Positions 1-37,987 of a stretch of 37,987 nucleotides of DNA are shown here, one piece after another (within the stretch, counting starts at the first letter, position 1; every line of letters begins with the position of its first letter). The stretch is taken from contig JAVBXM010000027.1 of assembly GCA_030824585.1 (NCBI GenBank), positions 1-37,987 of the forward strand. Reading direction: 5' to 3'. Source of the DNA: Phaeospirillum sp. (GTDB lineage Bacteria > Pseudomonadota > Alphaproteobacteria > Rhodospirillales > Magnetospirillaceae). Position numbers and translations under genes: made by a program. Below the pieces are notes generated by a model. It was not told the DNA's origin and searched no databases. It saw only the letters and a program-made list of their open reading frames with translations.

Positions 1-274
1 GGGGGCGGGCCGGCTTGGCGGCCTTGACCGTCTTGGTGGGCTCGGCGGCGGCGGGAGCCAGCTTGGCCCGCAGGTTGGCCGAGGACTTCTCTATGGCCGA
101 GAGGCCGGACACGGTCGCGTCGCGCAGGCCGGCCTGCGCCTGGGCCAGCCCCTGGCGGGCCTTGCCGCCGATGCCGTCCAGTTGGGCGGCGGCCGGGGGC
201 GCGGCCTTCTTCAGCAGCCGGACGCCGACGATGCCGGCGACCAGACCCGAGGCGAAGGTGAGCAAAGGATGCAT
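1..274 (-). CDS. Small Ala-rich membrane-anchored protein, 3' end outside the window
   Basis: Reading the minus strand from the ATG at 274 gives a protein that begins MHPLLTFASGLVAGIVGVRL. This is a short N-terminal hydrophobic segment followed by KK and a long Ala/Lys/Gln-rich, probably helical tail with repeated AQ, AK and KPA stretches. The frame stays open to the window edge, so the C-terminus is not seen. A purine-rich GAAAGG lies about 8 nt before the start. The gene follows the HMA_2 protein gene by 23 nt and is probably its operon partner. I do not recognise a family; a membrane-tethered accessory protein of the HMA_2 pair is a guess from context. Confidence 0.6.
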   Translation of the reverse strand, partial: MHPLLTFASGLVAGIVGVRLLKKAAPPAAAQLDGIGGKARQGLAQAQAGLRDATVSGLSAIEKSSANLRAKLAPAAAEPTKTVKAAKPARP

Positions 275-297
275 GGCGTTGCCTTTCGAATGGAGGA

Positions 298-600
298 TCA
301 GGTGCGGGCCAGGGACCGCAGCAACTGTTCCGCATGGGAGGAGCGCGTTCCGTCCACGATATCTTGCCAGGCGGACGGGGCGATGAGACTGGTGTCGTAC
401 TCGACCACGCAGGAGCGGGCCAGGAGGTTGACGTTGACCGAGCGGATGCCCGAAACCCTGGACGCGGCGTCGACGAAACGCCGCACCTCGGCCACCGCTC
501 CGCCGGCCTTGCCCTCCAGCTTGAGGCGGACCCGGCCGGGAATGTGATGGGCGATCCGCGTCTGCCGGGCGAACCGCCAAAGATCTTCGATGGTATTCAA
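298..600 (-). CDS. HMA_2-type (heavy-metal-associated-like) domain protein
   Basis: A protein of about 100 aa that fills a single ferredoxin-like HMA_2 domain. The diagnostic H-x-PGR-x-R segment (AHHIPGRVRLKLEG) is near residue 17, followed by 'VSGIRSVNVNLLARSCVVEYD', the usual second strand and loop. There is no CxxC, so classical metal binding by two cysteines is not expected. The start is uncertain: a TTG at 600 has GGGGA 8 nt upstream, and a GTG at 615 is also in frame. I chose the TTG because the longer ORF reads into the end of the upstream gene with non-domain sequence. It lies 34 nt after the 635-1084 gene. The domain call is firm; the function is unknown. Confidence 0.65.
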   Translation of the reverse strand: MNTIEDLWRFARQTRIAHHIPGRVRLKLEGKAGGAVAEVRRFVDAASRVSGIRSVNVNLLARSCVVEYDTSLIAPSAWQDIVDGTRSSHAEQLLRSLART

Positions 601-634
601 TGCAAGGGTCCCCACTCGCCGTCGCGGCGTAACG

Positions 635-1084
635 CTACTGTAATATCTTCTTGCGGTGGTTGGCGAGATGGACCAGCAGAAAAGCCACATGCATGACTCC
701 CAGCACCGCATGCAGCTTCTTGCTGACCGTGAGGGCCACCAGCGTCCCTCCCAGGGCGGTCAGCGTGCCGATCTTGGCCGGGCGGTTGAAGCTCCACAGG
801 GACAGGCCGCCCTCCTCGGCGGCCTCCCCTTCCTCATCCCCCGTGGAATCCCCGTCCACGGCGAACAGGGCGAGAATGCGGGCCTCGGTCTCGGCCGGGG
901 CCATCCGGGCGGGATCGTAGCGCAGCACGATGCTGCCGCAGACCGGTTTGCCCTCGGCCGCCGTCACGCCGTCCCAGCCGGCCAGCAGCGCGGCCGCCTC
1001 GGCATTGCGGCCGGCCGAGCGCAGGTCGGGATGCCGTATCCTCAGGCGTCCGGGCACATGCGACGCGATGCAAGGTCCGCTCAT
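635..1084 (-). CDS. HMA_2 domain protein with C-terminal membrane hairpin
   Basis: 149 aa. The N-terminal 75 residues form a second HMA_2-like domain with the motif SHVPGRLRIRHPD near residue 9 and a 'GSIVLRYDP' strand. An acidic linker follows (DGDSTGDEEGEAAEEGG), then 'NRPAKIGTLTALGGTLVALT' and 'LGVMHVAFLLVHLANHRKK', two hydrophobic helices that would anchor the protein in the inner membrane. The ATG at 1084 has a good ribosome site (GAGGAG, 7 nt). It is first in a three-gene set with the smaller HMA_2 protein and the Ala-rich membrane protein. Proteins of this type often neighbour P-type ATPases, but none is visible here. No CxxC metal motif is present. Confidence 0.7.
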   Translation of the reverse strand: MSGPCIASHVPGRLRIRHPDLRSAGRNAEAAALLAGWDGVTAAEGKPVCGSIVLRYDPARMAPAETEARILALFAVDGDSTGDEEGEAAEEGGLSLWSFNRPAKIGTLTALGGTLVALTVSKKLHAVLGVMHVAFLLVHLANHRKKILQ

Positions 1085-1174
1085 GCCGACGTTCTCCTCA
1101 TTTCATCCGGCAACCGCGGTCGCTGTGAGTGCGAATGAATTGCAAAATTGTGGTGCTTCATAAGCCACTTGAAC

Positions 1175-1195
1175 CGGGGCGTCAAGGCCGCCCCG
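1175..1195 (-). terminator. Hairpin after the catalase gene, possible terminator
   Basis: A 7-bp perfect stem (CGGGGCG / CGCCCCG, 7-nt loop) lies 16 nt past the catalase stop. No T-tract follows, so it would be a weak or factor-assisted terminator. Confidence 0.35.
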
Positions 1196-1210
1196 CCCAA
1201 AATCGGCCGC

Positions 1211-2671
1211 TCAGCCGGTCCCGCCGGACGCCAGACCGAGGGCCTTGGCCACGCCGGTGCCGTAGTCGGGATGGCATTTGGTGCAATTGTCGATGTGGCG
1301 CCGCTTGATGGCATCCGGCGCGTCGCCCATGGCGCGGGCGGTGTTCTCGAACAGCGTCCGGCGCTGGTCCGGGCTCATCAGTTGGAACAGGGCGCGCGGC
1401 TGGGAATAGTAGTCGTCGTCATCCTCGCGGTAGTTCCAGTGATCCGCGGGGCCGCCCAGGTCGAGAGGCGGCTCGGCGAAATCGGGCTGTTCGGCCCATT
1501 GGCCCTGGCTGTTGGGCTCGTAACCGATGGTGCCGCCGTGGTTGCCGTCCACCCGCATGGCCCCGTCGCGATGGTAGGAATGGGCCGGGCAGCGCGGCGC
1601 GTTGACCGGAATCAGGTGATGGTTGACCCCCAGCCGGTAGCGCTGGGCATCGCCGTAGGAGAACAGCCGCCCCTGCAGCATCCTGTCCGGCGAGAAGCCG
1701 ATGCCGGGGACGATGCTGGCCGGGTTGAAGGCGGATTGCTCCACCTCGGCGAAGAAGTTCTCGGGATTGCGGTTCAGTTCCATCACGCCCACGTCGATCA
1801 GCGGATAATCCTTGTGCGGCCAGACCTTGGTGAGGTCGAAGGGGTGATAGGGCACCTTGGCGGCGTCGGTCTCGGGCATGATCTGCACCTTGAGGGTCCA
1901 GTGGGGGAAGTCGCCCTTCTCGATGCTGTTGTAGAGGTCGCGCTGATGGCTTTCGCGATCCTTGCCGATCAGCGCCTCGGCCTCGGCGTCGCTCAGATTG
2001 GCGATACCCTGCTGCGACTTCAGGTGGAACTTCACCCAGAAGCGCTGGTTGGCGGCGTTGATGAAGCTGAAGGTATGGCTGCCGAAGCCGTGCATGTGGC
2101 GATAGGTGGCCGGGATGCCGCGATCGCTCATGACGATGGTGACCTGGTGCAGCGCCTCGGGCAGCGAGGTCCAGAAATCCCAGTTGTTCCTGGCGCTGCG
2201 CATGTTGGTGCGAGGGTCGCGCTTGACCGCGTGGTTGAGGTCGGGAAACTTCAGCGGATCGCGCAGGAAGAACACCGGCGTGTTGTTGCCGACCAGATCC
2301 CAGTTGCCCTGCTCGGTATAGAACTTCACCGCGAAGCCGCGGATGTCGCGTTCGGCGTCGGCGGCGCCGCGCTCGCCCGCCACCGTGGTGAAGCGGGCGA
2401 ACAGCTCGGTCTTCTTGCCCACTTCCGAGAAGATCCTCGCCTTGGTGTAGCGGGTGATGTCGTGGGTCACCGTGAAGGTGCCGTAGGCCCCCGAGCCCTT
2501 GGCGTGCATCCGGCGTTCCGGGATGACCTCGCGGTCGAAATGGGCCAGCTTCTCCAGGTACCAGACATCCTGCAGCAGCATGGGGCCGCGCTGTCCGGCG
2601 GTCATGACGTCCTGGTTATGGGCGACCGGACAACCGGCATTGGTGGTCAGCTTCTTGTCGTCACTGCTCAT
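1211..2671 (-). CDS. katA: Monofunctional heme catalase, small-subunit (clade 3) type
   Basis: 486 aa, the normal length for small-subunit catalases. It decomposes H2O2 to water and O2 in the cytoplasm. The active-site residues are visible: distal His56 in '[15 protein letters not shown]', Asn129 in '[12 protein letters not shown]', and the proximal heme ligand Tyr339 in '[14 protein letters not shown]'. NADPH-binding-type residues around '[11 protein letters not shown]' are present. The open frame extends 41 codons further upstream, but the extra residues are not catalase-like; the ATG at 2671 has a strong GGGAGGAAT ribosome site, so I start there. The C-terminus carries an extra '[12 protein letters not shown]' with a CxxCH-like look, but clade 3 catalases often end with a similar HxDxC segment, so I do not read it as a heme c site. 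Confidence 0.95.
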
Positions 2672-2812
2672 GATCCCATTCCTCCCATTGCATTCCTGGC
2701 GGTCGGGCCGCCGCTTGGGCGGCCGGCTGGCGGATATCAGGCATTCGACGCCGGGAACCGCACCAATCTGGACGAAAACCCCTTCGAGGTCCACACCATG
2801 CGGTTGATCAGT

Positions 2813-2832
2813 CGTCCTATCCCGATAGGACG
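2813..2832. repeat. 20-bp inverted repeat between the response-regulator and catalase genes
   Basis: CGTCCTATC-CC-GATAGGACG, two perfect 9-nt arms separated by 2 nt. It lies 50 nt past the stop of the FixJ-like regulator and about 140 nt before the catalase start. It could be an operator for the catalase promoter or a terminator stem. The lack of a T-run and the very short loop favour an operator. It is the only clear structure in the 210-bp gap. Confidence 0.45.
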
Positions 2833-2881
2833 GGCCGGTGACTTTCGTCCTGTCCGGTCAGGGGGCGGCTAGGCCTTCCGG

Positions 2882-3496
2882 TCAGGCGTCCTTGCCCTGC
2901 AGGCGCAGATGCAGCCGGGTCAGCTCGGACAGGCTGGCGGTCCCCATCTTCTTCAAGACGTTGGCGCGGTGGCTTTCGACCGTGCGGATGCCGATGCCCA
3001 GTTCGGCGGCGATCAGCTTGTTGGCCAGCCCCCGTACCATCAGGTCCATGACCGAGCGCTCGCGCCGGCTCAGCCGGCGATAGCGGGTGAAGACGTTGGC
3101 CTGCTCGCCGGCCCGCAACCGGGCCTCGGCATCGCGCTCGAACGCCTCGCGCACCCGCTGCAGGAAGTATTCGTCGGCGAACGGCTTTTCCAGGAAGTCG
3201 AGGGCGCCGCCGCGAAAGGCGTTGACCGCCACGGGGACGTCGCCATGGCCGGTGATGACGATCACCGGCAACGGCTGGGCCTGGGCCGACATCCATTGCA
3301 GCAGTTCCAGGCCGCTCATTCCGGGCATGCGCTGATCCACCACCAGGCAGCCGGGCCGGGTGGGATGATAGGCGGACATGAAGGCCTCGCCGTCGGCGAA
3401 GGTCTCGCACGGCAATCCGGCAAGGCCGCACATCACGGAAATGCAATGACGCACGGCGTCGTCGTCGTCGACGATGAAAACGGTTGGTTCAGGCAT
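2882..3496 (-). CDS. FixJ/NarL-like two-component response regulator
   Basis: 204 aa. An N-terminal receiver domain (residues 4-120) has the acidic cluster VDDDD, phosphoacceptor Asp54 in 'LVVDQRMPGMSG', Thr in 'VIVITGHGD' and Lys in 'DFLEKPF', all standard. A C-terminal LuxR-type HTH starts at 'LSRRERSVMDLMVRGLANK' and recognises DNA through 'GIRTVESHRANVLKKMG'. The ATG at 3496 overlaps the stop of the kinase gene by 8 nt, so the two are translationally coupled and almost certainly cognate partners. The FixJ-style sequence (HGDVPVAV, FLEKPF) suggests the FixL/FixJ or TodT/StyR type. Its targets are unknown; catalase and the glutamate dehydrogenase are the neighbours. Confidence 0.9.
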   Translation of the reverse strand: MPEPTVFIVDDDDAVRHCISVMCGLAGLPCETFADGEAFMSAYHPTRPGCLVVDQRMPGMSGLELLQWMSAQAQPLPVIVITGHGDVPVAVNAFRGGALDFLEKPFADEYFLQRVREAFERDAEARLRAGEQANVFTRYRRLSRRERSVMDLMVRGLANKLIAAELGIGIRTVESHRANVLKKMGTASLSELTRLHLRLQGKDA

Positions 3497-5081
3497 GATG
3501 GACCACGGGAAGAGTGAAGGAAAAGCAGGCGCCGCCGGGGCCGTTGGCGGCCAGCCACAGCCGTCCGCCATGGGCTTCGACGATGGAACGGCAGATGGGC
3601 AGGCCCAACCCCATTCCGGAGGGTTTGGTGGTGAAGAACAGGTCGAACAGCGGCCCGACCTTGTCGTCGGGAACGCCGGGGCCGGTGTCGGCCACCGACA
3701 CCTCCACCATCCGCTCGCGCAGGGTGGCGGTGACCGCGATGCGGTCGCCGCTTTCGCGTCCTTCCCGGTTGGTCAGGGCGTCCATGCTGTTGCGCAGCAG
3801 GTTCAGCAGCACCTGATCGAGCTGGACCGCGTCGATCCACAGCGGCGGCAGGTCGGCGGGCAGGTCCACGGCCAGGGCGATGCCGTGGCGGCGGGCGTCG
3901 GGCCGGATGAACACCAAGATGCCGTCAAGCGCGGCCCGCAGATCGACCTTGGCCGGCTGGCCGTCCTGGCGCAGGAAGCCGCGAATGGAGCGCAGCACCT
4001 CGGCGGCGCGCTCGGCCTCGGCGGTGGCCCGGTCCATCAGGTCGAGGACGGCGGCGTGCTCGCCGCCCCGGACCAGCAACTGGCGGCAGGCCCGGGTATA
4101 GCCGACGGTGGTGAACAACGGCTGGTTCAGTTCATGCGCCAGGTTGGAGGCCATCTCGCCGATCAGGCTGAGGCGCGCCACCCGCGACAGTTCCGCCTGG
4201 CGCTGGCCCAGGCTGATCTCCAGCCGCCAGCGCTCGCTGACCACGGCGCCCACCAGCAAGCCGGTTCCGGCCAGGGCCACCATGACCGTCTGGTAGTAGG
4301 TCAGGTCCTGCCAGTGGCCGGGGGTGTTGGACAGCCCGATGATGACGCCGATCTGGATGGCCAGCACGGCGGTGGTGGTGCCGGCCAGCCCCCGCCGCAT
4401 GGCGACCCAGATGATGGGCAGGAACAGGACGTAGAGAATCTTGGACGGATCGGGCACCAGCGGGTTGAAGGTCACCGCCAGGGCGGCGGCCACCGACAGG
4501 GCGTGCAGGGCGGTCTCGATCCGCGATCGCCGGGGGCCGTTGCCCGGAGTGCGGTGGAGGTGCAGCAGCAGGAACGGCGTCACGGTCAGGATGGCGATGA
4601 CGTCGCCCACCCAGTATTGCGCGGCGATGGCCGGCAGGTCGGGCCAGGGCAGCAGACCGGCCACCATGTAGGGCAGGGCGAAGCCCAGGGCGGCGGCCAC
4701 GGCGGCGACGGGCACCATGATCACCAGCCAGACGGCGTCGTACATGCGTCCCAGGGTGGGGCTGAACCGCAACCGGAGGGCAAGCAGCCAGACGCCGGCA
4801 CCATAGCTGAGCACGACCAGCAGGTTGCTGATGGCGAGCACCGGAAGCGGCGCCGGGCTGCCGCGCACCAGGAGATCGCCCAGCATCAGCGCGGCGAAGG
4901 TCAGCGCCGCCGCTCCCCGCGGCCTGGCCAGCAGCAAAGCCAGATAAAGGCCGGCCGGGGGATTCCAGGGGGTGATGTTGATGGCGGGCGGGTCGTGGAT
5001 GAAGGTGGCCCAGTCGACCAGGACATAGACGGAAAGAAAGACGAGCGGGAACAGCCTTCCGCCGATCGCGAACCGCTGCAC
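3489..5081 (-). CDS. MASE1-domain membrane sensor histidine kinase
   Basis: 530 aa from a GTG at 5081 with GGAGACGAGGA just upstream; a longer in-frame ATG at 5213 adds only Pro/Arg-rich non-domain sequence overlapping the glutamate dehydrogenase gene. Residues 1-285 form about eight membrane helices of MASE1 type, with the hallmark 'ITPWNPPAGLYLALLLARP' and 'YWVGDVIAILTVTPFLLL'. The HisKA domain has 'SLIGEMASNLAHELNQPL' with His316 as phosphosite, followed by an HATPase_c domain with N-box 'QLDQVLLNLLRNSMDA', 'DTGPGVP' and 'GMGLGLPICRSIVEAHGG'. It passes phosphate to the overlapping FixJ-like regulator. The signal it senses is not evident. It lies 61 nt after gdhA. Confidence 0.9.
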   Translation of the reverse strand: MQRFAIGGRLFPLVFLSVYVLVDWATFIHDPPAINITPWNPPAGLYLALLLARPRGAAALTFAALMLGDLLVRGSPAPLPVLAISNLLVVLSYGAGVWLLALRLRFSPTLGRMYDAVWLVIMVPVAAVAAALGFALPYMVAGLLPWPDLPAIAAQYWVGDVIAILTVTPFLLLHLHRTPGNGPRRSRIETALHALSVAAALAVTFNPLVPDPSKILYVLFLPIIWVAMRRGLAGTTTAVLAIQIGVIIGLSNTPGHWQDLTYYQTVMVALAGTGLLVGAVVSERWRLEISLGQRQAELSRVARLSLIGEMASNLAHELNQPLFTTVGYTRACRQLLVRGGEHAAVLDLMDRATAEAERAAEVLRSIRGFLRQDGQPAKVDLRAALDGILVFIRPDARRHGIALAVDLPADLPPLWIDAVQLDQVLLNLLRNSMDALTNREGRESGDRIAVTATLRERMVEVSVADTGPGVPDDKVGPLFDLFFTTKPSGMGLGLPICRSIVEAHGGRLWLAANGPGGACFSFTLPVVHHA

Positions 5082-5142
5082 TCCTCGTCTCCTTCGTTGC
5101 GGCGCGTGGGGCGGCCCGCCATGGGCCACCCCATTTCCGTCC

Positions 5143-6411
5143 TCAGTTGGTAAAGTAGGCCTGGGTGCCGTGCGCCGCAATGGCGTCGGACAGACGCTGC
5201 AGGGCGTGGACATAGGCCGCGGTGCGCATGGCCGCCTTCTTTTCCAGATGGACGTTCCAGACGTGGCGGCCTTCGGCCTCCATGATGGTCTTGAGGCGCT
5301 GGTGGACTTCCGCGAGGGACCAGTAATAGCCCTGGCGGTTCTGCACCCATTCGAAATAGGACACGGTCACGCCGCCGGCATTGGCCAGGATGTCGGGCAG
5401 GACGACGATGCCCTTCGCCTCGAGCAGGGCGTCGGCCTCCTTGGTGACCGGGCCGTTGGCCAGTTCGAGGATCACCTTGGTGCGGATGCTGTCGGCGTTG
5501 TCGATGTGGATCTGGTCCTCCAGCGCCGCCGGAACCAGCAGGTCGCATTCCACCGCCAGCAGCTCGTCGGGGGCCACCACCCGGGCGCGGCCGCTCTTGG
5601 CGTAGGCCGAGACCGAGCCGGCCGCGTCCTTGGCGTCGAGCACCGCGTCGGGATCAAGGCCGTCGGCCGAGACGATGGCACCGCGCGAATCCGAGATGCC
5701 GATGATCTTGTAGCCGTCGGCATGCAGCAGGCGGGCGATGTGGACGCCGGCATTGCCGTAGCCCAGGACCACGACGCGCTTGGCCGACTTGTCCAGGCCC
5801 AGCTCGGTCTCCAGGTGCTTGACCAGATAGAAGCCGCCGCGCGCGGTGGCGTCGTCGCGGCCCAGCGAACCGCCCAGGGGGATCGGCTTGCCGGTGATGA
5901 CGGCCGGGCTCGGCTGGCGGACCATGGAGCTGTATTCGTCGGCCATCCAGCCCATGATCATGGAATTGGTGTAGACGTCGGGGGCCGGAATGTCGCGGTC
6001 CGGACCGATCATGCTGGCGAAGGCCTGGACATAGGCGCGCGACAGGCGTTCGAGCTCGGCGCGCGACAGGCCGCGGGGGTCCACCTGGACCGCGCCCTTG
6101 CCGCCGCCATAGGGCAGGTTCATCACGGCGCACTTGAAGGTCATCCAGAAGGCCAGGGTCGAAACCTCGCCCACCGTGGAGGCCGGGTGGAAGCGGATGC
6201 CGCCCTTGGTCGGGCCACGGGTATCGTCGTAACGGCAGCGCCACGCGGTGAACGACCGCCGCGAGCCGTCATCCATGCGGATGGTCAGGCGGGTGGTCAG
6301 GGTCTCCTTGGGATGACGGAGCTTCTCAAGCACCTCGGGGTCCACCTCGATGTGGCGCGCCGCCTCGTCAAGTCGGGTGAGGGCGTGGGAAAGCATGGCC
6401 ATGTCGGTCAT
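5143..6411 (-). CDS. gdhA: Glu/Leu/Phe/Val-family dehydrogenase, probably NAD-linked glutamate dehydrogenase
   Basis: 422 aa, the usual hexameric GDH size. It interconverts glutamate and 2-oxoglutarate plus ammonia with NAD(P)H. Catalytic and substrate lysines are in 'DTRGPTKGGIRFHP' (Lys69), 'TFKCAVMNLPYGGGKGAV' (Lys93, Lys105) and the catalytic Asp in 'PAPDVYTNSMIMGWM'. A Rossmann glycine motif VLGYGNAGVH begins near residue 217, and 'LANGPVTKEAD' and 'DILANAGGVTVSYFEW' are typical of GDH rather than leucine dehydrogenase. The start is set by GGAG 8 nt before the ATG. In this region it could recycle ammonia released by amine oxidation, which is inference. It precedes the MASE1 kinase in the same direction and may share a transcript with it. 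Confidence 0.9.
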   Translation of the reverse strand: MTDMAMLSHALTRLDEAARHIEVDPEVLEKLRHPKETLTTRLTIRMDDGSRRSFTAWRCRYDDTRGPTKGGIRFHPASTVGEVSTLAFWMTFKCAVMNLPYGGGKGAVQVDPRGLSRAELERLSRAYVQAFASMIGPDRDIPAPDVYTNSMIMGWMADEYSSMVRQPSPAVITGKPIPLGGSLGRDDATARGGFYLVKHLETELGLDKSAKRVVVLGYGNAGVHIARLLHADGYKIIGISDSRGAIVSADGLDPDAVLDAKDAAGSVSAYAKSGRARVVAPDELLAVECDLLVPAALEDQIHIDNADSIRTKVILELANGPVTKEADALLEAKGIVVLPDILANAGGVTVSYFEWVQNRQGYYWSLAEVHQRLKTIMEAEGRHVWNVHLEKKAAMRTAAYVHALQRLSDAIAAHGTQAYFTN

Positions 6412-6510
6412 TCGGTTATCTCCAGTGATTTGGTTCCGGTGACCGCTTTGCCCCGCCCGCCCGAATATTTGTCCGAGGCGTTGGGCCGTGCCGCTCCACC
6501 GAAAAGATGG

Positions 6511-6572
6511 CCGTAAATGTACGGTGTTCCGGGAGACATGCAGAAGACCGTGATTCTGCGGAATTATACCGC
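6511..6572 (-). promoter_or_regulatory. Candidate gdhA promoter region
   Basis: On the minus strand a perfect TATAAT (plus-strand positions 6563-6568) lies about 150 nt before the gdhA ATG. It sits inside GCGG-N7-CCGC (6558-6572). No convincing -35 box lies 17 nt upstream. A second small inverted repeat, CCGTA-N4-TACGG (6511-6524), lies between it and the gene. This is suggestive only. Confidence 0.35.
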
Positions 6573-6629
6573 TTGACTTTTATTGTTTACTCCGTGATGC
6601 CGCGTTGTGTTGTCCAATTCATTTCCATC

Positions 6630-6650
6630 CCGGACCACTTCAATGTCCGG
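6630..6650 (-). terminator. Stem-loop overlapping the end of the FIST kinase gene
   Basis: CCGGAC-N9-GTCCGG spans the TGA stop at 6640 and could end the long amine-oxidation transcript. The stem is only 6 bp and lacks a T-run. Confidence 0.3.
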
Positions 6651-9192
6651 TCTGGCAATACAGAACATAGGTGACGAGGGAGCGCAGGCGGGCCGGATTG
6701 ATCGGTTTGGGCAGGAATTCCAGGCCGCGCCGCTGAAGCTGGTCGGGGATGGCCTTGGACTGGTCCGCCGATATGACCAGGGCCGGCTTTTCCTGTCCCG
6801 CGTGCTTCTTGAGCGTGTCGAGGACGTCCAGCGCGGTCAGCCCGTCTTCCAGATGGAAGTCGATGATCAGCAGGTCGGGGCGCTTCCTGGACAGGGAGAT
6901 GGCCTCTTCCACCGTCGAGGCGGCAAGGGTTTCGCAGCCCCATCCGCCCAGAATGGTGGTGAGGGCGTCGCGGGACTTGATGTCGTCGTCGAGCACCAGT
7001 ATCCGCCGCCCGGCAAGGGGGGCCGACGCCCCTTGAACAAGGGAGGTGCCGCCCGTCGCCCGCGGAAGATGGCCGGTGTCGATGCACACGGCAAAGGTCG
7101 AGCCGCGGCCTTCGGTCGAATGCACGACAAGCTTCAGACCCAGGATATCGGCGAAGTTCTTGGCGATGGTCAGCCCCAGCCCCGAGCCGTGCGAATCGTT
7201 CGGGCCGCCGGCGTCGAGGCTGCGATAGGGTTCGAAGATGTCTTGCAGCCGGTCCTTGGGAATGCCGATGCCGTTGTCGTGGACCTCGACCATGATCTGG
7301 TCGCCGCGCCGGCGGCATCCCACCAGGACGCGGCCGGACCGGGTATAGCGAATGGCGTTGGCGAGGAAATTGCGCAGGATGCGCTGAAGCAAGCCCTTGT
7401 CGGTGTGCAGCACCGCCCCGCTCTGGACGATCCGGAGCGACAGCCCCTTGCGGCGCGCCTGTGGCGCGTACTCGGCCTCCAGTTGCGCCAACTGGGGGCC
7501 GATGGCGAAGTGGGATGGATGGGTCGCGAAACCTCCGGCCTCGAGTTTCGATACGTCGAGGAAGTCGGCCAGCATCTCCTCGGCGGCCTCCAGCGCTCCT
7601 TCGATGCGGCCCAGGAGGGACATTCCCGAGGAGGAGAGGTCCTCTTCCATCAACGCCCCCAGCAGCAGCCGGGCGGCATTCAGCGGCTGCTGGAGATCGT
7701 GGCTGACCGAGGCGAGGAAATTGGTCTTGCTGAGATTGGCCCGCTCGGCCTCCGCCTTGGCCGCCGTCAGGGCAACCTCGACCTCGCGCCGCGCGATCAG
7801 CTCCTGGCTGAGCTTGCGGTTCAGTTCGACGATATCCTCGGTTCGGAGTTGAACCGTCTTTTCCAGCAGGACGTTGTTTTGGAACAGCGAGAACGTGTCG
7901 CTGGGGATGGTCATGCTGCGCTCGATGCGCCGCAGCAGAACCTGGATGGTCTTGCGCAGCTTGGCGTTCTCGTGCTCCAGCCGCTCGCATTCGGTCTGGG
8001 TGTCGGCGGAGGCCGGCTGGATGGGGCCCGCCTCGGGCCGCTCGATCCCCACCGACTGGCCGAAGGCGATGCCGGTAAAGGTGTTGTTGAGGTGCATGCC
8101 GTTGATCTGCTCGCCATAGGCGGAAAAGCCGATCACCCGGTTTTCGCCGAACAGCCTGGCGATGTCCGGTCCCAGGTCGAGCGACGTCGCCTCGACGCGG
8201 CGCATGACGCAGTCGATGCCCAGCACCGCCACCGGCGAGCCGATGGCGGCTTGAACGGCCTCGAAGGACCGCTTGAGGTTGGGGATCATGCCGGTGTTGC
8301 GTCCGATGCTCAGCGGCACGCCCTCGTCGATGGCGCAGGCCATCTTCAGGCTGTTGTCGTCCATGATGTTGCTGGGGCTGCGGGCGTACCACGAGCCGCC
8401 GATGCGCACCACCAGGGGCGGCAGCAGCATCTTCTTCGCCCGCAATTCCTCGATGTCGCATCCCACCATCCGGGCGTATTCCAGCCCGGCGCTGTCGCCG
8501 TTCAGCTCGGTGATGATCCGGCGGTCGGGATCGGCGCCGGTGACGATGGCCTGTTCGCCGTTGCCGACGAAGTGCTGGGACGAGAACACCCTGAACGGCA
8601 GAACGGTGTGAACCAGGGTAAGGGTGGCGGCGTTGGAATAGAAGCGGCCCCGGTACAGGACCTGGGTCGCGGCGATCCTCATGTCGTCGCCGGCCGAGCC
8701 GCCGAACAGCGGCAGGCCGCCCAGCGCCGTGTTCAGGGTGCTGATCACCTGTTCCTCGGCGCAGCACATCCCGTCGATCAGCATCAGGGCGAAGGTGTTG
8801 TGCGACGCGGGCTCGATACCGCGCTGGCGCAACTGGTTCTGCAGGTCCTCGACCACCACCCTGATCTGGGCGGGCTTGAAGTGGGAGATGTCGAGGATGA
8901 TGTCGGATACGGCGACGCAGGCCTCCTCGGCGATGCTGAGCCCGGTCATGCCGCCGTCGGTGTAGCCCGCCGTGGAAATTTCGCCGGCCGTGGTGCAGCC
9001 CACCAGCGCCGTCCCGCCGAAGAACTCCCGGAGCGCCTGTTCCAGCAGGGGCTGGTCGTAGCGCTTGGAGCAGAAGATCGCCGTGAAGTCCGAGCGCTGA
9101 TGCGCAAGGGCGGCGTGAAGCTCGCGAACCGCCTCGAAGGGATCGGATTTCGTCGACGCCGCCTGATGGATCATCGTGTTGGATACAGCCAA
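6640..9192 (-). CDS. Soluble FIST-domain hybrid sensor histidine kinase/response regulator
   Basis: 850 aa from a TTG at 9192 with GAGAGG 7 nt upstream; an ATG at 9174 has no ribosome site. No membrane helices are seen. Residues about 25-235 are FIST_N ('ALVGCTTAGEIS', 'LPLFGGSAGDD'), and about 240-385 FIST_C ending in 'NNTFTGIAFGQSVG'. A coiled coil (395-490) follows, then HisKA with His498 in 'ASVSHDLQQPLN', HATPase_c with 'FLANAIRYTR', 'DNGIGIP' and 'GSGLGLTIAKNF', and a C-terminal receiver (about 722-845) with 'VLDDDIKS', Asp near 774 in 'LLIIDFHLED' and 'LPKPINP'. FIST domains are thought to bind small ligands such as amino acids. It starts 47 nt after the UbiU-like gene, at the end of the amine-oxidation block, so an amine, amino acid or pathway product is a reasonable signal. 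A possible partner is the orphan LuxR regulator at 28562. Confidence 0.88.
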   Translation of the reverse strand: MAVSNTMIHQAASTKSDPFEAVRELHAALAHQRSDFTAIFCSKRYDQPLLEQALREFFGGTALVGCTTAGEISTAGYTDGGMTGLSIAEEACVAVSDIILDISHFKPAQIRVVVEDLQNQLRQRGIEPASHNTFALMLIDGMCCAEEQVISTLNTALGGLPLFGGSAGDDMRIAATQVLYRGRFYSNAATLTLVHTVLPFRVFSSQHFVGNGEQAIVTGADPDRRIITELNGDSAGLEYARMVGCDIEELRAKKMLLPPLVVRIGGSWYARSPSNIMDDNSLKMACAIDEGVPLSIGRNTGMIPNLKRSFEAVQAAIGSPVAVLGIDCVMRRVEATSLDLGPDIARLFGENRVIGFSAYGEQINGMHLNNTFTGIAFGQSVGIERPEAGPIQPASADTQTECERLEHENAKLRKTIQVLLRRIERSMTIPSDTFSLFQNNVLLEKTVQLRTEDIVELNRKLSQELIARREVEVALTAAKAEAERANLSKTNFLASVSHDLQQPLNAARLLLGALMEEDLSSSGMSLLGRIEGALEAAEEMLADFLDVSKLEAGGFATHPSHFAIGPQLAQLEAEYAPQARRKGLSLRIVQSGAVLHTDKGLLQRILRNFLANAIRYTRSGRVLVGCRRRGDQIMVEVHDNGIGIPKDRLQDIFEPYRSLDAGGPNDSHGSGLGLTIAKNFADILGLKLVVHSTEGRGSTFAVCIDTGHLPRATGGTSLVQGASAPLAGRRILVLDDDIKSRDALTTILGGWGCETLAASTVEEAISLSRKRPDLLIIDFHLEDGLTALDVLDTLKKHAGQEKPALVISADQSKAIPDQLQRRGLEFLPKPINPARLRSLVTYVLYCQTGH

Positions 9193-9239
9193 ACCGGCAC
9201 CTCTCCCGGTACGAATCCGCCGGTCCGGCCGAGGCCTGC

Positions 9240-10301
9240 TCACGGTGCCCCCATCACGGCGGCAGGTGCGGGAGCACCGTGGGCGGTGCCGGCTCCGTAG
9301 CGTTCGATAACCTCCCGGTAATAGCACATATAGCCCGTGGCGCAGAGATCCTGTCGCGCCCGCAGCCCTTGGGCAAAGGCGGCCACCGAGGCGTCGCTCT
9401 CCGCGTCCTCCAACCGGTCCAGGGTGGCCCGCACCATCTCGACGCTCTTGAGCTTGCGATCCAGCGGCCCTTCGCGGCCGGCGATCTTGACGGCGGCGAT
9501 GCCCGCCCCGGCCAGGGTGGGAACGGCGCACAGGCCGCAGGGGCCGAACGGCAGGCCGTTGGCGGTGACCGAGAAGCCGCAGCCGAAGCGGTACCACAGC
9601 CACTCGTCATGAAGGGCGTCGTTGGCGGCCAGCGCCTCGATTTCGGTCCCGGCCAGCCGGCGGCCGTCGACCCGGTCGTACTCCACGGCGTAGCGATCGA
9701 GGCAGATGGGCCCCCCCAGCCGCCCGGGCAGATGGATGGTGTGGCAATTGCCCTCCTCGAAGACGCAGCCGTCATTGAGGACGAAGGCCTCGAACTCCAG
9801 TTCGGGCCGGGCGGCGGCGATGGCGGTGATCTCGCCCAGGGTGACGTCGCGCGGCAACACCACGCGGCAGGCGCCCAATTCCCCCAGCAGAGCCGCCGCC
9901 CCGGCGTTGCGGCAGGCCAGCAGCGAACTGGCGTGCAGGCGGATGCCCAGGCCCCGCCGCCCCAGCCGGGCCAGCAGGCCGATGTCGCCGACGATCAGGG
10001 CGTGCCCGCCCATTCCCGCGAAGCGCTCCGCCAGTTCCTGCAATGCCCCCACCTGTTCGTCGGCATAGTGCTGGGCGTTCATCACCAGGGAGATGGTCGC
10101 GCCGTGGTCGGCGGCGATGGCGATGGCCTCGCCCAGTTCCTCGTAGCGGGTCAGGTTGCCGAATGCCCGGCGGTTGACCCCGGCGCTGCGGAACCGGTCG
10201 GTCCAGTCGGTGGGGACGATCCCGCAATAGATCTCGCGGGCGCCGGCCGCCGCCACGGCGGCCACCTCGTCGACGCGGCTAATGGGGGCGACGATTTTCA
10301 T
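9240..10301 (-). CDS. U32 family protein, UbiU-like; candidate O2-independent hydroxylase subunit
   Basis: 353 aa U32 ('peptidase U32') TIM-barrel-type protein. The N-terminus MKIVAPISRVDEVAAVAAAG matches the family's 'AP.s..e...a...GA..iY.G' start ('GAREIYCGI'). Cys179 and Cys186 form C-x6-C, as in UbiU, followed by Cys200, Cys241 and C-x2-C at 255/258; four of these could bind a 4Fe-4S cluster. Characterised U32 members (UbiU/UbiV, RlhA, TrhP) perform O2-independent hydroxylations and none of these is a protease. The gene overlaps the UbiV-like gene by 23 nt, so the two products probably form a heterodimer like UbiU-UbiV. It is the last biogenesis-type gene of the qhp operon. A role in hydroxylating the QhpC tryptophan is inference; an unrelated RNA or quinone substrate is the alternative. 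Confidence 0.75.
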   Translation of the reverse strand: MKIVAPISRVDEVAAVAAAGAREIYCGIVPTDWTDRFRSAGVNRRAFGNLTRYEELGEAIAIAADHGATISLVMNAQHYADEQVGALQELAERFAGMGGHALIVGDIGLLARLGRRGLGIRLHASSLLACRNAGAAALLGELGACRVVLPRDVTLGEITAIAAARPELEFEAFVLNDGCVFEEGNCHTIHLPGRLGGPICLDRYAVEYDRVDGRRLAGTEIEALAANDALHDEWLWYRFGCGFSVTANGLPFGPCGLCAVPTLAGAGIAAVKIAGREGPLDRKLKSVEMVRATLDRLEDAESDASVAAFAQGLRARQDLCATGYMCYYREVIERYGAGTAHGAPAPAAVMGAP

Positions 10302-11169
10302 TCCAGTCTCCGTTGAGGACCAGCCGGTCGATCCAGCCTTCGGCCAGGGCCTCGGACAGGGCCGAGATCATGGACGGCGAATGGCGGTAGAATACGGTGT
10401 TGCCGCGCTGGAAGGTGGGCAGGTCGCCGGCCCCGGCATCCCCGCGCGACAACCCTCCCACATAGACCAGGCATTCCTTCCGGCACTCCTGTCCCGAGGT
10501 GAACTTGCCGCCCGGCGGCTGACCCAGCGATCCGATCCGGCAGGCCCGGCCCTTGACCGAGAAGCCATAGGGGGCGTGAACGGAAACCCGGGCGGTTTCC
10601 GAGCGGAAGTCGCCGGCATCGGCGAACGGCGGAACATCCATCTCGATGCGCGAAATGCCCATCATCGCCAGGACGGAGCCGAACGGGCCGGAATGGACGC
10701 CATGGGGATACAGGCGGGCCCATTCGGCCGAGGGCAGGCGGGGATCCTTGACCATCTTGCACAGCAATCGCCCGGCCACCGGTATCAGGTCGGGGCGGAT
10801 GTCGCGGAGCATGCGCAGCGTCCCCCAGTCGTTGGCCACCACCTCCGTTCCCCGCGCCAATCGCGGCAACAGGGCGGCCAGTGCCGCAAGGCCGGAATCC
10901 GACAGCGCCGGGGTGAGCAGGGCGAAGCCCAGCCCGGCCGCCCCGGCCAGCCCGATTGCCTGCTCCAGTTGCGGCTCGGACGGCAGCAGGGTTTCGCAGA
11001 ATTCCGAACCGAGATGGATGCGGGCCACCCTTTGCCCGTCGACGCCGTTCGGCAACGGCGGGGCCGGCCAGCCGAGCATTCCGGCGCAATCGGCCACCCG
11101 GGGCGGCCCGTTCTCCAGCAGCCGCTCCAGCGTTTTGGCCTGAACCAGGGCCAGGGCCACTTCGCTCAT
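10279..11169 (-). CDS. UbiV-like U32-related protein; candidate O2-independent hydroxylase partner subunit
   Basis: 296 aa. The N-terminal segment 'VARIHLGSEFCETLLPS' aligns by eye with the UbiV 'YLGEAVCSKR' region. Cys58, Cys210, Cys229 and Cys233 have the same logic as the four 4Fe-4S ligands of E. coli UbiV: one early Cys, then C-xn-C-x3-C. 'GTEVVANDWGTLRML' and 'LIPVAGRLLCKMVKDPR' give the barrel strands expected of the family. The ATG at 11169 overlaps the stop of the CcmF-like gene as ATGA and has GGGGAGG upstream. Together with the next gene it resembles a ubiU-ubiV pair, but no UbiT/SCP2 protein is adjacent and ubiquinone genes are absent. The operon setting argues for a substrate in amine dehydrogenase maturation. 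The family match is by motif reading, not by search. Confidence 0.65.
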   Translation of the reverse strand: MSEVALALVQAKTLERLLENGPPRVADCAGMLGWPAPPLPNGVDGQRVARIHLGSEFCETLLPSEPQLEQAIGLAGAAGLGFALLTPALSDSGLAALAALLPRLARGTEVVANDWGTLRMLRDIRPDLIPVAGRLLCKMVKDPRLPSAEWARLYPHGVHSGPFGSVLAMMGISRIEMDVPPFADAGDFRSETARVSVHAPYGFSVKGRACRIGSLGQPPGGKFTSGQECRKECLVYVGGLSRGDAGAGDLPTFQRGNTVFYRHSPSMISALSEALAEGWIDRLVLNGDWNENRRPH

Positions 11170-13184
11170 GCCCGCCTCCCCGAACGCCCGCCAGGCGTCG
11201 CCATGGCCAGCGCCGACAACAGGGCGACCGCAAGGCCCCCCCACATCCACGACACCAGGGGGAACGTCTTGACCACCACCGGCAGGTCATGGGGTTCGCC
11301 GGATTCCAGGGCGGGAAGCCAGACCTGGACGTCGCGCCACAGGCCGCGATGGATGAAGGGATCGATCATATGGCCACCTCCCGAAATGTGTCGGGCATAG
11401 CGGTAGTCGAGAATCTCGCAGACCATCCGCTGGGACCCCCGGAGCCCGGGTGGGAACGGGGTGTCGTCGCGGACATGGACCAATCCCTCGGCCCGCTCGA
11501 CTTCGATGCCGTCGCGTTCCAGCCGCCACACGGCTCGCGCCGCCGAAGGGGCGTTGGCGGCGGGGGGAAAGATGCCGACGCTCTGGCCGTCGGGCAGGGC
11601 GACCAGGGCCGCCGCCTGCTCGGGCCAGCGGATGATCCGCTGGGAGACGCTGTCGAAGACGGTGGCGGCAAGGAGCGATGCCAGCCCCGCGGCCATGCCC
11701 AGATGCAGGCTGGCCGCCAGGGCGGGCCTTGCCTGACGGTCCCGCAATGCCGTTGCAAGCCGCACCGCGCAGGCCAGTCCCAGATAGGCCAGCGCCGCCC
11801 ACAATCCGCCGATCCAGGCGAGGTGCGCGACGGTGCCCGCGGCGGTGATGCCGTCGCCGCCGAAATTGGCCGTCACCGGATCAAGGGCGATGGTCAGCCC
11901 CACCGCCAGGATGGCCGCCGCCGTCGCCGGGCGGCGGTGGCGGGGCAGCAGGGCGTGGCCGCCGGCCAGCGCCAGGGCCGCCACGGGCGGCAGCAGCCAG
12001 AGATTGATGGCCACCGGGTCGGGTTCCCACTGGGCGAAGGCCTGTTGCAGGGCCTTGGCCTCGTCGGGGGTGGCCCAGCGCAGCAGCATGTCCAGGAACG
12101 GCTTCAGGCTGCCCGGCCGGGGGAGATCGAGCAGCGCGGCAACCAGGGCATGCCCCAGGTGAAGCACCGCGATGGCGGCGCATCCCGCCATCAGCGCCAC
12201 GGCCATGTCGAGGGCGTCGCGGGGCTGCGCCGCCGGGGTGGCGGGCCGCCGCCACGCCGCCATGGCCGCCGCCACGGCCAGGACCGCCGCCAAACCGGCC
12301 AGCAGCGGCGCCGAGGTGTCGCCCACGTAGCGATGCGACGATGCCAGCATGGGCAGGCGGATGACGGCCATGCTGGCCAGGGCGAGGATGGCGGCGGCCA
12401 GTCCCAGCAGGGGATGCAGGACGGCAAAGCGCAGCCCCCGGCTGCGGCGGTGGGCTTCGTGGGTGTGAATCTGGGCGGTCAGGACCATCCAGACCGCGAA
12501 GATCGCGGTCTGCGCCGGGTCCCAGTGCCAGAACTGCCCGAAGGTGAAGTCCTGGTAGGCCCACCACATGCCGGCGGCAAGGCTGGCGCCCAGGATGATC
12601 CAGGCCGTCCGGACGCAGCCTCCCGCCAGATCGCTCCACTGGACCGAGCCCGGCCGGGCCAGGGCCTGGCAGGCGGCGCCGGCCGGGGCGATGATCAGCG
12701 CCAGGGCGGCCAGCAGCAGCGGGGGATGGATAGCCATCCACGGAGAGGCGAGATGGGAGTTGTGGCGGGGTCGCGGCCCGTTCAGGGCCTCGGCGGGCGT
12801 GACGTCGAAGGGACTCCACATCACCGTGCCGATGGCGAAGGCCAGGGCCAGCGCCTGGGCGCCGCGCCCGGCCCAGCCCTCGCCGGCGCTCCACCGCGCT
12901 CCCATCCCGGCGAGCAGCAGGGCCATCAGCAGCAGGGTTCCCTGGTCGCTGGCCCACAGGCCGGCCAGCCGCAACGGCCACGGCTGATCGCCGCCGGCAT
13001 GGCGGAACACCAGGGCGTTGCCGATGTCGCCGGTCAGGAAGCGGATTTCCAGCAAGACGACCGCGCCGGCTAGAAGCGCCACGGCGCATCCCCCCGCCAG
13101 GCGGCATGGACGGCCGGGCCCCGCCGCCACGGCCACGGCCAGCGCCGGCACGGCCAGCAGGGGCAGGGCGGCCTCAACCGGCAT
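11166..13184 (-). CDS. CcmF-like cytochrome c heme lyase subunit paralogue
   Basis: 672 aa polytopic membrane protein with the full CcmF layout. Early 'LWASDQGTLLLMALLLAG' matches the CcmF WGxHEGSLLL loop. 'WMAIHPPLLL' (His about 153) is the first periplasmic histidine. The WWD segment is 'MWWAYQDFTFGQFWHWDP' (about 206-222), then 'AQIHTHEA' (His about 240), 'SSHRYVGD' (His about 284) and 'VAHLAWIGG' (His about 454); these correspond to the four heme-liganding histidines of CcmF. The C-terminal periplasmic beta region and last helix 'WMWGGLAVALLSALAM' are also present. CcmF attaches heme to CxxCH motifs. I start at ATG 13184 (GGGAG upstream, 11-nt overlap with qhpE); an in-frame ATG at 13211 is possible. 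Encoded inside the qhp operon, it probably serves the diheme QhpA. It is a lone CcmF, with no CcmH or CcmE beside it. Confidence 0.85.
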   Translation of the reverse strand: MPVEAALPLLAVPALAVAVAAGPGRPCRLAGGCAVALLAGAVVLLEIRFLTGDIGNALVFRHAGGDQPWPLRLAGLWASDQGTLLLMALLLAGMGARWSAGEGWAGRGAQALALAFAIGTVMWSPFDVTPAEALNGPRPRHNSHLASPWMAIHPPLLLAALALIIAPAGAACQALARPGSVQWSDLAGGCVRTAWIILGASLAAGMWWAYQDFTFGQFWHWDPAQTAIFAVWMVLTAQIHTHEAHRRSRGLRFAVLHPLLGLAAAILALASMAVIRLPMLASSHRYVGDTSAPLLAGLAAVLAVAAAMAAWRRPATPAAQPRDALDMAVALMAGCAAIAVLHLGHALVAALLDLPRPGSLKPFLDMLLRWATPDEAKALQQAFAQWEPDPVAINLWLLPPVAALALAGGHALLPRHRRPATAAAILAVGLTIALDPVTANFGGDGITAAGTVAHLAWIGGLWAALAYLGLACAVRLATALRDRQARPALAASLHLGMAAGLASLLAATVFDSVSQRIIRWPEQAAALVALPDGQSVGIFPPAANAPSAARAVWRLERDGIEVERAEGLVHVRDDTPFPPGLRGSQRMVCEILDYRYARHISGGGHMIDPFIHRGLWRDVQVWLPALESGEPHDLPVVVKTFPLVSWMWGGLAVALLSALAMATPGGRSGRRA

Positions 13185-13869
13185 GGAGATGCTCCCGCTG
13201 GGGGCCGACATGGGTCGCTTCCGCTTCCAGCCGGGCCAGCACGTGGTCGTTGGTCGCCTCGGGGACGCGAAGCAGCAGGCGCGCCAGCCGCGCGGTAACG
13301 CGGGCGGTCGCCACGCTGGCTCCCGCCACCATTCCCCGCCGCCACTGCGCCGTCGGCGCGTCGGTCAGGCGGGGATTGGCTCCGAACCGGGCGCGGCCGT
13401 TCCCGATCACCGAAATGTCGTTGGCATGGCAGCGTCCGTCGCCGGTCACCGGGACGATTCCGGGATAGGCGGCGGGAAAGACCATGGTTCCCATGGCGGG
13501 AACGGCGGCCACCAGCAGGGCGCCCGCCTGGATGGCGGACGAGCACGCCTCGGCGAGGACGCGGCGGTCCTCGGCCAGCCCGAAGCTCATGTTGATGATC
13601 CGGGCGCCGTTCTCGACCAGCCAGCGCAGGCCGGCGGCGATGGCGGCGGCGGACGACACGCCGTCGGCGTCGAAGACCTGGGCGTTGATGATGGGGGCCG
13701 ACGGACTATCGGCGTGGATCAGTTCGGCCAGGGCGGTGCCGTGTCCCATCAGGTCGGGGCGGGCGGGGCCGTCGGCGATTTCACCGTTCCCGTCCATCCA
13801 GAAGCGGCGGGACAGCCGGGTGCTGCCGGCCAGATGCCCGGACAGGCCGGTATCGAGCAGGCCGATCAT
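13174..13869 (-). CDS. qhpE: Subtilisin-like serine protease QhpE, QhpC leader peptidase
   Basis: 231 aa, a minimal subtilase without signal peptide or prodomain, as expected for a cytoplasmic enzyme. The catalytic triad is Asp6 in 'MIGLLDTGLSGH', His43 in 'DLMGHGTALAEL' and Ser185 in 'MVAGASVATARVTARL'; 'ARIINMSFGLAED' is the usual strand near the oxyanion Asn region. In studied quinohemoprotein amine dehydrogenase systems QhpE cuts the 28-residue leader from the crosslinked QhpC before export. The ATG at 13869 overlaps the qhpF stop as ATGA. The same reading frame stays open far upstream across qhpF and qhpB, but that part is only GC-rich antisense-phase sequence. Confidence 0.85.
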   Translation of the reverse strand: MIGLLDTGLSGHLAGSTRLSRRFWMDGNGEIADGPARPDLMGHGTALAELIHADSPSAPIINAQVFDADGVSSAAAIAAGLRWLVENGARIINMSFGLAEDRRVLAEACSSAIQAGALLVAAVPAMGTMVFPAAYPGIVPVTGDGRCHANDISVIGNGRARFGANPRLTDAPTAQWRRGMVAGASVATARVTARLARLLLRVPEATNDHVLARLEAEATHVGPQREHLHAG

Positions 13870-15524
13870 GCCACCGCCTCCGTGGCGCGCGGCAGCAGCC
13901 CGGCGGGGGTCAGCTCCAGTATCCGCCCGGCTCCCTCCAGCGCGTCGGCGTGGTGCGAGATGACGATCCTGGTCCGGTCGAAGAACAGGGTATCGATGGC
14001 GCGGGCGATGCGGCGGCCGGAATCGTGATCCACCGCCGAGACCGCCTCGTCGAGCACCAGGACCAGCGGATCGAGGAGCAGGGCGCGAGCGATGGCCAGA
14101 CGCTGGCGTTCTCCGCCCGACAGGGTGGCGCCGCGCTCGCCCACCATGGTCTCGAGGCCGAGATGGGTGATTTCGGCCAGCCCGGCCACCCGCGCCACCG
14201 CCTGATCGTCGGCGTCGGGGGCGGCGAGGCGGATGTTGTCGGCAATGGTTCCCGCCACCACCGGACTGTCCTGCGCCACCACCGCCACCCGCCGCCGCAA
14301 TTCGGCCAGGTCCAGGTGGCGCAGGTCCATGCCGTCCAGCAAGATGCGGCCATGGTCGGGATCGTAATGGCGGTGCAGGAGATCGATCAGGGTGCTCTTG
14401 CCGATACCGGACGCTCCGACCAGCCCGACCTTGACCCCGGCGGGAATCGTGGCGTCCAGACCGCTGAACACCGGCCCGTCCCCGCCATAGGAGAAGGCGA
14501 CGGCCTCGAAGCGGATGGTTCCGGCCGCCGTGGCGGGCAGGGGGACCGGGACGGCCGGGTTCTCCACCGCCACCGTCTCGTCGAGAATCTCCATGACCCG
14601 GTCGAGGCTGACGCGGGCGCGGCGCTGGGCCAGGATCAGCCCCAGCAGGGTGTTGACCGGCCCCACGGCGCGTCCGAGATACATGGTGAAGGCGACCAGG
14701 GCGCCGACGGTCATGGCGTCGTCCATCACCAGGACGCCTCCCGCCAGGAAAACCGCCGCGGCGGCCAGCCCGTTCAGCAGGCCGGGAATGCCGCCGGCCA
14801 CCGCCGAGAACAGCTCGGCGCGGCGCAGGTCGTCGAGATAATGGCGGTTGAGGGCCTGGAAGCGGGCGGCGTCGCGGGCCTCTCCCCCCATGGCCTGGAT
14901 CAGCTTCATGGATTGCAGGCTGTGAACCAGGAAGCCGGACATTTCGCCGTTGCGTTCGCGCAGGCGCCGGACCAGCCGCTCCATCCGGGGCCGGAGGCGC
15001 CGGGCCACCAGGACCTGCAGCGGCAGCAGCACGAAGGCCGGGGCCAGCAGTTGGGGGGCCAGGGCCGCCATCACCGCCAGGGTTCCGGCCAGGACCAGCA
15101 CGGCATTGACCGTCGCCAGCAGCGTGTCGACGATGAAGCGCTGGACCTCGGCCACGTCGCCGTCGATCCGCGACAGGATCTCGCCGGTACTGCGCCGGGC
15201 GAAATAGGTGGGCGGCAGGCGCTGGAGATGGCCGAACACCCTTTCGCGCAGCGCGAACAGCACCTTGGCCGACAGGGTCAGGTAGTGCCAGCGGTTGAAG
15301 GCCCCCACTCCCAGGGCCAGCACGGCCACCCCGAGAATCAGGCCGCAGGTCAGGGCGATCACCGGCATCTGCCGGGCGATCAGCCCCTCGTCGATCAGAT
15401 GCTTGGCGAGCCAGGGCTGCGCCAGGGCCAGGGCCGAGGCGACCGCCGACGCGCCGAGCACCAGGGCCGCCGATCCCAGATGCGGCCGCAGAAGGTGGAA
15501 CAGGGGCCGGAAACCGTGGGCCAT
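13866..15524 (-). CDS. qhpF: ABC exporter QhpF (fused membrane and ATPase domains)
   Basis: 552 aa half-transporter. Residues 1-310 hold six membrane helices of the type I exporter fold, with 'YFARRSTGEILSRIDGD', the usual coupling region. The ATPase domain has Walker A 'GASGIGKST', Q-loop 'VAVVAQDSP', signature 'LSGGERQRLAIARAL', Walker B 'LVLVLDEAVSAVD' and the H-loop His in 'ISHH'. As a homodimer it would carry the crosslinked gamma subunit to the periplasm, the role known for QhpF. The ATG at 15524 is 6 nt past the qhpB stop. There is no N-terminal C39 peptidase domain, which agrees with leader removal by the separate QhpE. Confidence 0.9.
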   Translation of the reverse strand: MAHGFRPLFHLLRPHLGSAALVLGASAVASALALAQPWLAKHLIDEGLIARQMPVIALTCGLILGVAVLALGVGAFNRWHYLTLSAKVLFALRERVFGHLQRLPPTYFARRSTGEILSRIDGDVAEVQRFIVDTLLATVNAVLVLAGTLAVMAALAPQLLAPAFVLLPLQVLVARRLRPRMERLVRRLRERNGEMSGFLVHSLQSMKLIQAMGGEARDAARFQALNRHYLDDLRRAELFSAVAGGIPGLLNGLAAAAVFLAGGVLVMDDAMTVGALVAFTMYLGRAVGPVNTLLGLILAQRRARVSLDRVMEILDETVAVENPAVPVPLPATAAGTIRFEAVAFSYGGDGPVFSGLDATIPAGVKVGLVGASGIGKSTLIDLLHRHYDPDHGRILLDGMDLRHLDLAELRRRVAVVAQDSPVVAGTIADNIRLAAPDADDQAVARVAGLAEITHLGLETMVGERGATLSGGERQRLAIARALLLDPLVLVLDEAVSAVDHDSGRRIARAIDTLFFDRTRIVISHHADALEGAGRILELTPAGLLPRATEAVA

Positions 15525-15530
15525 GGCGGG

Positions 15531-16622
15531 TTACCGCTGAACCATTCTGATCCAGGTCCCCCCCATGTCGTGCCCGTCGGGCAGGTTGATCTCGCCGATG
15601 CGTTCCAGCGTCTCGGTGGAGTAGACCCCGATATCGCTGATGGTTCCCGCCACGTAGACTTCCTTGCCGTCGCCGGAAATGTTCAGGCAGTAATAGGTAT
15701 GGGGCAGGGTCACCCGCTTGACCAGTTGGTTGGTGGCGGTGTCGGTCTTGGAGAGCGTGTTGTAGACCGAGAAGACCTCGTTGCGGCGGACCGGATTGAC
15801 CACCGACGAGAAGATCACGGTGCTGGTGTTCTCGAACTCCTCCATAGTGACCTTGCCGGTGGTGAAATCCAGGGTCAGCATGCCGGTGCGGGCCGCCGCC
15901 GGGTCCTTGGGATCGAGATCGGTGCGGGTGGCGAAGTAGGGATTGGCGAAGACCTTGGCCTGCTCGTAGTGGTTCCATACCCCGAAGACGTCGGGAACGG
16001 CGTAATTGGGACGCTCCCAATTGGCCACCTTGTCCACCTTGAGGACCTTGCCGTCCCTGGGATCGAGGGTGTGGATGTCCCAGTTGACGGCATAGAGTTT
16101 GGTGCCGTCGGGGGCCATGAACAGTCCGGTGGTCCGGCGGGGCACCGGCAGGATGCGGTCGGGCCTGGCGTTCAGCCCGGAATCGGTGCGGTAGACGGCG
16201 ATGCCGACGTCCTGCACCTCGTATTCGCCCTGGCCGAGGCGGACGGGCGAGCGCATCACGAACAGTTCCTTGCCGTCGGGGCTGATCTCCAGCCCGAACA
16301 TGTTGCGGGCACGGATGCTGCCGTCGCTGAGATCGGCGCGGAACACCTCCTTGCCGCTGTCCAGGTCGATACCGACCAGGCTGCCCCAGTGGTTGGTGAT
16401 CACGTAGGCGACCTTGCCGTCGGGCGAGGGCACGATACCCAAAGGCGCGCCGGGGCCGGCGATGGGGTAGGAACGCTCCACCTTGCGGGCGGCGGGGTCC
16501 ACCAGCACCAGGGTGTTCGGCTTGGTCGAGGTCAGGATGTATTCCTTGCTCCACGCGGCCACCGGATCGAGCGACAACGCGCCAAGCGCCAGCAGCGCGG
16601 CGGCGAAGACCTTGGACTTCAT
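15531..16622 (-). CDS. qhpB: Quinohemoprotein amine dehydrogenase beta subunit
   Basis: 363 aa. A signal peptide (MKSKVFAAALLALGALSLDP, cleaved near AWS/KEY) sends it to the periplasm. The mature part is a seven-bladed beta-propeller with YVTN-like strands such as 'PNTLVLVDPAARKV', 'VPSPDGKVAYVITNH', 'ISPDGKELFVMRS', 'MAPDGTKLYAVNWD' and 'ISGDGKEVYVAGT'. In known enzymes this subunit closes over the small gamma subunit and helps form the amine-binding pocket. It lies 16 nt downstream of qhpC with GGGGAG before the ATG. No cofactor motif is expected or seen. The order A-D-C-B is the standard qhp order. Confidence 0.93.
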   Translation of the reverse strand: MKSKVFAAALLALGALSLDPVAAWSKEYILTSTKPNTLVLVDPAARKVERSYPIAGPGAPLGIVPSPDGKVAYVITNHWGSLVGIDLDSGKEVFRADLSDGSIRARNMFGLEISPDGKELFVMRSPVRLGQGEYEVQDVGIAVYRTDSGLNARPDRILPVPRRTTGLFMAPDGTKLYAVNWDIHTLDPRDGKVLKVDKVANWERPNYAVPDVFGVWNHYEQAKVFANPYFATRTDLDPKDPAAARTGMLTLDFTTGKVTMEEFENTSTVIFSSVVNPVRRNEVFSVYNTLSKTDTATNQLVKRVTLPHTYYCLNISGDGKEVYVAGTISDIGVYSTETLERIGEINLPDGHDMGGTWIRMVQR

Positions 16623-16638
16623 GGGTGGGCTCCCCTGG

Positions 16639-16959
16639 TCATTTCTTGTTGTAGACGGATTGCAGCTTGCGCCAGTCGCGCATGGCCGAGGGGACCTCGG
16701 TGCTCCAGTCCGGATGGGTGTTGATGGTGTCGGGCACCTGGACGGGCCACCAGCACGGGTCGGAACAGCCGTAGAGATCGGCCTCCACCGGCTGGCACAG
16801 GGCCGCGATCCCGCCGAACGGGTCGACCTCCCAGCCGGGATCGAGGGTCGAGGTGCAGCCGGTGACCACCTGCATGACGCGGGCCTCCGGGGCCTTGCCG
16901 TCCTCGGCGGCGCGTTCGACCTGCTCGGCCTTGCGGTTGATGGGTTTCAGATGCTTCAT
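16639..16959 (-). CDS. qhpC: Quinohemoprotein amine dehydrogenase gamma subunit, CTQ cofactor carrier
   Basis: 106 aa. Every modified residue of the Paracoccus enzyme is found with a constant offset of 28: Cys35-Glu44, Cys55-Asp61 and Cys69-Asp77 for the three Cys-to-acidic thioether bridges, and Cys65 with Trp71 for cysteine tryptophylquinone (mature numbering 7/16, 27/33, 41/49, 37/43). The core reads '[16 protein letters not shown]'. The first 28 residues are therefore the cytoplasmic leader that QhpD recognises and QhpE removes; there is no Sec signal. The ATG overlaps the qhpD stop as ATGA, coupling the substrate to its radical SAM enzyme, and GGGAG precedes it. This is a peptide that needs crosslinking, Trp dihydroxylation, cleavage and export before it works. 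Confidence 0.96.
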
Positions 16960-18380
16960 GAGTCGCTCCCTCGAGGTCCCGCCCTGCGGGCCATGAAAGT
17001 AGGGTTCCCCGCCATGATTCCGGCATAGATGGCGATGCCGAGATCCACCCATTCCCGCATCAGGTCGCAGTAATGGTCGGTGGGGCGGAACAGGTCGCCG
17101 TGGCGGGCGTAGGATTCGTGATAGCAGCCCCCGGCGCACAGATGGCGGGCGTGGCAATCGCCACAGAAGCCTTCGGTGCGGTCCAGCGCGCGGTCGACGA
17201 AGGCCGCGACGGCCGCATGGTCGAGGCCGGTATCCACATGGCCGAAGGTCTCCTGGCCGCTGCCGGCGAAGCGGTGGCACAGCGCCAGGGCGCCCGTGGT
17301 GTCGACCGCCAGCAGCGCCACCGCCGCGCCGCAGGGGATCAGCTTGCTGCTGCCCTCGTGCAGGGCGGTCATCATCTGGCCGATATTGGAAAAGCCGATG
17401 TCGCGCCCTTCCAGGGCCGCGTCGCGCCACGCCAGGGCCAGGGTCTTGAGGTTGTCGAACACCACCCGGGTGTCGTCGTGGCCCAGCCCGAATCCGGCGG
17501 GCAGGCCGGCGGTAACCGGCGCGAAGCCCACCTCGGCGAAGCCGATCTCGTTCTTCAGGTGGTGGTGGATGCCGGCGACGTCGGTCATGCCGGCGGCCAG
17601 GGTGACCCGCGCCCCCACCGGCCGGAGGCGATAGCGTTCCAGCAGCCGGCGCGCCTTGTCGGCCACCACGGCATAGGTGCCGGAACCGCCGATGGTCCGG
17701 CGGTTGCGGTCGTGAATCTCCGCCGGGCCATCCATGCTGACGGTGATGGCGAAGCGGTGGGCGGCCAGGAAATCCACCGCCGCATCGTCCAGCAGGGTGG
17801 CGTTGGTGGTCAGGGAATAGTCGAAGGCCTTGCCGGTCTCGATGCCGCGGCGGTCGGCATAGGCGACTGTATGACGGATCAGCGGCAGGGCGGTCAGCGG
17901 CTCTCCGCCGAAGAAGGTCAGGTTGAGGCGCCGGCGCCCGCCGGATTCGCGGACCAGCAAGTCCACCGCCTTCTCGGCGTGGGCCCGAGACAGCCGGGCG
18001 GCGGCGGCGGGACGGCTGAGATCCTCCTTGTAGCAATAGGAACAGGCCAGATTGCAGCCGGTGGTCAGGTTGAGCACCAGGGTCGTCAGGGCGTTGTCCG
18101 GCAAGGCCGGCCTGGGCTTGGGACGCGGCGCCGCCGCCCTCGGCCTGACGGCCTCCAGGGCGGCGAGGTCGCGAAGGGCCTCCTCGACCGCGTCCGCGCC
18201 GAATTGCCCGTCGAGAGGCGAAGCGCCGACGGCGTTCCCGCCGGCCAGCCGGTCCATGACCGCGCCGGCCACCGCGTCCAGCTCGAACAGGCTGCTGGTC
18301 GGGACGTGGAACAGAATCCTGCGCCCATCGACCAGCATGTCGCGCACATCCGCATCGGCCCTGCGCCAGATCGTATCCAC
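16956..18380 (-). CDS. qhpD: Radical SAM/SPASM thioether-forming enzyme QhpD
   Basis: 474 aa from a GTG at 18380 with AAAGGGG 7 nt upstream; in-frame ATGs at 18422/18419 would overlap qhpA and lack a good site. The N-terminal 90 residues ('[20 protein letters not shown]') resemble a RiPP recognition-type region. The radical SAM cluster is Cys109, Cys113 and Cys116 in '[15 protein letters not shown]', with 'FFGGEPL' and 'TTNATLL' following. The C-terminal SPASM region has 'CHRF', '[20 protein letters not shown]' and 'HYCDLM' for two auxiliary 4Fe-4S clusters. In known systems it makes three successive sulfur-to-methylene carbon thioether bonds in QhpC. It lies 22 nt past qhpA and overlaps qhpC by 4 nt. 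Confidence 0.94.
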
Positions 18381-18402
18381 GGCTTTTCCCCTTTCTGCCG
18401 GC

Positions 18403-19962
18403 CTACCGGATCTCGGCATCATTCCAGCGCTGGGGGGCGATCACAAGGTGAGCGCTGCCCTCGACCATGGCGCTGCCCTCGGCCACCTGGGCCTTGATCA
18501 GCAGATTGGCGATGTTGTTGAGATTCTTCCGCGCCGGATTGGGACCCGCCCCGGCGGGCATGAACAGGCCGTCGGGCCGCAAGACGCCGCCGAATTTGGC
18601 ATCCTGGTCGTGTTCGGCGGTTTCGTCGAAATTGCCGACCGACCATTTGGCGGGTACGGGGCCGATCCGGAGATTGTCGGCGGCGTAGGCCACGGCGTCG
18701 AACTGGGCCGGGGCGGGGGGAACCGGGCCGCCATTGCCGCCAAGCCGCGCCACCATGGTTTCGGGCTCGACCTTGAGCGTGGCGATCCTGTCATAGACCA
18801 CCAGCGGCGCCTTGGCCTTGCCCACGGAAATCTCGCGCGTCCCGGTGGCGGCGCCGGCCGAGGCCGAAACCAGCACGGTGACGGCTTCGGGGGTGGTGGC
18901 GATCACCTTTTCCACCACGAGGCCGTCGCCAAGCGACAGGTCCTTGGCCAGTGCGCTGCCGGCAACGACCAGACGGGTGGTCTCGCCCACCTTGAGGGCG
19001 GCGGGAGACAGCCCGGCGATGGCCTCCTTCCCCCGTACCGCGACCATGCTGGCGCCGATGGCGTCCTGATCGTCCAGATACCAGCGTCCCTCCAGGCGAT
19101 TGCCGTCGGCGGAGGCTTGCAGCACTTCGCTGACCTGCTCGCCGCCCAGCATGGTGCTGCCGCGCCACTCGAAGCCGGTATAGACCACCGAGCGCCCCTC
19201 GCCGGTCTCGCTGGTGCCGTCGGCCCAGGTCAGGCGGTAGCTGAGCTGGTAGGAATCCGCCGCGTTGCGCTTGACCTCCATCCGGCCCCAGTAATCTCCC
19301 TTGCCCGGCCGGTGGCCGGCGACGGTCCATCCGCCCGACAGGTTGGGGGAACGGTGGGTCTTCCAGGCTTTCCAGGCGGTGGAGTCGAGCGGCCATTTGG
19401 CCGCCAGCTTTTCCGGCAGCGGGCCGGAAACCATTTCCCACCATTTGCGGTCGCGCGCCGTGGCCTGGTATTCGGCGGTCGGCCACTGGCCGAGATGCAT
19501 GTGGGCGAGGCGGCGCCACTCCGCCGCGGTGCGGCGCTGCAGGCCGATCCGGGCATAGGAGTGACAGCGGGCGCACAGCGTCGCCACATCGGAATCGTCC
19601 GGCGTTTCCACCACCGTCCGCCGCTCCAGGGCGTAGCGGAAGGGAGCCGCCTCCTCGGGGGCGAGGCCCTGGCGGTCGGCGAGATGCTTCACCACGGTCC
19701 GGGCCTCGGAATCGGTGAGGAGCAGGCCGTGCCACTGGCGCATGCGCCGCACGGTCATGGCCCAGCCCTCGGGCGACTTGCGCTGCTCATCGATGCGGAA
19801 CAGCCCGCCCGTGGTGGTACGGGGGTGGCAGGTCGAGCATTTGGTGTTGAGCACCGCCTCCGCCGAAGGCTCCTTGGCGCCGGCGGAAGGGGCGGATGCC
19901 AATCCCGCCGACGCCAGGGCGAGGATCGCCAGCGGCATGAAACGCCAGGACTTATGCTTCAT
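18403..19962 (-). CDS. qhpA: Quinohemoprotein amine dehydrogenase alpha subunit, diheme cytochrome c
   Basis: 519 aa precursor. The signal peptide (MKHKSWRFMPLAILALASAG, cleaved near AGA/KEP) directs it to the periplasm. Two heme c sites are present: CSTCH at 42-46 and CARCH at 130-134, each in a cytochrome-like N-terminal domain. The rest is beta-sheet domains typical of the family ('LSPAALKVGETTRLVVAGSAL', 'APQRWNDAEIR' at the end). It takes electrons from CTQ in QhpC and passes them to a soluble acceptor such as a cytochrome or azurin. The ATG at 19962 has GGAG 7 nt before it; the longer ORF upstream runs into the aldehyde dehydrogenase gene and is not real. It is preceded by a strong intercistronic hairpin. 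Confidence 0.94.
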   Translation of the reverse strand: MKHKSWRFMPLAILALASAGLASAPSAGAKEPSAEAVLNTKCSTCHPRTTTGGLFRIDEQRKSPEGWAMTVRRMRQWHGLLLTDSEARTVVKHLADRQGLAPEEAAPFRYALERRTVVETPDDSDVATLCARCHSYARIGLQRRTAAEWRRLAHMHLGQWPTAEYQATARDRKWWEMVSGPLPEKLAAKWPLDSTAWKAWKTHRSPNLSGGWTVAGHRPGKGDYWGRMEVKRNAADSYQLSYRLTWADGTSETGEGRSVVYTGFEWRGSTMLGGEQVSEVLQASADGNRLEGRWYLDDQDAIGASMVAVRGKEAIAGLSPAALKVGETTRLVVAGSALAKDLSLGDGLVVEKVIATTPEAVTVLVSASAGAATGTREISVGKAKAPLVVYDRIATLKVEPETMVARLGGNGGPVPPAPAQFDAVAYAADNLRIGPVPAKWSVGNFDETAEHDQDAKFGGVLRPDGLFMPAGAGPNPARKNLNNIANLLIKAQVAEGSAMVEGSAHLVIAPQRWNDAEIR

Positions 19963-19988
19963 TCTCGATCTCCGAAAACCGTCTGCGG

Positions 19989-20019
19989 GGACGGTGGCGC
20001 CATTGGCGCGCCACCGTCC
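19989..20019 (-). terminator. Strong stem-loop between aldehyde dehydrogenase and qhpA
   Basis: Two perfect 11-nt arms (GGACGGTGGCG / CGCCACCGTCC) with a 9-nt loop begin 7 nt past the dehydrogenase stop and end 27 nt before the qhpA start. There is no T-run directly after it. It could be a partial terminator, a processing site or a stabiliser of the mRNA ends, tuning qhpA against the dehydrogenase. Confidence 0.5.
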
Positions 20020-20026
20020 GCCCTTC

Positions 20027-21532
20027 CTAGTATGCCACGCAGACGGACTTGGTTTCGGTGTAGGCGTCGATGGCCGTCTTGCCCAATTCCCGTCCCCAGC
20101 CGGACTGCTTGTAGCCGCCGAACGGCATGGCGGCGTCCACCAGGCCATGGCAATTGACCCAGACGGTGCCGGCCTTGAGCGCCGGGGCGATGCGATGCAT
20201 CTTGGAAAGGTCCCGGGTCCAGATGCTGGCGCCCAGGCCGTAGATGCTGTCGTTGGCCGCCGCGACCACCTCGTCCAGGTCGGTGTAGGGCATGGCGACC
20301 ACCACCGGGCCGAAGATTTCCTCGCGCACCACCTTCATGTTCGGCTTGGTGTTGACCAGTACGGTCGGCTCGACGAAATAGCCGGGCTGGTCCAGGCGGC
20401 GGCCGCCGGCCACGGCGCAGGCGCCCTCGGCCAGTCCGCTGTCGATGTAGCCGCACACCCGCCGGGCCTGTTCTTCCGACACCAGGGGGCCCATCTGGGT
20501 GGTGGGCGACATGCCGTGACCCAGCGAGAACTGCTTGGCGGCCGCGGCCACGCCGTCGACCACCTTGTCGAACACCGATTTGTGGACGTAGAGGCGCGAT
20601 CCGGCGGCGCAGACCTGGCCGTGATTGAAGAAGATGGCCATGGCGGCGCCGGGGATGGCGATATCGAGGTCGGCGTCGTCGAGCACGATGGCCGGGGATT
20701 TGCCGCCCAGTTCGAGGGACACCTTCTTCAGATTGCCGAGAGCCGCCTGGGTGATCAGCTTGCCCACCTCGGTGGAGCCGGTGAAAGCCACCTTGTCGAC
20801 CCCGTGATGGGCGCTGATGGCGGCGCCGGCGGTGTGGCCGTAGCCGGGCAGGATGTTGACCACGCCGGCGGGATAGCCCGCCTCCATGATCAGCTCGCCC
20901 AGGCGCAGCGCGGTCAGCGGCGTCTGCTCGGCCGGCTTCAGGATCGAGGTGCAGCCCGACGCCAGGGCGGGAGCCAGCTTCCACGCGGCCATCAGCAGCG
21001 GGAAGTTCCAGGGAATGATCTGGCCGACCACCCCCACCGGCTCGCGCACGGTGTAGGCGAAGAACTTGCCCTCGGGCACGTAGGGAAACGACACCGGGAT
21101 GGTCGCCCCCTCGTTCTTGGTCGGCCAGCCGGCCATGTAGCGGCAGAAATCCACCGCCGCCACCACGTCCAGATGGCGGGCCATCATCACCGACTTGCCG
21201 TTGTCGAGGGATTCCAGCTCGGCCAACTGATCGGCGTTGGCCTCGATCAGGTCGGCCAGGCGGTGCAGCAGCCGCTCGCGGTCGCTGGCCTTCATGTCGC
21301 GCCAGGCCTTGTTCTCGAAGGCGGCGCGGGCGGCGATCACCGCGCGGTCCACATCGGCGGCGTCGGCTTCGGCGACGGAGGCGATCTGGCGGCCGGTCCC
21401 CGGATCGTAAACGGGAAAGGTCTTGCCGGATGCCGCCTCGACCCACTGGCCGCCAATCAGCAGATTTAGTTTCTTTCCAAGAAAATTCTTGGTGTCTTGA
21501 CGGATTTTTCCGGCCAGTTCATCTGGATTCAT
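20027..21532 (-). CDS. NAD(P)-dependent aldehyde dehydrogenase
   Basis: 501 aa. It oxidises aldehydes to acids in the cytoplasm. The family landmarks are all present: 'VVGQIIPWNFPLLMA' (Asn176), Lys199 in 'SILKPAEQTPL', 'FTGSTEVGK', general base Glu274 in 'LELGGKSPAIV', nucleophile Cys308 in 'FFNHGQVCAAGSRLYV', and 'REEIFGPVV'. The style (FNHGQVC, 'SGWGRELG') is that of the phenylacetaldehyde/betaine aldehyde dehydrogenase-like group. It starts at the ATG at 21532 (AAGGG 8 nt upstream) rather than the GTG at 21541. It would take the aldehyde formed by QhpABC, as PeaE does in the Pseudomonas phenylethylamine (pea) operon. A 91-nt gap before it holds an operator-like repeat, so it probably has its own promoter. 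Confidence 0.93.
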   Translation of the reverse strand: MNPDELAGKIRQDTKNFLGKKLNLLIGGQWVEAASGKTFPVYDPGTGRQIASVAEADAADVDRAVIAARAAFENKAWRDMKASDRERLLHRLADLIEANADQLAELESLDNGKSVMMARHLDVVAAVDFCRYMAGWPTKNEGATIPVSFPYVPEGKFFAYTVREPVGVVGQIIPWNFPLLMAAWKLAPALASGCTSILKPAEQTPLTALRLGELIMEAGYPAGVVNILPGYGHTAGAAISAHHGVDKVAFTGSTEVGKLITQAALGNLKKVSLELGGKSPAIVLDDADLDIAIPGAAMAIFFNHGQVCAAGSRLYVHKSVFDKVVDGVAAAAKQFSLGHGMSPTTQMGPLVSEEQARRVCGYIDSGLAEGACAVAGGRRLDQPGYFVEPTVLVNTKPNMKVVREEIFGPVVVAMPYTDLDEVVAAANDSIYGLGASIWTRDLSKMHRIAPALKAGTVWVNCHGLVDAAMPFGGYKQSGWGRELGKTAIDAYTETKSVCVAY

Positions 21533-21609
21533 GATTGTCACCCTTTATTAAGCCGTTTTGTTGGTATCAAATCTTGCTTGCATTAGGCCAAGAACCTATC
21601 GCCAACGCG

Positions 21610-21627
21610 ATAACCACTTCTGGTTAT
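21610..21627. promoter_or_regulatory. Operator-like inverted repeat upstream of the aldehyde dehydrogenase gene
   Basis: ATAACC-ACTTCT-GGTTAT, perfect 6-nt arms with a 6-nt spacer, at the stop codon of the YCF48-like gene and 78 nt before the dehydrogenase start. The identical arms and spacer length recur at 28443-28460. It is a probable activator site, perhaps for the LuxR-type regulator encoded at 28562. Confidence 0.6.
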
Positions 21628-22610
21628 GGATTCCTGTTCTTCAACTCCAGCCTGGTGACGCCGTTGAGACCCGCCAGCACCACGTCGGAATCCCCGACCG
21701 CCAAGGTGGCGGAGATGTTGACGCGATCGGGCTGGGTGAACGCGCTGAAGCCGGTGCCGTCGCCACGGCCGGTCAGCACCGTTCCGGCCAATCCGACCAC
21801 CACCACCCGGCCATCGGCCAGCTGGACCGCGCCGCCGAGGCTTTGCGTGGTGGGCGATGGCAGGGCCGCCCAGGTCCGGCCGTCGTCTTGCGACCGGAAC
21901 AGCCGTCCCCCCATGGCGGTGGCCAGCAGCGAACGGTCGCCGAGGCCCAGGATTCTCCAGACCGAGCCCTTCATGGGCAGGGTGACGGCCGACCAGGAAC
22001 GGCCGCCGTCGTCGGAGCGGAAAATGGTTCCGGTTTCCGCCGCCACCAGGAGGGCTCCCGAGGCCGAGACGGCCACGTGGTTGAGATGGCGGTCGGCATC
22101 CTCGCCGGTTCCCAGCTCGATCGCCTTCCAGGTGGCTCCCCCGTCCTCGGTCCGCAGGGCCGCCCCGTAGGCGCCGACGGCCAGCCCGCGTTCGGGGGTC
22201 TCGAACGCGATGGACATCAGGACCATGTCCGGAGCGGCCCGGTGGGCCAGCGTCCAGGTCTCCCCGCCATTGACGGTTTTCAGGATCACCCCGCCGTGGC
22301 CGGCGGCCCAGCCGATTTCCGGCCCGGTGAAGGTGACGGCGGTGAGCATGGTGTCGGTGGCGACGCCGCGGGCTTGCCGCCAGGACCGGCCCGCGTCGTC
22401 GGACAGCAGGACGGTTCCGTAATCGCCGACGGCGACCAGCCGCCTGCCGGCATAGGCAAGCTCGACCATGGGGGCGTGCTGCGCCATGGGGCCGCGAAAG
22501 GCCTCGCGCAGGGGCGGAGAAGGGGGCCTGATCCCGTCAGCCTGGGAGGGGAGCGACGGCATGGAGATCAGGCCCGCGAAGACGAACGCAAGAAGAGTCC
22601 GGGTTCTCAT
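21624..22610 (-). CDS. Periplasmic YCF48/BNR-repeat beta-propeller protein
   Basis: 328 aa. A signal peptide (MRTRTLLAFVFAGLISMPSL, cleaved near SQA/DG) is followed by repeated Asp-box/YCF48 blades: 'LLSDDAGRSWRQA', 'LKTVNGGETWTLA', 'LRTEDGGATWKAI', 'FRSDDGGRSWSAV', 'FRSQDDGRTWAAL'. The second in-frame ATG (22610) is chosen because GGAG is 6 nt before it, while the first ATG follows GGAG directly. It starts 11 nt after the RND gene. YCF48-like proteins of this kind recur next to RND transporters with DUF1302/DUF1329 partners, where they are thought to act as periplasmic partners or assembly factors. The exact role here is unknown. Confidence 0.88.
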   Translation of the reverse strand: MRTRTLLAFVFAGLISMPSLPSQADGIRPPSPPLREAFRGPMAQHAPMVELAYAGRRLVAVGDYGTVLLSDDAGRSWRQARGVATDTMLTAVTFTGPEIGWAAGHGGVILKTVNGGETWTLAHRAAPDMVLMSIAFETPERGLAVGAYGAALRTEDGGATWKAIELGTGEDADRHLNHVAVSASGALLVAAETGTIFRSDDGGRSWSAVTLPMKGSVWRILGLGDRSLLATAMGGRLFRSQDDGRTWAALPSPTTQSLGGAVQLADGRVVVVGLAGTVLTGRGDGTGFSAFTQPDRVNISATLAVGDSDVVLAGLNGVTRLELKNRNP

Positions 22611-22621
22611 GTTCATCTCCG

Positions 22622-24982
22622 TCAATGGGCGACCAGCGGGGCGCGGACCGGGCTGGTGCGGGGCACCGCCTTGTCGATGATCACCGCCAGGGCGGGCAGC
22701 AGGGTTATGGCCATCAGCATGTTGATCATGAACATGAAGGTCAGCAGCAGCCCCATGTCGGCCTGGAACTTCAGCGCCGAGAACGACCAGGTGGCGATGC
22801 CGATGGAGAGCGTCAGGGCGGTGAAGATGGTCGCCACCCCCACCTCGATCAGCGATTGCTTGAAGGCGGCGACGATCTCGGTGCCGTGGGCCAGGTGGAA
22901 CTGCAGGCGGTTGTAGATGTAGAAGGCGTAGTCGACGCCGATTCCCACCGCCAGCACCATGACCGGCAGCGTCGCGACGGTCAGTCCGATGGACAGCTCC
23001 TTCATGAACCAGTAGCCGAGGAAGCTCGACAGCGTCAGCGGCACGCAGCAGGCGATGGTGGCGCGCCAATCGCGATAGGTGATGAAGACCAGGGCGACGA
23101 TGGTGGCGTAGACCCAGGCCATCATGGGCAGCTCGGTGGTTTCCAGCACCTCGTTGATGGCGCCTTGGATGCCGGCGTTGCCGCTGGCCAGGCGGATGTG
23201 GACGCCGTCCATGGGATGGCCGGCGCGGAACGCCTTCACCGCCGCCACGATATGCTTGATGGTCTCCGCCTTGTGATCCGACAGATAGATGTTGGAGGCC
23301 AGGACCGTGCAATTCTGGTTGAACAGCCCGGCATTGTCGGGGGCGAACCCCATGGTGCTGGTCAGGGCCTGCTGCTCGAAGGGCAGGGCGGCCCGCTTGG
23401 GATGGCCTTCGTTCAGGCCGGAATTGGCGGTCTTAACCACGTTGGGCAGGGCCAGGACCGAGATCACGCCGGGCTGGTTGGCGATTTCCCAGCCGAAGCG
23501 GTCGATCAGGCTCATCACCGCGTAATTGCCGCAGGATTCCGCCGGAGTCTCGAACACCACCGTCATCACGTCGAGACCGATATCGAAATTGCCGGCGATG
23601 CTGGCGGCGTCGAGATTGTAGCGGGAATCCGCCCGAAGCTCGGGCACGCCGGCGCTGACATGACCCAACTGGCGGTTCTGGCTCTGCCACGCCGCCACCA
23701 CCATCAGCACCAGGCCGATGCAGGCGATGGGATAGGCGTAATGCGGCTCGGCCACCCGGGCCAGGACCGACATCCAGCGGTCCCGGTCGCGGCGCAGGCG
23801 TTCGACCTTTTCGGTGTATTCCGGCGGGAACGAGAAATAGCTGGCCACCACCGGCAGCATGATCAGGTTGGTGACGATCTTGTAGGCCACGCCGATGGAG
23901 GCGGTGATGCCCAGTTCGCGGATCATCGGGATCGGGATGAGCATCAGGGTGGCGAAGCCGACGAAGGCGGTGACCAGGGCCAGGGTGCCGGGAATCAGCA
24001 GGCTGGTGAAGCTGGTCCTGGCCGCCGTGTAGCCGTCGACGCCCATGGCCACCTCCTTGGAGATGGCGTTGACCTGCTGCACGCCGTGGGAGACGCCGAT
24101 GGCGAACACCAGGAAGGGCACCAGGATGGCCAGCGGGTCCAGGCCGAAGCCCAGCAGGGTCAGCGTCCCGAACTGCCACACCAGCGAAACCAGCGAGCAG
24201 ACCAGCGGCAGGAAGGTCATGCGCTTGGAGCGGGTGTACCAGTAGACGGCGGCGACGGTGAGCACGAAGGCCAGGGCGAAGAATTCCATCACGCTGGTGG
24301 CGCTGTCGGCGATGTCGCCGATCTGCTTGACGAAGCCGATGATCTGGATCTGGTAGGAATCGTCTTCGAACCGCTCGCGGATTTCCGCCTCGATGCGGTG
24401 GTTGAGCTCCAGGTAATCGAGCGGCTTGCGGGTGGTGGGGTCGGTTTCCAGCAGGTCGGCCACCACCATGGCGGCGCTGCCGTCGCGGGCCACCAGGCTG
24501 CCGATATAGCCGCCGATCACCGTGTTGTCGCGAATCCGGACGATGCGTTCGGGCGTCAGCCGGTCGGGCGTGACGTCGCCGCCGATCACGTCCTCGGCCT
24601 TCAGCCCTTCCTCGGTGATTTCCAGCGAACGGGTGTTGGGGGTCCACAGCGACTGGACGGTGCGGCGGTCGACGCCGGGCAGGAACATGGTCGCCTGCGT
24701 GACCTCGTAGAGCCGCTTCAGCGCCTCGGCGTTCCAGATGTCGCCCTTTTGTGGCCGCAGCACCACGATGACCCGGTTGGCTCCGAACAGATCGCCGCGA
24801 TAGCGCTCGAAGGTCTCGATGTATTCGTGTCCCGACGGCAATTGTTTGTCGAAGCCGGCGGACATCTTCAACTGGGCGCCGAAATAGCCCATGACGACGG
24901 TCAGAATCGCCAGCGAACACAGGACGATGGCCCTGTTCTCGAAGAATACGGCCCCGAGGTGATCGACCACCCTCTTGAGCAT
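22622..24982 (-). CDS. RND/MMPL-family inner-membrane transporter
   Basis: 786 aa with two halves of the RND fold. Each half has a leading helix ('IVLCSLAILTVVMGYFGAQL'; 'YAYPIACIGLVLMVVAAWQ'), a periplasmic loop of about 150-200 residues and a block of five helices. The second block contains 'VMVLAVGIGVDYAFYIYNRL' and the first 'LVPFLVFAIGVSHGVQQVNA', the GxxxD-like proton-relay region of MMPL/HAE-3 hydrophobic transporters. The ATG at 24982 has AGGAG 8 nt upstream. Partners are the YCF48 protein immediately after it and the DUF1302/DUF1329 proteins before it, which suggests a trans-envelope route for a hydrophobic compound. Direction and cargo are not known from sequence. Confidence 0.9.
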   Translation of the reverse strand: MLKRVVDHLGAVFFENRAIVLCSLAILTVVMGYFGAQLKMSAGFDKQLPSGHEYIETFERYRGDLFGANRVIVVLRPQKGDIWNAEALKRLYEVTQATMFLPGVDRRTVQSLWTPNTRSLEITEEGLKAEDVIGGDVTPDRLTPERIVRIRDNTVIGGYIGSLVARDGSAAMVVADLLETDPTTRKPLDYLELNHRIEAEIRERFEDDSYQIQIIGFVKQIGDIADSATSVMEFFALAFVLTVAAVYWYTRSKRMTFLPLVCSLVSLVWQFGTLTLLGFGLDPLAILVPFLVFAIGVSHGVQQVNAISKEVAMGVDGYTAARTSFTSLLIPGTLALVTAFVGFATLMLIPIPMIRELGITASIGVAYKIVTNLIMLPVVASYFSFPPEYTEKVERLRRDRDRWMSVLARVAEPHYAYPIACIGLVLMVVAAWQSQNRQLGHVSAGVPELRADSRYNLDAASIAGNFDIGLDVMTVVFETPAESCGNYAVMSLIDRFGWEIANQPGVISVLALPNVVKTANSGLNEGHPKRAALPFEQQALTSTMGFAPDNAGLFNQNCTVLASNIYLSDHKAETIKHIVAAVKAFRAGHPMDGVHIRLASGNAGIQGAINEVLETTELPMMAWVYATIVALVFITYRDWRATIACCVPLTLSSFLGYWFMKELSIGLTVATLPVMVLAVGIGVDYAFYIYNRLQFHLAHGTEIVAAFKQSLIEVGVATIFTALTLSIGIATWSFSALKFQADMGLLLTFMFMINMLMAITLLPALAVIIDKAVPRTSPVRAPLVAH

Positions 24983-25015
24983 GGAAAAACTCCTGGAATA
25001 ACCATCAAGGAAAAT

Positions 25016-25051
25016 GGCCGCTCCGGCGCGGGGAAGGAGTCCGGAGCGGCC
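25016..25051 (-). terminator. Strong hairpin between the DUF1302 and RND genes
   Basis: Perfect 11-bp arms (GGCCGCTCCGG / CCGGAGCGGCC), 14-nt loop, 8 nt past the DUF1302 stop, followed on the minus strand by ATTTTCC. It is a probable partial terminator that lowers expression of the transporter relative to the outer-membrane protein. Confidence 0.6.
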
Positions 25052-25059
25052 GTGCCTGA

Positions 25060-26751
25060 TCAGAACGAGGTGGAGACGCTGGCGCCCCAGAAGTCCCGAT
25101 CACGCATCAGGTTGTTGTCGCCGCCGCCCCAGTAGTTCACGTAGGTCAGGGCCAGCTTCGCCCGGTCCTGGTAGTTGAAGTTCAGGCCGAAGGCCAAGGA
25201 CATGCGGTTCTGGATGAAGGGCAGGGCGTTCGGCGTCGTCCCCTGCACATCGTGCGAGAAGTCGATGACCGGCGTCATGTTGACGGCGCTGCCGAACACT
25301 TCCGGATAGACCACGCCGATTTCCGCGATGTAGCCCCAGGAGAAGCGGTCGGGCACGCTGTAGTTGGGCAGCAGGTACGGGACGCTGCGGTCGCGGGCCA
25401 GGTGAGGGTAATAGGCCGCCGCCGCCTCCACCAGGAAATAGCCGTCGGTCGCCCCGATCCTGTCCTGGAGATTGCCGACCATGGTGTTGGGTTCGAACAG
25501 ATAGTTGGCGGTGATGTGCCCCTGCCACTTCTGCTCCTCGATGAAGCCGCGGTTGTACGTGCCGATGGAATAGCGGCCCGAGGCCGGGACGGTCGGATCG
25601 ATGGCCACGGAATCGCGGGGGCGATAGGAAAGCTCGGCGCCCACCGCCACCGGTCCCAGGCGGGAATTGGCCGAGGCGCCGAACAGGTCGCGGTCCTCGC
25701 CGTAATCGTTGAAGAAGGTGGTGGGCGTCTGGGGCGTGCTTCCGGTGAAGCTCACCTGCGGCAGCTTGTCGTGGTAGTGCAGGTAATAGGCGCCGACCTC
25801 GGTGATGCCCAGGCGATAGCGCAGGGCGGCGCCGAACTGGCCGCTGTTCCTGGGGTTCTTCGGCGACACGCCGGGAACCGGATTGAGGTTGTTGGCGTTG
25901 AGCGTGCCTTCGTCGCCGAAGGTGCCCGCCCCGGCCGAGGCCGGCAGATAGAAGGCCCGCCGGCCCGGGCCGACCACGTCGCTGGTGGAGAAGAAGGTTC
26001 CCACGGGGTCGAAGGTGTAGGAATTCCACATCACCTGATAATAGGCCTCGGCGCTCAGGTTGTCGGTGAGCCCCGTACTGACGTAGATCATCGGCGCCGG
26101 CTTGAAGACTTCCTTCAACTGGGTTCCCGGAACGTGGAGCTTGCGGAAGTCGATGGCGTTGATGACGTTGATGCCGCCCGGGATGAAGATATCCTCGCCC
26201 CAGCTCACCACCTGGTTGCCGACCTTGATCTTGGCGTTGTTGCCCGCCCAACTGAACGACTTCGACACGTAGGCGTCGAGCAGTTCGGCGTGCGGGTTCA
26301 TCAGGAGCTTGGCTTCGTGCTCCAGTTGGGTGCGCCGGGTATCGGCGGCCTTGGCGTCGCCGGACCAGGTTCCGCGCACCAGGGCGCTCCATCCGTCCGG
26401 TCCCTTGAGGGAAAGGTCATGGGTTCCCTTGTAGACCAGCGAGACGATGTCGCCCTTCTTGTAGTTCAGATTGCCGCTGTCGGCGTTGATGTTGTTGACG
26501 TCCGGATTGGACGCCGCCCCGGCCAGCTCGCCAACCGTCCGGGAACAGCCGCCGTTGTCGCGGCTGATGGACTTGCAACTGGCGTTCTCCAGCCGCTGCT
26601 GGAAGCCGATGGACAGGGTGCTGTCGAAGCTGCCGGTGACCGCCCCGTAGGCGAAGTCGGCCGCCACGGCGGGCGTGCCCCAGGACTGCCCCAGCACAAT
26701 GGCGCCGGCGGCGACACTGGCCAGCAGATACGCCTTGTTCGGATATCTCAT
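25060..26751 (-). CDS. DUF1302 family outer-membrane beta-barrel protein
   Basis: 563 aa. The signal peptide (start MRYPNKAYLLASVAAGAIVL, cleaved near VAA/DF) is followed by 'GAVTGSFDSTLSIGFQQRLEN', the standard DUF1302 opening. Alternating aromatic strands and a final aromatic residue ('FWGASVSTSF') fit an outer-membrane beta-barrel. 'KIKVGNQVVSWGEDIFIPGGINVINAID' is the family signature. The ATG at 26751 has GGGGGGA 7 nt upstream; an in-frame ATG at 26772 overlaps the DUF1329 stop and is less likely. It is paired with DUF1329, as in many Proteobacteria, and probably forms a channel or acceptor for a hydrophobic compound. Confidence 0.9.
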   Translation of the reverse strand: MRYPNKAYLLASVAAGAIVLGQSWGTPAVAADFAYGAVTGSFDSTLSIGFQQRLENASCKSISRDNGGCSRTVGELAGAASNPDVNNINADSGNLNYKKGDIVSLVYKGTHDLSLKGPDGWSALVRGTWSGDAKAADTRRTQLEHEAKLLMNPHAELLDAYVSKSFSWAGNNAKIKVGNQVVSWGEDIFIPGGINVINAIDFRKLHVPGTQLKEVFKPAPMIYVSTGLTDNLSAEAYYQVMWNSYTFDPVGTFFSTSDVVGPGRRAFYLPASAGAGTFGDEGTLNANNLNPVPGVSPKNPRNSGQFGAALRYRLGITEVGAYYLHYHDKLPQVSFTGSTPQTPTTFFNDYGEDRDLFGASANSRLGPVAVGAELSYRPRDSVAIDPTVPASGRYSIGTYNRGFIEEQKWQGHITANYLFEPNTMVGNLQDRIGATDGYFLVEAAAAYYPHLARDRSVPYLLPNYSVPDRFSWGYIAEIGVVYPEVFGSAVNMTPVIDFSHDVQGTTPNALPFIQNRMSLAFGLNFNYQDRAKLALTYVNYWGGGDNNLMRDRDFWGASVSTSF

Positions 26752-26768
26752 TTCAGGTCCCCCCTTGC

Positions 26769-28133
26769 TCAACGGTCGCCTTGGCGGCGCAGTTCACCGG
26801 GATCGAACAGATTCTTCCTGACCCGGCCCTCGCGGCCGGCCAGCCAATCGGTTTCCGGTGCGTCCTGGGTGGCGTTCTCGCCGATGTAGCGGTCGGCGCT
26901 GAGGTCGTAGCTGATGAATTCCTGCTGGACGCAGGCCGGCAGTTCCCAGGCCATCCACAGCGAACCTTCCTGCACCCGCCACAGCTTGCCCTGGGCGTCG
27001 TAGAGGTCGGCGTGCAGCATCTGCCAGCTGTCCTCGTCGAGGTAGAAGACGCGCTTGATGGCGTTGTGGCGCATGCCGTCCTTGATGGTCCCCTCGATCT
27101 TCCAGACCCGGTGGAGTTCGTAGCGGGAGATGTCCCGGTTGGTGTATTCGCCCTGGTAAATCTCATGCAGGTCGGGGCGGCGGGCGCGCAGGTCGTAGCT
27201 GTTGTAGGGGACGTACATTTCCATCTTGCCCGCCAGCTTCCACTCGTAGCGGTCGGGCGAGCCGGCATACATGGGGTACTGGTCGACCATCTCCAGGTTC
27301 TCGTAGCCCGGAACCGGATTGTCGTAGGCGAAGGTCGGGGCGCGGCGCACCCGGCGCTGGCCGGGGAAATAGAGCCAGGCGTCGCCGCTCGGCCGGTCGA
27401 TGTAGTTCAGGACCAGGATCATCTCGCCGTTGCGGGCCGGTGGCGCGACCACGGTGTTGAGGACCATCCATTCGAGATTGTCCGCCTGGTCGGCGGATTC
27501 GACCTTGGGATCGGCCAGCGGATGCAGGACGCTCTGGCTCTGCTTCAGGCTGCCGAAATTGCCGTTCTTGCTGGAAAAGACCGTGGTGTAGTGCTCGATC
27601 TTGCCTTCGCCGGCATAGCGCAGCTTGAAATTCCACAAGGCCTCGGCGCCGGTCTTGGGGATGGGGAACGGCACCGCGCCGCCCGCGATGCCCTTGGCAT
27701 AGGCGCCATCGACGCTCGCCTTGGGGGCGTTGGCCGCCGTCCGCTCGTAGTACCACTTGGGGTAGGCGCACGAGCGGTGGGTGGGATAGACGTCAAGACG
27801 ATAGCCGGGCTTGTTCTTGATCAGGTGGATCTGACCCTCGGGCAGCTTGTCCTTGTATTGCTCAAGGTTCTGCGCATCGATCGAGAACAGCTTCTTTTCG
27901 TCCTTGTAGGGGTTGGGGCGCGGGTCGCCCACCTTCCAACCCGGCGGCGGCGTGGGATTGCCACCATCCCAGGCGGGAATGGTGCCGTTCTTGTTGCCGG
28001 CCTTTTCCGCCCCGATCGGGGTCAGATCCTTGCCGAGTCGCCCGATCTCGTCCGATGTCGGGCCGGCCATGGTCCCGAAGCTGAGCAGCACAGAAGCAGC
28101 AGCACCGAGAGCGAGTGAATGAGCAAATCGCAT
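26769..28133 (-). CDS. DUF1329 family periplasmic/outer-membrane lipid-binding-like protein
   Basis: 454 aa with a signal peptide (MRFAHSLALGAAASVLLSFG, cleaved near MAG/P). Family landmarks are 'GKDLTPIGAEKAGNKNGTIPAWDGG' near the N-terminus, 'DAWLYFPGQRRVRRAPTFAYDNP', and 'RYELHRVWKIEGTIKDGMRH'. DUF1329 proteins have a LolB/LolA-like predicted fold, which suits carrying a hydrophobic molecule across the periplasm. It is the first gene of the long minus-strand block, with GGGAGG before the ATG. It precedes DUF1302 by 17 nt. Expression is probably set by the operator-rich region upstream, shared with the divergent regulator gene. Confidence 0.9.
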   Translation of the reverse strand: MRFAHSLALGAAASVLLSFGTMAGPTSDEIGRLGKDLTPIGAEKAGNKNGTIPAWDGGNPTPPPGWKVGDPRPNPYKDEKKLFSIDAQNLEQYKDKLPEGQIHLIKNKPGYRLDVYPTHRSCAYPKWYYERTAANAPKASVDGAYAKGIAGGAVPFPIPKTGAEALWNFKLRYAGEGKIEHYTTVFSSKNGNFGSLKQSQSVLHPLADPKVESADQADNLEWMVLNTVVAPPARNGEMILVLNYIDRPSGDAWLYFPGQRRVRRAPTFAYDNPVPGYENLEMVDQYPMYAGSPDRYEWKLAGKMEMYVPYNSYDLRARRPDLHEIYQGEYTNRDISRYELHRVWKIEGTIKDGMRHNAIKRVFYLDEDSWQMLHADLYDAQGKLWRVQEGSLWMAWELPACVQQEFISYDLSADRYIGENATQDAPETDWLAGREGRVRKNLFDPGELRRQGDR

Positions 28134-28374
28134 GGAACCTCCCTAGCTATGGTCATGGCCGCCCCTGCCTTTCGGTCATGGGGATAGATTGATGTGCGTG
28201 CACGCAAACACAGGTAAACCGCCGAATTTCGGCAATGAACAAGTGTTGCCAGGCCGCACATCATCTGCAGGCATGGCTTTGGTATGTTTTTATGAGACTC
28301 TGGATTGAGTCTTCTGTCTCTTTTTTCTACGTAGCAGCCTCGCCAACGGAATAAGTCCCGCTGGTCCCGCGTCT

Positions 28375-28400
28375 GGTGGATTATTATTATTCCACCTTTT
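28375..28400 (+). terminator. Terminator-like hairpin in the leader of the regulator gene
   Basis: GGTGGA-N10-TCCACC followed by TTTT, reading plus, 162 nt before the regulator start. It could shield the regulator from, or attenuate, upstream transcription. The stem is short, so confidence is low. Confidence 0.35.
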
Positions 28401-28442
28401 CTGCAGGCATTACTGTAATACCAAGGCTGTCCATTCCGCGAA

Positions 28443-28460
28443 ATAACCAAATGTGGTTAT
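28443..28460. promoter_or_regulatory. Operator-like inverted repeat in the divergent region
   Basis: ATAACC-AAATGT-GGTTAT; the dyad extends by one more A/T pair to 28442-28461. The arms and the 6-nt spacer length match the site at 21610-21627; only the spacer bases differ. It lies about 100 nt before the regulator start and 310 nt before the DUF1329 start. Confidence 0.6.
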
Positions 28461-28561
28461 TCGGGGTGTGTGCCCCGCATGCTAGTTTAGGCTATCTGAT
28501 GGCCCATTGAGCGCGGCGGCGCACCATGCGGCACCGCTCACTTCGGCTGAGGTCTTGACGG

Positions 28562-29230
28562 ATGCTTCGTGCTTTGATCGTGGATGATCACCCGCTGTTT
28601 CGCGAAGCCCTCGCCTTTGTCATATCCCGTCTCAGCGACGATTTTAGCTGTGTCGAGGCCGAGTCCATGGAGCAGGCCACCAACCTGCTGACAAGCGGCT
28701 CGCCTTTCGACGTCATCCTGCTCGACCTGGGATTGCCGGGGGCGAGCGGGCTCGCCGGTATCTTGAGCATTCGCGGCCTTGCCCCATCGACCCCGGTGGT
28801 GGTGGTGTCGGCGGTCGAGGATGCCGACACCATCCGCCGCGCCGCCTGCTTCGGTGTGAGCGGCTATATCCTGAAGAGTTCCCATAGCAGTGTCATGCAT
28901 GCGGCGCTCGCCAGGATCTTGGCCGGCGACACCCATTTCCCCCAGGAAGCCGGCGAGGGTGTCGCGCCCAGTTATCCCCGCGCGGCAGAGTTGGAAACCT
29001 TGACGCCGCGGCAGATGACCGTCCTGCGGCTGCTCGGAGAGGCGAAATCCAACAAGCAGATCGCCTATGAACTCAGCATCAGCCAGGAAACGGTCAAAAT
29101 TCATATTTCGGCTATTCTTCGGAAACTCGGGGCCAGCAGCCGGGCCCAGGCGGTCATGATGGCGCATCAGATGCGCGAGTTCCCGCGGCTCAATGACACC
29201 GCCCCGGCGCGGGATGTCTCCTCCGCGTGA
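28562..29230 (+). CDS. NarL/LuxR-type response regulator, probable regulator of the amine-oxidation genes
   Basis: 222 aa. The receiver has the acidic pair in 'LIVDDHPLFREAL', phosphoacceptor Asp55 in 'VILLDLGLPGASG', Ser in 'VVVVSAVED' and Lys in 'GYILKSS', so it should be phosphorylated normally. The C-terminal LuxR HTH is 'LTPRQMTVLRLLGEAKSNKQ' to 'SQETVKIHISAILRKLGASS'. No kinase gene adjoins it; the FIST-domain hybrid kinase at the far end of the divergent block is the nearest candidate. Its layout resembles AgmR/ErbR-type regulators of quinoprotein dehydrogenase genes, though that is resemblance only. A copy of the ATAACC-N6-GGTTAT dyad lies in front of it, suggesting autoregulation. 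Confidence 0.9.
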   Translation: MLRALIVDDHPLFREALAFVISRLSDDFSCVEAESMEQATNLLTSGSPFDVILLDLGLPGASGLAGILSIRGLAPSTPVVVVSAVEDADTIRRAACFGVSGYILKSSHSSVMHAALARILAGDTHFPQEAGEGVAPSYPRAAELETLTPRQMTVLRLLGEAKSNKQIAYELSISQETVKIHISAILRKLGASSRAQAVMMAHQMREFPRLNDTAPARDVSSA

Positions 29231-29342
29231 TGTCTCCGGGCTTGTCCTGGGGCGCGGTGCCCTGGGCGTCCGGCAGGGCCGGCGGAAGCCGGTTCGTCGC
29301 GGCGGGCTCGGCTGGTCCTCACCCCGGCCCGTTCCGAGACGT

Positions 29343-30419
29343 CTACGACACGGAAGCCACCGGAAGCCCGTACTCCGCCGTAAGGTCGCACTCGGGATGG
29401 GCGCGCATGAAGGCTTCCACCGCGTCGATGGTGCCGAAGAAGGCATCGACACAGGCCTCGTCGAAATGCAGGCCGCGCTGATTGCGGATATGCTCGCAGG
29501 CGCGGTCGAAGCTCCAGGCGGCCTTGTAGGGGCGATCGCTGGTCAGCGCGTCGAACACGTCGGCAAGGGCGACAATCCGTCCGGGCAGGGGAATTTCCTC
29601 ACCCTTCAGTCCCCTGGGATAGCCCTTGCCGTCAACCCGCTCGTGGTGGCAATGGGCGATCTCGGCCGCCAGTTGCAGCAGGGGTGAGGTGCTGCCGGCC
29701 AGGATTTCGGCGCCGTAGCGGGCGTGCTGCTGCATGATGGCGATTTCCGCCGCATCCAGCGGCCCCGGCTTCAGCAGGATGCTGTCGGGGATGCCGACCT
29801 TGCCCACGTCATGGAGGGGCGCGGCGGTGACGATGAACCCGATATCGTCCGGCGAGAGGCCGAGTCTGTCGGCAATCAGGCGGGAATACTCGGCCATTCT
29901 GGCGAGGTGGTATCCGGTTTCCGGGTCCCGGTGCTCCGCCGTCCGCGCCAGGAACAGAATCGCCTCGCGCTCCCGCTCGACGAGGCGCTGTGTCGCCTTG
30001 CGCACTTCTCCAGCCAGCCATTGCGACAGGTCGCCGAGCGCCTTGTGGGCTCGGTATCCCGCCAACAGATTGCGGACGCGGGCAAGGAACTCGATGGAAT
30101 CCACGGGCTTGGTGAGAAAGTCGGTGGCTCCCAGTTGCAGGGCCATGTAACGGACGTCCTTCACCGCGGATGAGGTCACCATGATCACGGGGGTGGCCGA
30201 TTTCTCCCTGAGAGTGCGGAACGCCTCGATGAACTGCAGCCCGTTCAGGGATGGCATGATGTAATCGACGACGATCAGGTCCAGTTCGTTGGTCCTGCAC
30301 CAGTCCAGGGCGTCGACGGGGTTCTGGAAGGTAAGGGCCTTGCAGTCGGGCAGCGACTGGACCAGTCCCGTCATGTGGCTCAACGAACTTGGGCTGTCGT
30401 CAATCAAAACGATCTTCAT
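29343..30419 (-). CDS. Receiver-HD-GYP response regulator, probable cyclic-di-GMP phosphodiesterase
   Basis: 358 aa. The N-terminal receiver has 'VLIDDSPSS', Asp52 in 'LIVVDYIMPSLNG', Thr/Ser in 'VIMVTSSA' and Lys in 'DFLTKPV'. A coiled linker follows (about 135-155). The HD-GYP domain has 'APLHDVGKVGIPDSIL' (His203-Asp204), 'HCHHERVDGKGYPRGLKGEEI' with Gly266-Tyr267-Pro268, and 'RIVALADVFDALTSDRPYK'. All the usual metal ligands appear present, so it should hydrolyse cyclic di-GMP. It converges with the LuxR regulator gene, 112 nt apart, a gap with no clear terminator. No cognate kinase is adjacent. Confidence 0.92.
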   Translation of the reverse strand: MKIVLIDDSPSSLSHMTGLVQSLPDCKALTFQNPVDALDWCRTNELDLIVVDYIMPSLNGLQFIEAFRTLREKSATPVIMVTSSAVKDVRYMALQLGATDFLTKPVDSIEFLARVRNLLAGYRAHKALGDLSQWLAGEVRKATQRLVEREREAILFLARTAEHRDPETGYHLARMAEYSRLIADRLGLSPDDIGFIVTAAPLHDVGKVGIPDSILLKPGPLDAAEIAIMQQHARYGAEILAGSTSPLLQLAAEIAHCHHERVDGKGYPRGLKGEEIPLPGRIVALADVFDALTSDRPYKAAWSFDRACEHIRNQRGLHFDEACVDAFFGTIDAVEAFMRAHPECDLTAEYGLPVASVS

Positions 30420-30528
30420 GGCTCCGGCCCCCGGGGCGATGCGCGAGAGACATCCATTCTATCGACGGGCGGGAAGGGGAGGGGGGCGCTTAGGGAGGAC
30501 TCGACCTTTGAACCATTGGCTGGCTTCG

Positions 30529-30579
30529 CCCCTGCCAAAGGTCATGAATAAAATCCTACCCCTGTCAAAGGTCATGAAT
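30529..30579 (+). repeat. Pair of 21-nt direct repeats at 30-bp period
   Basis: CCCCTG(C/T)CAAAGGTCATGAAT occurs at 30529-30549 and 30559-30579 with one mismatch. The inverted core GACCTTTG is at 30503-30510. A 30-bp period puts both copies on nearly the same face of the helix, as expected for cooperative regulator binding. Confidence 0.6.
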
Positions 30580-30614
30580 GAAGCATAGGGATGATTATCA
30601 CAGAACGATTTATT

Positions 30615-30627
30615 TGCAATGATTGCA
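30615..30627. repeat. 13-nt palindrome TGCAAT-G-ATTGCA
   Basis: Perfect dyad about 100 nt before the XRE-PAS start. Its half-sites GCAAT/ATTGC are the same as those in the pair at 32430-32475, but arranged in the opposite order. Confidence 0.4.
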
Positions 30628-30729
30628 TACACAAGTGCAACAAATTGTCTCGCCGTGACAGTGGAATTAGGCGTTACAATCCCTTCTTGGTTAGTGCGGC
30701 GGGGCGCGTCTTAACCAGGTGGGGGCGTC

Positions 30730-31617
30730 ATGAGTTGGCCGGATATTGTCCGATCGCTTCGTCTCAGGTGTGGTGCGAAGCAGGATGCTCTTTCATCGCT
30801 TGTCGGGGTAAGTCAGGCAACTATTTCGCGGTGGGAGAGCGGACGGCAATTGCCGTCGGAGTTCTATCGCCACAAACTGCTGGATCTCTATCGCCATCAT
30901 GTGGTGGTCGAGCCGGTGGGATTGCGGGGGGGAGCCGGGGCGGATCCGTCGAAGTTCCTGGTTCATCTCGACAAGGAACTGCGGCACCTCTACGTGGACG
31001 CCCAGGGCAAATGCTACAATGACCGGGCCGTCGATGAGATGCTGGGGCGGCACCCCTGGGAAACGTGGCTGCCGCCGGGAGCCCGGCCGCGCTTCGAGGC
31101 GATGTGCCGCCAGGCCATGGAAAGCGGCCAGGATGGCGAATTCGACCATTCCGGCACCGTCTCCTTGTACCGGACGCGAATCTCCTGGAAACCGGAGCGC
31201 CGGCGCCTCGAGGTGGAGACGTGCCGTATCGAGCGCGACGTGCCGCAGGTTGACGCCGAAAGCGTTGCCGCCTTGCTGATGGGGTGCCGCTCCATTGGTG
31301 TCGTGACGGCGGACGACCAGTACATTTGGGGTGCCAACGACGCTTTTCTCGATTTGATCGGTTCCAGCCGCGAGCGCCTGGCCCGAGGCGGCATCCGTTG
31401 GGCGGAGATCACGCCGCCGGAATTCGCCGAAAAGGATCGCCGTGCCCTATCCGATTTGCGCCACAAGGGCGAGTTCGTGCCCTATGAGAAGGAATGTTTT
31501 CATTATGATGGCGGCCGCGTACCGGTTCTTCTCGCCGGGCGGGCGCTGCGGCTCGAGCCCCTGCTCGTCGTCGCCACGGTGATCGATGTGTCGCGACAGC
31601 GATCCCCCTCGCCCTAG
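30730..31617 (+). CDS. XRE-family HTH regulator with C-terminal PAS-like domain
   Basis: 295 aa. Residues 5-45 form an HTH_XRE domain ('IVRSLRLRCGAKQDALSSLV', 'SQATISRWESGRQLPS'). The middle 'LYVDAQGKCYNDRAVDEMLG' to 'RRLEVETCRIE' may be a first degenerate PAS-like unit. The C-terminal 'IGVVTADDQYIWGANDAFLD' to 'VPVLLAGRALRLEPLLVVAT' is a recognisable PAS fold including the 'R.......W.e.tPpEf...D' motif. This is a one-component sensor; no heme or flavin ligand residue can be named with confidence. GGGGG lies 5 nt before the ATG. The repeats upstream are candidate sites for its own control. Target genes are unknown. Confidence 0.8.
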   Translation: MSWPDIVRSLRLRCGAKQDALSSLVGVSQATISRWESGRQLPSEFYRHKLLDLYRHHVVVEPVGLRGGAGADPSKFLVHLDKELRHLYVDAQGKCYNDRAVDEMLGRHPWETWLPPGARPRFEAMCRQAMESGQDGEFDHSGTVSLYRTRISWKPERRRLEVETCRIERDVPQVDAESVAALLMGCRSIGVVTADDQYIWGANDAFLDLIGSSRERLARGGIRWAEITPPEFAEKDRRALSDLRHKGEFVPYEKECFHYDGGRVPVLLAGRALRLEPLLVVATVIDVSRQRSPSP

Positions 31618-31638
31618 GCCGGGGCTTGTCCGATGAAA

Positions 31639-31671
31639 GCGGGGCGCCCGGTCTCATGCCGCGCGCCCCGC
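31639..31671. terminator. Hairpin between convergent genes
   Basis: Perfect 9-bp arms (GCGGGGCGC / GCGCCCCGC, 15-nt loop) in the 67-nt gap between the XRE-PAS gene and the LuxR regulator gene. It may end transcription from both sides. There is no T-run on either strand. Confidence 0.45.
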
Positions 31672-31684
31672 AAGTGTCTTCGCC

Positions 31685-32416
31685 TCAGTGCAGGCTTTCC
31701 GTCGGGGGGGCGGAATGTCCGTCGTAAACCATGCTCGTTTCGGGGAGGCCGAGGCCGGCGCACATGGCCAGCCGCGCGGCCTGGGTCCGGGTGTTGACGC
31801 CCAGGGTGCGGAAAATCACCCGCAGGTGGGACTTCACCGTCACCTCGTGGACCGACAGGGCGCGGGCGATCACTTTGTTGGGGGCGCCGGCGGCGACCAT
31901 GGTCAGGATTTGCCGCCGGCGCGGCGACAAGGTGCCGATCGGGGTGCCCAGGCCCGGCACCGTTCCATCGGCTCCCAGGGCTTCCGGCGCTCCCAGCGCA
32001 TGCCCTGCGGCGCAGAAGGACGGCAAGTACTTTTCTCCCAGCATCACCAGCCGCAAGGATTGCAGGACGCATTCGCTCCGCATGGACTTGACGATGTAGC
32101 CGGAGGCTCCCGAATTCAGCGCATTCACGGCGATCTGGGCATTTTCGGGGGCATCGACCAGGACAACCGGCACCGTCTCGTAATGGCGCAGGATCACCCC
32201 CAGCCCCTTCAGGCTCTGTCCGCCGGCAAGGTCATAGTTGAGGATGACCATGAGCACCGGCTGATCGGCGGTGACCGTCGAGACCGCCGCCGTGCTCGAA
32301 TCGCATTCGATGAAGGTGACCGAAGGCATATCGCGCCGGAGCAGTCGGACATAGGCGTCGCGGATCATGGAGTTGTTCTCGACAATCATGACACTCATTG
32401 ATTTTGTTGATCTCAT
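31685..32416 (-). CDS. LuxR-type regulator with degenerate (non-phosphorylatable) receiver
   Basis: 243 aa from the ATG at 32416 (GGGGG 6 nt upstream). The C-terminal LuxR HTH is intact: 'LSPRRRQILTMVAAGAPNKV', 'SVHEVTVKSHLRVIFRTLGV'. The receiver keeps the fold and the Lys in 'GYIVKSM', but the acidic pair is Glu13-Asn14 ('IVENNSM') and the phosphoacceptor position is Asn60 ('MVILNYDLAGG'). Spacing from the acidic pair to this site is 46 residues, exactly as in the normal regulator at 28562, so the alignment is safe. It should therefore act without phosphorylation, perhaps by ligand or protein binding. Two spaced inverted repeats lie just before its start and may be its own operators. Confidence 0.88.
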   Translation of the reverse strand: MRSTKSMSVMIVENNSMIRDAYVRLLRRDMPSVTFIECDSSTAAVSTVTADQPVLMVILNYDLAGGQSLKGLGVILRHYETVPVVLVDAPENAQIAVNALNSGASGYIVKSMRSECVLQSLRLVMLGEKYLPSFCAAGHALGAPEALGADGTVPGLGTPIGTLSPRRRQILTMVAAGAPNKVIARALSVHEVTVKSHLRVIFRTLGVNTRTQAARLAMCAGLGLPETSMVYDGHSAPPTESLH

Positions 32417-32429
32417 GGCAACCCCCTGC

Positions 32430-32445
32430 ATTGCGATATTGCAAT
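32430..32445. promoter_or_regulatory. Inverted repeat ATTGC-N6-GCAAT, copy 1
   Basis: ATTGCGATATTGCAAT, 14 nt before the regulator ATG, covering its ribosome-site region. Same arms and spacer as copy 2, which starts exactly 30 bp further upstream. Confidence 0.5.
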
Positions 32446-32459
32446 TTCATGGGTTGATT

Positions 32460-32475
32460 ATTGCGTTGCGGCAAT
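32460..32475. promoter_or_regulatory. Inverted repeat ATTGC-N6-GCAAT, copy 2
   Basis: ATTGCGTTGCGGCAAT, one turn-matched interval (30 bp) from copy 1. Two equal dyads in phase on the helix suggest a pair of cooperating dimers. Confidence 0.5.
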
Positions 32476-32788
32476 CCGCCTGCATCCGGTGTTGACCCTA
32501 TGGGCGCGTATAAATTCATACATGTAAAAGGTGTGCCGGAGAGGTGTCTTTGAGGCACCCATATCTATGGCCGAGCGAGGACGTCCGGTCGCAAGTTGTG
32601 GCAATTCCCTCGTTGGGCGTGGCTTTTTCAAGGCGTGCGATCCTTCTTTAGGATGAGCCGCACCCTGCCGCTTTCGGTTGGCCTCCTTCGTCCGGTCACA
32701 TTGACCTGTTGACGGGGGAGGGGGCTATGCTCAGCTCATGCCGAGCGGCTTTGGGAGCCTTGCGGCGCAGCCAGGAAGGGAGGGCCAC

Positions 32789-33109
32789 ATGGCTCGATTT
32801 GCCGGTTTTGGAGGGGCGCAGGCTTTGGAGATTCAAAGCATGGCGCGTCATTTGAGCGAGTTGGCCGACCGTCTGGAATGCGCCGACACCCCCGAGGCTT
32901 TCGTCGCGGCCATCGAGGCCAATCAGGGCACCTGGCGCCGCCTGCACGCGACGCCGCAATTGGCCGGGGCCATTCCCCTGGGGTTCATGCGCGCCGCCCT
33001 GTCACTGTCCCGGGCGGACATCCGCGCCTTCGACGATCATAAGGTCGAACTGCTGATCGACCTTGATCGCCGGGTCTCGGCGGCCATCGCCGCTTCCGTC
33101 CGACACTGA
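32789..33109 (+). CDS. Small helical protein, possibly FlaF-like
   Basis: 106 aa from the ATG at 32789, which has GGGAGGG upstream; the frame is open 17 codons further but that part looks like non-coding leader. The segments 'AIEANQGTWRRLHATPQ', 'IPLGFMRAALSLSRADIRAF' and 'VELLIDLDRRVSAAIAA' recall the flagellin regulator FlaF ('N..LW..L', 'sLs.f', 'LI.iNr.v..'). The match is loose and no flagellin genes are near, so the name is tentative. It lies 33 nt before the hemerythrin-like gene and may share its transcript. Confidence 0.5.
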   Translation: MARFAGFGGAQALEIQSMARHLSELADRLECADTPEAFVAAIEANQGTWRRLHATPQLAGAIPLGFMRAALSLSRADIRAFDDHKVELLIDLDRRVSAAIAASVRH

Positions 33110-33142
33110 TCTGTCCGATCAAATCCGCAGAGAGGTGGTGCA

Positions 33143-33532
33143 ATGATGACCGGCAACATTCTGACGGGCGCCGAGAGCCTGGATCTGTCCTGCAAGTGCT
33201 TCCAGTTCGTGCTGGGCCGCATCTTCGAGCCCGGCGTCGAGTGCATCGGGCTGCCCGCCTGCGTGCCGAATCGCATGTGCTCCAAGACCAAGGCCCTCAG
33301 CCGCTTCGCCCATAAGAAGTTCGAATTCGAGGAGCGGATGATGCGCGATTCCGGCTATCCGGATTTCGGAATCCATGCCTCCGACCATCGGCGCCTGATC
33401 TCCCGCCTGGAAAGCGGCCCCGGGATCGGAGGGTGTGGGAATTGGATATCGTGGATTCGCGATATCGCCGACGATTGGGCTCATAACCACCTTGGAGATC
33501 ATGATGGATTGTTCAAGGATTGGGTGGGCTGA
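33143..33532 (+). CDS. Degenerate, Cys-rich hemerythrin-like protein
   Basis: 129 aa. The C-terminal half reads as bacteriohemerythrin: 'FEFEERMMRDSGYPDFGIHASDHRRL' and 'DIADDWAHNHLGDHDGLF' supply Glu63, His78, His82, His116 and Asp121. The first iron-ligand His (in D.QH) is absent, and the second is Lys59 (the nearest His, 57, is two residues off). The N-terminal region instead contains five cysteines (17, 19, 34, 40, 46). Binding of a normal O2-carrying diiron site is therefore doubtful; a redox, metal or structural role is possible. AGAGG precedes the start. It lies just before the chemotaxis genes, where hemerythrins often act in oxygen sensing. Confidence 0.75.
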   Translation: MMTGNILTGAESLDLSCKCFQFVLGRIFEPGVECIGLPACVPNRMCSKTKALSRFAHKKFEFEERMMRDSGYPDFGIHASDHRRLISRLESGPGIGGCGNWISWIRDIADDWAHNHLGDHDGLFKDWVG

Positions 33533-33571
33533 TATATGTAATATGTGAGTACGATTTAAGTTTATTGATGG

Positions 33572-33596
33572 GCGCGGCAGGAATGCCGCGCTTTAT
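33572..33596 (+). terminator. Rho-independent terminator after the hemerythrin-like gene
   Basis: GCGCGGCA-GGAA-TGCCGCGC, an 8-bp stem with tetraloop, followed by TTTATTCATTTT. This is the best terminator in the window and separates the hemerythrin gene from the chemotaxis operon. Confidence 0.85.
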
Positions 33597-33747
33597 TCAT
33601 TTTATAAATCCGGCGGTCTTAAGGATATGTACCCATATGAGTGATATTTATATTCTGTATCATCCTTAATGACGATGGTCATGTGTGTTGAATATCTCTC
33701 TTACTGTGGCGTAGCATTTGTCGTCGCCGTTGCCGAAGGAGGGAGAG

Positions 33748-34086
33748 ATGCCAGACCCGGGCAGTGATGCCAATGTCGTCGTTCTGACCTTCAGCGGTCC
33801 GGTGACGATCGCCAACAGCCAGAACACCCACACCCGGCTGCTCGCGGCGCTCGAGAGCGGCAGCGAGGTCCATCTGGAGTGCTCCGGCGTTACCGAGGCC
33901 GATGTCAGCTTCGTGCAATTGCTGCTGTCGGCCTATCGCAGCAGCCAGGGGCGCCGCCGGCGTTTGCTGCTGCGCTCGCCGGTCGGGGCCTGCATGCGGG
34001 ACGTTCTGCTGCGGGCCGGACTGATCGGCAACGCGCCCCGGGGCGCGGACGGCGACGAGGCGTTCTGGAGAGGAGGGCTGGCATGA
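33748..34086 (+). CDS. STAS-domain protein of the chemotaxis operon
   Basis: 112 aa. A single STAS domain: 'VVVLTFSGPVTIANSQNTHT', 'EVHLECSGVTEADVSFVQLLLSAYRSS' (the DxS-x-Q loop region that carries the phospho-Ser/Thr in anti-sigma antagonists) and 'LLLRSPVGACMRDVLLRAGL'. The ATG at 33748 has GGAGGGAG directly upstream; a longer frame from 33718 lacks one. It overlaps cheY as ATGA. STAS proteins in such clusters are thought to act as small partners of the chemotaxis kinase path; the exact role is unknown. Confidence 0.85.
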   Translation: MPDPGSDANVVVLTFSGPVTIANSQNTHTRLLAALESGSEVHLECSGVTEADVSFVQLLLSAYRSSQGRRRRLLLRSPVGACMRDVLLRAGLIGNAPRGADGDEAFWRGGLA

Positions 34087-34451
34087 GCAAAAGCATTCTC
34101 AGCGTCGATGATTCCGCCAGCATGCGCCAGATGGTGAAGCTGACCCTGGCCGGAGCCGGCTATGACGTCTCCGAGGCCGCCGACGGCAGCGAGGCGCTGA
34201 CCTTCGCCAAGGGACGCATGGTCAACATGGTGGTCACCGACCTCAACATGCCGGTCATGGATGGGCTTGCGCTGATCCGCGAGCTGCGGAAGCTCCCCAG
34301 CTACAAGGGGGTGCCGATCATCTTCCTGACCACGGAAACCGAAGAGGACAAGAAGCGCCTGGCGCGCGAGGCCGGCGCCACCGGCTGGATCACCAAGCCG
34401 TTCCAGCAGGAGCAACTGCTGGCGGTCGTCAGGAAGGTGCTCGGACCATGA
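34083..34451 (+). CDS. cheY: CheY-like single-domain response regulator
   Basis: 122 aa. The receiver has 'SVDDSASMRQM', phosphoacceptor Asp in 'MVVTDLNMPVMDG' (about residue 53), Thr in 'IIFLTTETEE' and Lys in 'GWITKPF'. It receives phosphate from CheA and would act on the flagellar motor or another output. The start overlaps the STAS stop and the end overlaps the cheA start (ATGA), so the three are translationally coupled. Confidence 0.93.
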   Translation: MSKSILSVDDSASMRQMVKLTLAGAGYDVSEAADGSEALTFAKGRMVNMVVTDLNMPVMDGLALIRELRKLPSYKGVPIIFLTTETEEDKKRLAREAGATGWITKPFQQEQLLAVVRKVLGP

Positions 34452-36526
34452 CCAGCGATCCCACCCAAGTATTCCGCCAGGAGGCCCAGGATCTGTTCGA
34501 ACAGCTGGAAGCAGCCCTGCTCGACCTGGAGCGCACCCCCGAGGACCGGGACTCCATCGACACCGCCTTCCGGGCCCTGCACACCATCAAGGGGTCCGGG
34601 GCCATGTTCGGGTTCGATGCCCTGGCCCGTTTCGCCCATCACCTGGAGACCGCCTTCGACGGCGTGCGCAACGGCAAGGTGGTGGCCAGCCCCGGCCTGA
34701 TCAGCCTGACCCTGGCGGCCATCGATCACATGCGCAACCTGATGGAGTCGGGCCCGGCCGCCAGCCAGGATGCCGGAGATCGGCTGATCGAGCGCCTGGA
34801 AGCCATGATGGGCGACAGCGTCGCCCTGCCGGTCGATCGCAAGGCGGTCCGTCTGGCGCAGGTGCCGGCCCGGGATACGGCGACCTACCGTATCCGCTTC
34901 CGCCTGCCCGCCGACGTCCTGGAGCGTGGGGTCAACCCCCTGCTGCTGCTCGACGAACTGCGCGGGCTGGGTCCCTGCGCGGTGGTCGCGCTGACCGAGA
35001 TGGTGCCGCCCCTCGAGGAGATGAAGCCGGGAAGCTGCCATATCGGTTGGGATGTGGTGCTGACCACCCCGGCTCCGCGCAGCGCCATCGACGATGTGTT
35101 CATCTTCGTCATCGACGATATGGACCTGCAGGTGGATCTGGTCACCAACGAGGCCCCCGATCCGCGGCTGGGCGAAATTCTCGTCAATCGCGGCGATGTG
35201 GCGCCCGAACAACTGGCCACCGCCCTGGAGCAGCAGAAGCAGATCGGCGACCTGCTGGTGTCGCGCGGCGATATCAGCGACGACAAGCTGAAATCCGCCC
35301 TGGCCGAGCAGAAGCACCTGCGCCAGGTGGCGGCCGAACCCAAGGGCCAGGGCGGCGCCAGCGAAAGCATCCGCATCCAGGCGCAACACCTGGACGAACT
35401 GATGGACCGGGTCGGCGAACTGGTCATCGCCCAGGCCCGGCTCAAGCAATTGGCCTCCACCGGCGACAGCCACCTCAAATCGGTGACCGAGGAGATCGAA
35501 CGCCTGTCCAACGAATTGCGCGATACCACCATGGGCATCCGCATGGTGCCCATCGGGTCGTTGTTCGGGCGCTTCCGCCGGCTGGTCCGCGATCTTTCCG
35601 AGGAATTGGGCAAGACCATCACCCTTGGCACTTCGGGCGAGGAGACCGAGCTGGACAAGACCGTCATCGAGCGCCTCAACGACCCCATGGTGCATCTGGT
35701 CCGCAACGCCATCGACCATGGCATCGAGGCGCCCGACAAGCGCGAGGCCATGGGCAAGGCGCGGGAAGGGCACGTCCACCTGTCCGCCGTCCATTCGGGG
35801 GCTCAGGTGCTGATCACCATCCGCGACGACGGACGCGGCCTGGACGTGGCGGCGATCCGGGCCCGGGCCGAGGAGCAGGGGCTGATCACGCCCGGGACCA
35901 AGCTGTCCGACGGCGAGTTGTACCAGTTCATCTTCCATCCCGGCTTCTCCACCGCCCGCGAGGTGTCGAGCCTGTCCGGGCGCGGCGTCGGGATGGATGT
36001 GGTCAAGCGGGCCATCGAGGGCCTGCGCGGCCTTGTCGAGGTGGGCAGCACGCCCGGCCGCGGCACCGAGGTGACGCTTCGCCTGCCCCTGACCCTGGCC
36101 ATCATCGACGGCCTGCTGGTGCGGGTCGGAACCGGCCGCTACATCATCCCCCTGGCGGCGGTCGAGGAATGCGTCGAACTGTCCGAAGCCGACGACCTGC
36201 GGTCCAAGGGGCGCAGCTTCCTCAATCTGCGCGGCGCCCTGGTGCCGTTCCTGCGCCTGCGCGAGATGTTCCACACCCGGGCCGCCGCCGAGGATTTCCA
36301 GAAGGTGGTGATCGTCTCCACCGGCGAGATGCGGGTCGGTCTGGTGGTCGACCAGGTGATCGGCGACCACCAGACCGTCATCAAGTCCCTGTCCAAGCTC
36401 CATGCCGACGTCGAGAGCTTCTCGGGCGCCACCATCCTGGGCGACGGCACCGTCGCCCTGATTCTCGACGTCCCCCATCTGGTCGAGGCCGGGCAGCGGC
36501 GCGAGCCCTGCCTTGCCGCCTCATAG
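34448..36526 (+). CDS. cheA: Chemotaxis histidine kinase CheA with an inserted tandem 26-residue repeat
   Basis: 692 aa. P1/Hpt domain at 1-105 with phospho-His45 in 'ALHTIKGSGAMFGFD'. Residues 140-235 form a small alpha/beta region in the place of P2. Residues 239-290 contain two back-to-back units, 'RLGEILVNRGDVAPEQLATA' and 'IGDLLVSRGDISDDKLKSAL', which resemble MshEN/T2SSE_N repeats. Then come the dimerisation domain ('SIRIQAQHLDELMDRVGELV'), the ATPase ('HLVRNAIDHGIEAPDKREAM', 'DDGRGLD', 'GRGVGMDVVKRAI') and a CheW-like P5 ending 'LVEAGQRREPCLAAS'. It phosphorylates the coupled CheY. The repeat pair is the unusual part; its first unit is close to the c-di-GMP-binding consensus, but the spacing is shorter. 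Confidence 0.93.
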   Translation: MTSDPTQVFRQEAQDLFEQLEAALLDLERTPEDRDSIDTAFRALHTIKGSGAMFGFDALARFAHHLETAFDGVRNGKVVASPGLISLTLAAIDHMRNLMESGPAASQDAGDRLIERLEAMMGDSVALPVDRKAVRLAQVPARDTATYRIRFRLPADVLERGVNPLLLLDELRGLGPCAVVALTEMVPPLEEMKPGSCHIGWDVVLTTPAPRSAIDDVFIFVIDDMDLQVDLVTNEAPDPRLGEILVNRGDVAPEQLATALEQQKQIGDLLVSRGDISDDKLKSALAEQKHLRQVAAEPKGQGGASESIRIQAQHLDELMDRVGELVIAQARLKQLASTGDSHLKSVTEEIERLSNELRDTTMGIRMVPIGSLFGRFRRLVRDLSEELGKTITLGTSGEETELDKTVIERLNDPMVHLVRNAIDHGIEAPDKREAMGKAREGHVHLSAVHSGAQVLITIRDDGRGLDVAAIRARAEEQGLITPGTKLSDGELYQFIFHPGFSTAREVSSLSGRGVGMDVVKRAIEGLRGLVEVGSTPGRGTEVTLRLPLTLAIIDGLLVRVGTGRYIIPLAAVEECVELSEADDLRSKGRSFLNLRGALVPFLRLREMFHTRAAAEDFQKVVIVSTGEMRVGLVVDQVIGDHQTVIKSLSKLHADVESFSGATILGDGTVALILDVPHLVEAGQRREPCLAAS

Positions 36527-36543
36527 CCCCGGGACACAAGCCC

Positions 36544-37023
36544 ATGAACGCCATCGTCTCCACCACCGCCCTCGAGGTCCTGACCCTGTCGCTGCAGGGC
36601 GAGGTCTTCGCCCTGCCGGCGGGGATCGTCAGCGAGATCCTCGACTTCGTGCCCATCACCGAGGTTCCCAACGCCCAGCCCTTCGTCGGCGGCCTGATCA
36701 ACGTGCGCGGCAAGGTCGTGCCCTTCGCCGATCTGCGCTTCAAGTTCGGCATGGACCGGCCCGAGGCGACGCTGGACACCCGGATCGTGGTGATCGAGGT
36801 CAATCTGGGCGGCGAGCCGACCATCGTCGGCATCCTGGCCGAGAAGGTCTACGAGGTCACCATCGTCGCGCCCTCCGCCCTGGAGGAAACCCCCAGGATC
36901 GGCATGCGCTGGCGGTCTGAATTCATCCGCTGCATCGGCAAGCGGGAGAATGATTTCGTCATCATTCTCGACATCGACAATGTCTTTGCCTTCGACGACC
37001 GGGCGGGTCAGCCGGAGCGCTAG
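36544..37023 (+). CDS. cheW: Chemotaxis coupling protein CheW
   Basis: 159 aa, one CheW beta-barrel domain: 'VLTLSLQGEVFALPAGIVSE', 'FVGGLINVRGKVVPFADLR', 'IVVIEVNLGGEPTIVGILAE', 'DFVIILDIDNVFAFD'. The NxRGxxxPxxDL motif is the standard receptor/kinase-binding segment. It links the MCP to CheA and lies 17 nt after cheA and 29 nt before the MCP gene. Confidence 0.93.
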   Translation: MNAIVSTTALEVLTLSLQGEVFALPAGIVSEILDFVPITEVPNAQPFVGGLINVRGKVVPFADLRFKFGMDRPEATLDTRIVVIEVNLGGEPTIVGILAEKVYEVTIVAPSALEETPRIGMRWRSEFIRCIGKRENDFVIILDIDNVFAFDDRAGQPER

Positions 37024-37052
37024 GCGACAACGCCTCAAGGAGTGATGTCATC

Positions 37053-37987
37053 ATGCGAATGTCGGTCAAACTGAAGCTCGCCCTGTCATTCGGCGTCGTC
37101 ATCGTGCTGTCGCTGGCGGTCGCTCTGGTCGGTGTCACCAATATGGCGCACATGGACCAGCGCATGGCCGATGTCCTGCGCGGCCCGGTGGAACGGCAAC
37201 GTCTGGTCCAGGAGATGCGGGTCGCCATCTTGGAAAGCGTCCGGTCCGAGAAGGACATCCTGCTTGATTGGAGTCCCGAGAGCCTGGCTCGCGTCGATCA
37301 GCGGCAACGCCAGGTCCGCGAATCCGTGCACGCCAATCTCGAGCAATACCGGGTCCTGGCCACCGAAGCCGGCCGCCAGCGCATGGAGACCCTGGCCTCC
37401 GAGTGGGACCATTACGTGGTGCTTCAGGACAAGATCCGTGATCTGGCCCGGCTGGGCAACACCCTGACTGCCGAGAAGATCACCTCCCATCGCGCCGCCT
37501 CCGATCTCTCGGCCAGCCAGGGGCGGGATTCGCGCCGCAAGATGGAAGCGGTGCTGCTGGACATCTCCGAGCTGAACAAGAAATTGATGGCCGAGGCCGC
37601 CGAGACCACGCGGACGCAATATCTCGGGGCTCGGACCTTGCTGATCTCCCTGGTCGCCGGCTCGCTGGCCGTGGCGCTGGGCGCCGCGTCGTGGATCGCC
37701 ATCAGTCTCAGCCGTGGGATCGGCCGGGTGGTCCGGGCGTCCCAGGCCATGGCGGTCGGAGACCTGGAGAACACGGTGTCCTCGTCGTCCAACGACGAAG
37801 TCGGCGATCTGGCCAGCGCGCTGGAGAAGGTGCGTCTGACCCTGATCGCCATGGTCTCCGACGCCAATCTGCTTTCGGCGGCGGCGGTGGAGGGCAAGCT
37901 GGCGACCCGCGCCGACGCGACCCGCCACCAGGGTGACTTCCGCAAGATCGTCCAGGGGGTCAACGACACCCTGGACGCGGTGATCGG
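37053..37987 (+). CDS. Methyl-accepting chemotaxis protein, 3' end outside the window
   Basis: 311 codons visible. N-terminal helix 'LALSFGVVIVLSLAVALVGV' (about 9-28), then a periplasmic helical bundle of about 155 residues of the 4HB type, a second helix 'TLLISLVAGSLAVALGAASW' (near 195) and a HAMP domain ('ISLSRGIGRVVRASQAMAVG', 'DEVGDLASALEKV'). The last part, 'ATRHQGDFRKIVQGVNDTLD', begins a repeated HAMP/linker region seen in MCPs of this type. The signalling hairpin lies beyond the window. AAGGAG lies 10 nt before the ATG. Confidence 0.9.
   Translation, partial: MRMSVKLKLALSFGVVIVLSLAVALVGVTNMAHMDQRMADVLRGPVERQRLVQEMRVAILESVRSEKDILLDWSPESLARVDQRQRQVRESVHANLEQYRVLATEAGRQRMETLASEWDHYVVLQDKIRDLARLGNTLTAEKITSHRAASDLSASQGRDSRRKMEAVLLDISELNKKLMAEAAETTRTQYLGARTLLISLVAGSLAVALGAASWIAISLSRGIGRVVRASQAMAVGDLENTVSSSSNDEVGDLASALEKVRLTLIAMVSDANLLSAAAVEGKLATRADATRHQGDFRKIVQGVNDTLDAVI

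Follow-up and report, generated by a model that had tools for sequence, protein, structure and literature searches.

The closest described systems

The available sections of the paper on QhpG (PMC7876137) describe this protein as an FAD enzyme that puts both oxygens, taken from O2, on Trp43 of crosslinked QhpC, and that acts within a QhpC-QhpD-QhpG complex. In the same sections QhpC is given a 28-residue leader, with Asp33 and Trp43 among its named residues, and every gene of the set qhpABCDEFGR is required for expression of the enzyme. In other enzymes with a tryptophylquinone, biogenesis is served by the diheme protein MauG or the flavoproteins LodB and GoxB, which act on a Trp with a single hydroxyl group (PMC7876137, same sections).

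Proteins of the U32 family are implicated in O2-free hydroxylation of aromatic rings and bases according to the accessible part of a review (PMC11574389), which adds that U32 catalysis of prephenate-dependent hydroxylation still lacks direct evidence. In the UbiU-UbiV heterodimer each subunit binds one [4Fe-4S] cluster, the ligands being C169, C176, C193 and C232 in UbiU and C39, C180, C193 and C197 in UbiV (PMC6747719, available sections). RlhA and TrhP require prephenate and depend on a conserved Glu and two Cys, E161/C169/C176 and E162/C170/C177, respectively (PMC6599085, available sections). The same sources report that O2-dependent and O2-independent hydroxylation exist side by side for ubiquinone (PMC6747719) and, as the dual TrhO/TrhP system, for ho5U in tRNA (PMC6599085).

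The qhp operon and its terminal gene pair

The DNA analyzed here, referred to below as the window, is the whole stretch of 37,987 nucleotides, one contig of a 4.94 Mb genome that is 99.9% complete. Its closest relative among the best 80 qhp loci listed is Paramagnetospirillum caucaseum. The window contains a complete qhp operon on the minus strand, in the order qhpA-D-C-B-F-E, followed by a CcmF-like gene and by two genes designated U32B and U32A, for which we suggest the names qhpV and qhpU. The features are as follows, in the direction of transcription:

20027..21541, minus strand: aldehyde dehydrogenase, directly upstream of the qhp operon and on the same strand (Pfam Aldedh, E 9e-179)
18403..20148, minus strand: qhpA, diheme alpha subunit (TIGR03908, 588 bits, cut-off 274); judged by eye, the true start is probably near 19962
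16956..18422, minus strand: qhpD, radical SAM thioether-forming enzyme (TIGR03906, 602.8 bits, cut-off 453)
16639..16959, minus strand: qhpC, CTQ-bearing gamma subunit (translation and conserved residues)
15531..16622, minus strand: qhpB, beta subunit (TIGR03907, 409 bits, cut-off 223)
13866..15524, minus strand: qhpF, ABC exporter (ABC membrane and ATPase domains, operon position)
13174..13872, minus strand: qhpE, subtilisin-like leader protease (NF049966, 223.7 bits, cut-off 165)
11166..13211, minus strand: CcmF/NrfE-like cytochrome c assembly protein, accessory (Pfam Cytochrom_C_asm, E 6e-13)
10279..11169, minus strand: U32B, UbiV-like partner, suggested name QhpV (Cys pattern)
9240..10301, minus strand: U32A, UbiU-like member of the pair, suggested name QhpU (Pfam U32 match)

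An earlier, sequence-only reading of this DNA had described two overlapping genes at the end of the qhp operon; their coordinates and the overlap were borne out, both genes lying on the minus strand with 23 bases shared by the U32B and U32A reading frames. A homologue of the CcmF-like gene is also found in L034, a qhp locus without the pair. The FNR-type motif TTGAT-N4-ATCAA occurs 15 times in the window, where 5.2 matches would be expected, and none of 100 shuffles reached that number. All 15 carry two mismatches, and one of them (21557-21570) lies just upstream of the aldehyde dehydrogenase gene; such sites were set aside as regulatory evidence because the matches are too weak.

Relationship of the pair to U32 proteins

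U32A is a member of Pfam family Peptidase_U32 (PF01136), with 117.2 bits against a gathering score of 22.4. It is not a member of the UbiU equivalog NF047963, where it scores 72.6 bits against a cut-off of 440, although UbiU is still its nearest NCBIfam model. U32B has no match in Pfam, Peptidase_U32 included, and none in NCBIfam, and among 29 U32B-type proteins compared with NCBIfam, including the UbiV equivalog NF047965, none had a match at E 0.01. Profile comparison with hhalign related U32A to the UbiU profile along its length (99.9%) and U32B, more modestly, to the UbiV profile (65.6%, E 5.8e-5), which is nearer to it than the UbiU profile. In trees of both proteins the members of the pair form a clade of their own, apart from UbiU and UbiV, with 100/100 support and a long stem. 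The U32A tree and Cys counts leave out L151, at a contig end, and the counts also leave out the distant L202.

The C-x6-C motif noticed in the initial reading proved to be C179-x6-C186, its cysteines aligned to C169 and C176, the first pair of cluster ligands in E. coli UbiU. The ligand set of UbiU is present in part: C179, C186 and C200 of U32A occupy three of the four ligand columns and are Cys in 30/30 clade members, but the column of the fourth, C232, holds Leu in U32A and Cys in none of the 30. The clade has instead four additional invariant Cys, C255, C258, C320 and C326, of which C255 and C258 may substitute for the missing ligand. C241 was ruled out for this position, being Cys in just 24/30. 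Furthermore, U32A residues E171, C179 and C186 are invariant and fall, with equal spacing, in the columns of the essential Glu and two Cys of RlhA and TrhP. These two are also U32 proteins, but they are longer, single proteins acting on RNA, whereas the pair consists of two genes with a protein as its proposed substrate.

For the partner, Cys58, Cys210, Cys229 and Cys233 had been compared with the four cluster ligands of UbiV, and all four are invariant in the 31/31 clade members counted. Their order is that of UbiV, but the spacing is C-x18-C-x3-C rather than the C-x12-C-x3-C of UbiV, and the C180 column is offset by three in the alignment. The pair resembles UbiU-UbiV in consisting of two adjacent U32-type genes whose products are modelled as TIM barrels, and differs in its separate clade and its linkage to qhp.

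The predicted structures are TIM barrels like that of 5d88. In sequence searches of solved structures, U32A alone reached no U32 chain at E 1, and a U32A profile reached the U32 protein 5d88 at E 0.047 only; the same searches with U32B, and with E. coli UbiU, gave nothing useful. A Foldseek search with U32B returned TIM barrels, which is unspecific.

QhpG and ubiquinone genes in the window genome

As the sequence-only reading had stated, the window contains no qhpG. The whole genome was searched with a QhpG profile of two rows, one of which finds the peptidyl tryptophan dihydroxylase PDB 7ctq at E 1.4e-67; 54 candidates were scored, with 0 matches at E 0.001. Of six other qhp genomes in the same search, five were matched strongly; two of these supplied the rows of the profile itself, and the three independent matches have E 8e-97, 2e-88 and 7e-69. 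The sixth genome, G313, is fragmentary (the contig with its qhp genes is 5.4 kb long) and had weak QhpG matches only. QhpG and the pair are unrelated proteins (0.4% when U32B was compared by hhalign with the QhpG profile).

A separate ubiquinone set is present in the window genome: ubiT, ubiU and ubiV are adjacent on another contig and all score above the NCBIfam cut-offs (UbiU 516.8 bits with NF047963, cut-off 440; UbiV 370.8 bits with NF047965, cut-off 275). The pair is therefore not the ubiquinone set of this genome, and the reading as a second such set was rejected in view of these genes and of the separate clade.

Distribution of the pair and of QhpG

Species genomes were scanned with a QhpD alignment and the best 80 qhp loci were listed. 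Eight of them have the pair: L051, L052, L053, L054 and L072 without QhpG, and the Thauera loci L095, L114 and L119 together with it; the remaining 72 had no pair within the stretch examined. The stretch of L050 stops inside the CcmF-like gene, and a fragment of U32A lies elsewhere in that genome, at the very end of another contig. In whole-genome searches the pair was scored by U32A alone, at a threshold of at least 400 bits (next best match overall, at most 129 bits); U32B adjoined U32A in every locus fetched whole.

Forty-nine genomes of the best 80 loci were searched whole, leaving out L076 and 30 further loci (27 Pseudomonas and one each of Marinobacterium, Amphritea and Paracoccus). True U32A matches here scored 404-628 bits and the next best at most 88. 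QhpG was present in 41 of these genomes and absent from 8. U32A occurred in 6/8 genomes without QhpG, those of L050-L054 and L072, where whole-genome search at an E limit of 1e-20 found no QhpG, versus 7/41 with it (Fisher p 0.0025, a value that, like the other p values given here, is too sharp and indicative only because the genomes are related). The two genomes with neither system are small MAGs of 2.1 and 2.9 Mb. The seven with both are four Thauera, a Motiliproteus, an Emcibacter MAG and a Pseudomonadales MAG, and in these last two MAGs the pair lies outside the qhp cluster.

In the Thauera family, the same 150 genomes were searched for U32A, QhpG and QhpD, which were found in 14, 10 and 20 genomes, respectively. 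QhpG presence was taken as at least 359 bits; 24 further genomes with a best match of 82-138 bits were counted as having other FAD enzymes. The pair-only genome G896 is among the latter, with a best QhpG match of 127.5 bits. U32A was confined to genomes with qhpD, 14/20 versus 0/130 without it (Fisher p 2e-15, indicative). These 20 genomes divide into ten with the pair only, six with QhpG only, four with both and none with neither (p 0.011, also indicative). QhpD is duplicated in three of the four with both; G901 carries two copies each of QhpD and U32A along with a single QhpG.

Combining the 49 genomes and the 20, less two shared, with the window genome gave 68 unique qhp genomes tested for the pair and QhpG alike: 17 with the pair only, 40 with QhpG only, 9 with both and 2 with neither. 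At least one system is thus present in 66/68 and exactly one in 57/68. Mutual exclusion, raised as a prediction at the outset, holds as complementation, but not strictly, as QhpG is also present in 9 of the 26 pair-bearing qhp genomes. When the states are mapped on a 72-row QhpD tree, "pair only" (17 rows) requires 7 changes, part of which lead to "both", and falls in four or more distinct places; the program warned of long-branch joins.

Other samples were, like the Thauera-family set, not selected for qhp. In the window's class a true U32A was found in 1/385 genomes, that of the window itself, and QhpD above its cut-off in 7/385; a second U32A match there, at 94 bits, comes from an ordinary UbiU. 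For the class to which a Thauera genome belongs the U32A count was 2/369, that Thauera and G765, which has a qhp operon about 28 kb from U32A and no QhpG in the 20 kb around the operon. In the window's order 8/248 genomes have U32A at 400 bits or more, and seven of these, including the window genome, have QhpD; the QhpD and QhpG searches of this sample did not take in same-genus genomes without U32A. The eighth genome, G1033 (a MAG, 67% complete), carries a pair of the same clade and gave no QhpD match at E 1e-25. Whole-genome QhpG counts leave out G765, G1103 and G1033. A plasmid collection contained no U32A homologue at E 1e-20.

Arrangement of the pair in relatives

The order qhpE-U32B-U32A or qhpE-CcmF-U32B-U32A recurs in alpha-, beta- and gammaproteobacteria. 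The pair directly follows qhpE in L053 and L054, with no CcmF-like gene between. Eight loci of the Thauera family (L188, L189, L193, L194 and L196-L199) have qhpA-D-C-B-F-E-U32B-U32A on a single strand. In Motiliproteus (L149) the pair follows a second qhpE, and in L153 and L195 it lies about 2 kb upstream of qhpA, divergently in L195. U32B precedes U32A in 31 of the 32 loci measured, the genes overlapping by up to 35 bases or lying at most 81 apart; the order is reversed in the distant L202.

Conservation of QhpC

The CTQ pair of the window QhpC is C65 and W71, which are C37 and W43 of the mature protein. Numbered without the 28-residue leader, this protein keeps every residue that is crosslinked or converted to CTQ in characterised enzymes, namely C7, E16, C27, D33, C37, C41, W43 and D49, among which we take C7, E16, C27, D33, C41 and D49 to be the crosslink partners. 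The comparison was extended to 47 QhpC sequences from pair-only genomes, QhpG-only genomes, genomes with both and two with neither (L058 and L109), where L193 (G845) counts as having both and L200 (G1103) was scored for the pair only. Nine crosslink, CTQ and neighbouring positions are identical in 47/47, and the pair-only genomes examined show no variation at C37, W43 or any of the six thioether positions. Since these residues are the same with and without QhpG, the same dihydroxylation must occur in both; as they are intact, the quinone would still have to be made where QhpG is missing.

Proposed function

We consider it highly probable that the pair is a heterodimeric Fe-S, O2-independent peptidyl-tryptophan hydroxylase dedicated to QhpC, which replaces or accompanies QhpG. 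Replacement, the central proposal of the sequence-only reading, is well supported at the level of sequence by co-occurrence, by complementation and by the intact CTQ precursor, along with the lack of qhpG and the separate ubi set in the window genome. QhpD would first make the thioether crosslinks in QhpC, and a U32A-U32B complex would then add one or both oxygens to Trp43. The product would be 6,7-dihydroxy-Trp, later CTQ, a step that QhpG carries out with FAD and O2. The pair would thus share its step and substrate with QhpG, as well as a gene position in or near the same operon, but would use Fe-S centers and no O2 in place of flavin and O2. That the reaction needs no O2 we infer from homology to UbiUV, RlhA and TrhP, and the oxygen source would probably be prephenate, as reported for the hydroxylations that depend on these proteins. 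Complex formation, cluster binding, the reaction chemistry and the oxygen donor are likewise put forward as presumed features. MauG, LodB and GoxB would resemble the pair in serving tryptophylquinone biogenesis. Several observations weigh against the proposal: QhpG in 9 of the 26 pair-bearing qhp genomes, same-clade pairs away from qhp clusters (L150, L151 and G1033), the non-conserved UbiU ligand C232, and the position of U32B beyond the UbiV model with a modest UbiV profile match.

For the window's species and close relatives the proposal is that the pair takes the place of QhpG; Thauera and a few others have both, the pair perhaps serving as an oxygen-free branch. Frequent co-occurrence had been named in the sequence-only reading as refuting its proposal; the nine genomes with both may, by analogy to TrhP and TrhO and to ubiquinone hydroxylation, have a dual O2-independent and O2-dependent system, but a second, unrelated role of the pair would produce them too. 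These nine genomes also favor the alternative that the pair modifies QhpC or a partner in some other way, in support of thioether formation or at another residue, and that the Trp oxygens come from an unrecognised oxygenase. The four extra invariant Cys of U32A hint at chemistry beyond that of UbiU, and our oxygenase search covered QhpG relatives only. Nevertheless, we regard this alternative as unlikely, given the presence of at least one system in 66/68 qhp genomes and of exactly one in 57, and the likeness of the QhpC crosslink residues under either system.

The remaining alternatives seem less probable still. That the pair is a second UbiU-UbiV set for ubiquinone or another small quinone, placed in the operon by chance, is suggested by the hhalign results, in which U32A matches the UbiU profile and U32B lies closer to UbiV than to UbiU, and by UbiU being the nearest NCBIfam model to U32A; it is very improbable in view of the resident ubiT-ubiU-ubiV, the 100/100 separation from UbiU and UbiV, and the way U32A tracks qhpD (14/20 versus 0/130). 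The Pfam name Peptidase_U32 would suit peptidases that process QhpC or degrade misfolded subunits, but the leader protease QhpE is already there, and qhpE is retained in pair-bearing operons seen whole; complementation is with QhpG, and conservation extends to the positions of the Fe-S ligands and to the hydroxylase branch's catalytic Glu. We give this explanation scarcely any weight. The failure to find QhpG in pair-only genomes would also be explained by simple loss of QhpG from lineages whose QHNDH has lost CTQ and works quinone-free. This is just as implausible, as pair-only genomes examined keep C37, W43 and the six thioether positions invariant and the pair-only operons seen whole retain QhpD, E and F.

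Wider significance

An amine dehydrogenase of the QHNDH type reportedly starts anaerobic amine degradation in a denitrifier, going by the title of an article by Schmitt et al. (2019, J Bacteriol). QhpG needs O2, yet anaerobic amine use is reported, and a U32 pair in its place would resolve this conflict. We know of no U32 enzyme that acts on a protein, nor of any enzyme so far that hydroxylates a protein side chain without O2. A literature search, with subscription papers and preprints outside its scope, found no paper joining "U32" with "tryptophylquinone" or "amine dehydrogenase"; the available sections of the QhpG paper (PMC7876137) mention neither the pair nor qhp operons without qhpG. If the proposed function is correct, U32 chemistry would extend from quinones and RNA to proteins, and bacteria could make a tryptophan-derived quinone cofactor without air. 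QhpC, QhpD, U32A and U32B would constitute a small co-expressible system in which the oxygen-donor chemistry of U32 proteins could be traced by mass spectrometry on a defined peptide.

Two further pairs of this clade, both outside qhp clusters, adjoin a B12 radical SAM gene in L150 and a Rieske oxygenase gene in L151, in genomes that also have qhp and QhpG. With less assurance than for the function itself, we think it fairly likely that a U32 heterodimer hydroxylates a protein side chain without O2, using prephenate-derived oxygen and probably an extra Fe-S site (C255, C258, C320, C326), that this provides a fully anaerobic route to a tryptophylquinone, and that the pairs beside radical SAM and Rieske genes are sister enzymes with other substrates.

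In the Thauera family the pair is also found at a distance from qhpD, 12-30 kb away on the same contig in L187, L190 and L192 and on a different contig in L191. In L192 (G849) it adjoins an aldehyde ferredoxin oxidoreductase gene.

Additional cysteines of U32A

Four cysteines of U32A (C255, C258, C320 and C326) are invariant and additional to those of UbiU, which has no counterpart to them. Because of these residues, the sequence suggests that U32A may hold a second cluster or a cluster of new geometry.

Genomic contexts of the pair

The Thauera genome G430 carries two qhpD genes on a single contig, with about 14 kb between them (loci L119 and L153). Both lie within qhp clusters, each with its own separate U32 pair, and QhpG is found next to one of the two. 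At the locus from genome G849 (L192:6937-12911), the distance from the pair to qhpD is about 12 kb; an aldehyde ferredoxin oxidoreductase gene adjoins the pair, and inspection by eye placed an aldehyde dehydrogenase-like frame next to it and Rnf-like frames farther along.

Pairs of the same clade also occur outside qhp clusters. In an Emcibacter MAG (L150:5785-10972), such a pair comes last in a gene run, distinct from qhp, that also encodes a B12-binding radical SAM protein along with an NAD-dependent epimerase; the pair is possibly a sister enzyme with a different substrate. In a Pseudomonadales MAG (L151:3896-7693), the alpha and beta subunits of a Rieske ring-hydroxylating oxygenase are followed immediately downstream by a pair whose U32A is incomplete, the gene being cut by the contig end.

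Flanking genes and other features of the window genome

The window qhp operon is flanked by MMPL, DUF1302, DUF1329 and aldehyde dehydrogenase genes (20027-28133). In another relative (L190:2196-10447) this gene set flanks the U32 pair; the set is possibly an amine or aldehyde uptake module. Directly downstream of the window pair, positions 6640-9603 encode a sensor histidine kinase that has both a FIST domain and a receiver domain and may respond to amines or to redox state.

The window genome encodes a further QhpD-like radical SAM protein (G000:C213:10043-11155), which scores 191 bits against TIGR03906, under the cut-off of 453 bits. FNR-like half-site pairs with two mismatches, counted on both window strands, are about three times commoner than in shuffled sequence (15 versus 5.2).
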